Source of the DNA: Nemophila menziesii
Taxonomy: Eukaryota > Streptophyta > Magnoliopsida > Boraginales > Hydrophyllaceae
Direction: 5' to 3'
DNA length: 64,000 nucleotides
Assembly (NCBI GenBank): GCA_029959085.1
Contig: JARWIR010000002.1
Coordinates: 63,604,154-63,668,153 of the forward strand
The notes beneath the pieces were generated by a model. That model was not told where the DNA came from. It saw nothing but the letters and a program-made list of their open reading frames with translations, and searched no databases. Both the position numbers and the translations under genes were made by a program. The stretch's first letter is position 1. Each line of letters opens with the position of its first letter. Positions 1-64,000 of this stretch are shown piece after piece.

Positions 1-22
1 CCCGTTTTGGGGTATAATGCAC
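1..22. other. Left flank of element B, probably element H DNA
   Basis: These 22 bases precede the B LTR. They resemble the DNA at 28459-28476 on the other side of B (both read like GTTTTGGGGT followed by a GTGC-type motif), which suggests B lies inside the GC-rich module of minus-strand element H. The match is short, so this is an inference. Confidence 0.35.
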
Positions 23-1196
23 TGATGTCTCCCTATTTTTTCTAAATATTAGCCCTTAGGAGACATCATTTTAGATGAATATTTGACTTATTAGATAGAA
101 TTTTATGCTTATTTCGTCATATTACACTTTCTCCCCTTGGAATTAGATATCTGCATTTTTAGAGCTTTTGTGCGTTAATTTGGTTATTTTTAGTGCAAAG
201 TTAGTAGGTTCTTTCATTTCATGGAAAACCAATACAAGGAGGAGAAGTGAGAATTAAAGTTTTTAAAGTATTTTGTTAGGAAGTATTTTATTCGAGTTTC
301 TAATTTTAGAGTGCACTTTCTTATTTCTAGTCTTGATTTATTGATTTATTAATTTTTAAAGCATATGCGGTTTAATTATTTATTTATTGTGAAGCTTTAA
401 AGATATATGGTAAGTAATTAGAGACCAAGTCAAGTCTAATAAGTAAAGGAAAGAAGATATACATGTAAATTGGAATATTAAGGAAGGAAATATGCAAAGA
501 AGGAAAATATAAAGTTACCAAATAAATCTGAAATTCCAGCCACGTTCAAAGACAAGCTCATAACTTAAGATTGACTAGGAATTTGGGAGACTGGTCTGTA
601 CCAATGGATAGAGCTTTCCGAGAAAAGTGATTTCGATATAAATAACGCGTCAAACGGATAAGTATTGAAGGAGATATGACCAAAACAAATCAGCAACAGA
701 ATCTTACCTTCCCTATATTTTAGGGCTGCGAATTAAACAGTCCTTTACCCTTCTTCCACTCCAAGTAAAATGAATTAGGACTTCCTAGCACCTATAAATA
801 CACCCCTTAGACCTCATAATTCAGCACCTCTCAATTATTCTTCAATTTATATCATCCTTAGAGAGAGCGTCAAGAGGCGGAAGCAAGAGCAGAAGCTCGA
901 GAATCCTTTTCCTCCAACAACAGCTCAAGTCAATTCCTCTATCTAGGTTCTTATTTTATTTCTGTTATTAGGAACATGTATATTATTAATTTCTTTATTG
1001 TTTTTATTTCAAATATGAGCTAAACCTTAATTACTTGAGAATCGCATAATAGGATGAACCCTAATTTATTTAATTCAAGTATTTCAATCTGGGTTTAGTT
1101 TCTAGTTTAATTTGAATTGGGTATTTCATATTCCTTATTATTTTATATTAATTTCACTATCAATGAATTAGCTAATCAGAGATAGGTTATAGTAAT
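23..1196 (+). repeat. 5' LTR of B, left part
   Basis: The LTR starts TGATGTCTCC, with the inverted copy GGAGACATCA at 59-68. It matches 26682-27858 along most of its length. A TATAAATA at 793-800 is a plausible promoter box. The LTR is interrupted after GTAAT (1192-1196) by element A and resumes at 10635. Confidence 0.88.
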
Positions 1197-2765
1197 TGAT
1201 GTCTCCCTAATTGTTCTTATTTTAGACCCTCGGGAGACATCATTTTTTATGTTTCATTGAATATTTTGATAGACTTTTGAGTTAAAAATACAATAATCCA
1301 AAATTCCTATTTTATTTCTAGTATTTTTAATTTATTAAACGTTTGTACGTAATCTTGTGTAATTTAGTGAAATGTTTGTAGGTTTTGAATATTAGCTAGC
1401 AGGGAAATCCGAGAAGAAAGTCAAAGATCGTATATGGAGTCAAAGCTTGAAGATAAATCCCGAAAAGAATTATATATTGGAGCTGCAAATATGGAAAATA
1501 GGCTAAATATTTCTGTTTCGAGGCACTTACAAGTTGATTTAGCCGCTGACCTATGAAGAGATTATGTTCCTTATCGAGTTACGGAAATTTAGCAAGTTAT
1601 TTCAGGTCAATCGGAGTTATAACGAATCAGCTAGAGATGTTTTAGTGGAGGTGGTGCAGCAGTTACGGGATTTTGGGCTTAGAAAATGGACTTGGGCTTT
1701 TAATTAGTAACTTAAACTTAAGACCAAGGCCTAATCCATTTTTATTATTATAAAAGGAGCTTTTCACTTCTATTTTTCATACAACTCATTATTCAGAAGT
1801 AAAATCACCAGAGAGAAGTCAACGAAGCAAGAAGAAGAAAGCTGAAGAGATGGAGAGTGTCTATATCTCCATTCTCAGCCAAATCCAATTCCGGAAATTA
1901 GTTTTTTCTTATTTTTAATTCTGTAAAACACTATGAGTCTTATTTATTTTAATTTAGTTTTATTTTCAATTAGCATGAGCTAATTTCTTTTGGTACTTGA
2001 GAATGCATAACGGGTGAATCCCTATTCTGTTGAATTTCATATGTTTGAATTTGGGTTTTAATTAAGTAAATCGAACTGGGTCTTTTACATTATTCTGTAA
2101 TTGGTGATTATTTACTGTTTTTAGAGTCATGAACTAAGAACAAGTGTTAGTATCTAGGCTATTCCACATATGTGGCGTATGGATCATCCTGACAGAGGGT
2201 TTAGGTATGGACTTAATTACTCAATATAAAATAGAAACTATTTGACTCTCACGAGCGTAGTTAATTTTAGGGCCAATGAGGTAATTTAGCTTAATCGTTC
2301 GAAAGTGGATCATATTTACCCTGACGGGACTAGTAACACTCTAGAATAGCCTTGTAGTCCACCCTGACGGGGGTACAAGGATTATTGAATCCCGACCAAT
2401 GTCAATTGACCAATTTGACCCTTAAACAACATTTGATATGAAATAGAATTAGGAGATTCCCTTGCGTTTCTCAAGTACTGCCTTCTCATATTTGCGTTTT
2501 ACCTTCATTTACTTGCGTCTTATTATTTATTTGCATTTTCACTTTAGTTTTTCATACTTAGAATTAATACAAACCAACCAATCAATCATTATATCTTTTA
2601 TTTGCTTTCATAAGTGCAACCAATCATTACTTGATAAGCATTGTAGTTAACCAACCATCCCTACGAACGATCCTGTTATCACTATTATTAATTGGGACAA
2701 CCGTACACTTGCGGTTGTGGTTCACTTACTTATTGCATTATTTTAGAACACAGAAAGGACCACCA
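1197..2765 (+). repeat. 5' LTR of A
   Basis: The LTR is 1,569 bp, from TGATGTCTCC to ACCA, just before the PBS. Terminal inverted copy at 1233-1242. TATAAAAGG at 1749-1757 is the likely promoter box. Near its 3' end, 2697-2718 can fold as ACAACCG and CGGTTGT around an 8-base loop. The 9060-10634 copy and the minus-strand 58504-60064 copy belong to the same LTR type. Confidence 0.93.
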
Positions 2766-2771
2766 AGTTTT

Positions 2772-2789
2772 TGGCGCCGCTGTCGGGGA
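2772..2789 (+). promoter_or_regulatory. Primer-binding site of A (tRNA-Asp)
   Basis: TGGCGCCGCTGTCGGGGA lies 6 bases after the LTR. It matches the complement of the 3' end of plant tRNA-Asp(GTC) at all but two positions. Use of tRNA-Asp as primer is characteristic of Athila elements. Confidence 0.88.
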
Positions 2790-2896
2790 CGGTAGCGTGT
2801 GACCACGGTGTTTATCCTTTAGTGATAGTTGCATTTATTTTTATTTTTATCAGTTTTACGCTTTTTGTTTGTTCATCTTTTTCAGGTTTTTAGGTA

Positions 2897-4737
2897 TTGT
2901 GTATGCGAAGGAGACTCTTTAAGGATCTAGAGCCATCACCTCCGATCCTTAATAATCCAGAATCATTAATCAGACTTGCTAACAAGAGAAGAAGAGAAGA
3001 AGAAGCTAGAGAAGTAGAAGATTTAGCGAACATGATGAATAATATCAATATTAATAATCAAGGAACCCAGGAGTTCAACTAGACGAAAATGGTCAACCAA
3101 TAGCGCCTCTTGGAATTCCTAATCATCTGGCTCCACCTGTCATTCCTAATCCTCCAGTCCAAATTCAAATAGCTGATCCATGGTTTCTTACCGGTCTAGT
3201 AGAAGAACCATTCCTTGCCCCTCCTCTTGGAATTGGCCCAGCTAATATCGATGTTCCGAGATTCCGTCCAGATCCGGGTATGCTAGCTCAATTTCAGAAT
3301 TTCGGAAACTTTCGTGGCAAGCATGGAGAAGACCCACTTCGCGCGGTACAAATATTTATGCAGATTTGCGATTCATACATCACGCAAGGGGTAACAAGGG
3401 AGCAAATGTATTATGCTACATTCAGAATTTTCATAATAGATGGAGCGAGTGAGTGGCATGATTCGCAAGAATCAGGGAAGATTACGAATTGGGAGCAGCT
3501 ACAGGCTGCGTTTTTCGACAGATATTATCCGTCGAACATGAGGTTAGATGCTCAACTTGAGTTAACACATTTCAAACAAGAATATGATGAAGCGTTGGGT
3601 AGAAGTTGGTCTAGATTTCAGAAATGTTTACGAAGAGTCCCTAATCATGACCTTTCAGAACAACAACAAATGAAGATTTTCTATAATGGTCTTGAGGGGA
3701 GTTCGAGGAAAGATTTAGATTTGTTGTGTGGTGGTGCGTTTTTACGAGTTCAACCTGCGTATGCGAGAATTATTTTGGATAGAACAGTTGATAATGAAGT
3801 TGGGTGGGATACCGCAAGAACACCAGTTAAAGGAGGAGTTAATAATGACAACATTGAAGAAAAGTTCAACTCCTTAGAGAACAAGATACAAACCACACTA
3901 GAACAACAGTTGAGACAACTTACTTTAGCCGTGGAAGAGGGTTTTTCGAATAAGAGAGTTAAGGTAAAGGTTGCGCAAGAAGTGTATGGATGTGAGTTTT
4001 GTGGCGTGAATGATCACGATTGGGATAATTGTCAGAATAATCAAGAGTCCGTGATGTTTGTCTCCAATAGAGGAAACTTTAATTCGAGTGGTAATGGATA
4101 TCAGCCTAACAGAAACCATCCTGGGTTTCAATACTCAAATCCTAGTGGGGCAGCCAATCCTACATACGCATATCAGCCGCGTCCCCAAGGTAACAACTTC
4201 AATCCAAGACCACATAATAATTATCAAGGAAATCAAGGAAACTATGTTCAAAGACAAGCTCCTCAAGACAGTTATAACGAAACCATGAACCAAAAAGCCC
4301 TACCCGCTCAACCACAAGAAGGTGTGCTTAGCCTTCAGAAAACCGTTGAAAACCTAATTGCTATGCAGAAGTAAGCTATTCAGAATCAACAAGCGTCTGA
4401 AGCAAACATTAAACTATTAGAGAATCAGCTGGCTCAAATCACAAAACAACTTAATCAGCATCCACAAGGGCAACTCCCTAGTGACACTGAAAATCCGAGA
4501 CAACATGAAGATTGCAAAGCTGTTACTCTCAGAAGTGGTAAGAACCTCCCTCCACCTCCTTTTCCAGTTATGAAAGAGAAAGAAGTTCCAAGAAAAGAAA
4601 AGGATGTGATTGATAAAGAGAAAGATGTTGAGGTTGAAGAAATAGAGAGGCCGATTGAGATTCCAAAGAAGAAAGATGATGTTATAAATCGCCCTCCTCC
4701 ACCGTTTCCATCTCGAGTTCAGAAAAAGTGTGATTTG
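2897..4737 (+). pseudogene. gag: Gag of A (broken)
   Basis: This would encode the capsid and nucleocapsid polyprotein. The N-terminus reads from 2897 (MCMRRRLFKDLEPSPP). The frame shifts by one at about 3060-3080, then stays open to a TAA at 4372-4374, after which the same frame continues into protease. The capsid region begins near RPDPGMLAQFQNF and includes ITQGVTREQMYYATF. A CCHC zinc knuckle (CEFCGVNDHDWDNC) lies at 3991-4032, followed by a Pro/Gln/Asn-rich tail. One frameshift and one stop make it inactive as read. Assignment to Athila-type Gag is confident. Confidence 0.88.
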
Positions 4738-5600
4738 GCCGATTTTCAAAAGTTCTTTAATAGAGTGAGAGGCCTTAGTAATAACATTCCGTTGTTGGAA
4801 GCCATCCTAGATATTCCCAAGTACACGAAGTTTTTGAAGAGAGCCCTCACTAACAAAAGGCCGTATTGTGATAATGAGATGATTGGTCTTCCTGAAGAAT
4901 GTAGTGCTATTTGTCAAAGTAAATTACCTCCAAAGTTACTTGATCCTGGGAGTTTCACAATTCCGATACCGATTGGAGAAGATTGGAAAGGTAAAGCACT
5001 ACGTGATTTGTGTGCAAGCATCAATCTTATGCCCAAATCAATCTTTGATAAGCTAAAAAATTGGAGAAGCAAGACCTACTTTTATGGTCTTGCAAATGGC
5101 GGATCGATCTCTTGCACATCCAGAAAGCCGAATTGAAGATGTCCTTGTTAAGGCAGGTACGTTAGTATTTCCCGTTGATTTCGTTATACTTGAATACGAT
5201 GCGGATAGGAATGTCCCGATTATTTTTGGAAGACCATTCCTAGCCACAGGGCGTACATTGATTGATGTAGAAAACAGTGAATTGACGATGAGAATCCAAG
5301 ACGAGGAAGTCAAATTTAATGTGTTCCGAGCTATGAAGTTTCCAGATTCTCAAGAAGATTGCTTTCGAATGGATGTAGTTGAGCAGGCCACGCAAGAGGT
5401 ATTTGATTGTTTTGATTATGATGATATCTTGCAGGCCGCTTTGACATTAGACTTACCTGAGATGATGGAAGAGCTCGCTGAAACAGTGGCAGCTCTTAAT
5501 TCTGAGAATCCAAAGTATAGGCGTCCTGCCTATGAACCTGTGAGAGAACCGGGGGGGATTATTCCTAAAAAGAAGCCTTCAATTGAATCTCCTCCGGAAT
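4738..5600 (+). pseudogene. Aspartic protease domain of A (broken)
   Basis: This is the retroviral-type protease that matures Gag-Pol. It has the conserved block ending in LPEECSAICQSKLPPK, then the active-site region DLCASINLMPKS with Asp codon at 5005-5007. The intact relative in K reads DLGAS, so the Gly after Asp-Leu is changed to Cys. A frameshift lies near 5055-5080, after which MADRSLAHPESRIEDVLVKA and ILEYDADRNVPIIFGRPFLA continue in the next frame. The frameshift and active-site change both indicate loss of function. Confidence 0.85.
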
Positions 5601-7203
5601 TGGAAGAAAAGCCATTACCAGCACATTTGAGGTATGCGTATTTAGGTACTAATGAAACTCTACCTGTGATTGTTTCAGCAAATTTAACAGGTCCTCAAGA
5701 AGATAAACTGTTGCGTGTGTTAAGAGACAACAAAGAAGCGATAGGTTGGACAATTGCTGACATCAAAGGAATTAGTCCATTCTATTGTCAACACAAAATC
5801 ATACTTGAAGATGATAACGCACGCTCAGTTGAAGGTCAAAGGAGATTAATGTCCGCTATGAAGGAGGTAGTGAAGAAGGAAGTTATCAAGCTGTTAGACG
5901 CGGGGATTATTTATCCCATCTCGAGTAGTGAATGGGTGAGTCCAGTTCAGTGCGTGCCGAAGAAAGGAGGAATCACAACAATTCTTAATGATCAAAATGA
6001 AGCAATTCCTTCAAGAACGGTAGTTGGTTGGAAAGTTTGTATGGATTATCGTAAACTGAACAAGGCCACCAGAAAGGATCATTTCCTACTTCCTTTCATT
6101 GATCAAATGTTAGATAAATTGGCGGGTAGAGAGTACTACTGTTTCTTAGATGGTTATTCTAGGTATAATCAGATCTATGTGGCTCCAGAAGATCAACATA
6201 AAAAAACATTTACATGCCCCTTTGGTACTTTAGCATATCGCAGAATGCCATTTGGGTTGTGTAATGCACCTGCTACCTTTCAAAGATGTATGATGGCCAT
6301 CTTCTGGGATATGATCGATAATTTTCTTGAAGTTTTTATGGACGATTTCTCCGTTTTCGGTGATGATTTTGATAAATGTTTAGATAACTTGGAGAAAGTG
6401 TTAATCAGATGCAAGGAAACAGATTTGGTCTTAAACTGGGAGAAGTGTAATTTCATGGTTCGCGAAGGAATAGTTCTGGGTCACAAAGTTTCAAGTGCTG
6501 GATTAGAGGTTGATAGAGCGAAGATAAAGGTAATTAAAACTCTTCCCCCTCCTGTTTCTGTTAAAGGGGTAAGAAGTTTTCTTGGCCATGCTGGTTTTTA
6601 TAGGAGTTTCATTAAAGATTTTTATAAGATTGCTAAACCGCTATGCATCTTACTTGAAAAGGATTCCAAATTCCTTTTTGATGAAGCTTGTTTAGCAGCC
6701 TTTCAAGCAATTAAAGAAAAGCTTATTTCTGCTCCTATAGTATTACCTCCAGATTGGAGTTTGCCTTTTGAAGTTATGTGTGATGCGAGTGATTGGTGTA
6801 TGGGAGCTGTATTGGGAAAGAGAAAAGATAAGATATTTCATTCGATTTACTACGCTAATAAAACTTTCAATGGTGCTCAAGTTGATTATACAGTTATAGA
6901 GAAAGAATTGCTAGCAGTTGTGTATTCATTCGATAAGTTTCGCTCTTATCTTCTTGAAGTGAAAGTTATTGTTTATACAGATCATTCGGCGATTAGATTT
7001 CTTATGGAGAAGAAGGATGCTAAACCAAGGTTAATCAGATGGGTTTTATTGCTTCAAGAATTTGATTTAGAGATTAAAGATAGAAAGGGTTGTGAAAATC
7101 AGGTTGCAGATCATCTATCGCGTCTTGAAGGTTCAGAGACGAATGGTGGAACTGATGTAGTTAGAGAAGAGTTTCCTGACGAAAAATTTATTTGCTGTTC
7201 GTG
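5601..7203 (+). pseudogene. pol: Reverse transcriptase and RNase H of A
   Basis: This part copies the RNA genome and degrades the template. It is one open frame, continuous from 5084 to 7204. RT shows the YPISSSEWVSPVQCVPKKGG and VCMDYRKLNKATRKDHFLLP blocks and the catalytic FMDD at 6335-6346 (the YxDD equivalent). RNase H follows, with the first Asp in CDAS at 6782-6784, the Glu in EKELLAVVY, and YTDHS with Asp at 6980-6982. It ends near QVADHLSRLEGSE. All visible catalytic residues are kept, but the frame breaks just after 7200 and upstream in protease, so no full polyprotein can be made. Confidence 0.9.
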
Positions 7204-7937
7204 ATTATGAAGCTCCTTGGTATGCAAATATTGTGAATTTAGTTGTGAGTGGTTCTTTTCCTGAAGGGGATCCACTTATCAAGAAAGAAAGAGGTTAGCT
7301 CATCGTGCGAGACAAGTCTTTTGGGAGGATCCTTTCCTCTACAAAGTATGTGCTGACCAAATGATACGAAGATGTGTAGCCAAGGAAGAAACAGAAGCAG
7401 TTATAGCTGGATGTCATTATTCACTCTACGGAGGACACTTCAAGGGAGATAGAACTGCTGCTAAGGTATTCCAATCTGGTTTTTACTGGCCTTCTCTTGT
7501 AAAAGATTGTCATGATTATGTAAAGAAATGTGCGAGATGCCAATTTACCGGAAACATATCCAAGAGGGATGAGATGCCACGTAATAATGTGTTAGAAGTT
7601 GAAATATTCGATGTTTGGGGTACAGATTTTATGGGTTCGTTCGTTCCTTCAAATGGTAACCTCTACATCTTATTAGCTGTTGATTACGTGTCTAAATGGG
7701 TAGAAGCTGTGGCTTTACCAACCAATGATTCACGAGTGCTGATTAAGTTCTTGAAATCACATATTTTCACTAGACATGGTACACCTAGAGTGATTATTAG
7801 CGATGGAGGATCTCACTTCGTTAATAAGTATTTGAAGGCTGTTCTAGAGAAGTATGGAGTGAGACACCGTGTATCTACTGCATATCATCCACAATCCAAT
7901 GGTCAAGCTGAAGTATCGAATCGTGAAGTAAAGTCAA
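7204..7937 (+). pseudogene. Integrase of A, C-terminally truncated
   Basis: Integrase joins the cDNA to host DNA. After frame breaks between 7200 and 7360, an open frame from 7361 carries the HHCC zinc finger ([10 protein letters not shown], then CARCQ) and the D,D(35)E core: Asp at 7625-7627 in DVWGTDFMG, Asp at 7802-7804 in ISDGGSHF, Glu at 7910-7912 in GQAEVSNRE. The spacing between second Asp and Glu is 36 codons, as expected. At about 7931-7937 the gene runs into B LTR sequence; the last residues before the stop at 7972 are not integrase. The C-terminal domain is gone. Confidence 0.9.
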
Positions 7938-9059
7938 GTCTAAGAAGTAAAGGAAAGAAGATATACATGTAAATTGGAATATTAAGGAAGGAAATATGCA
8001 AAGAATGAAAATATAAAGTTACCAAATAAATCTGAAATTCCATCCACGTTCAAAGACGAGCTCATAACTTAAGATTGACTAGGAATTTGGGAGACTAGTC
8101 TGTACCAATGGATAGAGCTTTCCGAGAAAAGTGATTTCGATATAAATAACGCGTCAAACGGATAAGTATTGAAGGAGATATGACCAAAACAAATCAGCAA
8201 CATAATCTTACCTTCCCTATATTTTAGGGCCGCGAATTAAACAGTCCTTTACCCTTCTTCCACTCCAAGTAAAATGAAGAGCAAATTCCATTTTTGGGCC
8301 ATTACCTATGGCCTAAAAACATTTTTAGGCCAAACGTTTCAAAAGTCACATTTTTAGGCCAAACGTATCCAAAACGCCCATTTTTAGGCCATTTCACTAA
8401 TTTCATAAGGTATTTTATTGATTCTAAGGACAATTTAGGCATTTTAAATAAACTATATGTTTATTTGGCCGCATCACAAACTAGAAACTCGGTCTAAAGT
8501 GTCCAAATTGTCCTTAAAATCAATGAAATATCTCATGAAATTAGTGAAATGGCCTAAAAATGGGCGTTTTGAATACGTTTGGCCTAAAAATGTGACATTT
8601 GAAACGTTTGGCCTAAAAATGTTTTTAGACCATAGGTAATGGCCTAAAAATGGGATTTCCTCTAAAATGAATTAGGGCTTCCTAGCACCTATAAATACAC
8701 CCCTACGATCTCATAATTCAGCACCTCTCAATTATTCTTCAATTTATATCATCCTTAGAGAGAGCGTCAAGAGGCGGAAGCAAGAGCAGAAGCTCGAGAG
8801 TCCTTTTCCTCCAACAACAGCTCAAGTCAATTAGGAACATGTATATTATTAATTTTTTAATTGTTTTTATTTCAAATATGAGCTAAACCTTAATTACTTG
8901 AGAATCGCATAATAGGATGAACCCTAATTTATTTAATTCAAGTATTTCAATTTTGGTTTAGTTTCTAGTTTAATTTGAATTGGGTATTTCATATTGCTTA
9001 TTATTTTATATTAATTTCACTATCAATGAATTAGCTAATCAGAGATAGGTCATAGTAAT
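7931..9059 (+). repeat. Second, partial copy of the B LTR
   Basis: It matches 427-1196, joined to A integrase through the shared AAGTCAA. It has two own differences: a palindromic insertion (8279-8662) and a deletion of about 36 bp near 8831, where the first copy has extra bases at about 932-970. It ends with the same GTAAT (9055-9059) before an A LTR, so the block B-LTR plus A-LTR is duplicated. Confidence 0.88.
8279..8662. mobile_element. Foldback MITE of Mutator type, 384 bp
   Basis: The two halves are near-perfect inverted repeats of about 170 bp each, so the whole insert can fold as one hairpin. It starts GAGCAAAT and ends ATTTCCTC. The 9-base target duplication TAAAATGAA is at 8270-8278 and 8663-8671, and the first copy of this LTR (near 769) has the empty site. 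Long inverted ends starting with G plus 9-bp duplications point to a Mutator-like non-autonomous element. The repeated phrase TTTTTAGGCC occurs several times per arm. No coding capacity. Confidence 0.88.
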
Positions 9060-10634
9060 TGATGTCTCCCTAATTGTTCTTATTTTAGACCCTTGGGAGA
9101 CATCATTTTTTATGTTTAACTGAATATTTTGATAGACTTTTGAGTTAAAAATACAATAATCCGGAATTCCTATTTTATTTCTAGTATTTTTAATTTATTA
9201 AACTTCTGCACGTAATCTTGTGTATTTTAGTGAAATGTTTGTAGGTTTTGAATATTAGCTTGCAGGGAAATCCGAGAAGAAAGTCAAAGATCGTATATGG
9301 AGTCAAAACTTGAAGATAAATCCCGAAAAGAATTATATATAGGAGCTACAAATCTGGGAAATAGGCCAAAGATTGCTGATTTCGAGGCACTTACAAGTTG
9401 ATTTAGCCGCTGACCTATGAATACATTATGTTCCTTATCGAGTTACGGAAATTTAGCAAGTGATTTCAGGTCAATTGGAGTTATAACGAATCGGCTAGAG
9501 ATGTTTTAGTTGAGGTGGTGCAGCAGTTACGGGATTTTGGGCTTAGAAAATGGACTTGGGCTTTTAATTAGTAACTTAAACTTAAGACCAAGTCCTAATC
9601 CGTTTTTATTATTATAAAAGGAGCTTTTGACTTCTATTTTTCATACAACTCATTATTCAGAAGAAAAAGCATCAGAGAGAAGTCAACGAAGGAAGAAGAA
9701 GAAAGCTGAAGAGCTGGAGAGTGTCTATATCTCCATTCCCAGCCAAATCCAATTCCGGAAATTAGGTTTTTCTTATTTTTAATTTTGTAAAACACTATGA
9801 GTCTTATTTATTTTATTTTAATTTAGTTTTATTTTCAATTAGCATGAGCTAATTTCTTTTGGTACTTGAGAATGCATAACGGGTGAATCCCTATTCTGTT
9901 GAATTTCATATGTTTGAATTTGGGTTTTAATTAAGTAAATCGAATTGGGTCTTTTACATTATTCTGTAATTGGTGATTATTTACTGTTTTTGGAGTCATG
10001 AACTAAGAACAGGTGTTAGTATCTAGGCTATTCCACATATGTGGTGTAGGGATCATCCTGCCAGAGGGTTTAGGTATGGACTTAATTACTCAATATAAAA
10101 TAGAAACTATTTGACTCTCACGAGCGTAGTTAATTTTAGGGCCAATGAGGTAATTTAGCTTAATCGTTCGAAAGTGGATCATATTTACCCTGACGGGACT
10201 AGTAACACTCTAGAATAGCCTTGTAGTCCACCCTGATGGGGGTACAAGGATTATTGAATCCCGACCAATGTCAATTGACCAATTTGACCCTTAAACAACA
10301 TATGATATGAAATAGAATTAGGAGGATCCCTTGCATTTCTCAAGTACTGCCTTCTCATATTTGCGTCTTACCTTCATTTACTTGCGTCTTATTATTTATT
10401 TGCATTTTCACTTTAGTTTTTCATACTTAGAATTAATACAAACCAACCAATCAATCATTATATCTTTTATTTGCTTTCATAAGTGCAACCAATCATTATT
10501 TGATAAGCATTGTAGTTAACCAACCGTCCTTGCGAACGATCCTGTTATCACTATTATTACTTGGGACAACCGTACACTTGCGGTTGTGGTTCACTTACTT
10601 ATTGCATTATTTTAGAACACACAAAGGACCACCA
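9060..10634 (+). repeat. Second A LTR, solo-like
   Basis: The LTR is 1,575 bp, from TGATGTCTCC to ACCA, flanked on both sides by GTAAT (9055-9059 and 10635-10639) within B LTR sequence. Read alone it is a perfect solo LTR with target duplication. A TATAAAAG box is at 9613-9620. It is very similar to 1197-2765, with scattered single-base differences. Confidence 0.93.
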
Positions 10635-11237
10635 GTAATTAAGCTACTCACTTTGGTGGGGAAGTGATCGCCTTGACGGGGGGTTTAATTACGGACATAG
10701 GTAATAAACGTAAGGTAGAAATTATTGATCATGACGGACTTAGTTAACCTTATAGCCAATTGGGTAAGATCTCAATCATTTGAACGTAGCTTATAATCGC
10801 CCTGATGGGGTTTGTAATACTGTAGGATAGCTCCTAGGTCCACCCTGACGGGGGCTAGGAGATTATAGAGTCCTTACTGATATAGAAATATCAGTTTTAC
10901 CCTTAACGAAAGCATTAATTCCATAAGTTTAGGTGATTCCCTAGCGAGACTCAAGTATAGCTTATATCTGCGTCTTAGTCCTTTAGTATTTATTTTCAGT
11001 AATTTGTTTATTTGCGTCTAGTAGTTTAATAACTCGAAACAAAACAAATATATTTTATCTTTTATTTTCTGTAATTACGATTACTTCTATTTATCTATTG
11101 AACACTTGCGTTAGACCAGTCCAATCCTTGAGAACGAAACCCGATTTATCGGAGTATTACTTGGACAACCGTACACTTGCGGTATTGTGGTTCCTTTATT
11201 TTCAGTTCTTAATTTTATAACACACCAGGACCCACCA
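10635..11237 (+). repeat. 5' LTR of B, right part
   Basis: This continues the B LTR after element A and matches 27853-28457. It ends ...CCCACCA just before the B PBS. The U5-side hairpin ACAACCG / CGGT(A)TTGT around the loop TACACTTG starts at 11165. Confidence 0.9.
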
Positions 11238-11243
11238 AGTTTT

Positions 11244-11261
11244 TGCCGCCGCTGTTGGGGA
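11244..11261 (+). promoter_or_regulatory. Degenerate primer-binding site of B
   Basis: TGCCGCCGCTGTTGGGGA sits six bases after the LTR, the same place as the tRNA-Asp PBS of A, C and E. It has four mismatches to the tRNA-Asp complement, including the GGC to GCC change, so priming may be impaired. Confidence 0.8.
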
Positions 11262-11395
11262 TTGTAGCGTGTGGCTCCGGTGTTTAATCCTTAAGTAGTT
11301 TTAATTGTTTATTTTTTTTAGTTTTACGCTTTGTTTTTTTTGTTTTCTTTTACAGGTTCTTATATTCAGGTAATGATCAAGAGGTTTTACTAAAG

Positions 11396-12615
11396 ATGTA
11401 TATAGGACATTACCCAAATCCTGGTCCATTTTACTATTGGGAAGACTCTTCGGGACAACAACAATGGGGTAGTAACTTCTACCAACCACCTTATCAACAC
11501 CCGCAAGAGCAAGGATGGAATAACCAATGGACCAGGTTTAATTAACAACAATTATCATATCACTATCAGCAAGAGCACGGAGGGAACAACCAGTGGGTTG
11601 AAAACATTCGACACTATTCACCTCATAACTATGTGCAAGAGGCACTACGAGACTTAAGTGCTAGAGTTGATCGCCAATACGAGGAAAGAAAGGAAAGAGA
11701 GCTAGAACGTAAGGTAGAAGAAGAAGAAAGAAGAGCCATCTGTGCATCCACACAACAGATACTAGACGAAATGGAGTCCAAATATAATTCTCATGACTTT
11801 GCCGAGAGAAATAGCAAGTCTTATGAAGACCCCAAATTCGAATGCCGGTACGAGGAAAATAAGGCAAGAGATCAAGAGAAAAAGGCAAGAGAAGCGGAAA
11901 GTAATGCTAGATTTGAAAGAACACAACGAGTACTAGATGAAATTGCTTCCTATTATAATTCTCTTAATGTTTCCAAGAGTAGTAGTAAGTCCCATGAAGA
12001 TTCCACTCCCCCAAGGGATGGAAGAGATCAACCGGAAGAAGTAGTTGAGGAGGAGGTGTTGAAAGAAGACATTATTGATAGTGATATGACCACCATGCCA
12101 ATTATAAATAGAGACCACCATGTGGTTGAGAATCTTCTTAGCATGGTGGAAGAAGGAGTAACAACGCAAATCCTAGAAGTTAACACAAAAATTGCTATTC
12201 CTATGGTGTATGCACATGATCAAGATCTAGAATGCAAACAAGAAGAGGTGGTGGTCGAGGTTATATAAATTACAAAGAAAAAATATGATGAGGTAATAGT
12301 GGAAGATTGGGTTGAAAGTGAAGATGAATGTGAAGTGGTTGAGGAGTCCATCGAAGAATTCGAAGTTCACAATAAAAGAGAAGTCGAATTTCTGCCACAA
12401 AAAGTTCACCAATCACCATCTCCACCACAAATCATAATTAGAGCTGAAAAATCGGAATCACCTCTATTACTAAAAATGATCACTAGGTGCTACGCAAGAA
12501 AAGTGCTGCACCGCGAGAGTAAAGCCGCAAGGAGGAGCACATATCCACCACATTTTAAAGAGGAACGTGAGATTGAAACGAGGAATAAAAATGAGCTTAT
12601 ACCGTTGAGAACGGT
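11396..12615 (+). pseudogene. Coiled-coil protein of element B, first part
   Basis: This is the main ORF of B and resembles neither Gag nor Pol. I do not recognise a family. One frame runs from the ATG at 11396 (MYIGHYPNPGPFYYWEDSSG), with stops at 11543-11545 (TAA) and 12266-12268 (TAA). The N-terminus is Gln/Tyr/Trp rich. The middle is a charged coiled coil with two similar units (EERKERELERKVEEEERRA... and EENKARDQEKKAREAESNA..., each leading to a QxxLDE motif and an SKSxED motif). The C-terminal part is acidic, then basic (CYARKVLHRESKAARRSTYP). Element C interrupts it at 12616. It sits where gag lies in the other elements. Confidence 0.7.
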
Positions 12616-14121
12616 TCGTGTCGCCTAGGGTGTGATAAAAATAAGATAAAATTAAGCCAAGAAACTATGCACTCTCACCCTAGACAGACACAGTACTGCA
12701 AGTATTACAGGACGTATGCAAGTTTTAATGATAAATAGAGTTCGTTCTCAGGGACTTAAGTGTGTTAATCGCGTGAGTAGAAATAACGAGTAAAAGTAAA
12801 TAATTAGAGAACAGAAAAGTAAAGCAAATAGATTTCGAAAATAGCAATTAAAAGTAGGAAAATAAAGACAATAAAGTAAAAGATTAAGAATATGAGATGA
12901 GAAATATAGCTTAGGTTTTGCTAGTATGCACTAATCCTTCTAATTCTATCTATAAATCTAGTTAATAAGGGAGAATATTAGCTCTTGGTAATACTTAGTC
13001 ATGATTCTAAATTCCCCAAGCTTAGACCTTGAGAGCGACTAATGGGGCTACGTCACAACCAAGAAGTGATTTCAAATAGGGTTATCAAACGCTACTAAGG
13101 CCCTAAGCAAATACTGCAATCTTGGTGATACGGTGGTTAAAACAAACCCTAATGACTATCTAGTTAGAAGTATGTTTTGTCAGAACTGCTATCGACACTA
13201 GACATTATGTGGTGGTTCAATAGTTAAACACCCTGTCAAGGAGACCATCTAACTACTATTAAAACAATCCTAAAGTGATCAGTTCTAGGAAAGACATTAA
13301 ATCAAAACACATAAGCAAATATAAAGTAAGAAGCTAATATCAAATTAAAACATGTAATTCCCAAAGAAACTTAGATAGAAGAATTAGAATTCATAGTTTA
13401 TACATATGCAAAACCCAAGCTATGGGAAGTTTAGTTCATACCTGATGGAAATAAACTAAAAGAAATTACAAAAGACATCATCTTGCTCTCTACAATAAAC
13501 TGGAAGAATAAAGGATTAATGCCCAAGAAACACCTCAAATCAAATTTAATGCCCCCTCACCCCTGCCGTTCTCCTTTTGCCCATAAAAGGCACCTCTTTT
13601 AATTTTTTTCCTATCCTACCCCTTTCTACCGCCGCCGCTCTCTCTCTCTCCACGAGTTCATAAACAAATAACTATGATAGCCGCTCTCTCTTTCGTTTAA
13701 ATCATCAACATATACACAAACACTGTGAATTATGAGAGCACCCATTAATAACGAATTTAGCAAGAAAAATAAAGAAACAGAGAGAAGAATAAGAAGAAGA
13801 ATGAATAAGAGAGGAAGAAGAGATGTTTTATTTCTTGTTACAGTTACAATGTACAAAACTAGTTTATATACAATCATATCTAACTAGATATAGCTGTAAT
13901 CTAACTAATTTTTATGTAGAAGAAACAATTTGCATTTTGGTCCCTGCATTATTTCTTTTTATCCAATTCATTTGCTGTATTCAAAGATAGATTGACATCT
14001 CCACTGAAACATGATATTTGAGTATTGGGAAAGTAAGAAATTATGATTGAATTGTGCGAAAGTTTGTATAGAATAAGTTGATTGATTAACGTTGAAAAAC
14101 TAGAAGAAAAAAACAATTCAA

Positions 14122-14700
14122 ATGAGTAATGGGAATCTCTCCCAGAACTCAATATTTAGTCCGCAAGTACAAAAATGTACTTGCTTAGCGTTTTCTGAGT
14201 TCTGGGAATTTATCCCAGTACTCAATATTTGCCACAAGTCCAAAAGTGCACTTGCACAAGTACAAAAGTGGGCTTGCACAAGTACAATCCGAGTTCTGAG
14301 TAATGGGAATCTATCCCAGAACTCAACATTTAGTCCACAAGTACAAAAGTGAACTTGCTTAGCCTTTTCCGAGTTCTGAGTAATGGGAATCTATCCCAGA
14401 ACTCAACATTTAGTCCACAAGTACAAAAATGTACTTGCACGAGTTGTGGGAAACACTCCCATTACTCAATATTAGTCCATACAGTACAAAAGTGTACTTG
14501 CACGAGTTGTGGGAAACACTCCCATTACTCAACATTAGTCCATACAGTACAAAAGTGTACTTGCACGAGTTGTGGGAAACACTCCCATTACTCAACATTA
14601 GCCCATACAGTACAAAAGTGTATTTGCACGAGTTGTGGGAAACACTCCCATTACTCGCCCTTGACAAAAATTGTACTTGCACAAGTCCACTACTCGCCCT
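14122..14700. repeat. Tandem repeat array inside the Mutator-like element
   Basis: Imperfect units of about 80 bp (containing GAGTAATGGGAATCTATCCC and ACAAGTACAAAAGTG) pass into about four units of 63 bp (14435-14690; GAGTTGTGGGAAACACTCCC, then AGTCCATACAGTACAAAAGT). The two unit types are clearly related. Several translated reading frames repeat as a result, but they are not genes. Confidence 0.85.
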
Positions 14701-14726
14701 TGGCAGCAGCAGTAGACAGCAGTAAG

Positions 14727-14868
14727 CATTAAGGTATATTTACCTTAAGTGCCTTTTATGGGCAAGTGGCTAAGGTGGCAGGTGGTTATTGGGCTAAGGG
14801 CATTAAGGTATATTTACCTTAAGTGCCTTTTATGGGCAAGTGACTAAGGTGGCAGGTGGTTATTGGGC
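14727..14868. repeat. Tandem duplication of the right terminal block of the Mutator-like element
   Basis: A block of about 70 bp containing AAGGTATATTTACCTT (a palindrome) and TGCCTTTTATGGGCAAGTG occurs twice in a row (14727-14795 and 14797-14868). The block includes part of the terminal inverted repeat, so the end of the element was duplicated in tandem. Confidence 0.8.
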
Positions 14869-15515
14869 ATTCACCCAAGAATAAAACCTTAAGAACTAAT
14901 TACTATGAGGCAAGGATGATTTACAAGTGATATAAGGGTGTATTTATAGGTGTTTAGAAGACCTAATTCGTTTTCTTGAGGAAGATTTAAGGTAATGGAC
15001 TTCTAGCCCAACTCAAATTCGTATGGAAATAAAGATAAACACTGCTGCACCGTTTTGAGTGTATCTTCTTCGTTATTGGTCGGATTTTGCTCCACAAGAT
15101 ACCAAAAGAATCGCAACAGAATTATCTAGGCCCTTTAGAAGGAAATCATCAGATTCGGCCTATTTCTTAGGTAAAAACGCCTATCTTTGGACGTGTATGC
15201 AGAATCCCAGATTTAGGCAGCTTTTCCTTTTCCATCTTTTTAGCTTTTCTTTTCTTATCTCCAATTACCATGCAAATCTCTTTCCATACGTTGTTGTCTT
15301 TGACTTGTACTCTAATTAAGCTCCATAATTATCTTTAAAGCTACACACTAAATAAACAATTAAACACAATATGCTCTAAAAACAATAATTCTACAAATCA
15401 AGACACAAAATAGGAAAGTGCACTAAAACTCAAGAAAATCGACATTATTGACTTCTAAATCACTTAAAATGATGTCTCATCCTAACATTATTCTATCACA
15501 AATGAGGAGACATCA

Positions 15516-15551
15516 AGACCCCCAACTCAAAGTTGTATTGTCCCGATACAA
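15516..15551 (-). promoter_or_regulatory. PPT and adjacent hairpin of C
   Basis: On the minus strand, GAGTTGGGGGTCT (15516-15528) abuts the 3' LTR and is the polypurine tract that primes plus-strand DNA. Next to it, 15533-15551 folds as TTGTATCG-GGA-CAATACAA with one mismatched pair. Confidence 0.8.
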
Positions 15552-17101
15552 TAAAGATAAAAACAAAGGGAAGTCTATAAATACACTCTTATAAAATTCT
15601 TAATACAAGGGAAAAAGCATAGCAGAATATATAGAATAAACCTAAAGCACATAACTCAGAAAATTTCATGCAATAATATTCATAGACTACATACCTGTAC
15701 ACTTCTCATATCTTCACTCAACACGGCTTGAATTCAAGATCAGATTAGTTTCGCAATGTAAGAAGGATTGGGACTTTACCCAGTTCCCCAAGAGAGTTAT
15801 AGATTGTTCATAAAACCTCACTAGTATCCAAGGATCCACTTAACTAATCTCTAATGGCTCAATCACTTCTCAATTACATAGCAAAGAATCAAAAGGTCTT
15901 TAAGGTTGTAATGTAGGCTTAGGGACGGGTATGATCATATATTTGGATAATTTGGAGTGAGCTTTTGGCTCTCTCCTCACTAGCCATCAACCAATTGCCC
16001 TAGAGCTTGAGTTACTCTCATAAAACGTTTCTCACTCAACCCAATGAATTCTTTGATGCACAATTTAGCATCCCCAATAACCCAATTAAAGCTTAAGATG
16101 TTCACATAAAACTCCACTTTGCCGGTCCGAATATATATATTTTCTTTTCTTTTCAAATCAATTTTCTCAATAGCTATGACTCTCTTTAATGTTGAGATAT
16201 CACGCTAATTTCTCATATATACATTTTTTTTCTTTTTAATGCCCTTGTTGGCAAAATTAGCTCGAAGCTTCTTTTTCATTCACTATTACCCCGACAAAGG
16301 GTTACAATACAATTCTGTGAATCGTCATCAATATCAAGCACAAGCACCATTACTAAGCTCAAAAATCCCAACAAAATAACAATTCCCATAATGGTGGACC
16401 CACCACCCCAAACTCAAGCTCTAAAACAACTGTCTATGCATCGCGATTCGAGTGCGGGTCATATGGAAAAGTCCTAAAATCTAAAGGATATGGCTTATAA
16501 CGTGTTTCAATAAAAGGATTTAGAAAGGCTAGAAGGGGCTGAGAAGGATATAGCATAATAAATCAAAATCACAAGGTGAGAAGGTATAAAAAGGCTTCAA
16601 GGGCTTCAAAATATGAAAGAACCGCCTTAATCACTTTCTACACTATGTAATTTCGAAAATTTCTTACCTTTAGCACTTTCATCAAATGGTTTTTCAACTA
16701 GCTTGGATCTCACGGCCTACACACTTTCAAGGTTCCCTGAGATCGAACATACTTTCTATCGCATTGCTCACTAATCTTTTCTTTACTATCAACGTGTGTT
16801 TTCCTGCAAATACTCAAAGCATACAAATACATAGCTCATAAACATATTACTTACTATCATTAATCTACTGATCTTATGCTTTCAAGCTATTAAACACACT
16901 CTACATCTAATTCCCATGTATCAAAAATTTTAATTTCACCCAAAAAACAGAAAAATGGAGATGAGAGACAACGAATCCCCACACCCCCAACTCAAAAATG
17001 AGCCGTGTCCTCATGACTCGAAAAAGACTCAAAAAACAGAAATTAAAATTAGCAGATAGACATATTTACAGAAATGGTAAGGAAGAAAGAGAACATACTC
17101 T
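15552..17101 (-). other. Conserved 3' non-coding block of C
   Basis: About 1.5 kb without a gene, homologous to blocks in B, D, E, I and K. Landmarks, minus sense: a hairpin block at 15956-15981; a tRNA-Asp-like motif TTGTCGGGG (complement at 16289-16297); the phrase ATATGACCCGCACTCGAATC (16446-16470 region); and CGAGTCATGAGGACACGGCT near 17003-17022. The order is the same in all elements. Confidence 0.8.
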
Positions 17102-18301
17102 CGAGGCTATTGCCTCGCATCATTGACATCCAAGGTTGGAATTGCTGGACCTTTCGTTAATTGCTCAAGGAGTTTCATGATGTGCACTTGATTATCGTTG
17201 ATTTGTGCCACATCATTGACTAAGGAAGTTTGAGCTGCTTCAAATTTCGTCAAACGCTCCTCCATCTTCTCTTGCCAATTTTCCTCCTTTTCTTCCTTCG
17301 AGACTTGCGTAGAACCCGCTTGTCGAAGAATTTCCTTGATCCAAGCATTATCAATATAACTCATTTTAAATTTGAGTTTCTATTCTTCACCCAATACTAC
17401 ATTCGCTTTTCGCACAAGGCACGTGATCATAGTTGGAAATTTAACATTATAAACTTATTTAGGAGAGACCGAAAATCGTATCACCTTCTCATAGATCAAT
17501 TGTGCCACATCAACTTCTTCTCCTCTCAAAATACAGTCCAACAGTAGAGCGTACTTCATAGTCACATCCAAAGTTCGTGTGTTTCCAAAAATATTAGGGA
17601 CAAGGAAATTGTGCCTAATTCGCGCATCTGCTTGAAGATATTTGTAAGGCCAAGGTGCCTTCAATTCTCCCTTATGTGATTGCACTTTCTCTTTGTCTAA
17701 AACATGCTCAAAAGTAATTCCTCATCAAAGATTTTTTGTTTAGCAACTGCTTCTTCAAATTTGCAAAAACCTTTCAGTTTCTTAAACTCGAAGTGGTTCC
17801 TAATCTCCTCAACTGTGAAAGGGACTAGCTTTCCTTTAACCGGAATACCATTAATATCTCGGCTAAAGAGGCCTAAATAGAACTACAAAACTAATTCATG
17901 ACATAATTCAGAACGTCTTACCATGAACGTAGACCAACCCAATTTCTCACCAAGCTCTAAGAATCTCTTGTATTCTCCATCTTTAATTTCTTCCTTGAAT
18001 ACTTTCTCATAAGCAAAAGGTAGTTCTTTTAATTGTTTCTCCGCAGAAGTCTTCAAGGCCTTTGAAGTATCCACTTTCTCTATAGGTATAAGATCTTGTT
18101 GAGGTTGTGTTCTCTCCTTTGTATAATAATAAAGCTTTTTACCATTACGATCATACGAAGGTTTCCCACTCTTCTGCACTTTATCTTTACCCTTTGATTT
18201 AGAACTAGCACCTTTGTCAATTGATTTCTTCTTGTTTAAATCCAATCCCTTGTACTATTCACCTCCCTCTTGTTAGCTAAGATTGTTGTTCTATTAGTCA
18301 T
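17102..18301 (-). pseudogene. Env-position ORF of C (broken)
   Basis: This lies where Athila elements carry their third ORF. It starts at the ATG at 18301 (MTNRTTILANKREV), shifts frame near 18250, and continues through pieces at 18245-17883 (SAEKQLKELPFAYEKVFKEE, GWSTFMVRRSEL), 17685-17455 (IRHNFLVPNIFGNTRTLDVT, LLDCILRGEEVDVAQLIYEK) and 17364-17107, a coiled coil ending in NDARQ. The middle resembles the domain often annotated as putative plant transposon protein (PF20167-like, from memory). I see no signal peptide or membrane segment, so calling it an envelope protein is not supported. Several frame breaks make it inactive. Confidence 0.7.
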
Positions 18302-18739
18302 CCTCAATTAACCCCCAACTCAAAGCTTTAGCAACCCTTGAAATTTAAACTCTTGAATTAATGGTTGAACAGGCTTGATTTGGCTTAGGAAATATGAATT
18401 GATGATTAATCTCTATGTGGGTGAGGTTGATTTGTAATGGGTAGGCTTGGATTTTAGAAATTGTAGGATGAATTTTGAAATTTTGGCTCTTTGATTCTTC
18501 AATTTGAATGGATTTGGTGAGGATTGGGTGTTTGATTCTCTCTTGTAATGATGTGGAGAGAAGGTTTGATGTGTTTCTCTTGATGATTGGGTAGTGTTTT
18601 GGTGATTGGTGAAGGTTTTGATGAGCTCCAATGGAGTTAGGAGAGTTGTGGAAAGAAGAAAGAGGGTTTGGGGTTATAAAATTCGGAACTAAAAGCATAA
18701 TACCTCCTTTATACACAAATCCCGTAACTTTCTCTCTCT

Positions 18740-19110
18740 CTGGCGGCGCTGCGGACTACCCCTGCGGACCATGGGGTGTACCGCAGGGTAGTCCGCGACA
18801 TCTGATGCTCGAAAATTTTTGCTCACTGGTTTATACCCGTGGTAGGACCCGTGGCACGTGTTTCTGGGCTGCGGACTAGGGTCCGGTGTACCGGAGGGTA
18901 CACCGCGCCTTCTGTAGTTAACTCCGTCAAAATACCCGTGGCACGCGTTTTTGGGGCGCGGACCATGGTGCGGTGCAGGGGGGTAGTCCGCGGTCAACTT
19001 TTTCTTGTTTCTGGATCAAACCCGCGGTGCAACCCGTGGCACGTGTTTTGACCTCGCGGACCAGGGCACGGACCATGGGGTAGTCCGTGGGGTAGTCCGC
19101 GGGGTGCATT
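18740..19110 (-). repeat. GC-rich palindromic modules of C (four)
   Basis: Four GC-rich blocks (about 18751-18797, 18868-18909, 18954-18993, 19052-19104) repeat motifs such as GCGGACTA, GTAGTCCGCG and GGACCATGG as inverted copies. The intervals share CCCGTGGCACGTGTTTT. The surroundings are AT-rich. They lie between the end of the Gag-PR-GPY/F ORF and the env-position ORF, the same place as unrelated modules in B, D, E, I and K. Confidence 0.8.
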
Positions 19111-19336
19111 CCTTTGCTCCAAAATTTTTTCCTCGCGTTCCCTAACTCGATTTCTCCGATTCCTACACACCAAAAACACTAATACCTTCCTCAAATATGC
19201 ATTATCAACTAAAAATAACTAAAATAAACTTAAACTAAAAACGTAAAAGACATGAAAACACAAAAAAAAAACTACGGGTTGTCTCCCGTACAACACTTTT
19301 GTTTTATGTCTTTCAAAGTTAGACGTGTTACCTCTG

Positions 19337-22186
19337 TCAAGATTTGCGAATATAGCCTCCCCAACAACGAGTAAGGCTATGAACGTCAACTAATCTGCGC
19401 TTGACACCAGTTTTGGGGCGAATCTCTATCACCTTGGCTGAAACAACCTTAGTGACGATGAACGGTCCCATCCACGAGTCTTTGAAACTTCGTGGCCTGT
19501 TCTCGCGTTTGTGGGCTTTACATAGGACTTCATGGCCAACCCCAAACTCAATGTTTGGCTCAGTATCCACAGGTTTTAAGTGGATCTCCTCAGGAGGGAC
19601 TTTGTGATGTGAAAGACTGTGGATGATAGGCACTGTGGGATCCAACTTCCTCGGTTTCTTACCCAAGACATAGAAGGTCTCGGATACATTCTTAGCATGA
19701 AGGGTGATGGTCCCATCTTGGAAGTTGATCACACTTTGACTTGTGGCCATGAAAGGCAGTCCAAGTATGATTGGAACCTGCTTATCTGCATCAAACTCAA
19801 GAATAACAAAGTCAGTAGGGATGGCGATATTACCTGCTCGGACTAAGACGTCCTCCACTGTTCCCCATGTCCTTTTAACTGAGTTGTCAGCAAACTGTAG
19901 CTTCACTGGAGTTTTCTCTGATTTCTGAAGTCCAAGTCTCTCGAACACGGATTTAGGCATAAGATTCACACCAGAACCCACATCGTACATCGCTTTCACT
20001 TTGAGCCTACCATGTAATTGAATAGGAAGGTTGAAACTTCCCGGATCTTTAAGCTTCGTAGGTAGCTCTTTCTCACTTCTTCTCGAAACCCTCAGGTTCT
20101 CTCTTGGGATCTCTACACTCGCCTCTTTCTCAGGAATAACTTGCGTAAAAACTTGTTGCGGTGTAAGTCCTCTCTTCGCAATCTCAAGCATTTGGGCGTT
20201 GATATTTTCAGGTTGGTACGCCTCTATAAATGTCTTGAGGACAGTGTCATCTTTAGGATTTGTAACAGGAATGGTTGATGACACTGGTTGAACACTAGGT
20301 GGCGGTTCCACCTTCTCTTCTACTTTCTCTTCTAGCACAGCAGGTGCCACTTCATCTTTCGATTCCTCCTTTGAGGCTTCTTCCTCTTTCTCTTTAGCCA
20401 ACTCAGCTGCATATTCTACTACCGATCGAATTTCCTCTTGCACCTTCCTCAGTAACTCTATGAACTCGTCTTTCTCTTGATCGTCCTCCACATAAACTTC
20501 TAAACAGTCAGATTCCTCGGTGCTAGACTCGGTTGGTTCTTCTTCAATACTGGGAACGTCCACGGCACTAATGGCAGCATGTGGTGCTTCCTCTTTTGCT
20601 TCTTTAATCTCAAGGCATATAGCCTTGCAAGCTTCGAACTCATCCTTGTCTTCACCTCCTTCGATTGCCTTTACTTCTTTTTGTTCTACAACACTTGTTA
20701 ACACTTTGTTTAACTGTGTTACTTGAGTAGTTAGCATCTGAAGTATGGCATCATGTCCTCTGACCTTCTCGTCTTGAGCATTAAGAGTTGTGTTCAAACG
20801 GTCTAGAGCTTGTACTATCTGTGTATTGTCCATAGATCCCTCTTGCGGATACTGAGGTAAAGATTTCTGATCTAAGGACTCAGTATAGGCGTCTTGAGCA
20901 GGTTGTTGTGGAGGAGCAGGTCTATTCTGATATTGGTTTTGGTACTGACCTCTCTGTTGGTAAGAGTTGTTCTGGGGACGCGGTTGATATTGACCAGGAT
21001 TAGCGGCCCCTTGTGGATTTGAATACTGCATACCCGGATGGTTGCGATTGCCCCATCGGTTGGATATAAAGTAAACAGATTGCGGATTTGATTCGCACTC
21101 TTCCCATACATGATCGTTAACTCCACATTGTTGACAACCTTGTGCTTCTTGTACTACCTTTGTAGCAGCTAAATTCTTCTCCATCGCGATTCTCAGCTCT
21201 TTGATTTGATTTTCTAATGAGGATATTTGAGCTGAATTCGCAGTTTCTGCATCTAAACGAAGCGTTCCTCGAGTCTTTGCTACAGAAGCTCGCGTTGAAG
21301 GCCAACTTCTTTCTTGTTCCATAATATTTTCCAACACCTCGGAAGCTTCATTGTGATTCATGGACACAAAATTACCCTTTCCAATGTTATCCACCTTTTC
21401 TCTACCTTTATCATTAAGGCCTTCATAGAACATCGCAAGTTGTAGAGCATGTGTATAACCATGGAGCGGACATCTACTTAATTTTTGCTGAAACCTTGTC
21501 CATGATTCTCCCACTGTTTCTCCATCTTCTTGAGAAAATCTTGCAAGCTCGGTTTGATCTTTAAGTCTCATGCTCTTCGGATAAAATCGGTTAAAGAATG
21601 CGGCTTGAAGTTCTCTCCAAGAGTGAATGGTTCCATGTGGTTGTCCCTCTAGCCAATCGCTAGCTCTTCCGGTCAAGAAAAACGAAAACATATGACAATA
21701 CAGTTGCTCGCGTGTAATGCCAGGAGTAATGTAGGCATCACAAATCTGCATGAATTTCTGAATCGCTTTTACCGGATCTTGAATAGCTGTACCAGTATAG
21801 AGTCCGAAACTTTGAAATTGACTGAGCATGCCCGGATCGGGTCTAAATTTGATATTCGGAATCTCAGGAGGGCGGTAACCAATTGGTTGAACATGGAATG
21901 GTACATTAAGGCCAGGAAGGTCTTGTTCAACTCGGTTTTGTTGATTATGAAGATTGTTCCCATTACCTCCTCCTGCTGGTAATTGTTGTCCTTCTTGTCC
22001 ACCGAGTGGTGGATCTTGTTGACCGAGAGGTGCACCAAGTGGTGGATCTCCTCCTACTGGTAATTGTTGTCCTCCTACTTGTTGGGCTGCCATAACTCTT
22101 CTCAAGGCTCTTTCCTCACGAACTCGTTTGTTGTAAGGTCTGAAGCTCCTCTCAGGCTCCGATAAGGGAGGCCAAGAATTAAACAC
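19337..22186 (-). CDS. Gag-protease-GPY/F fusion protein of C (949 aa, intact)
   Basis: A single open frame starts at MFNSWPPLSEPERSFR, a start shared with E. Residues 100-330 are Athila-type capsid (RPDPGMLSQFQSFG, ITPGITREQLYCHMFSFF, AAFFNRFYPKSMRLKDQ). A CCHC zinc knuckle (CQQCGVNDHVWEEC) is at 351-364, then a Gln/Pro-rich tail and an acidic low-complexity stretch (about 540-630). Aspartic protease follows, with YDVGSGVNLMPKS (Asp about 735) and VPIILGLPFMATS. Then, with no RT, RNase H or integrase core, comes FGVGHEVLC and SWMGPFIVTKVVSAKVIEI (Trp 905), resembling the C-terminal GPY/F domain of integrases, ending CWGGYIRKS. Being open for 949 codons, while its env-position ORF is broken, suggests a recently made, useful protein supplied with RT in trans (inference). 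Confidence 0.92.
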   Translation of the reverse strand: MFNSWPPLSEPERSFRPYNKRVREERALRRVMAAQQVGGQQLPVGGDPPLGAPLGQQDPPLGGQEGQQLPAGGGNGNNLHNQQNRVEQDLPGLNVPFHVQPIGYRPPEIPNIKFRPDPGMLSQFQSFGLYTGTAIQDPVKAIQKFMQICDAYITPGITREQLYCHMFSFFLTGRASDWLEGQPHGTIHSWRELQAAFFNRFYPKSMRLKDQTELARFSQEDGETVGESWTRFQQKLSRCPLHGYTHALQLAMFYEGLNDKGREKVDNIGKGNFVSMNHNEASEVLENIMEQERSWPSTRASVAKTRGTLRLDAETANSAQISSLENQIKELRIAMEKNLAATKVVQEAQGCQQCGVNDHVWEECESNPQSVYFISNRWGNRNHPGMQYSNPQGAANPGQYQPRPQNNSYQQRGQYQNQYQNRPAPPQQPAQDAYTESLDQKSLPQYPQEGSMDNTQIVQALDRLNTTLNAQDEKVRGHDAILQMLTTQVTQLNKVLTSVVEQKEVKAIEGGEDKDEFEACKAICLEIKEAKEEAPHAAISAVDVPSIEEEPTESSTEESDCLEVYVEDDQEKDEFIELLRKVQEEIRSVVEYAAELAKEKEEEASKEESKDEVAPAVLEEKVEEKVEPPPSVQPVSSTIPVTNPKDDTVLKTFIEAYQPENINAQMLEIAKRGLTPQQVFTQVIPEKEASVEIPRENLRVSRRSEKELPTKLKDPGSFNLPIQLHGRLKVKAMYDVGSGVNLMPKSVFERLGLQKSEKTPVKLQFADNSVKRTWGTVEDVLVRAGNIAIPTDFVILEFDADKQVPIILGLPFMATSQSVINFQDGTITLHAKNVSETFYVLGKKPRKLDPTVPIIHSLSHHKVPPEEIHLKPVDTEPNIEFGVGHEVLCKAHKRENRPRSFKDSWMGPFIVTKVVSAKVIEIRPKTGVKRRLVDVHSLTRCWGGYIRKS

Positions 22187-22322
22187 TGTGAAACCTGAAA
22201 AAGACTAAAGCAAACCACAAGCGTAAATCTAGAAAAATAAAAACTAAACTAAAACTAAAAAGTAAGAACTAATTAAAAACTAAAACTCGAAATAGATAAC
22301 CCACACGCTAACGAGAAACAAG

Positions 22323-22340
22323 TCCCCGGCAGCGGCGCCA
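22323..22340 (-). promoter_or_regulatory. Primer-binding site of C (tRNA-Asp)
   Basis: TCCCCGGCAGCGGCGCCA on the plus strand equals the 3' end of tRNA-Asp with one difference. It lies 6 bases from the LTR. Confidence 0.9.
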
Positions 22341-22346
22341 AAAACT

Positions 22347-23873
22347 TGGTGTCGCCTAGGGTGTGATAAAAATAAGATAAAATTAAGCCAAGAAACTACG
22401 CACTCTCACCCTAGACAGGCACAGTACTACAAGTATTACAGGACGTATGCAAGTTTTAATGATAAATAGAGTTCGTTCTCAGGGACTTAAGTGTGTTAAT
22501 CGCGTGAGTAGAAATAACGAGTAAAAGTAAATAATTAGAGAACAGAAAAGTAAAGCAAATAGATTTCGAAAATAGCAATTAAAACTAGGAAAATAAAGAC
22601 AATAAAGTAAAAGATTAAGAATATGAGATGAGAAATATAGCTTAGGTTTTGCTAGTATGCACTAATCCTTCTAATTCTATCTATAAATCTAGTTAATAAG
22701 GGAGAATATTAGCTCTTGGTAGTACTTAGTCAGGATTCTAAATTCCCCAAGCTTAGACCTTGAGAGCGACTAATGGGGCTACGTCACAACCAAGAAGTGA
22801 TTTCAAATAGGGTTATCAAACGCTACTAAGGCCCTAAGCAAATACTGCAATCTTGGTGATACGGTGGTTAAAACAAACCCTAATGACTATCTAGTTAGAA
22901 GTATGTTTTGTCAGAACTGCTATCGACACTAGACATTATGTGGTGGTTCAATAGTAAAGCACCATGTCAAGGAGACCATCTAACTACTATTAAAACAATC
23001 CTAAAGTGATCAGTTCTAGGAAAGACATTAAATCAAAACACATAAGCAAATATAAAGTAAGAAGCTAATATCAAATTAAAACATGTAATTCCCAAAGAAA
23101 CTTAGATAGAAGAATTAGAATTCATAGTTTATACATATGCAAAACCCAAGCTATGGGAAGTTTAGTTCATACCTGATGGAAATAAACTAAAAGAAATTAC
23201 AAAATACATCATCTTGCTCTCTACAATAAATTGGAAGAATAAAACCTTGAGAACTAATTACTATGAGGCAAGGATGATTTACAAGTGATATAAGGGTGTA
23301 TTTATAGGTGTTTAGAAGACCTAATTCGTTTTCTTGAGGAAGAGTTAAGGTAATGGAATTCTAGCCCAACTCAAATTCGTATGGAAATAAAGATAAAGAC
23401 TGCTGCACCGTTTGGAGTGTATCTTCTTCGTTATTGGTCGGATTTTGCTCCACAAGATACCAAAAGAATCGCAACTGAATTATCTAGGCCGTTTAGAAGG
23501 AAATAATCAGATTCGGCCTATTTCTTAGGTAAAAACGCCTATCTTTGGACGTGTATGCAGAATCCCAGATTTAGGCAGCTTTTCCTTTTCCATCTTTTTA
23601 GCTTTTCTTTCCTTATCTCCAATTACCATGCAAATCTCTTTCCATAAGTTGTTGTCTTTGACTTGGACTCTAATTAAGCTCCATAATTATCTTTAAAGTT
23701 ACACAATAAATAAACAATTAAACCAAATATGCTCTAAAAACAATAATTCTACAAATCAAGACACAAAATAGGAAAGTGCACTAAAACTCAAGAAAATCGA
23801 CATTATTGACTTCTAAATCACTTAAAATGATGTCTCATCCTAACATTATTCTATCACAAATGAGGAGACATCA
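22347..23873 (-). repeat. 5' LTR of C
   Basis: The LTR is 1,527 bp. On the minus strand it runs from TGATGTCTCC at 23873 to ...GACACCA at 22347. It matches the 3' LTR apart from the Mutator-like insert and a small number of substitutions, e.g. near 22430, 22590, 22724 and 22955. Confidence 0.94.
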
Positions 23874-23878
23874 ACGGT

Positions 23879-23966
23879 CATCTACTATCATGTGGTGGAA
23901 AATGAGTTTCGTCGTGAAAATAAGAAGGCGAAACAAAGTACTTACCCACCCCCTTTCAAAGACTGA
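23879..23966 (+). pseudogene. Coiled-coil protein of element B, last part
   Basis: The frame interrupted by C at 12615 resumes here, after the repeated ACGGT, and ends at TGA 23964-23966. The residues include YYHVVENEFRRENKKAKQST and YPPPFKD. The continuity of frame across the 11-kb insertion supports that this was one gene of about 435 codons when C arrived. Confidence 0.7.
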
Positions 23967-24902
23967 TTGAATAAAATTTGAAGGGGGAAGCTTCTAAAGC
24001 TTTCATGCAAAGGACGAGGCGAATTTAAGCGGAGGACAACCGCAAAGTCCTCAATACCATCATCATGGAAGGTAAAACGTCGAACTTAAAGACGTAATAA
24101 ACAAAAGTGCTTCTTGTGAGACAACCCATGTTTTTAATGCTTTATGTCTTTAAATTTCGTAGTGTATAATTGAGTCTTAGCGTCTATTTTTTTAAGAAAT
24201 GAGAACGGTAGTGTATTGAATGGTGCAGGAATTGAGTTTGGGGTGCTAAGGAACGAAAAAGAAAAATCTGCAGCACTGGCCGGCTAGCCGGTCATATGAC
24301 CTGTATGCCGGTGGAGGAAAAATACGAGCCCTTGGGTCTATGATTCGCGTTATTTGCCGAGAGGTAGAAAAAATTCAAGAGCCGCACCGGTATGCCGGTG
24401 CCCAAAAACACGAGGCCCTGGTTACTGATTTGGGTTTATTGCCGAGAAGAACAAAAAGAAAAACTCCAGCACCGGTATGCCGGCGAATCCGCCGGTATAC
24501 CGGTCCGATGGCGGCTTTGAAGAGTTTATGTCCAATTCCACTTCTTACTTCACCAATAAGAAACCCTAGCCTCTCCAATACGAATTTCAGACCCTAACCC
24601 TTTATATACCTGCACCACACCACTAAAACACCCAAGAACATTAAATCCTTCCTCCTAATCCATTCCAAAAACACATCCAACACCACAATCCTTCATGAAT
24701 ATCAAGAAATCTTCTCGTTCAACCTTAAGCCTATTCATCAAAGCTTCAATCCTATTCATTAAACCTTCCCCAATCCACTACATAATCATTACCCATCTCA
24801 TATAACACCTTAATCCTTCATTACAAATCCTCAAAACATCAAATTTCAAAACTCTTCTCTAGTTTTTGATTATTTGAAGTTTAGAGTTTGGGGTTCAATG
24901 AG
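23967..24902 (+). other. Spacer of B with GC-rich modules and a possible internal promoter
   Basis: No gene. Shortly after the ORF, 24060-24130 has the block AACAAAAGTGCTTCTTGTGA, shared with C, D, E and H just after their ORFs. GC-rich modules built on CCGG palindromes (GCCGGCTAGCCGG, ACCGGTATGCCGGTG) lie at about 24276-24315, 24384-24405 and 24472-24512. Spacers contain TTTATTGCCGAGAAGAA-like phrases. TATATA at 24603-24608 may be a promoter for the next ORF. Confidence 0.7.
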
Positions 24903-25261
24903 ATGACGAAGATTGGGAAGACAAGAATACCATGGAGAGAAAGAAGAAGTTTGAGAATCTCTTATTACTTTTGGTGTTGAAAGATGTAGTTGAAAGAATG
25001 AAAATTTTGGAGGATAATCATGAAGAGTTGTTGACAACCATAGGAAAAGTCACAAAAGAGTTGGAGCTTATGCAAAACATATTACGTGGAGTGAGCAATG
25101 TTCAACATGCCACCTACGCAACACAAGGAGCTCAACCTACACGCAACAATGGAGCCAGCTTAGTGCTAGTTCAGATACGTTTTCCTATCCTTTTCTCATT
25201 TTTATTAATTAATTGCTTTATTGAGTCTTTTTCGAGTCGTGGGGACACGACTCATTTTTGA
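24903..25261 (+). pseudogene. Short env-position ORF of B (broken)
   Basis: The likely start is ATG 24903 (MTKIGKTR), matching the Met-Thr starts of C, D and E. A frame change follows, then an open frame from 24932 encodes a coiled coil (VLKDVVERMKILEDNHEELL, TKELELMQNILRGVSN). The long central domain of the C and E versions is missing. Function is unknown. The tail beyond about 25170 is probably non-coding sequence shared with the other elements. Confidence 0.5.
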
Positions 25262-26645
25262 GTTCGGGGTGGGGTTCGTTGCCTCATCTCAATTTTATGT
25301 GTTTTTACTGTTCATTGAAAAAATTAAAAAATCAAATAAAAATTAGTTTGAGGATTGTTTTGACTGTAGAGTATTTTAAATGTCACCATCAAGCATGCTT
25401 TTTATGAATTTATGATAGAAAATATTTGTCTTTAGGAGTTAGTGTAAAACGCACTTTGATTGCATGCAAATATGAGATAATTGATAGGAAGAATTAATGA
25501 ACAATGCAAAAGAAGTAAACTTGTGCTTAAGGATAATGAGTGGTTTGTAAAACGTGAGATCTGAATGAGTAGAGAACCCACTTAGGCATGAACTAGATGC
25601 AAGCTGTGTAAATAGGAAGATGATAGAGGCAGTTCTTTGTTAGCCCTTTGAATCCTTTTTGGCCTTCTATCCCTGAATTAGTTATATCCCTATTAGCCAA
25701 ATTTTTAGCCTTTAAGCCTTTCTTTTGTCGCCACATTATAAACGAATATCCATTTAGTTTGTTAGGCATTACCATATGACCCGCACTTGAATCACGATCC
25801 TGAGACTTCCTATCTTGAGCTTGAGTTTGGGGTGGTGGGTACACATTATGGGAATTTACATTGGGTTGGGATTTTTTGAGCTTATCCATTGTGCTCGGTT
25901 TTATATTTTGATGATGATTCACAGGTTTATTATATTGTAACCCTTTGCCGGGGTAAGAGTGAATGAAAAAAAAAAAGATATATATGAAAAGTTATGAAAA
26001 GTTATGAAAAGAAAAAAATTATGAAAAAATAGCATGATATCTCAACATCAAAAAGAGAGTCATGACTATACAAGAAATTCCATATGAAAAGAATATATAT
26101 TTGGACCGGTAAAGAGGAAATTTTTTATGTGATCATCTTTAGTGCTTATTGGGTTAATTTGGGGACGTTAAATTAGCGTGTCAAACGGGTTGAGTGAGAA
26201 CATATTCGAGTGTAAACTCAAGCTCTTTGACAGTTTGTTGATGGTAAGTGAGGAGAGAGCCAAAAGCTCACTTCAAATTTACCAAATATACATACCAAAC
26301 CGTCCCTAAGCCGATATTAAAACCGTAAAGACCTCGTGATTCCTAGATACATAGTGAGTCTATGATTCAGCTCATAGTGAGTATGCTAAGTGGAGCGTTC
26401 AAAGCAAGTAAGGATCGAGGAACACCCTATAGCCACCATCTTGAGATAAGTACTAAGCGTAACCTTCTAGCATTGTGAAATTAATTTTGGATTGATATTA
26501 TTTTGTGTTTGATTTTGCATGATATGTGAATGTGTATATTAATTCCTAAATCATACTATATGGGATTTGTTTTAAGTTGTGCTTTGGGCGTATTTTCTAT
26601 ATCCTACCTTCTGCGTTCACCTAAAAGGCCTTTGTTTTTATTTTA
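25262..26645 (+). other. Conserved 3' non-coding block of B
   Basis: No gene. It carries the same landmarks as in C, D, E, I and K: the TTGCCGGGG motif at 25945-25953; the phrase CATCAAAAAGAGAGTCATGA near 26047-26066; and the hairpin block at 26247-26272. The AT-rich remainder has no open frame above about 110 codons on the sense strand. Confidence 0.75.
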
Positions 26646-26681
26646 CTTTGTCAGGACGACAAAGGTTTGAGTTGGGGGTTT
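26646..26681 (+). promoter_or_regulatory. Hairpin and PPT of B
   Basis: CTTTGTCA-GGA-CGACAAAG (26646-26664; one mismatched pair) is followed by GTTTGAGTTGGGGGTTT, the polypurine tract, directly before the LTR. Confidence 0.8.
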
Positions 26682-28457
26682 TGATGTCTCCCTATTTGTT
26701 CTAAATATTATCCCTTAGGGGACATCATTTTAGGTGAATATTTGACTTATTAGATAGACTTTTATGCTTATTTCTTCATATTATACTCTCCCCTTGGAAT
26801 TAGACTATTTGCATTTTTTAGAGCTTTAGTGCGTTAATTTGGTCATTTTTAGTGCAAAGTTAGTAGGTTCTTGAATTTCATGGAAACCCAATACAAGGAG
26901 GAGAAGTGAGAATTAAAGTCTTAAAGTATTTTTAGTGTGTTAGGAAGTATTTTATTCGAGTTTCTAATTTTAGAGTGCACTTTCTTATTTCTAGTCTTGA
27001 TTTATTGATTTATTAATTTTTAAAGCATATAAGGTTTAATAATTTATTTATTGTGACGCTTTAAAGATATATGGTAATTAATTAGAGACCAAGTCAAGTC
27101 TAAGAAGTAAAGGAAAGAAGAAATACATGGAAATTGGAAGATTAAGGGAGGAAATATGCAAAGAAGGAAAAGATAAAGTTACCAAATAAATCTGAAATTT
27201 TAGCAACGTTCAAAGACGAGCTCATAAATTAAGATTGGCTAGGAATTAGGAATAATTGTTTGAACCAATGGATAGAGTTGTCCGAGACAAGTGATTTCGA
27301 TATAAAAAACGCGTCAAACGGATAGGTATTGAAGGAGATATGACCAAAACAAATCAACAACAAGATCTTACCTTCCCTATATTTTAGGGCTGCGAATTAA
27401 AGAGTCATTTACTTGTCTTCCACTCCAAGTAAAACTAATTAGGGCTTCCTATAACCTATAAATACACTCCTTAGACCTCAATATTAAGCACCTCTCAATT
27501 ATTCTTCAATTTATATCATCCTTAGAGAGAGCGTCAAGAGGCGGAAGTAAGAGCAGAAGCTGGAAAATCATTTTCCTCCAACAACAGCTCAAGTTAATTC
27601 CTTTATCTAGGTTCTTATTTTATTTCTGTTATTAGAAACATGTATATTATTAATTTCCTTATTGTTTTTAATTCAAATATGAGCTAAACCTTAATTACTT
27701 GAGAATCGCATAATGGGATGAACCCTAATTTATTTAATTCATGTATTTCAATTTGGGATTAGTTTCTAATTTAATTTGAATTGGGTATTTCATATTGCTT
27801 ATTATTTTATATTAATTTCACTATCAATGAATTAGCTAATCGGAGATAAGTCATAGTAATTAAGCTATTCACTTTGGTGGGGAAGTGATCGCCTTGGCGG
27901 GGGGTTTAATTACGGATATAGGTAATAAACGTAAGGTAGAATTATTGATCATGATGGACTTAGTTAAACTTATAGCCAATTGGGTAAGATCTCAATCATC
28001 TAAACGTAGCTTATAATAGCCCTGATGGGGTTTGTAATACTGTAGGATAGGTCCTAGGTCCACCCTGACGGGGGCTAGGAGATTATAGAGTCCTGACTAA
28101 TATAGAAATATCAGTTCTACCCTTAACGAAAGCATTAATTCCATAAGTTTAGGTTATTCTCTAGCGAGACTCAAGTATAGCTCATATCTGCGTCTTAGTC
28201 CTTTAGTATTTATTTTCAGTAATTTGTTTATTTGCGTCTAGTAGTTCAATAACTCGAAACAAAACAAATATATTTTATTTTTTATTTTCTGTAATTACAA
28301 TTACTACTATTTATCTATTGAACACTTGGGTTAGACCAGTCCAATCCCTGAGAACGAAACCCTATTTATCGGAGTATTACTTGGACAACCGTACACTTGC
28401 GGTATTGTGGTTCTTTTATTTTCAGTTCTTAATTTTATAATACACTAGGACCCAACA
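26682..28457 (+). repeat. 3' LTR of B
   Basis: The LTR is 1,776 bp, from TGATGTCTCC to CCAACA. It is intact and uninterrupted, and serves as the empty-site reference for the A insertion (TAGTAATTAAGC near 27853). It is followed by 9 bases like an LTR-PBS junction (AGTTTTTGG), then H-like DNA. Confidence 0.9.
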
Positions 28458-28466
28458 AGTTTTTGG

Positions 28467-28786
28467 GGTGTGGTGCATCGCAGTTATGGTGCGGTGTACC
28501 GCATGGTACATCTGATTTTCACCAATTTTTCTCGTTTCTTCTCCCAAACTCGATTTTTTAAATACCTGCACATCAAGAAACACTTATACCTTCCTAAATA
28601 CTTCAATATCTACTAAAAAAACTAATCTAAACATAAACTAAAGACATAAAAACAAAATAACATAAAAAAAATTGAAAGTTGTCTCCCGGATAGCACTTTT
28701 GTTTAATGTCTTTCAAAGTTAGACGTGTTACCTCTATCAACATTTTCGTATGTAGCCTTATTAGCAACGAGCAAGGCTATGAACCT
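28467..28786 (-). pseudogene. Element H remnant: GC module and end of Gag-PR-GPY/F ORF
   Basis: Minus strand. The part near 28700-28786 corresponds to the last codons of the fusion ORF in C (VHSLARC then stops, then GYIRK). The conserved block ...AAACAAAAGTGCTATCCGGG follows at about 28680-28735. At 28467-28505 is a remnant GC module (GCGGTGTACCGC). The piece continues at 39790 beyond element D. Confidence 0.7.
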
Positions 28787-30289
28787 TGATGTCTCCTCAT
28801 CTTTGATAATAAAATCTATTTCTGAGACATCATTTTAGGCATATTTATTAGTTTATAGGTCGATTTTAGCTTGATTTAGTACACTTTCCTAATTTGGGTC
28901 TTGAATTAATTAATTATTATTTTTAGAGCATATTGGGTTTAATTATTTATTTAGTGTGAAGCTTTAGAGATATATGGTAATTAATTAGAATCCAAGTTGG
29001 TAAAGAGAGCTAAAGAAAAGAAGATAAACATGGAAATTGAAGATAAAGGAAAGAAAAGCTAAAACCATGGAAAAGGAAAAGCTGCCTTAAATATGAATTT
29101 CTGCACCTACGACCACAAATCAGCTTATATCTTAAAAACGGTGACGAATTTGGAGAAACTGTCAAGAGCAAAGTTGAATATATTTCCGAGACGATGAATT
29201 TGGTATACTCGTACGCATCAATTGGAGAAATATTGAAGCTGTTAGGACCAAAAGAAAAACGGAGCTGATTACATGTTTTTGGGCTACGAATTTGAGTTGG
29301 GCTTGGAGGCCATAGTTACCTTTTCCTTCAAGAAAATGAATTAGGTCAACCTATACACTATAAATACAGCCTATTAACACTCTTAAATCATCCTTGGTGA
29401 AACCTTTAACCAAGAGGAAGCTTACAACACAAGAAAAGAAGTCTGGAAGGAGTTGTTCATCATAATGTCTTCTTCTACCTCTGAATTTGTAATTTCTTTC
29501 TTTTCTTGCATTAGTATGAACTAAATTTCTTTAGCTTGAGTTTTAGCATATATGTATGAACCCTATTTTTGGTTGACATCTATCTAATTTGGGAGTTCTA
29601 TGTTTTAAATTGAATTATTGTTTTTATTCTCTGTTTATGTGTTTGGATTTATATTCTGTGTTCTTGTGGAACCTAGGCCATATAGAATTACCATCTAGTA
29701 ATTAGGTCACCATTGACAACAGTTTTTAATTACATGTTTAGCACATAACGTCTAGTATTCGGTTTAGATCTGACAAATCAACCTAACTAGATAATCACTA
29801 TGGTTTAGTATATATTACTATTTACCAATTACAGGAACAGTTTGCTTAGGAAGCCTTATTGACACAGGTAAATCCTATTTAAAACTACCTAGCGTAATTG
29901 GAACCGATTATTGAAATACTACATAATTCACCCTTACCTGTTTAGAACGGCAAAACTAGTGGGGATTACATGCTATTTACTCAAGCTATATTCTCATACT
30001 TCTTCTTTCGTATTTAATTTTCTGTCTTTAAATTCTTAGTTTTAATTTAGTTTAATCAAAAACCAAATAAATATCTCTTTGTCTTTACGTTTATTGCGTT
30101 TTATTTGTTCTATCTTTAATTAATTGCACTTGATTATTGCATAAGATTCCCCTAACCTTCGTAGTCTCTGTGGAACGAATCTTACTTATTTTCTAAATCT
30201 TGCATACGATCTGTATACTTGCAGAACCGTGCTAGCTTTAGGGTGTTTATTTGCATCTAATTATTAAATCTTTTTATCACACCCTAGGC
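28787..30289 (+). repeat. 5' LTR of D, 3' end deleted
   Basis: The LTR starts TGATGTCTCC, with GAGACATCA downstream. It matches 38278-39789 until ACCCTAGGC, where the last 8 bases of the LTR are missing and gag sequence follows. TATAAATA at about 29360-29367 is the likely promoter box; a TCTG-TATACTTG-CAGA hairpin is near its 3' end. Confidence 0.9.
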
Positions 30290-30296
30290 AGTACCA

Positions 30297-31310
30297 GTGT
30301 TGCTTCATCATGGAGTGCAATCAAGAGGAATTCGCGCTCTAGAAATCCAAGCCGCTAAATTTAAGCCTGATCCAGGGATGTTAAATCAGTTTGCAACTCA
30401 TGGACTATTTAGCGGTGCTGCACATCAAGATCTGATCCGGTATATTCAGAAATTCATGCAAATCTGTGATGCTTATATCGTAAGAGGAATTACTAGGGAA
30501 CAAGTGTATTACGTGATTTTCCAGTTTTTCCAATATCCTCATGTCATTCCAGATTGGGACAAGCTTCAAGCAAGATTCCTAGACTGCTTCTATCCGGTTA
30601 GTAGACGTTTAAAAGATATGTTGGAGCTTGTACAGTTTACACAGGAAGACGGAGAGAGTTTTGGTGAAGCATGGTTACGATTTACAGAAAAGAAGGCGAG
30701 ATGTCCATACCATAAATCATCGCCAAAATATTATTTAACCTTGTTTTATGGTGGACTTGATGACAAGTCAAGGGAAACAGCAGATTCGCTAGGAAATGCA
30801 GGTTTTGTGTTACTAGATCCTGAAGAAGATGAGTTGGGGATGGAAAGAATTCTTGAGAACGAGAGAAGTTGGCCCAAGAAACCAGAAAAAGAAGACACTT
30901 CAGAATCTCTGAAGCTTAGAGAATTGGACTCGAAGAACTACAAGAACAAGCTCGAACAATTGCTCAGGTGAATGTAGTACGTGCAATTCCTTCGTGCCCT
31001 GGATGTGGAGCAAGAAACCATGTGTGGGAAAGGTGTTTGAATAATCCAGCATTAGCTTCCGTTACATATCCTCAAGATAACTATTATTCTAATGGTTATA
31101 CTTATCCTCAAGAAAGCTACGCTACTTATCAACAACCTCCACAACAAAGAAGTTGGGTCAGAGATCAAGAGACTTATTATCAACCCCAACCTCAATCCTA
31201 TTATCCACCACAACCTATTCAGCAAAAAGCACCCATTATTGAAGAAGCTTGTCAAGAAACGAAGAAAGAACCACCAAAACAATCAATGTAATTGGCAATT
31301 AAAGAACAAA
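30297..31310 (+). pseudogene. gag: Gag of D (N-terminus deleted, frameshifted)
   Basis: The frame from 30297 has capsid motifs (KFKPDPGMLNQFATHG, FMQICDAYIVRGITREQVYY, CFYPVSRRLKDMLELVQF). A one-base shift near 30960-30970 leads into the frame with the zinc knuckle CPGCGARNHVWERC at 30995-31036 and a Tyr/Gln/Pro-rich tail. It stops at 31289-31291. There is no start codon of its own, because the 5' end is deleted, and the PBS is missing too. Confidence 0.88.
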
Positions 31311-31317
31311 TCCAAGC

Positions 31318-32560
31318 TTGAATTCGAATATGGCTAAATTGATGCAAGCAATTGAAAACAATATGAGTCGTAGCCAACAGAAGATTCAAGCCCAACAGAA
31401 GGTAATCAAGAAACTAGAGCAAACTTTATCACATATGGCAAGTACATTACAAAATAGGCCAAAAGGGCAACTTCCAAGTGATACTATTGCTCCTAGAGAT
31501 GATTCTTGTCATGCAGTTGAATTGCGAAGTGGAAAACAACCACCTCCACCAAGACCAGAAACAGAACCAATCCCTATTCCAGAAAAGGAGGGAGAAGAAA
31601 CAATCAAAGATACAGTAGAGGAGATAGTTAAACCAAAGAGTGTCCAAGCTGAAACACCTGAAAAAACGAGAAAGCCAGTGAATCTTAACACACACCCTCC
31701 ACCACCATACCCTTCACGTGTCAGAAAGAAGGACAATGACCTGGAATTCAAGAAGTTCGTTGACATGTTGAGCAAGTTAGAGATTAATATGCCGTTTATT
31801 GAAGCTCTCATGAGAATGCCAAAATATCTGAAATTCATGAAGGACATTCTTTCCAACAAACGAAGTATAGAAACTGGGGAAACAATTGGATTACCTGTGG
31901 AGTGTAGTGCTATATGTCAAAACAAGTTACCACCAAAGCTAGAAGATCCCGGAAGTTTTACAATTCCCATTGGCATTGGAGATAATTGGACCGGGAAAGC
32001 ATTATGTGATCTAGTCGCGAGTATCAATCTCATGCCAAGATCCATGTTCGAGAAGCTTAATATAGGAGAGGTAGTACCCACATCTGTGGTATTACAAATG
32101 GCGGATCGCTCCCTCTCACGACCAGTAGGTAAAATTGAAGATGTTTTAGTTAAAGCTGGTTCTTTTATTTTTCCTTTTGATTTTATTATTCTTGACTACG
32201 ACGCGGACAAGAATGTCCCCATCATCTTGGGTAGACCATTCTTGGCCACGGGGCGTACACTAATTGATGTTGAGAATGGTGAGTTGATCATGAGGGTAAA
32301 AGACGAACAAATACGGTTCAATGTGTTTAAGGCTATGAAGTTACCGAATTCGAAAGATGAATGTTTCAAAATAGATGTCATCGGAAAAATTGCGCAAGAA
32401 GTCTTCAATGAAGCAAGCCTAGATGGTGATCTTGACGAAGCCTTGACACTTGAATCACCAGAGGAACTCGAGATTCCCCCTGAAGGAGTTGCTGCATTAG
32501 GATCAAATGTACGAGAACTACTTCGAGAATCAGGTGAAATTGAACCAATGAAACAACCAT
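31318..32560 (+). pseudogene. Gag tail and protease of D
   Basis: This is open in one frame through the Gag tail (coiled coil KVIKKLEQTLSHMASTLQ) and protease. Visible blocks are LPVECSAICQNKLPPKLEDP, CDLVASINLMPRS (Asp at 32008-32010) and MADRSLSRPVGKIEDVLVKA, then NVPIILGRPFLATGRTLIDV. The Gly of the active-site DLG is replaced by Val, which should inactivate protease. A differs at the same codon (Cys), K keeps Gly. Confidence 0.88.
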
Positions 32561-34100
32561 CCATAATATGTCCACCTGTTCTCGAAGAAAAACCGCTTCC
32601 AGATCATCTACCCTATGCATATCTAGGTACGAATAAAACTTCGCCTGTTATTATTTCTGCTAACCTTTCAGGTCCTCAAGAGGAGAAGTTACTTCAAGTA
32701 CTTCGTGCTAACAAAGAAGCAATCAGATGGACTATTGCCGGCATCAAGGGAATTAGTCCTTCTGTTTGCAAACACAAAATCATTCTTGAGAACGAAGGTG
32801 GACGATCTATAGAGGGACAAAGAAGACTCATGCCAGCTATGAAAGAAGTGGTGAGGAAGGAAGTTATCAAGTTGTTAGACGCAGGAATTATCTATCCGAT
32901 TGCTAGCAGTGATTGGGTTAGTCTAGTACAATGTGTTCCAAAGAAAAGAGGTATCACTACCATCCTTAATGATCAAGGTGAAGCCATACCATCAAGAACA
33001 GTTGTGGGGTGGCGAGTATGCATGGATTATCGAAGACTCAACAAAGCTACAAAGAAAGATCACTTCCCGCTACTATTCATTGATCAGATGCTAGACAAGC
33101 TTGCAGGGAGAGAGTATTATTGTTTCCTTGACGGATATTCGGGTTATAATCAGATTTGTGTGGATCCCCTTGATCAGCACAAAACAACTTTTACTTGTTC
33201 GTTTGGTACTTTTGCTTATAGGAGAATGTCGTTTGGATTATGTAATGCACCTGCCACGTTCTAGAGGTGCATGATGGCTATATTTTGGGACATGATTGAT
33301 AAATACTTGGAGGTTTTTATGGATGACTTTTCGGTGTTTGGAGATAGTTTTGATGATTGCTTGAATAATCTTGAGAAAGTCCTTGTGAGATATAGAGAAA
33401 AAGATCTTGTGCTTAATTGGGAAAAATGCCATTTCATAATTCAAGAGGGAATCGTGTTGGGACATAAAGTTTCGAAGGCAGGAATGGAGGTTGATCGTGC
33501 AAAAATTGAAGTTATCAAAACATTACCACCTCCAATTTCTGTTAAAGGAGTGAGAAGTTTCTTGGGTCACGCAGGATTTTATCGAAGATTTATTAAAGAC
33601 TTCTCCAAAATCGCCAAACCGCTCTGTTCTTTACTCGAAAAGGATACTCCTTTTAACTTTAATGACGAATGTCTTCAAGCATTTTTTACGATTAAGGAGA
33701 AACTAATCTCTACACCTATTGTTATACCTCCTGATTGGAAAGCTCCGTTTGAACTCATGTGCGATGCTAGTGATCACGCTATGGGTGTTGTGTTGGAGCA
33801 GAGGAAAGACAAGATCTTCCACACAATTTATTATGCCAGTAAGACTTTCAACGCTGCCTAGATGAATTGTACAGTAACAGAGAAAGAGATGTTGGTCGTG
33901 GTATATGCTTTTGATAAATTTCGTTCCTATCTGATTGGGAAGAACACTGTTGTATACACGGACCATTCAGCTATCAGGTACCTTATGGAAAAAAAGGACG
34001 CTAAGCCGCGTCTTATTAGATGGGTACTGTTGCTTCAATAGTTCTACATAGACATTCGAGACCGAAAGGGATGCGAAATCAAGTTGCTGATCATTTATCA
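32561..34100 (+). pseudogene. pol: Reverse transcriptase and RNase H of D
   Basis: RT begins after EKPLPDHLPYAYLGTNKTSP. It has the SDWVSLVQCVPKKRG and VCMDYRRLNKATKKDHFPLL blocks and FMDD at 33316-33327. RNase H shows [29 protein letters not shown] and [10 protein letters not shown]. In-frame TAG stops lie at 33262-33264 (at ATF*RCMMA, a Gln position), 33859-33861 and 34039-34041. A one-base deletion near 34077 moves the frame before VADHLSRLEG. The three TAG stops at Gln positions fit C-to-T decay of methylated DNA. Confidence 0.9.
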
Positions 34101-35482
34101 AGGCTCGAAGGATCTGATGCGAACAAAGAACCATTGTTGGTTAAAAAGGTATTCCCTGATGAAAAACATTTTGCTATTAAAAACGCGTTTGTGCCATGGT
34201 ATGCAGATCTAGTAAACCTCATCGTGAGTGGAGTATTCCCTAAGGATATCCACCCACAACAAAGACAAAGATTATCTCACCAGGCCAAACAGTACTATTG
34301 GGATGAACCGTACCTCTGGAAGATTTATAGTGATCAAGTTGTTAGACGATGTGTTCATGAAGGCGAAGTTGACAAGATCATAGCAAGTTGTCATAATTCA
34401 CCTTATGGAGGTCACTTTAAAGGCGATAGAACCGCAACTAAAATTCTTCAATCCGGGTCTATTGGCCTACCCTACACAAAGATTGTCATCGTTTTGTCCA
34501 GTCATGTCAAAGATGCCAGTTCATTGGTAATATATCAAAAAGAGACGCGATGCCGCTTAACAATATTCTAGAAGTCGAAATCTTTGATGTATGGGGAATA
34601 GATTTCATGGGACCTTTCATCACTTCCCATGGAAATCTGAACATTTTGCTTGCGGTAGATTATGTATCAAAATGGGTAGAAGCAGTGGAAACACCGAAGA
34701 ACGTTGCTCAAACAGTGATTAAGTTCTTAAAAACAAACATCTTTTCAAGACATGGTACACCACGTGTTCTCATCAGTGATAAAGGTACTCATTTTATTAA
34801 CGCTCCACTGAGAAACTATCTTCGTAAGTTTGGAGTGAGACACCGTATTTCAACTGGTTATCACCCACAAACTAACGGTCAAGCTGAAGTTTCCAACCGG
34901 GAAATCAAATCTATTCTTGAGAAGACCGTGAATAAAACGAGGAAATATTGGTCTTTAAAGCTAGATGATGCTCTCTGGGCTTACTAAACAACATTTAAAA
35001 CACCGGTTGGGGCATCTCCATATCGCATGGTCTACGGCAAAGCGTGTCATCTACCTATTGAACTTGAAGCTCGAGCCTTCTGGGCTATTAAAACTCTGAA
35101 TCTAGATCCAGAATTGGCCGGGAAACAAAGGATGATGCAGCTAAACGAGTTGGAGGAGTTTCGCTATCTTGCCTATGAAAATTCACGCCTATACAAGGAG
35201 AAAACAAAGAGATGGCATGATAGGCGACTCCGTCCAAAGCATTTCGAGAAAGGACAAAAGGTTTTATTATACAACTCTCGATTTTCGAACTACCCAGGAG
35301 AGCTTAAATCCCGTTGGGGAGGACCTTACATTGTTACGAAAGTCACACCTCATGGAGCAATTGAAATTGAACATCCAACCGAGCAACGGACATTCATGGT
35401 GAATGGCCAGCGTTTGAAGAGATACCATGACAGTGAGGACTTTGGGCGAGAGGAGACAATCTATTTCGTAGAAAGCGCTTAG
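34101..35482 (+). pseudogene. Integrase of D with GPY/F-type C-terminus
   Basis: The HHCC finger (CHNSPYGGHF) precedes a one-base deletion near 34460. The core then has Asp at 34601-34603 (DVWGIDFMG), Asp at 34778-34780 (ISDKGTHF) and Glu at 34886-34888 (GQAEVSNRE), the D,D(35)E spacing. A TAA at 34985-34987 follows LDDALWAY. The C-terminal part has [34 protein letters not shown] and [14 protein letters not shown], the GPY/F domain. It ends [12 protein letters not shown], unlike the CWGGY ending of C, E and K. Confidence 0.9.
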
Positions 35483-35689
35483 CCTGAGGTACACGTCTAA
35501 CTCAAAGACGTTAAACAAAAGTGCTCTTGGGAGACACCCCTTGTTTTAAATGCTTTTTAGATTAGTTTATTGCTTTGTAGTGTAAAATCTTAAGTTAGTG
35601 TATATTTTTAATTGTGTTTACAAGCTAATAGGAGAGGAAGGTAGTGTGTTACTGTGCAGGAAATGAGTTTGGGGTCAAAGGAAAATTTT

Positions 35690-35975
35690 TGGAAAAATTC
35701 GCAGGCCAGTCGGGTGTACCGCGCCTCACGTCCGGTACACCGCGCCGGGAAAAACCCGTACCACGGGTACACTGACTCGGGTTTTTTGTCGAGAGAAGAA
35801 AAAGTTGGAGCATGTCAGGTCGGTATACCGCGGCATAGGTGCGGTATATCGCATAGGCAAAACCCGTACCACGGGTATGAGAGCTCGGGTTGTTTGACGA
35901 GGATTAAAAATTGGAACATCAAAAGCTGCGGTACACCGCGGCCTAGGTCCGGTGCACCGCACTATGGCGGTTTTG
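35690..35975 (+). repeat. GC-rich palindromic modules of D (three)
   Basis: Three blocks (about 35709-35751, 35818-35858, 35926-35971) repeat CCGCG, GGTACACCGCG and GCGGTA(T/C)A motifs in inverted pairs. Spacers share AACCCGTACCACGGGTA, itself a palindrome, and CTCGGGTT. Placed between the integrase stop (35482) and the env-position ORF. Confidence 0.8.
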
Positions 35976-36058
35976 GAGGAATTTTATTCCTATTCAACTT
36001 CTTACCTTAACATACTTAACCCTAACCCTTCCCACACGAAATTTTCAGACCTAAACAC

Positions 36059-36066
36059 TATATATA
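36059..36066 (+). promoter_or_regulatory. Possible internal TATA box of D
   Basis: TATATATA lies about 270 bases upstream of the env-position ORF. B has TATATA at the equivalent place. Such a box could drive a separate transcript of that ORF; no other core elements can be confirmed. Confidence 0.35.
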
Positions 36067-36333
36067 GACCTTGAAGCTTTTCAAACCTTCACAATTAACA
36101 CAACAACTTCAATAATTCTCTCCTCCATCCTCCATAAACACAAATTCTTCATCAAATTCATCACACTACACCATTAAACACCATCAAATTCATCAAGCTT
36201 TCAAGAATTCTTCCACGATTCATCAAGAAACATTTCTCTTTCATCAATTCCAAGCAACAATCTCAAGCTAAACCAATTTCTCTTAAACTTTTAATTCATC
36301 CTTGGTATAACTTGAGTTGTGGGTAAATCAAAC

Positions 36334-36795
36334 ATGACTAATCGATCTGATGCTATGGAATATAAGAGAAAGTGCACCATCCTTGGGAAGAATAAGAAAT
36401 TGCCTGGAGCCACCATTGAAAAGCCTATCACCATTGATGAGGCTACTGAAGAATCAAAAGAAAAGGCACCAGCACAACCACTACCAAAGAAGTTAACTGC
36501 TAGAATGTCTGTATCAGCTAGGCCTTTAAAGAAGATAAAAATTCATGACCAAGGTGCTTCTACTTCTTCCTCTAAAATTGATCATGATCTTCCCCCATGG
36601 GCTCATAAATTACAACATGAAGTTGAAAGATTACAAGAAGAAAACAAAGAACTTTGGGTGGAAGTTATACAGATGCAATCACAGCTGGAAGATATAACCT
36701 TGGAAAGGGATATTGATAATTATTCTGATCCCTCTGCTTCGGAAGAGGAAGAGGACATAATGGATCTATATGGCCAGCCAGGTAAGCCATTCTAA
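36334..36795 (+). CDS. Env-position coiled-coil protein of D (about 153 aa)
   Basis: A small open frame; I prefer the internal ATG at 36334 (MTNRSDAMEYKRK) over 36319, because C and E also start MTN/MTK. It has a basic N-terminus, a middle segment with KKIKIHDQGASTSSSKIDHD, and a coiled coil (LQHEVERLQEENKELWVEVI), ending acidic (SASEEEEDIMD). There is no signal peptide or membrane helix. Compared with C and E it lacks the long central domain. It is open while gag-pol upstream is decayed, but at this length that may be chance. Function unknown. Confidence 0.6.
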   Translation: MTNRSDAMEYKRKCTILGKNKKLPGATIEKPITIDEATEESKEKAPAQPLPKKLTARMSVSARPLKKIKIHDQGASTSSSKIDHDLPPWAHKLQHEVERLQEENKELWVEVIQMQSQLEDITLERDIDNYSDPSASEEEEDIMDLYGQPGKPF

Positions 36796-38241
36796 TTCTC
36801 TTTCTTAAATAGCTTGTATGCTTTATTCTTGAGTCTTTTTCGAGTCGTGGGGACACCGCTCGCTTTTAAGTTGGGGTGAGGATTCGTTGTCCTCATCTTC
36901 TTTTCGTTTTTGCATAAAATTTAAAATAAGGCATAGAATATTTTGAATGTACCTATTTGAGCATGATTTTATTAGGTCAATGATAGTAAGTAGTATGTTT
37001 TTTGAAAGATGTTACAAATTGTTTAGGATGTATGTATGAAAACAGGAAATAAAGGATAGAAAAGTTAATGAGCAATGCTGAGAAGTTACGTTGAAACTTA
37101 GGGAGAGTTATTTGGTGCGTAGAACGTGAGGTTTGAAATTAGTTGAAAACCCACTTGTCTATGAACTTATAATGAAAAAGTAACAAAATCCGGTAGTTAG
37201 AAAAATGAATAAGGCAGTTCTTTCATGATTAAAACACTTGAAGCCTTTTATACCTTCTCACCCTTTATTTGATTATTGTTATTATTTATCTCTCTTAGCC
37301 CCTCTGAGCCTTTCTAATGCATTTTTATTGAACCACATTATAATCCATACCCTTAGTTTGTAGGACTTATCTATATGACCCGCACTCGAATCGCAAAACC
37401 TGAGACGAATCGTTTTAGAGCTTGAGTTTGGGGTGGTGGGTTTCGTCATTAGGGAACATGGGGTTTGGGAATTTTACTGGTGATTTTATTGATGATGAAA
37501 GTTATTATTGTAACCCTTTGCCGGGGTAATAGTGAATGGAAAAGAAGCTACGAGCTAAAATTTGCCAACAAGGGCATAAAAAGAAAGAATATATATATAT
37601 GAAAATATAGCGTGATATCTCGAACATCAAAAAGAGAGTCATAGCTATACAAAAGAAAAATTGATATGAAAAAATATATATTCGGACCGGCAAGGTGGAT
37701 TTTATATCATCAAGGGTTTTAAATTGGGATTATTGGGGATGTAATCAAAAAGCATCAATTAATTGGGTTGAGTGAGAATATCTTCGAGTGAAAACTCAAG
37801 CTCTAGGGCGATTCGTTGATGGCTAGTGAGGAGAGAGCCAAAAGCTCACTTTTCATTATCCAAATATACCACACCGTCCCTAAGCCACGTTATAACCAAA
37901 GACCTTAGGATTTATAAATACTAGGTGGAGAAACAATTGAGCTATTAGGTGGTAGGTAAGTGGACCATTGGATGCTATATTAGGACCTATGAACAACCTA
38001 TAGCCATTAACATGAACTAAGTTATCATCCTCTCCTTCTGGCATTGCGAAATTAATCTGGACTTGAATTTATGGATTGTTGATTACATTTATATTAAGCA
38101 TATTTGTGCATTATTTCTTGAACATTACTACATGAGACTTTTTTGATATTCTGCTCTAGGATCATTCTTTGTGTTCTGTTCTCATTCTCCTCCTACTTCT
38201 TCTTCTTGTTTATTTGACTACCCTACTGTTCTTTACTTTTA
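36796..38241 (+). other. Conserved 3' non-coding block of D
   Basis: No gene. It includes CGAGTCGTGGGGACACCGCT (about 36841-36860), TTGCCGGGG at 37518-37526, ATATCTCGAACATCAAAAAG (about 37614-37633) and the hairpin block at 37825-37850. All have counterparts in the other five elements in the same order. Confidence 0.8.
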
Positions 38242-38277
38242 TTGTATCGGGACGATACAACTTTGAGTTGGGGGTCT
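38242..38277 (+). promoter_or_regulatory. Hairpin and PPT of D
   Basis: A perfect 8-bp stem TTGTATCG / CGATACAA with loop GGA (38242-38260) is followed by CTTTGAGTTGGGGGTCT, the polypurine tract, and the LTR. Confidence 0.85.
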
Positions 38278-39789
38278 TGATGTCTCCTCATTTGTGATAA
38301 TAAAATCTATTTCTGATACATCATTTTAGGCGTATTTATTAGTTTATAGGTCGATTTTAGCTTGATTTAGTACACTTTCCTATTTTGGGTATTTAATTAA
38401 TTAATTATTATTTTTAGAGTATATTGGGTTCAATTATTTATTTAGTGTGAAGTTTTAGAGATATATGGTAATTAATTAAAGTCCAAGTTGGTAAAGAGAG
38501 CTAAATGAAAGAAGATAAACATGGAAATTGAAGATAAATGAAAGAAAAGTTAAAAACATGGAAAAGGAAAAGCTGCCTTAAATCTGAATTTATGCACCTA
38601 CGACCAAAAAGCAGCTTATATCTTAAAAACGGTGAGCAATGTGGCGAAACGGTTAAGAGAAAAGTTGAATATCTTTCCGAGAAGATGAATTTGGTATACT
38701 CATACGCATCAATCAGAGAAATATTGAAGTTGTTAGGGCCAAAGGAAAAACGGGACTAGTTGCATGTTTTTGGGCTACGAATTTGAGTTGGGCTTGGAGC
38801 CCATAGTTACCTTTTCCTTCAAGAAAACGAATTAGGTCAACCTATACACTATAGATACAGCCTCTTAACACTCTTAAATCATCCTTGGTGAAACCTTTAA
38901 CCAAGAGGAAGCTTACAACACAAGAAAAGAAGTCTGGAAGGAGCTGTTCATCATAATGTCTTCTTCTACCTCTGAATTTGTAATTTCTTTCTTTTCTTGC
39001 ATTAGTATGAACTAAATTTCTTTAGCTTGAGTTTTAGCATATATGTATGAACCCTAGTTTTGGTTGACATCTATCTAATTTGGAAATTCTATGTTTTAAA
39101 TTGAATTATTGTTTTTATTCTCTGTTTATGTGTTTGGATTTATATTCTGTGTTCATGTGGAACCTAGGCCATATAGAATTACCATCTAGTAATTAGGTCA
39201 CCATTGACAAGGTGTTTAATTACATGTTTAGCACATAACGTCTAGTATTCGGTTTAGATCTGACAAATAAACCTAACGAGATAATCACTATGGTTTAGTA
39301 TATATTACTATTTACCAATTACGGGAACAGTTTGCTTAGGAAGCCTTATTGACACAGGTAAATCCTATTTAAAACTACCTAGCGTAATTGGAACCGATTA
39401 TTGAAATACTACATAATTCACCCTTACATGTTTAGAACGGCAAAATTAGTGGGGATTACATGTTATTTACTCAAGCTATATTTTCATACTTCTTCTTCTT
39501 TCGTATTTAATTTTCTGTCTTTAAATTCTTAGTTTTAATTTAGTTTAATCAAAAACCAAATAAATATCTCTTTGTCTTTACGTTTATTGCGTTTTATTTG
39601 TTCTACCTTTAATTAATTGCACTTGATTATTGCATAAGATTCCCCTAACCTTCGTAGTCTCTGCGGAACGAATCTTACTTATTTTCTAAAACTTGCATAC
39701 GATATGTATACTTGCAGAACCGTGCTAGCTTTAGGGTGTTTATTTGCATCTGATTATTATATCTTTTTATCACACCCTAGGCGACACCA
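38278..39789 (+). repeat. 3' LTR of D
   Basis: The LTR is 1,512 bp, from TGATGTCTCC to GACACCA. It has the full 3' end that the 5' LTR lacks. The AACGT target copy follows at once. Confidence 0.93.
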
Positions 39790-40034
39790 AACGTCTACTA
39801 ATCTCCGTTTGATACCCCTCTTGGGGGGATCTCTATCACTTTTTCCGAAACAACTTTTGTAATGACAAATGGTCCCATCCACAAATCTTTGTGATTGCAT
39901 GGCCTATTCTCGGTTTTGTGGGCTTTCTATTCAAATCCAAGTCCGTACCCAAACTCACTCATTGGTCTAGTATCCACAGGATTTGCGTGGATTTCTTCTG
40001 GAACTCTGTTTCTGGTAGCAATGTGGATGACAGG
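39790..40034 (-). pseudogene. Element H remnant: GPY/F segment
   Basis: On the minus strand it reads EEIHANPVDTRPMSEFGYG, then KAHKTENRP and DLWMGPFVITKVVSEKVIEI, with stops. This is the C-terminal module of the fusion ORF seen in C and E. It connects leftward to 28786 and rightward to 49525. Confidence 0.8.
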
Positions 40035-41578
40035 TGGTGTTGCCTAGGGTGTGATTAAATAATATAATGAAAGATATAGAAACGATGCACAATTCACCCT
40101 AGATAAGCACGGTACTGCAAGTATTACAGGACGTATGCAAGTTTTAATGATAAGAAAGTTCGTTCTCAGGGACTTAGTGTGTTCTACGAATGAGAACTAA
40201 TTAGGAGTAGCAAGTAATTAATTAAAGATAGAAACTAAAGAAGAATAAACTGAGAGATACTTAATTAAGCTAATGAAAATAAAGACAATAAAATACATAC
40301 GAAGAAATATGAGATGAGAGATATAGCTTAGGTATTGCTAGTATGCACTAATCCTTCTAATTCTTCCTATCAGTTCTAGTTAATAAGGAAGATAATATCT
40401 CTTAAATACTTAGTCAGGATTCTAAATTCCCATACCCTAGACCTTGAGAGCGACTAGGGGGGCTACGGCACAACCACGAGGCAGCCTAAACTTAGGGTTA
40501 TCCTACGCCATTAGGTTCCTAAGCAATTCAATTCCAAACATGGTGATAGTGGTTAAAACAAACCCTAATGACTATCTAGTTAGAATCGGTGTTGTCAAGA
40601 CCAATATCAGACACTAGTCGTTATGTGGTGTTTCAATAATTAGACACCCCTTCCGAGCGACCATCTAATTACTATTAAGAAAGCCTAAAGTGATCAGGTT
40701 TAGGATAGGCAATAATTCAAAACACATACACAAATATATGGGTAAGCAGCTAATATCAAATTAAAACATATAATTCCCAAAAAAACTTAGATAGAAAGAA
40801 AATAGAATTTATAGATTATACATAATTCAAATCCCAAGCTATAAGAATATTAGTTCATACCTGAAGGAAATAAACTAAAAGATTGAATAATAGACTCCAT
40901 CTTGCTCTCTACAATAACTCTAATGATATAAACCCTAAGAACTAATTTATGTGAGACAAGGATGATTTACAAGTGATATAAGGGTGTATTTATAGGTGTT
41001 TAGAAGACCTAATTCGTTTTCTTGGAGTAGAAGACAGGTAATGGACTCCTAGCCCAAATCAAATTTGTAACCCTAAAATATAGAAAAGGTAACAATCAGC
41101 CACGTTTTTGTTTTGGTCATAACTGCTTCAATACTTAAATGTTTGATGCGTTCCAATAGTCGAAACTTATCGTCTCGGAAAGCTCTTTAACTTTTCTCTT
41201 GACCATTATTCCAAATTCCTCACCAATCTTGATATATAAGCCCATTTGTGGTCGTGGGTGCTGGAATTCATATTTATTTGGCAACTTTATCTTTCCATAT
41301 CCTAGCTTTTCCTTTCTTTTCTCCAATTTCCATGTATATTTTCTTTCCTTTATATCGTATAATTGACTTGGCATATAATTAAGCTCCATATATATCTTTA
41401 AAGCTTCACACTAAATAAATAATTAAACCCTATATGCTCTAAAAATAATAATTCATAAAATCAAGACTAGAAATAGGAAATTGCACTATATCATGTGAAA
41501 ATCGAGTATTTAGACTTCTAAAACACTAAAAATGATGTCTCTAACTAATATTAATTCATGACAAATGAGGACACACCA
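40035..41578 (-). repeat. 3' LTR of E
   Basis: The LTR is 1,544 bp. On the minus strand it starts TGGTGTGTCC, a mutated form of TGATATCTCC, at 41578 and ends ...CAACACCA at 40035. It differs from the other LTR at scattered sites, concentrated near the left end. Confidence 0.92.
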
Positions 41579-42995
41579 AGACCCCAAATCAAAGTTGTAT
41601 CGTCCCGATACAAAAAAGATAAAAACAAAGGGAAGTCTCTAAATACACACCTAGGTCAATTTAAGCACAATGGGAAAGGAGATAACGGAATATATAGAAT
41701 AGACATAAAGCAACTACTCAGAAAAATTTCATGTAATAATATTTACACACTACATACCTGTACACTTCTCATGTTCACAGTCAACACGGTTTGAATTCAA
41801 GATTAGATTAGCTTCGCAATGTAAGAATGATTGGAACTTTACTTAGTTCGCCAAGGAAGCTATAGATTGTTCGTCGAACTTTACTAGTACCCAAAGATCC
41901 ACTTAACTACTCTCTATTGACTCAATCACTTTTAGATTACATAGAAAAGAATCAAAAGGTATTTAAGGTTGTAATTGTCTTAGGGATGATATGATAGTAT
42001 ATTTGGATAATTTATAGTGAGCTTTTGGCTCTCTCCTCACTAGCCATCAACGAATTACTCAACCAAATGATTTTTCTTGATGCACAAAGTAACATCCCCA
42101 ATAACTCAATTAAAGCATAAAGGTGTTCACATAAAAATTCCTCTTTGCCGGTCCGAATATATATTCTTATCAAATCACTTTTTCTTTTGTATAGTTATAA
42201 CTCTCTTTTTGATGTTGAGATATCATGCTATTTTTCTCATAGATCTTTTTCTTTTCTTTTCATTCTTTTCGGATTTTTTTCATTCACTATAACCCCGGCA
42301 AAGGGTTACAATATAAACCTGTGAATCCTCATCAATATAATAACAGAGCACAATTAATAAGCTAAAAATTCCCAACCCAGTAACAATTCCCATAATGGTG
42401 GACCCACCACCCCAAACTCAAGCTCTAAAACAACTGTTTATGCATCGCGATTCGAGTGCGGGTCATATGGAAAAGTCCTATAATATAAAGGGATATGGAT
42501 TATAATGTGGTTAAACAAAAAGGCTTTAGAAAGGCTAGAAGGGGCTGAGAAGGATATAAAATATTAAATCAAATAATAGGGTGAGAAAGTTAAAAGGCTT
42601 CAAGTGGCTTCAATATGAAAGAACTGTCTTAATCATTTTCTACACCATGCAATTTCGTTATTCTCTTACCTTTAGCACGTTCATCAAATGGGTTTGTCAA
42701 CTAGCTTGGATCTCACGACCTACAAACCACTCAAGGTTCTCTGAGATCGAACATAATTTCTATCGCATTTCTAACTAATCTTTTGCTTTCAAGCTATTAA
42801 ACACACTCTACATCTAATTCTCATGTATCAAAAAATTTAATTTCTACCTAAAAACAGAAAAAATAAAGATGAGAGACAACGAATCCCCACACCCCCAACT
42901 CAAAAATGAGTCGTGTCCCCACGACTCGAAAAAGAAATTAAAATTATCAGATAACATATTTACAGAAATGGTAAGGAAGAAAGAGAACGTACTCT
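41579..42995 (-). other. PPT, hairpin and conserved 3' block of E
   Basis: The PPT (minus sense TTTGATTTGGGGTCT) abuts the LTR. 41595-41613 is a perfect TTGTATCG-GGA-CGATACAA hairpin. The hairpin block is at 42016-42041 and the tRNA-Asp-like CCCCGGCAA (complement of TTGCCGGGG) at 42293-42301. No gene. Confidence 0.8.
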
Positions 42996-44193
42996 CGAGG
43001 CTATTGCCTCGCATTATCGACATCCAAGATAGGATTTGCTGGATCTTTCTTTAATTTCTCAAGGAGTGTCATGATGTGCACTTGATTTGCTTTGATTTGT
43101 GCCACATCATTGTCTAAGGAAGTTTGAGCTGCTTCGACTTTGTTTAAACGCTCCTCCATCTTCTCTTGCCAACTTTGCTCCTTTTCTTCTTTTGAGACTT
43201 GCGTAAAACCCGCTCCTCTCAAGACTTTCATGATCCAAGAATTGTCAATATTACTCTTTTTATACTCCAATTTCTCTTTTTCACCCAAAATTACATTCTT
43301 TTTTCGCACAAGACACGTGATCATAGTAGGATATTTTACATTATAAACCGTTTTAGGAGAGACCGGAAATCGCATCACCTCCTTAAAGATCAACTGTGCC
43401 ACATCCACTTCTTCCCCTCTCAACATACAATTCAATAATAGAGCGTTCTTTTTACTTATGTCCCAAATTCGTGTGTTTCCAAATGCGTTAGGGAAAAGGA
43501 AATTGTGCCAAACTTTAGCATCTGGTTTAAGATATTTGTAAGGCCAAGGTGCCTTCAATTCTCCCTTATTGCACTTTCTCCTTGTCTAAAACATACTCAA
43601 AAAGTAAATTCCAATCAAAGATTCATTGTCTATCCACCGATTCTCTATACTTGCATGGTCCAACCAATTTCTTAAACTGGAAGTGGTTTCTAATCTCTTC
43701 AATTGTTAAAGTAACTAACTTTCCTTTAACAGGAACACAACCTTCACTATCTCGGCTAAAGAGGCCTAAATAGAAATATGAAACTATTAATTCAGAACGT
43801 CTTACCATGAATGTAGACCAACCCAATCTTATACCAAGATCCAAGAATCTCTTGTATTCTCCTTTACCTACTTCTTCATCAAATACTCTCTCATAAGCAA
43901 AAGGTAGTTCCTTTAACTGTTTCTTTGCAGAAGCTATCATGGCCTTTGAAGCTTTCTCTTTGTCTTTGGGTGTAGAACCTTTGAATTCGAGAGCTTGTGT
44001 TGTCTTCTTCACAAAAAGGTTAACCCTTTTTCCTTTTGAATCAAACACAGCTAGCTCACCTCTCTTTACAATATATTTTACCCTTTGTGTTGGAAATAGA
44101 ACTTTTCTCACTTGATTTCTTTTCAATAGAACCCAATACCTTGCTTTTCTACATCTCTCTCTTAGTAGATAATGTTTCTGTTCTCTTAGTCAT
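42996..44193 (-). pseudogene. Env-position ORF of E (broken)
   Basis: It starts at ATG 44193 (MTKRTETLSTKREM), followed by a stop. A long frame from 44126 to 43623 has ASAKKQLKELPFAYERVFDE, GWSTFMVRRSELIVSYFYLG and LTIEEIRNHFQFKKLVGPCK. A second frame, 43558 to 43001, has VWHNFLFPNAFGNTRIWDIS, LLNCMLRGEEVDVAQLIFKE and a coiled coil (EERLNKVEAAQTSLDNDVAQ), ending DNARQ. It is homologous to C's ORF and better preserved. The middle looks PF20167-like (from memory); no membrane segments. Confidence 0.75.
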
Positions 44194-44629
44194 CTCAATT
44201 AACCTCCAACTCAAAGCTTTAATCACTCTTAAAATTTGAAACTCTTGATTATTGGTTGAACAAGCTTTATTTGGGTTACGAAATGTGTTTTGATGATGAT
44301 TCTCTATGTGGGTAAGATGAATTCTTGATGGATCGGTATGGATCTAAGAAATTGTTGGATGAATTTTTTGAAAATTTAGGCTTTTGATTCTTGGATTCAA
44401 TGTGTTTTGGTATGATTTGGGTGGTTGAATCTTCTTTGTAATGATGTGGAGAAAGGATTGGATGTGTTTTTATGGTGATTGGGTAGTGTTTTGATGTTTA
44501 GGGAAGGTTTGATGAATCTTTAATGGAGTTGGGAGAGGTTTGGAGAAGAAAGAGAGGCTTAAGGATTGTAAAATTCGTAATAGACCAACTTCTTCTTCCT
44601 TATAACCTGAAAAACTCACTTTTTTCTCT

Positions 44630-44900
44630 GTCCAGCGGCGCTGGCCGGCTTACCGGCGGTATGACCGGGTACCCGGTGCGCTGCTCTTCAAAAATTCATG
44701 CTTCGGCAAAAAGCACGAATCTCGTACACGAGGGCTCGTGTTTTGGTTGACCGGAATACCGGTGGTGTGACCAGGTACCCGGTGCAGTAAGTTTTCGAAA
44801 TTCAACTCTCGGAAAAGAACACTAGACACGTACACGAGGGCTCGTGTTTTTGACCCTCCGGCTTACTGGTCGTGTGACCGGCATACCGGTGGTCAAATCT
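44630..44900 (-). repeat. GC-rich palindromic modules of E (three)
   Basis: The modules at about 44637-44685, 44750-44785 and 44858-44895 use GGCCGGCTTACCGG, GACCGGGTACCCGGTG and ACCGGTGGTGTGACC. Spacers share GTACACGAGGGCTCGTGTTT, itself partly palindromic. Position is as in C and D, sequence is different. Confidence 0.8.
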
Positions 44901-45112
44901 AAATATGCCCAAAAAACTAGGTTTTCCTCCCAAACTCGATTTCTTTAACACCTAAACATCAAAAACACTAATACCTTTCTCAAATATTCAATATCAACTA
45001 AAAACAACTAAACTAAACATGAATTAAAAGCATAAAAACATAAAATATTACGGGTTGTCTCCCGTACAACCTTTTTATTTAACGTCTTTTAAAGTTAGAA
45101 GCGTTACCTCTA

Positions 45113-47871
45113 TCAAGATTTACGAATATAGCCTCCCCAAAAACGAGCAAGGCTATGCCCGTCAACTAATCTGCGCTTAATGCCCTTCTTAGGCCTGATC
45201 TCTATCACCTTAGCTGAAACAACTTTAGTGACTATGAATGGTCCCATCCACGAGTATTTGTAACTTCGTGGCCTATTCTCTGGTTTGAGGGCTTCCATAG
45301 AACTTCATGGCCGACCCCAAACTCAATGTTTGGCTCAGTATCCACAGGCTTTTCATGGATTTTCTCTTTAGGGACTTTTTGATGTGAAAGGTTGTGGATG
45401 ATAGGAACGGTAGGATCTAACTTCCTTGGTTTCTTACCCCAGACATAGAATGTCTCGGATATGTTTTTAGCATGAAGAGTAATGGTCCCTTCTTGGAAGT
45501 TGATTATGATCTGACTTGTGGCCATGAAAGGCCTCCCAAGTATGATAGGAACCTGCTTATCTGCATCAAAATCAAGTATAACAAATTCAGTAGGGATGTG
45601 ATGTTACCTGATCAGACATGAACGTCCTCCACTGTTCCCCATGTTTTGGCAACTGAGTTGTCAGCAAACTGCAACTTCACTGGAGCTTTCTCTGATTTCA
45701 GAAGTCCAAGTATCTCGAACACGAACTTTGGCATAAGGTTCACACCTGAACCCACATCACACACAGCTTTCACCTTGAGCATACCATTTAGTTGAATAGG
45801 AAGGTTGAGACCTCTAGGATCTCTGATCTTCAATGGTAACTCTTTCTCTACTCTTCATGAGACTCTCACAATCTCTTTCTTGGCTTCTACACTCGCTTCT
45901 TTCTCCGGAAACTTGCGTAAAAACTTGTTGCGGTATAAGCCCTTTCTTCGCAATCTCAAGCATTTGGGCGTTGATAATTTCAAGAGTGTACGCCTCTACA
46001 AATGTCTTGAGTTCAATGTCACCCTTCGGATTTGTATTAGGAATGGTTGATGACACTGTTTGAACAACTGGTGGCGATTCGACCTTCTCTTCTTCTATCT
46101 TTTCTTGCACAGCAGGTGTAACTTCTACTCTTGGTTCTCTTGAGGCTTCTTCCTCTTTCTCTTTAGCTCTCTCAGCTTGTAATTCCATAACCAATCTAAT
46201 CTCTTCTTGCATATCTCTCAAAAGCTGTATAAAGTTGGATTTTTTTGAATCTTCTTTCACATCATCTTTAGAACAGTTAGAATCCACGGGGCTAGACTTG
46301 GTTGGTTCTTCTTCGTTACTAGGAACTGCCACGGCACTTTCGGCAGCATGCGGTACTTCCTTATTTTCTTCAATCTCAAGGCAAATAGCCTTACAAGCTT
46401 CGAACCCAACATTGGCATCACCTCCTTCGATAGCCTTCAATTCCTTTTGTTCCATAATATTAATAAGAACTTTATTCATTTGTTCTACTTGCGTACCTAA
46501 AAACTGAATTGAAGATTGTTGTTCTCTTAACTTATCGCTCTGTGAATGCATATTAGTGGTCATAAGATCCATAAATATTTTCAATTGTTGATCACCCATA
46601 GCTCCTTCTTGCGGATTCTGTGGTAAAACTTTCTGAGCTAAAGTCTCAGTATATGCATCATTAACTGGTTGTTGTGGAGGAGCAGGTTGATTATAATTCT
46701 GATTCTTGGTTGGAAAGAATTATTCTAGGGGCGAGGTTGATAATGACTAGGATTAGTGTCCCTCTGAGGATTTGAATATTGCATACCCGGATGATTTCTA
46801 TTACCAAATTTATATGTTCCTCGGTTGGATATGAAATAAACAGTCCTTCGCATTCTTCCCATGTATGATTTGTAACCCCACACTGTTGACAACCTTGTTC
46901 TTCTTACACTACATTTGCTTCGGCTAAATTTCTCTACATCTCAAGCTTAAGTTCTTTGATTTGATTCTCTAATGCGGATAATTGAGGTTTTTGCGTCTAA
47001 TCGAAGCGTATCTTTGGCATTTGTAATAGGAGCTCGCGAAAGTGGACAACTCCTTTCTGTTTGAATAATATTTTCTAAACCTTCGGCGGCTTCTGCAGGA
47101 TCCATGGACACAAAATTTCCCTTTCTAAGATTATCTACCCTCAATCTACTTTCTCTATTGATACCTTGATAAAATATAGCTAACTGTAAAGATGGGGTGT
47201 AACCATGGAGTGGACATCTAGCTAACTTCTGTTGAAACGTTGTCCATGCTTCTCCTACTTCTTTTCCATTCCTTTGGCAAAACTTTGCAAGCTCGCTTTG
47301 GTCTTTGAGTCTCATACTCTTCGGATAAAAACGGTTAAAGAATGCGGCTTGAAGTTCTGCCCATGTATTAATAGTTCTTGGTGGTTGCCTATCTAGCCAC
47401 TCACCAGCTTTACCGGTCAGAAAGAACGAAAACATGTGACAATACAGTTACTCGCTTGTAATGCCTGGATTAACATAGGCATCACAAATCTGCATGAACT
47501 TCTGAGTCGCTCTTACCGGATCTTGAATTGCTGGACCACTGAAGAGTCCAAAACTATGAACATTAAATGAGCATGCCTGGATCGGATCTAAATTTAATAT
47601 TCTGGATCTCTGGCGGACGGTAACCTAATGGTTGAACATGAAACGGTTCTCCCAAACGGTTATTTCTGTTACCTCCTACCGGTGGTATTTGTTGTTGTCC
47701 CACAGGGACAAGTGGTGGATCTACTTGATTTTGTACTTTTATCGTAGCTCTTCTCAAGGCTCTTTCTTCTCGGATGCGTCGCTTATAAACTGTGAAGCTC
47801 CTCTCGGGCTCCGGTAGAGGAGGCCAAAGATGAAACACTGTTGAAACCTGAAAAAGACTAAAGCAAACCAC
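45113..47871 (-). pseudogene. Gag-protease-GPY/F fusion of E (broken)
   Basis: Reading on the minus strand: start region near FHLWPPLPEPERSFTVYKRR (47871 frame), capsid piece 47435-46947 (AAFFNRFYPKSMRLKDQSEL), acidic linker 46599-45814, protease 45833-45612 (CDVGSGVNLMPKFVFEILGL), protease end 45525-45232 (MATSQIIINFQEGTITLHAK, FGVGHEVLWK) and GPY/F 45298-45113 (SWMGPFIVTKVVSAKVIEIR, ending FWGGYIRKS). Frames change between pieces. Same architecture as C, with no room for RT or the integrase core. Decay indicates age. Confidence 0.88.
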
Positions 47872-47956
47872 AAGCGTAAATCTGGAAAAATAAAAATAAA
47901 AATTAATTAAAAGCTACTACTCGAAATAGATAACCCACACGCTAATGAGACACAAG

Positions 47957-47974
47957 TCCCCAGCAACGGCGCCA
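47957..47974 (-). promoter_or_regulatory. Primer-binding site of E (tRNA-Asp)
   Basis: TCCCCAGCAACGGCGCCA (plus strand) differs from the tRNA-Asp 3' end by one base; six bases from the LTR. Confidence 0.9.
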
Positions 47975-47980
47975 AAAACT

Positions 47981-49524
47981 TGGTGTTGCCTAGGGTGAGA
48001 TAAAATAATATAATAAAAGATATAGAAACGATGCACAATTCACCCTAGATAAGCACAGTACTGCAAGTATTACAAGACGTATGCAAGTTTTAATGATAAG
48101 AAAGTTCGTTCTCAGGGACTTAGTGTGTTATACGAATGAGCACGAATTAGGAGTATCAAGTAATTAATTAAAAGATAGAAACTAAAGAAGAATAAATTGA
48201 GTGATACTTAATTAAGCTAATGAAAATAAAGACAATAAAATACATACGAAGAAATATGAGATGAGAGATATAGCTTAGGTATTGCTAGTATGCACTAATC
48301 CTTCTAATTCTTCCTTTCAATTCTAGTTAATAAGGGAGATAATATCTCTTAAATACTTAGTCAGGATTCTAAATTCCCATACCCTAGACCTTGAGAGCGA
48401 CTAGGGGGCTACGACACAACCACGAGGCAGCCTAAACTTAGGGTTATCCTACGCCACTAGGTTCCTAAGCAATTCAATTCCAAACATGGTGATAGTGGTT
48501 AAAACAAACCCTAATGACTATCTAGTTAGAATCGGTGTTGTCAAGACCAATATCAGACACTAGTCGTTATGTGGTGTTTCAATAATTAGACACCCCTTCC
48601 GAGCGACCATCTAATTACTATTAAGAAAGCCTAAAGTGATCAGGTTTAGGATAGGCAATAATTCAAACACATACACAAATATATGGGTAAGCAGCTAATA
48701 TCAAATTAAAACATATAATTCCCAAAAAAAACTTAGATAGAAAGAAAATAGAATTTATAGATTATACATAATTCAAATCCCAAGCTATAAGAATATTAGT
48801 TCATACCTGAAGGAAATAAACTAAAAGATAGAATAATAGACTCCATCTTGCTCTCTACAATAACTCTAATGATATAAACCCTAAGGACTAATTTATGTGA
48901 CGTAAGGATGATTTACAAGTGATATAAGGGTGTATTTATAGGTGTTTAGAAGACCTAATTCGTTTTCTTGGAGTAGAAGACGAGTAATGGACTCCTAGCC
49001 CAACTCAAATTCGTAACCCTAAAATATAGAAAAGGTAACAATCAGCCACGTTTTTGTTTTGGTCATAAATGCTTCAATACTTATCTATTTGGCGCGTTCC
49101 AATAGTCGAAACTGATCGTCTCTGAAAGCTCTTTAACCTTGCTCTTGACCATTTTACCAAATTCCTCACCAATATTAAGAAATAAGCCCATTTGTGGTCG
49201 TGGGTGCTGGAATTTAGATTTATTTGGCAACTTTATCTTTCCAAATTCTAGTTTTTCCTTTCTTTTCTTCAATTTCCATGTATATCTTCTTTCCTTTATC
49301 TCTTAGTATTGTCTTGGCTTATAATTAATCTCCATATATATCTTTAAACCTTCACACTAAATAAATAATTAAACCCAATATGCTCTAAAAATAATAATTC
49401 ATTAAATCAAGACTAGTAATAGGAAAGTGCACTATATCATGTGAAAATCGAGTATTTAGACTTCTAAAACACTAAAAATGATGTCTCTAACGAATATTAA
49501 TTCATGACAAATGAGGAGATATCA
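47981..49524 (-). repeat. 5' LTR of E
   Basis: The LTR is 1,544 bp. On the minus strand it begins TGATATCTCC at 49524, with GAGACATCA as the inverted partner, and ends at 47981 beside the PBS. Confidence 0.93.
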
Positions 49525-51640
49525 ACAGGAACTGTGGGATCCAACTTCCTTGGTTTCTTACCCTACATTAAGAATGTCTCAGATACATTCTTAGCATGAA
49601 GGGTAACAGTTCCCTCTTGGAAGTTGATGATGCTTTGACTTGTGGCCAAGAACGACCTTCCAAGTATGATTGGAACCTGCTTATCTGCATCATAATCAAG
49701 AATAACAAAGTCAGTAGGGATGGTGATATTACATGTTTGGACATGAACGTCCTCCACTATTCCCCATATCTTTGTTACTAAGCTATCGCAAATTGTAAGT
49801 TCACTGGAACTTTTTCCACCTACTTAACTCCAAGCCTATCGAACATGTACTTAGGCAAAAGATACACACTTGAACCCACATCACACATGGCGTTCAATTT
49901 GAGCGTACGACTAATTTGAATAGGAGGATTAAAGCTTCATGGATCTTTGAGTTTGAGTGGTAAATCCTTTTCAACTCTTCTCAAGACTCTCTCAGTATGA
50001 GCCACAGTCTCTTTACAGCTTCTACACTTGCTTCTTTCTCTGAAATAACTTGCGTGAATACATGTTGCGGTGTAACCCCTTTCTTTGCAATCTCAAGAAT
50101 CTAGGTGTTGAATTTCTCTGGACTGTACGCCTCTACAAATGCTTTGAGTTTAATTTCAACATTTCGATTTGTCTTCGGAATGGATGGTGAGATTTTTTGA
50201 ATAATTTTTTGAGAGCCCACCTTCTCTTCTTCTTTCTTTTCTTGCATAGCCGGTGCAACTTCTTCTTTCTGCTCTTTTGAGGCTTATTTATGTTTCTTAA
50301 GTGCTTTACTGGCTTGTAGTTCAATAACCTATCTAATCACTTCTTGCATGTCCTTGAGAAGATCTGTGAAAACAGATTCTTCAGAGGATCAGAGTCTTCC
50401 AGGCTAGGCTTGTTGAGTCTTCTTCAATTTCGGGAAATTCCACGGCAATTTCTGCATCAATTGGTAATCCCTCTTTCTTTTAAGTTTCAAGGTGAATTGC
50501 CTTACATGCTTCGAACCCAACATTGTCGTCACCTCCTCTAATGGCCTTCATTTCCCTTGCTTCTACCAAATTATTCATAGTTTTCTTTATTTGGTCCATT
50601 TGTGTGCTTAATATTTGAATTGTGGCCTCTTGTTCAATGAACTTCTCATGATGTGTTTGAATATTATTTGTAACTAAATACATGAAGTCATGTAATATCT
50701 TCTCTAACACAACTCCTTCTTGACGATATTGTGGTAAATATTTCTAAGCTCGATTATCAGCATAAGCATCATAGGCTAGTTGTTGTGGAGTAGCTGGTCT
50801 ATTATAATTTTGATTTTCTTGATACTGACCTTGACCTCTTTGTTGGTAAATGTTGTCCTGGGGATGTGGTTGATAATTACCTTAATTTGCGGACCCTTGA
50901 GGATTTATATACTGCATACCTAGATGATTTCTGTTACCGAATTGGTTATTCCCTCGATTTGATATGAAGTACACAAATGCTGGATTTCCTTCACACTTTT
51001 TCCATGTATGCTTTGATATTTCACAATGTGGACAACCTTGTGCTTCTTGCACTACATTTGTTGTAGCTAAATTTTGATGGTTTTGTTCCATTTCAAACTT
51101 CATCTGCTTGACTTGATTTTCTAGTGCTATTAATTTAGTTGATTGAACAGTTTCTGTTCCTAACCGAAGCGTGCCTTTGGTATTTGTAATAGGAGCTCGT
51201 GCAATTGGCCAACTCTTTTTTGTTTCTATAATACGTTCCATACCTTCTGCAGCTTTTGTAGGATCCATGGACACAAATCCTCCTCTTCCAAGATTATCAA
51301 CCCTCAGTATACTTTCTGCATTAATAACTTGATAGAACATAGCTAACTGTAAAGGTGGGGTGTAACCGTGGAGTTGACATCTTGTTAACTTATGTTGAAA
51401 CCTTGTCCATGTGTCTCCTACTTCTTCATCATTCTCTTGGCGAAAACTAGGAAGCTTCATCTGATCTTTTAATCGCATACTCTTTGGATAAAACGGTTAA
51501 AAAATGCGGCTTGTAGTTCATCCCAAGTGTTAATTGTGTTTGGTGGTTGTCTATCTAGCCAATCACCAACACTTTCGGTCAAGAAGAACGAAAACATATG
51601 ACAATACAGTTGTTCGTGTGTAATTCCTGGAGTAATGTAC
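49525..51640 (-). pseudogene. Element H remnant: Gag and protease
   Basis: The continuation of H on the right of E. Protease end at 49757-49563 (FVILDYDADKQVPIILGRSF, LATSQSIINF), linker pieces to about 50710, Gag tail with zinc knuckle CPHCEISKHTWKKC and MRLKDQMKLPSFRQENDEEV (51478-50882), and capsid ITPGITHEQLYCHMFSFF near 51640. There are many stops and frameshifts. At about 51640 it breaks off inside capsid and foreign sequence follows, so H's own 5' LTR and PBS are lost. Confidence 0.85.
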
Positions 51641-52111
51641 ACCACAATTGACCAACAGAAACATGTGCTCTTTAGAGCTGCAACTTTTGACCCAAAAAAA
51701 ATCTGGTCAACCTCATTGTTCACGGTCAACACATCAGGTTTGACCTTGAAATAAATAAAAATAAAATTATTATTTTATTTTCTTATTCAACAATGGTCAA
51801 AGGTCAACCCCAAACTCCATTGAAGATCAACCAAAAGTTTCACTTAATATCCAAACACCACCAAAACACTAAACATTCATAGTCACAATCATCTTTACAT
51901 CATTCCACACGAAAAATAAACACCCAAATCATTCCATAACTCCTAGAAACAAAAATTCAAGTCCAAAAAATTTCAAGAACCTTTTCCAAAATACTTGAAT
52001 CCTTCTCACCCAAATACAAATCCATCTTACCCACATATAAACACATCTTCCTAACACTTTTTCCAACTCAAATTTCACATATGGTGTAATTTTGAGTTAG
52101 AGGTCTTCGAA
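51641..52111 (+). other. GGTCAAC-rich stretch of element I
   Basis: No gene. The first 200 bases repeat TTGACC and GGTCAA in both directions (TGGTCAACC, ACGGTCAACAC, AATGGTCAAAGGTCAACCCC). This lies where the GC-rich palindromic modules lie in the other elements. An AT-rich leader toward the env-position ORF follows. Confidence 0.6.
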
Positions 52112-52330
52112 AATGACGCGAAGAACGAGGACACACATATTGTGAGGAAGATAAGTAAGAATCAGGGTAAGAGGTGGGTAAGGACAAGAGAAATTTGTAA
52201 AGGTACGATGTTTCTAGAGTTGAATAATTGGGATGGACTCCATTAGAGGAAGAATAAGGATGAACCATGGTGATACGAGGAGCTTACATGTAAGATACGC
52301 ACCAAACACTCTATCTTGGGTGATGGCACG
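52112..52330 (+). pseudogene. Env-position ORF remnant of I
   Basis: It starts ATG 52112 (MTRRTRTHIL, then stop), matching the Met-Thr start of other elements. The remainder is degenerate. The end is marked by the hairpin CGAGG-CAATAA-CCTCG (52331-52346), shared with C and E. Confidence 0.5.
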
Positions 52331-53798
52331 CGAGGCAATAACCTCGAAGAGTATATTTTCTCTCTTCTATACCATTTATCTAATTGTATATTTGTGAATT
52401 ATTTGTTTGTCTTTAATATTATCGAGTCTGTTTTGAGCCGAGTCACGGTTCACCTTTGAGTTGAGGGTGGGGATTCGTTGTCTCAATCCCCACTTTATGT
52501 GATTTATATCTTTTTAGGTAGATTGTTAGAGAGGAATTTGCGTAGAATGTGTTTAATCGCCTAAAATCATAAGGTTTATTGAAGTTAATGATTGTACGTA
52601 ATGTGTTTGTAAGCTAGTTGTATTATATGCTTTGAATGTGAACATGAACATAATTTAATTGTAAACGAAAGATTATTAAGCAATGCATAGAAACAAGTTT
52701 TGATTATAGGGAACCTTGAGTGGCGTGTAAGCCGTGAGATCCTAGGTAGTTAATAACCCATTTAATGCACGTACTAAAGGTAAGAAAGTAACTATATTTC
52801 ATAGTTAGGGAAGTGATTAAGGCGGTTCTTTGATAAGATACTTTGTGCCTTTTTAGCTTGTTGTCCATTTATATTGTTATATTATCCGTCTCAGCCCCCT
52901 TTTTGCCTTTTATAGTCTTTTTAATAACCATGTTACAAGCCATACCCCTTAGATTATAGGAATCTTTCCATATGACCCGTACTCGAATCATAATGCCTTA
53001 ACACTCATCTTTAGAGCTTGAGTTTGGTGTGGTGGAAAGATTATGGGAAATATTATTGGGTGGGTTTTGAGCTATGTATTTGTGCTTTGTGATGATGCAC
53101 TTGTTCTATATTGTAACCCTTTGTCGGGGTAAGAGAAAATATTTGAAAAAAGAAAAAAATACATATTGAAAAGAAAAGAAAAAATTAAAGCAAAGTAGCA
53201 TGACTTCTCACATAAAAAAGAGAGTCATGGCTAACTTGTAAAAGAAAAATATATACATCTCGACTGACAAAGTTGATTAATTATTATGTAATAATCTTGA
53301 GTTGTGTTTGGTTATTGGGGGTGTGAAGTAAGTGCATAAAAGTTGGGTTGAGTGAGTAAAATTTATGAGAGTAACTCAATCTCTAAGACTCGTTGATGGC
53401 CAGTGAGGAGAGAGCCAAAAGCTCACTCTAAATAGTCAAAATATACGATCATACCAACTAAGCCTTAATTACAACCATAAATATACCTTATGATTCTTAA
53501 TTACATGATTTAGGAGCGATTGAACCTTTAGAGAGTAGTTAGATGGACCATTAGATACTATTTTAGGATCATTGAACACTTTATAGCCTCCATAGTGAAC
53601 TAAGAATAAAAATTCTCCTTTGTGCATCGCGAAACTAATCTAATATTGAACTTGAATTTTGTTTATTGTTTATATGATAAGTGTGTATATTAATTAGTTT
53701 ATGAATATTATTACATAAAACTCAGCTGATATTTTGAGACTTCCCTATTGTTCTTTCTTTTGACTTTCCAAGACGACAAAGTTTTGAGTTGGAGGTCT
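52331..53798 (+). other. Conserved 3' block and PPT of I
   Basis: No gene. Landmarks: TTGTCGGGG at 53121-53129, the hairpin block at 53402-53427, a weakened PPT hairpin at 53764-53781, and GAGTTGGAGGTCT before the LTR. Confidence 0.75.
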
Positions 53799-55200
53799 TG
53801 ATGTCTCCCTTCTTGTGAAAAATAAATCACATTGTGAGACATATTTTTATGTTCTTTTTTGTGTTCAGCTGAGGGATTTTCCCTATCATTTGATATAATC
53901 TCAGTTCTTGCCTTGTTTTGGGTAGTTGTCACCTTTATAGCTATTTGCGTGTAATTTGTTTGTTAAATGTGAAGCTTTTAGGTACATGAATGATATAAGA
54001 TGCCAAAACATGGAGCAAAATTTGAGTAAAGAAGATCAAAGCAGGAAACCAAGAGTAAAGAGCGAAAGAAATCGTTTTTAGAAAGTGAAAGAGTTGTTAG
54101 CTAGAATTAGAAAGTGTATTTTTAGATGCCATGCGAGATTGACGAACAATTTGTCTGAGCCCTTTAAGATTCATAAGGGCTCTGAATCATGGTTGTGTGG
54201 CAACTGAGATCTCTCAATTCGGAGTTGTAACGAAGAAGTTATGTATTCTGATATTGGCGTGACTTGAACCTGAAACCTCTTGGTGTAAATCGAATTTGCG
54301 ATGGGCTAGGTCGTATTAATGAGTCCAAGGCCCACCCACACAAATTAAAACCTATAAATGCCAACTCACAACAGTTTTAAACTATCTTTTGGCCACCGTA
54401 GCTTATTTCTAGAGAAGAAAGTCAACTACAGAATTAGTCACTATGGAGGTTCACTGCAACGCGTCTATGCTTCTCCATCTCCAAATATTTTTGGTAATTT
54501 AGTATTACTTTTAATTTGCCTATGAACTATTGCTAAACTATTTCATTCGAAAGATTGTATTATGCTTGATTATTACATTTTTGTTTAGGATTTTATACTT
54601 GTAAGAACAAATTGATTATTGTTTTGCTTTTAGTTGCATTTTGGATATATTATAGTTGATTGAATTGGGTTTTAATTTATATTTCCATTATTGTATTCGT
54701 GATTTAAATACTTATATGCTTCTGGCCAAAGTAGATGGAGTCGTTGTAATCTTACGCACACCCGGACGGGGGGAAGGATTATTGAACAAGGATATAAATA
54801 CGTAGTTCCCTTTAGTGGACTTCATTGGCACGCTAGGAAGTCATTAGGGTAAAATGAACTTAACCTATCTGAAAGCCAAGAGACTAGTAAGGTATAGAGT
54901 TAGGTTTGCCCTTGTGGAAACTTAATTAACATATATAGATTCTTATTAATATCTTATTCATATAAACGCATTTCAATAAGATAGATTCTTACTAAACATC
55001 CTTAGCTATTATCTTTTGTGCATAATTTAGTTTAATAAATTTAGAAAATAACCCTACTTAGAAACCATTAATCGCACTTCATCCCTGCGAACGATAACCC
55101 TACTTATCATTTCTTGTTAACATACGATTCGTACTCTGCAAATTCGATTCCCATAGTATTGTGCTTTACTTTATTTTATTAACGGCAACGACAAAGGTCA
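53799..55200 (+). repeat. LTR of element I
   Basis: The LTR is 1,402 bp, from TGATGTCTCC to AAAGGTCA. The inverted partner GAGACATA is imperfect. The body is diverged from the other families, and its 3' end matches the LTR of J (ACGACAAAGGTCA). Confidence 0.85.
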
Positions 55201-55203
55201 AGA

Positions 55204-55314
55204 TGGTGCCGTTTCCAGGGAGCTATTTGTAGTTATTGTGCTTCCATTTGATTTTAAAATCCCAGCAACTAAACCCTATTCAAGGACCCAAGGTCAGTGG
55301 GCTTCCTTTAAGAT
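55204..55314 (+). promoter_or_regulatory. PBS and truncated leader after the LTR of I
   Basis: TGGTGCCGTTTCCAGGGA (55204-55221) matches the tRNA-Asp complement with three differences. About 90 bases of AT-rich leader follow before the sequence switches to the minus-strand protease of J. Confidence 0.7.
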
Positions 55315-58050
55315 TCAGAGGAGATTAATAGGTGAATTCTTGGTTGGATATTTCTCCTTCGACCTTAAGGTCTCCACAACCTTGGCTGGTTCTTTCTCCG
55401 CATGATCAATGACATCCAAGCAAAAACAATCTCCTGGAGAATCCGGGAACTTCATCGCCTTGAACAAATTGAACTTTTCCTCCTTGTCTAGCACTCTCAA
55501 AATTAATATTCCATTCTCTACATCAATTAGAGTACGCCCAGTGGCTAAGAATGGATGCCCCAAGATGATTGGCACATTCTTATTTGATTCATAGTCAAGA
55601 ATAAGAAAATCATATGGAACTATAAAGTTACATGCCTTGACAAGTACGTCCTTTATCTTTCCTTCTAGGTAGGAGATAGACCTATCCGCCATTTTCAAGA
55701 CCATGGTAGGAGGCTTCACGGTCCCAATCATTATTTTTTCAAACAATGATGTAGGCATGAGATTGATACTCCGACCAAATCGCACAAATCTCTTTGATCA
55801 ACTCTTTACCAATGAGTATAGGAACATTGAAACTCCCAAGATCTTTCAGCGTTAGAGGCAACTTGCTTTGACAAATCCCACTACACTTCTCTAGCAAATC
55901 AAACAATTTCCGTTCCAAGTTTTTGCAATTGTTGTATAGCACATCCTTCATTAATTTCAAATATTTTGGCATACGTTGGATCGCTTCCACAAACGATAAA
56001 TTGATTTTTAATTTCTTCACGATATCCATGAACTTCTTGTACTCTTTATCGTTGTCCTTATTTTGGACACGTGAATGGAATGACAGAGGAGGTCAATTTT
56101 CATTTGCAACTACTTCTTTCTTCTTTTTTACAGGTGCCTTTTCAACATCTTCATTAGTAATTACCGGTTACACCTCTTCAATCCAATCCTCAATATTTGC
56201 CTCATCCAAGATTGGATCTTTAAGTTCTTTATCTTTTGCAACCTTTATAGTTCACTAGGCTTAGGAAGTGATGTATCGACAACCTTTTCACTTCAAAGGT
56301 CGATTGCCTTACGTTCATATTCACCACTTTTCTCACCTTTCTGTAACAACTTGTCTTTATTGTTTGTAATTGGGCCTAATTGTAGCGGGATACATTTTGC
56401 GTTACAATTAGTCATATTTTACTATTAAACATTTAAGTGTAATCTCGCAATCCCTGTGGAAACGAAAATGACGTATTATTTATCGATTACTTAGAACGGC
56501 CCATACACTTGCGGTTAGTCGCTTCTCTTCTTTTTGTGTTGATTTAGGAGTGACCAGATGGTTACCAATCTGGGATACCTGAGTGTCAAGCATTTTCAAT
56601 GTTGCGGAGTGTTTATTCATTCGTTCATTGATGGAATTCTACATCTCTTGATTGGATTTCAAATTCTCCTGTGTCAACGTCATGAAAAAAAGCTCAAAGT
56701 CTGTAAAATAGCATTTGAGGTACCTTCTTGTGGATCTTAGGGAGTGATTTTTGAGAAATACTCCAAATATATGCATCTTGAACTGGCCTTTAGCATCTAT
56801 GGAATTGATTCTGAGGTCTTGGTTGAATATTTTATCTCTGGGGAGTTGGTGATGATTACCTAGATTAGTCGCTCCATTAGGATTTGACAAATTAAACCCT
56901 GGATGATTGCGATTTGGTTGCATATGCACATGAACACCTATATAGTGGTTACCTCGATTAGATATAAACACAACGGGTTCAGGATTGCCTTGACACTCCT
57001 TTAAAATATGACTACTAGCACCACAACTAGAACACCCAAAGGCCTCTTGAATAACTTTTGCTTTTTTTTGTTTACTTTGGAGTCCTTCCTTCACAACCAT
57101 ATCCAATTGCTTCATTTGATTCTCCAATGTGGAGCACTTTGCCTCTAGTGGCGGTATCATTAGCAACATGCAGAATACCTCTATGTTCTTGCGGAACAGG
57201 CCAACTTCTTTCAGTATCAATAATCTTTTGCATTTCTTGTGCGGCCTGAGTAGGACACTATGAAACGAAACCACCACCACCGATATTATCTACTCTTAAA
57301 CTTGAACTACGATATAACCCTTTATAGAGCATCGAGAGCTGCATTAGAGGAGTATACCCATGAAGAGGGCATTTCGTCAATTGTTGTTGAAATCTAGTCC
57401 AAGTCTCCCCTAATGTCTCATCACCATCTTTCACAAAATTGGCAAATTTAACTTGGTCTTTCATCCTCATACTCTATAATATAATCTATAGAAAAAACCT
57501 TGCTTGATGTGAATCCAAATAAGGGATCGTCTCAAATGATTGTCTATCTAGCCACTCACTCGCTCCTCTAGTCAAGAAAAACTAGAACATAAATTAATAC
57601 ATTTGCTCCCTTGTAACGCCTTGGTGATATAGGCATCACATATCTGCGAACTTCTAGATAGCATGAACCGGATCCTGGGGAGAAGATCCACTGTGATTCC
57701 CATAACTTAGGAATTAACTCAAAATAACCCATACCGGGCTTAAAACGTGCAACTTGAATAATTGGAGGGCGAAACCCAAAAGGTTGAACACGGAAAAGCA
57801 CTCCTGGCTAAAGGATTCCTTGCATTTGCTGATTAGCTCCATTTGGTGGATTGGCTCCATTCAAATTCGCTTCTTGTAGAATATTATTTTGAACTCCCTC
57901 AAGTGGATTAGCTCCTAGAGGTGGGTTCAAAGGATTCTCATCGAATACAAAACCAGTTAGATGGTTAAGATTAGCCATTAACTCTTGTGCTTTCTTATCT
58001 TTTTCTCTCTTTCTTTTGTCTCAAAATATCTTATTGGGATCCAAGTTCAT
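55315..58050 (-). pseudogene. Gag and protease of element J (broken)
   Basis: Minus strand. It starts MNLDPNKIF at 58050, with a stop soon after. Gag then shows RVQPFGFRPPIIQVARFKPG, MRMKDQVKFANFVKDGDETL and the zinc knuckle CSSCGASSHILKEC. Protease at 55785-55315 has SINLMPTSLFEKIMIGTV, MADRSISYLEGKIKDVLVKA and NVPIILGHPFLATGRTLIDV. The protease type is that of A and K. Many stops and frameshifts. It breaks at about 55315, where it meets the leader of I head to head. An LTR-like fragment interrupts gag near 56395-56545. Confidence 0.85.
56395..56545 (+). repeat. Possible LTR-end fragment inside J gag
   Basis: Plus-strand text resembles the 3' end of the A and B LTRs: AATCCCTGTGGAAACGAAAA, then ATACACTTGCGGTTAG. 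It lies between two homologous pieces of J gag. No clear ends or target duplication, so origin is uncertain. Confidence 0.45.
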
Positions 58051-58160
58051 ATACCAAGACTTGTAAACCTAGGAAGAGACAAAAACACACAAACAAAATA
58101 AAACGAAAACAAACTAGACACCTCTTCACTAAATTTAAAACTCAAAAATCTAAACAATAA

Positions 58161-58178
58161 TCCCCGGCAGCGGGGCCA
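58161..58178 (-). promoter_or_regulatory. Primer-binding site of J (tRNA-Asp)
   Basis: TCCCCGGCAGCGGGGCCA matches the tRNA-Asp 3' end with two differences and lies next to the J LTR end. Confidence 0.8.
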
Positions 58179-58181
58179 TAT

Positions 58182-58503
58182 TGACCTTTGTCGTCCACTT
58201 TGATATAATATAGTAACAATAACAAGCAAAGTGACTCCGTAGAGTACAGATCAAAGGCAAGGAAGAGTGATAAGTAAAGTTATTGTTCTCCACGAGGATT
58301 ATTAAACTTTTTAATTATGTAATTTTAATTTATTTTTGTATTTATAAAAAATTATTGATCAAAAGGATAACCAAGCGTTTTTTACTACATAAAAAAAAAG
58401 ACAAACATAAAAAAGAAAAAAATGAAACAACAAAAAATTAATTTTTGTAAAACTTGTGATGTTGGTAATTGAACAGTAATAATATATACCACATAAATAT
58501 CAC
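58182..58503 (-). repeat. 5' LTR of J, 3' part only
   Basis: On the minus strand it ends GACGACAAAGGTCA, as in I. Upstream is an AT-rich body. It is cut at 58503 by the insertion of K; the rest should lie beyond the right end of the window. Confidence 0.7.
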
Positions 58504-60064
58504 TGGTGGTCCTTTGTGTGTTCTAAATAAATGCAAATGATAATCGAACCACAACCGCAAGTGTACGGTTGTCCCAAGTAGTATGTATGATAAAACAGAT
58601 TCGTTCCAAGGACGGGATGGTTGACTACAATGCTTATCTATTAATGATTGATGCACTTATGAAAGCAAATAAAAGAAATATATTTGTTTGGTTTTGTTTA
58701 TTAAAGCTACTAAATGAAAGACAAATTATAAATGTAAGTAAAAAGCTAAAACGCAGGTAAAATGATGTAAAACGCAATATGAGAAGTAGTACTTGAGAAC
58801 GCAAGGATCCTCCCAATCTTATTTCCTAACTTATGTTGTTTAAGGGCTAAATCGGTCAATTACAATGGTCGGGATTCTAAATTCCTTATACCCCCGTCAG
58901 GGTGGACTATAAGGCGATCCTAAAGTGTCACTAGTCCCGTCAGGGTAAATATAATCCACCGTTGGATGTTTAAGTTTTATTACCTCATTGGCCCTAGAAT
59001 TAGCTAAGTTCGTCAGAATCAATAGCTTCTATCCTAGATTCGAATAAATGGTTCTGTATTTAAACCCTCCGCTAGGATGATCCAATTGCCACTAATTGGA
59101 ATAGCCTAAATACTAACACCCGTTCCTAGTTCATGACGCTAAAAACAGTAAAATAATCTCAATTTATTGAAAAGAGTAAAAGCCCTAATTTAATTTAATT
59201 CAATAAAAACCCAAATTCAACATTCGTTATTTCATAAAATTAGGATTCACCCATTGTTGGTTCTCAAGCACTATGAATTGTTTAGCTCATATTAAAACGA
59301 AATACTAAATTAAAATAAATGGAATTCATAACTGATTACAAATAAAAGATAAAAGAAACCTAATTTCCGGAATTGGAATGACTGAGAACGGAGCTATAGA
59401 CTCACTCCAGCTCTAGCAGCTTCTTCTTCCTTCCTTCTGTTGCTTCTCTCTGATGTTTTTAATTGTAAAGAATGAATTGTTTGAAAAATAGAAGTCCAGA
59501 CCTCCTTTTATAAGCATAAAAACGGATTAGGGCTTGGACCAGAAAATAAAACACTAATTAAATGTCCAAGCCCAATTTCTAAGCCCAAAATTCCGTAACT
59601 GCTGATACACCTTCACTAAAACGGCTTTTCCCGATGCGTTATAACTCCGATTGACCTCATTCCAGTTGCTAAAGTTCCGTAACTCGATAAGGAATGTTTT
59701 CTCTTCAAAGGTCAGCTGCTAAATCATCGCTTAAGCACCTCGAAATCAGCAATCTATGGCCTGGAAAATGGATTTTCAGCTCTAAAAATAATATCTTCGG
59801 GATTTATCTTCAAGTCTTGACTCTAATTCACGATCTTTGACTTTCTCCTCGGATTCCTCTCCTAGCTAACATCTAAAACCTGTAAACTTTTCACTAAAAA
59901 TACCAATATTACGCGCAAAAGTTTAATAAATTAAAAATGCTAGAAATAAAAAGGAAATTCCGGATTATTGCATATTAAGTCCAAAAGTCTATCAAATTAA
60001 TTAAATAAACACCAAAAATGATGTCTCCCAAGGGTCGAAAATAAGAACAATTAGGGAGACATCA
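58504..60064 (-). repeat. 3' LTR of K (A type)
   Basis: The LTR is 1,561 bp. On the minus strand it runs from TGATGTCTCC at 60064 to ...GACCACCA at 58504. It aligns with 1197-2765 and 9060-10634 throughout, including the U5-side hairpin and the TTATAAAAGGAG promoter region (complement near 59510). Confidence 0.92.
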
Positions 60065-61527
60065 AGACCCCCAACTCAAACCTTTGTCGTCCCGACAAAG
60101 TAAAACAAAACAAAGGGGTAGAAGTAAATGCAAGAGAAAATAGAAGCTAGCAAATAAACCTAAAGCAATTCTTAAGATAAATCTCATATAGCAAACATTA
60201 AAAACTAACATATACATACACTAATCATGCAACATCAAACATAAATAATCTCAATCATAAAATTAAATTCGCAATGCTTGAGGGTTACACTTGTACTCAT
60301 CTCTGTATGATGGCTATAGGGTGGTCATCAATCCTAACTCGCTTTGTACGCTCCACCTAGTATATTCCCTATCAACAGAATTATAAATTCACTATGCACT
60401 TAGGAATCACGAGGTCTTTATGGTTTTAATAATGGCTTAAGGATGGTATGGATGTATATTTGGTAAATTTGAAGTGAGCTTTTGGCTCTCTCCTCACTTA
60501 CCATCAACAATGTCCTCGAGCTTGAGTTTACGCTAAAAAAATGTTCCCACTCACCCATTTGACGCGCCAATGTTGCGTCCCCATGTCAACCCAATAAAAA
60601 CTAAGATGATTTCCAAAAAATATTCCACTTTGCCAGTTTATTTTATTCTTTCTTTCTTTTTATTTTCTTTTTTCCATTTTTCATTTTTTTTTGTACAAGA
60701 TACCCATGACCCTCGTTTTGATGTGAAAGGTCATGTCTCTTATAATATTTTTTCTTTTTCTCTTTTTTTTTTTTTCAAATCCCGGCAAAGGGTTACAAAT
60801 AATAATATCATCTACCTTTTTGTGCCTCAATACAACCACATATAATCCCTTCCCAATATAATTTCCCAAATGTGGACCCTCCACCCTAAACTCAAGCTCG
60901 AGACAAGTCTCAGGGTTGTGATTCAAGTGCGGGTCATTTGGTCATGCCTAATAATCTACAGGATAATGGGCTTATATCGTGGCTACAAAAGAAAAGGCTT
61001 AAGGCTCAAAATTGGGCTAAGACGGATAAAATTATAATAAGGGATAGCAAGCTAAAAGGTTTCAAATGGCTAACAAAGAACTGCCCCTATCATTTTCCTA
61101 AGTACATAGCTTGTCTTTAGTTCATATCTAGGTGGGTTCTCTACTAATTAGGATTTCACGTTCTACACACCAAACATATTCCTTAAGTACAAGCTTACTT
61201 CATTTGCATTGTTCATTAATTTTTCCTATCAATTACCTATGTTCGCATGCAATTGTAAGTGCGTTTTATATCAATCCCTAAAGTCCACTATTTACTATCA
61301 TTGATTCATCAAAAGTATGCTTAAAGGGACATTTAAAATCTTCTATAGTCAAACGCAACTCCGAAAATTATTTTATTGAAAGCAAATAAAACACATAACA
61401 CATAAAACTGGGATGAGGCAACGAACCCCACCCCAAACTCAAAAATGAGTCGTGTCCCCACGACTTGAAAAGACTCAAAGCAATAAAATAATTTACACTA
61501 AATGAGAAGGGAAAGAAAACGTATCTT
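60065..61527 (-). other. PPT, hairpin and conserved 3' block of K
   Basis: The PPT (minus sense GAGTTGGGGGTCT) is followed by a perfect CTTTGTCG-GGA-CGACAAAG hairpin at 60082-60100. The hairpin block is at 60473-60498 and CCCGGCAA at 60781-60788. A poly-T tract is near 60764-60775. No gene. Confidence 0.8.
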
Positions 61528-61903
61528 AACCAGCGCGAGGCTGGTTGTCGGTGTTGCGTCCATGAACTTTATCTCGCGTCTAAACATCGTAAGTTGTGCT
61601 TTGAACAAATAAAGTTCAACTTGTTTGTAACGTTTCCCAAAATAGCGCACCTCGTATCCTGATTCTCTTCCAACACCTTGATTTTCGATTCCAATTCATC
61701 ATCGGATCATTTTCTTCCTCACTTTCAGGTTCCTCAATCACTTTCCTCTTCTTCGGATTAGCCTTAATTTGAACCTCTTCAGTCTTGTGTTTGAAACGTG
61801 AAATAGGAATCTCAATAGCTTGTTCTTGAATAGCACCAAAAGCGTTTCTATTTCTTGGAGAATTCCTTCGATAAGCACACATGAAAACGGTTTTGATAGG
61901 CAT
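61528..61903 (-). pseudogene. Short env-position ORF of K
   Basis: The likely start is ATG at 61903 (MPIKTVFMCAYRRNSPRNRN). It continues through a basic stretch (FKHKTEEVQIKANPKKRKVI) and an acidic EEPESEEEND segment; the frame then drifts (CWKRIRIRGALFWETLQTS, stop 61616), probably by a frameshift. It ends at a 7-bp hairpin (61528-61546). No recognised domain. Confidence 0.5.
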
Positions 61904-62279
61904 CTCTTTCCACCCCAAACTCAAAACTTCAAATAGTGAGAAGCTAAGGCTTAGAACTTTGATGTTTTGAGGCTTAAGACTTGAAGATTATGGTGGAATA
62001 TGAGATGGGTAAAGGCTAATTGATGTGTGGGAAGAGGGAATTGGATTTTATTTGAAGCTTGGATGAAGAACAAGTGGAGAAAAGTGGGAATTGCATGGTG
62101 ATTCGGATAGGAGATGACTTGATTGTATGTTATTGTGGTGGAAGAGGGTAGGATTTGATGATTATGTGGTTGTAGATGATAATTTTCGGAAGATTCTGGG
62201 TTTTGGGAGTGTTTTTGGTGGCTGGTTCGAAGAAAGAGGTAAAAATCTAGGCCTAAAAAGCTGAAAATTGACCTGTCAC

Positions 62280-62710
62280 AGAAGAAACCGGGTACCCGCA
62301 TTTGCAAATGCGGGGCCCCAGTTTCGCGTCACTGTGTCGACGCGAAATTTTTTTTTTTTTTTTTAACCTCAAAACGCAGCCAAGACGCGGGACCCAAAAC
62401 GCGGGGTCAGAGAATTGCCCTTCGAAACCGGGTTCCCGCATTTTCGTCGATGGCGCGAGCCAAGACGCACCAAAACGCAACCTCCCAAGACGCCGGGTCA
62501 GAGATTTGGAAAAGTACAGCTCCGAAACCGGGTACCCGCATTTGCAAATGCGGGGACCCGGTTTGTGTCGATGGCGCGAATCCAAAACGCAGCAAAACGC
62601 AGTGGTGATGCAGCAAAACGCGGGACCCAAGACGCTGGGTCAGAAAGTTAGAATTTTTAGTTTTCGAAACCGGGTACCCGCATTTGCAAATGCGGGGACC
62701 CGGTTTGGCC
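62280..62710 (-). repeat. GC-rich palindromic modules of K (four)
   Basis: The phrase GAAACCGGGTACCCGCATTT followed by GCAAATGCGGGG occurs at about 62285-62315, 62523-62555 and 62664-62703, with a shorter version at 62424-62445. Each can fold on itself (CCGGGTACCCG and GCATTTGCAAATGC are palindromes). Between them, AAAACGCAG and CAAGACGC repeats. The most regular array of its kind in the window. Confidence 0.85.
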
Positions 62711-62939
62711 CCTGGAACACCACAAATTTTTCTTCTATTTTCGCCCTTTCGACCCCAAACTCATGACCTTTTTATCCCTGAAATCATCAAAAACAACTAC
62801 CCTTCCTCATTTCTTAACAAATAACACTAAATTAACGAAAATCAAACTAATTTAAACTACGAAAAATAAAAACTTAGACTAATATACAAGAAATTGGCTT
62901 TTGTTTAACGTCGTTAAGCTCGATGGGTTACCTCATTCT

Positions 62940-64000
62940 TTAGTCATTCACATAACCTCCCCAGCAGTGAGTGAGGTTATCAATATTTGCAACTCGGAAT
63001 TTACAACCCTTAGCTTTTATTCCAACTAACTTATCTGAGATTACCTTAGCAACCACGAATGGTCCTATCCAAGAACTTTTTGATTCACGTACCTTTGGAG
63101 GGGGTTTAGGATTTTTCATAGCTACCTCTTCACCTACTTTGAACCCCTTTTTCTTTCTTTCTTTCTTAGGTTCCTTCGGAACCTTCGTGGCACGTGCTTT
63201 TTCTTTCTTCTTCGCATGATTTAGTTGTGGATTTTTAGGGTATGGAGGAGCTTTAATTGGTGGTTTCTTTCGTAGCTCTTTCTCCTCCACTCCTAAAGTG
63301 TCCACAACATTAATTGGCTCTTTTCTTACCGGTTCCATTACATCTACACGAAAACATTCTTCCTTGAAATCCGGAAACTTCATAGGTCTAAACACATTAA
63401 ACTTCATCTCCTTGTCTTGGATTCTCATAATCATTTCTCCGTTCTCTACATCAATCAAAGTACGCCCCGTGGCTAGGAATGGCCTTCCCAAAATAATAGG
63501 GACATTCCTATCCGCGTCGTAATCAAGTATAATGAAATCAGCGGGAAAAATTAACGTACCTGCCTTAACGAGGACATCTTCGATTCGGCCTTCTGGATGT
63601 GCAAGAGATCGATCCGCCATTTGCAAGACCATAGGAGTGGGTCTTGCTTCAATATTAAGCTTATCAAAGATCGATTTGGGCATAAGATTTATGCTTGCAC
63701 CCAAATCGCATAGCGCTTTACCTTTCCACTCATTACCAATAGATATCGGAATTGTAAAGCTCCCAGGATCAACTAACTTTGGAGGTAATTTACCTTGACA
63801 AATAGCACTACATTCCTCAGGGAGACCAATCATCTCATTATCACAATATGGCCTTTTGTTAGTGAGGGCTCGTTTCAGAAACTTAGCATACTTGGGTACA
63901 TCTCTAATAGCTTCTAACAACGGAATATTTATGCTCAGACCCCTTACCTTGTTAAAGAATTTTTGATATTCAGCCATATCACCCTTCTTTTGAACTCTCG
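62940..64000 (-). CDS. Protease-GPY/F C-terminal part of the K fusion protein (5' end outside window)
   Basis: The frame is open from the window edge to the stop at 62940; the ATG at 63977 is internal, since homologous text continues upstream (RVQKKGD before MAEYQKFFNKVRG). Protease is intact: LPEECSAICQGKLPPK, CDLGASINLMPKSIFDKL with Asp-Leu-Gly kept, MADRSLAHPEGRIEDVLVKA and NVPIILGRPFLATGRTLIDV. Next comes a Lys-rich linker (about 70 residues, NHAKKKEKARATK), then FKVGEEVAMKNPKP and SSWIGPFVVAKVISDKL, ending CWGGYVND. There is no RT or integrase core. The protease is close to that of A, while the C-terminal ending is like C and E. Confidence 0.88.
   Translation of the reverse strand, partial: RVQKKGDMAEYQKFFNKVRGLSINIPLLEAIRDVPKYAKFLKRALTNKRPYCDNEMIGLPEECSAICQGKLPPKLVDPGSFTIPISIGNEWKGKALCDLGASINLMPKSIFDKLNIEARPTPMVLQMADRSLAHPEGRIEDVLVKAGTLIFPADFIILDYDADRNVPIILGRPFLATGRTLIDVENGEMIMRIQDKEMKFNVFRPMKFPDFKEECFRVDVMEPVRKEPINVVDTLGVEEKELRKKPPIKAPPYPKNPQLNHAKKKEKARATKVPKEPKKERKKKGFKVGEEVAMKNPKPPPKVRESKSSWIGPFVVAKVISDKLVGIKAKGCKFRVANIDNLTHCWGGYVND

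What the first reader, a model, noticed from the sequence alone, without database searches (positions are those of the whole stretch)
19337..22186. A Gag-protease-GPY/F fusion without RT or integrase core, repeated in four elements and intact in one
C (949 codons, intact), E, H and K each join Gag and protease in frame to a short module resembling the last domain of integrase (W-x-GPF-x-V-x-KV) and ending CWGGY. Gag-only and Gag-PR non-autonomous elements are known, but I do not recall one that keeps only the GPY/F-like domain. The protease is of two types (DVGSG in C and E, DLGAS in K), yet the C-terminal module is shared, which suggests a selected module or module exchange, not independent random deletions. 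It may tether the element's particle or cDNA to the integrase of a partner or to chromatin (inference).
Basis: partly seen in the sequence, partly recalled or inferred. Interest (0 to 1): 0.88.

Follow-up and report, generated by a model that had tools for sequence, protein, structure and literature searches.

The report
Gag-protease retroelement with integrase tail
Two abundant families of plant jumping genes have lost their copying and cutting enzymes but keep, fused to their shell protein and protease, only the last small domain of the integrase, and that domain has been preserved by natural selection, so it probably does a non-cutting job in the particle.

Summary
The fusion is real (minus strand). 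C, E and H are one family sharing one protease-module junction; K is a second. The module is homologous to the integrase C-terminal GPY/F domain: a profile from integrase-bearing elements only finds it, and DNA similarity to RT/integrase-bearing relatives resumes just after the stop codon in both families. Of the 150 best module matches scored for each family in this 1.5 Gb plant genome, 82 (C-type) and 52 (K-type) lie in open frames of at least 900 codons, against 5 of 150 for a full-type integrase tail. In eight open copies each, module dN/dS is 0.22 (C-type) and 0.10 (K-type). Gag-PR-CTD proteins without RT or integrase core also occur in Citrus and Trifolium. Closest known: GAG-Pro semi-autonomous and pol-less Athila elements; my paper searches showed no retained CTD. 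Likely role (inferred): polyprotein multimerisation, for co-assembly with a partner or protease activation.

The parts
19337..22186 (-). Element C: unbroken Gag-protease-GPY/F ORF, 949 codons from GTG (918 from the ATG at about 22093)
21410..21691 (-). C: Gag core (PF03732), aa 166-259
   Evidence: E 2.2e-15
19751..20026 (-). C: retroviral-type aspartic protease (PF13650), aa 721-812, motif DVGSG
19340..19546 (-). C: module homologous to the integrase C-terminal (GPY/F) domain, aa 881-949, ends CWGGYIRKS
19268..19334 (-). C: DNA directly after the stop codon, 80.6% identical to DNA directly after the integrase stop of full-type element F (35486-35547)
22346..23874 (-). C: 5' LTR; 5-bp target duplication ACCGT
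12615..15516 (-). C: 3' LTR interrupted by about 1.36 kb (13513-14876)
   Evidence: 98.7% and 97.7% identity to the 5' LTR in two blocks
17107..18254 (-). C: broken downstream ORF like the Transposase_32 ORF of E
   Evidence: the Pfam match itself was obtained only for E
45472..47588 (-). E: Gag and protease, frame-shifted, same family as C
45116..45333 (-). E: module (82% identical to C over 61 aa), frame-shifted
40035..41579 (-). E: 3' LTR (5' LTR 47981-49525, 95.6% identical); target duplication CCTGT
43001..43558 (-). E: downstream ORF, Transposase_32 (PF20167)
   Evidence: 45.2 bits, cut-off 45
49524..51642 (-). H: Gag and protease, broken, same family
39819..40040 (-). H: linker and front part of the module, separated from its protease by element E
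28655..28784 (-). H: DNA like C 19255-19384 (module end and what follows), separated by element F
   Evidence: 82%
62940..63977 (-). K: protease (DLGAS type) in frame with module; Gag lies beyond the window (L009)
62943..63143 (-). K: module, ends CWGGYVND
58504..60065 (-). K: 3' LTR, 99.87% identical to its 5' LTR beyond the window; target duplication GTGAT
35027..35482 (+). Comparison: end of the integrase of full-type element F with a canonical GPY/F tail

Best explanation
Shown: C, E and H belong to one, and K to a second, abundant non-autonomous Athila-like LTR-retrotransposon family. Each encodes one polyprotein that keeps both ends of the usual Gag-Pol (Gag plus protease in front, the integrase C-terminal GPY/F domain at the end) and lacks RT, RNase H and the integrase core. 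The tail domain evolves under purifying selection, and K's module and protease have different histories. Inferred: RT and integrase come in trans from Athila-like elements of the genome that have them. The kept tail serves as an interaction domain of the Gag-protease polyprotein: it multimerises with itself and with the same domain at the end of the partner's Gag-Pol, so that mixed particles assemble, the missing enzymes are recruited and/or the dimeric protease is activated at the right time.
For: Sequence homology to the integrase CTD: profile search with a canonical-only model (E's module 6e-8, L021's module-only ORF 1.4e-5, K's ORF 8e-5; profile-profile probability 97.3% over 65 columns). 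Position: similarity to full-type relatives resumes just after the stop codon in both families. Fold: a model like that of a true integrase tail made the same way. Selection: dN/dS CTD 0.22 (C-type) and 0.10 (K-type), Gag 0.11/0.11, PR 0.13/0.10. Abundance: 82 of 150 and 52 of 150 best module matches in open frames of 900 codons or more. Phylogenetic conflict: PR tree K with full-type A (90) and F (99*); CTD tree C+K 100/100, K with A and F rejected, p-AU 0.006. Recurrence: P0030 and P0031 of Citrus, P0026 (no species named; 97% identical to P0031 in the protease) and P0038 of Trifolium. Partner signals: C and K share 30 of 30 bases around the LTR end and primer site; F-type integrase tails give 19,552 first-look candidates, 5 of the 150 scored in frames of 900 codons or more. 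Known properties: the GPY/F motif 'mediates multimerization' (PMC2836005, passages, citing Ebina 2008, which I could not read); an intact IN domain in Gag-Pol regulates dimerisation and prevents premature protease activation in HIV-1 (PMC9144474, passages).
Against: No biochemistry. Multimerisation is known for other integrases, not for this derived module. The model is of moderate confidence (mean pLDDT 66.8) and Foldseek gave no hit at E<=0.001. The copies used for dN/dS were picked for long open frames, n=8 per family; the C-type CTD value (0.22) is about twice that of Gag and protease and its interval is wide (0.09-0.48). Of 41 database proteins with Gag and protease but no pol match, only 4 keep a full CTD and 2 a part of it, so the tail is not obligatory, though many of the 35 others may be cut gene models. 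The full-type copies read (A in L024/L031, F in the window) are themselves broken, and the primer site of both looks altered. The partner was inferred from shared signals, not shown.
Confidence: 0.6

Rival explanations
1. Passive leftover: an internal deletion from after the protease to just before the last integrase domain kept the reading frame by luck, and the tail hitch-hikes with the useful Gag-protease.
For: The module lies where the end of pol lies; most other database proteins with Gag and protease but no pol match have no CTD (35 of 41).
Against: CTD dN/dS 0.10 (0.04-0.20) in K-type, below the point value of the neighbouring linker (0.28, 0.14-0.63), and 0.22 (0.09-0.48) in C-type; the same architecture in other Gag-PR lineages of Citrus and Trifolium.
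Confidence: 0.12
2. The tail is an RNA- or DNA-binding domain that helps package or protect the element's RNA, as HIV-1 integrase CTD residues bind viral RNA.
For: Basic modules (net charge +11 in C, +6 in K) and a very basic linker in K (+13); HIV-1 IN CTD lysines bind RNA and Rous sarcoma virus IN RNA binding maps to the CTD (PMC9144474, passages).
Against: Ordinary integrase tails are also basic (+3 to +9), so the charge is not special except perhaps in C; Gag already has a zinc-knuckle-like stretch (by eye).
Confidence: 0.2
3. The tail targets or tethers: it brings particle or cDNA to chromatin or to a partner's intasome.
For: The Ty3 integrase CTD contacts TBP and target DNA (PMC8632968, passages); Tudor, PWWP and Agenet domains are among the structural neighbours of the module or of the control tail.
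Against: No targeting data; SH3-like neighbours are generic; where the copies sit was not analysed.
Confidence: 0.15
4. The DNA, not the protein, is kept: the end of pol holds a cis signal such as a splice site for the downstream ORF.
For: C and E keep a downstream ORF3-like reading frame; similarity resumes just after the stop codon.
Against: In K-type the module has ordinary synonymous divergence (dS 0.18, PR 0.20, all 0.27) but low dN. C-type dS in the CTD is lower (0.094 against 0.169), so a cis element there is not excluded.
Confidence: 0.08

Closest known systems
Semi-autonomous GAG-Pro elements RLG_Sabrina_SA and RLG_WHAM of wheat and barley (PMC9744471, section 2.7 and passages; PMC5738225, passages)
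   Same: Athila-related, very abundant, one ORF with Gag and protease, no RT or integrase; a partner is thought to supply the enzymes and the element Gag
   Different: The papers describe Gag and protease only; no integrase tail is mentioned in what I read. Their protein ends were not examined here
Non-autonomous Athila families of Arabidopsis with gag or gag plus env under purifying selection (PMC2410132, passages and Discussion)
   Same: Pol-less Athila families with intact ORFs, gag dN/dS 0.19-0.38 in the table seen, recombination between families, retained downstream ORF
   Different: No protease or integrase tail is described ('protease' and 'GPY' occur 0 times in the text)
RLG_Quinta (Gag plus DUF1), partner of RLG_Cereba (PMC11302176, abstract and passages)
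   Same: Non-autonomous Gag-coding element with an extra domain, thought to feed Gag to an autonomous partner
   Different: CRM-type; DUF1 is of unknown origin; the authors say only Gag and DUF1 are encoded
TR-GAG elements (PMC9784723, passages)
   Same: LTR elements encoding Gag without pol
   Different: Gag only

Membership tests
Athila clade of Ty3/gypsy LTR retrotransposons | Reverse transcriptase falls in the Athila clade | not testable with these tools
   C, E, H and K encode no RT that Pfam or tblastn found
Athila clade of Ty3/gypsy LTR retrotransposons | Gag and protease homologous to Athila-type elements | tested here: met
   K's protease groups with full-type A and F, 99*; C's Gag is 45-51% identical to full-type elements of the window, though C's protease sits on its own long branch. 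That A and F are Athila is recalled from motifs such as DLGAS; it was not tested on RT
Athila clade of Ty3/gypsy LTR retrotransposons | tRNA-Asp primer site a few bases after the 5' LTR | tested here: inconclusive
   C, E and K have TGGCGCCG-type sites 6 bases after the LTR end; the match to tRNA-Asp is recalled, no tRNA was compared
Integrase C-terminal (GPY/F) domain | W-x-GP(Y/F) motif and alignable sequence along the domain | tested here: met
   (K, W, G, P, V, K, V, I, L invariant in the 4 window sequences aligned)
Integrase C-terminal (GPY/F) domain | SH3-like fold | tested here: inconclusive
   five strands, pLDDT 66.8; a true integrase tail modelled alike has five strands in matching places plus one in its extension, 63.5; integrase chains in 9 of the top 50 PDB rows for the module and 17 of 50 for the control, no E<=0.001 in either, and which part of the chain matched is not shown
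Integrase C-terminal (GPY/F) domain | Attached to a zinc-binding domain and DDE catalytic core | tested here: not met
   neither is found in C or seen in the K-type ORF printed; the frames of the 150 best matches of each family reach at most 1012 and 961 aa
Semi-autonomous GAG-Pro element (Sabrina_SA type) | Intact Gag-protease ORF, no RT or integrase core, high copy number | tested here: met
Semi-autonomous GAG-Pro element (Sabrina_SA type) | Shared primer site and LTR ends with an autonomous partner | tested here: inconclusive
   C and F LTR blocks 69-80% alike, K and A LTRs 90.5%; the primer site of the F and A copies read is altered

The most novel reading that the evidence does not exclude
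Gag-PR-CTD is a recurrent, selected class of semi-autonomous plant retroelement: by keeping both ends of Gag-Pol and dropping the enzymes, it makes particles that multimerise through the GPY/F tail with a partner's Gag-Pol. The tail is an exchangeable co-assembly tag with a function separate from integration, and the lineage seen in Citrus and Trifolium is old.
Probability: 0.4. Interest if true: 0.78.

Novelty: new variant of a known kind. Interest (0 to 1): 0.62.

Why it matters
Pol-less Gag and Gag-protease elements make up a large part of some plant genomes, but why they keep the proteins they keep is an open question. Families that threw away the integrase's catalytic parts and kept its tail under selection are a natural separation-of-function experiment. 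They say the GPY/F domain has a job in the particle or polyprotein that does not need the catalytic core in the same protein, and that job can be tested with a 70-residue fragment.

Tried and rejected
Rejected: four independent deletions (C, E and H share one junction; K is a second family). Rejected: simple recent deletion of an A-type element as the origin of K, because the 403 bp between 63339 and 62935 do not match A at DNA level while both sides do at 86% and 82%, and the module does not group with A's tail. A recent C-to-K transfer is also unlikely: the modules are 47% identical in protein and gave no blastn hit.
Full report
WHAT IS THERE. The window lies in a 1.5 Gb genome, by its elements a plant's, and is a nest of LTR retrotransposons. 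The reading frame at 19337-22186 is on the minus strand; it codes 949 residues from a GTG, 918 from the first ATG. Pfam recognises Gag (aa 166-259) and an aspartic protease (aa 721-812), nothing of RT, RNase H or integrase core. The last 69 residues (881-949) carry W-M-GPF-IVTKV and end CWGGYIRKS. C is an LTR element with 5' LTR 22346-23874, a 3' LTR interrupted by about 1.36 kb, and a 5-bp target duplication. Behind the ORF it keeps broken pieces of a second ORF which in E still matches Transposase_32.

THE OTHER THREE. E (45116-47588) is the same family, frame-shifted. H (51642-49524) is the same family with its module cut by the insertions of E and of the full-type element F. K (63977-62940, Gag beyond the window in L009) has a different protease, and this copy is frame-broken between Gag and protease. 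K's two LTRs differ at 2 of 1562 positions, C's at 27 of 1538 (12 of 898 and 15 of 640 in two blocks), E's at 64 of 1543, so K is very young.

THE MODULE IS AN INTEGRASE TAIL. The integrase tail of F and the modules find each other by tblastn (E 6e-7 and 2e-6). A profile built only from integrases that have a catalytic core finds the modules (E's piece 6e-8, K's ORF 8e-5; module-only ORF of L021 1.4e-5), and profile against profile gives 97.3% over 65 columns. Position agrees: DNA similarity between C and F resumes at 19334, directly after C's stop, against 35486, directly after F's stop (80.6% over 67 columns); between K and the full-type A element (L024 plus L031, itself a broken copy) it resumes at 62935, directly after K's stop, against L031 2654, a few bases after A's pol stop (82%) (A's stop). 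The AlphaFold model of C's module (pLDDT 66.8) has five strands; F's true integrase tail modelled from the same four sequences (63.5) has five strands in matching places and one more in its extension. Neither has a Foldseek hit at E<=0.001. Among the top 50 PDB rows 9 are integrase chains for the module and 17 for the control (counted by hand). This leans towards the SH3-like integrase fold but does not prove it.

TWO ABUNDANT FAMILIES WITH OPEN FRAMES. The C module found 27,412 first-look candidates; the 150 scored are the query itself and 149 at 99% identity, 82 of the 150 in frames of at least 900 codons. The K module found 24,492 candidates; the 150 scored are 95-100% identical, 52 of 150 in frames of at least 900 codons. 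F's integrase tail: 5 of 150 (counted by hand). The last comparison is biased by age and by the longer ORF. First-look counts are not copy numbers. Of 20 regions fetched because their Gag lay in a long frame, 12 are C-type, and 11 of these have the module at the same junction, one of them (L021) with a frame shift just before it. All 8 K-type copies fetched, picked for long frames, are single Gag-PR-module ORFs of 889-960 codons.

SELECTION. Nei-Gojobori dN/dS, codon bootstrap, n=8 each. C-type: Gag 0.11, PR 0.13, linker after PR 0.15, CTD 0.22 (0.09-0.48), all 0.22. K-type: Gag 0.11, PR 0.10, linker after PR 0.28 (0.14-0.63), CTD 0.10 (0.04-0.20), all 0.17. So the K-type tail is as constrained as Gag and protease; the C-type tail is less so but clearly below 1. 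C-type used 8 of the 13 frames extracted; dropped were L021 and L024 (frame ends before the module) and L022, L027 and L028 (a stop early in Gag; the rest of the frame, 813-822 codons with the module, is open). Copies were chosen for open frames, which cannot by itself create low dN relative to dS but is a limit. K-type CTD dS (0.18) is not reduced against PR, so the constraint there is on protein. In C-type, CTD dS is lower (0.094 against 0.169 overall), so an added DNA-level constraint is not excluded.

EXCHANGE. In the protease tree (87 rows, 126 columns, quick method, many forks open) K is sister to A (90), and both go with F (99*); C-type sits on its own long branch (100*). In the CTD tree (26 rows, 68 columns) C and K modules form one group (100/100), and K with A and F is rejected (p-AU 0.006). 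K is thus an A-type backbone (LTR 90.5%, Gag-PR 86%, downstream 82%) carrying a 403-bp island with linker and a C-like module. The modules of C and K are only 47% identical in protein, so the exchange, or the replacement of K's front half, is not recent.

ELSEWHERE. A search of 5.8 billion proteins with residues 100-949 gave 80 hits (only the 7996 candidates sharing most words were scored); with those I held 86. Of 41 with Gag and protease but no RT, RNase H or integrase-core match by blastp, 4 have a full CTD (P0026, whose record names no species, P0030 and P0031 of Citrus sinensis, P0038 of Trifolium pratense), 2 Citrus proteins a partial CTD, and 35 none. P0026 and P0031 stand for 27 member sequences each, P0038 for 17. 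Their CTDs are of the ordinary type (such as VNGHRLKPF) and start after some 20 retained residues before the domain. Citrus and Trifolium group in the protease tree (99*, with Aristolochia P0047; by blastp that protein has no pol match, but by eye its end reads like RT and integrase residues) and in the CTD tree (82/92). Since proteases and CTDs of these proteins group apart from those of C and K, the architecture arose at least twice, or once with heavy recombination later. Gene-model splicing was not excluded for the named Citrus and Trifolium proteins.

HOW IT MAY WORK. Shown: both ends of Gag-Pol kept, the enzymes gone, the tail conserved. Inferred: enzymes in trans. The tail most likely multimerises. 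The GPY/F motif is described as mediating multimerisation (PMC2836005, passages; the original Ebina 2008 paper is not held), and in HIV-1 an intact integrase domain in Gag-Pol regulates its dimerisation and protease timing (PMC9144474, passages). Rivals: RNA binding, tethering, passive leftover, cis signal; see the rival list.

KNOWN OR NEW. Gag-protease semi-autonomous Athila-like elements (PMC9744471 section 2.7), pol-less Athila under purifying selection (PMC2410132), Gag plus an unknown domain (PMC11302176) and TR-GAG (PMC9784723) are known. Passages of PMC5738225, PMC3059260, PMC6317226, PMC8632968 and PMC1142308 were also seen. Ten paper searches and the passages I read did not show a retained integrase tail. 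I call it a new variant of a known kind.

Noticed in passing
window 13512-14877: About 1.36 kb inserted in the 3' LTR of C, including an array with 63-bp spacing between copies.
   Followed up: no
window 22093-22204: C-type frames are open and well conserved for 37 codons before the first in-frame ATG, which is present in 6 of 6 copies printed with a full N-terminus; suggests a non-AUG start or a spliced leader exon.
   Followed up: partly
window 7361-8278: In the first full-type element the integrase frame runs into LTR-like sequence just after the catalytic E, so that copy has lost its CTD, apparently by a deletion into the LTR.
   Followed up: partly
proteins P0014, P0019, P0039: Citrus proteins with Gag and protease end in only the last 15 or so residues of an integrase-like tail, a second kind of remnant.
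   Followed up: no
L011 6520-6780: An old K-like relic in which the motif before the protease joins the module directly, so the protease is missing (read by eye).
   Followed up: no
window 62302-62766 and L031 2822-3340: A repetitive stretch behind pol, shared by K and A-type elements, with open frames; no match was sought.
   Followed up: no
G000:C223:15057-15344: A Gag match inside an open frame of 5832 codons, which fills a 17.5 kb contig and may be an assembly oddity.
   Followed up: no
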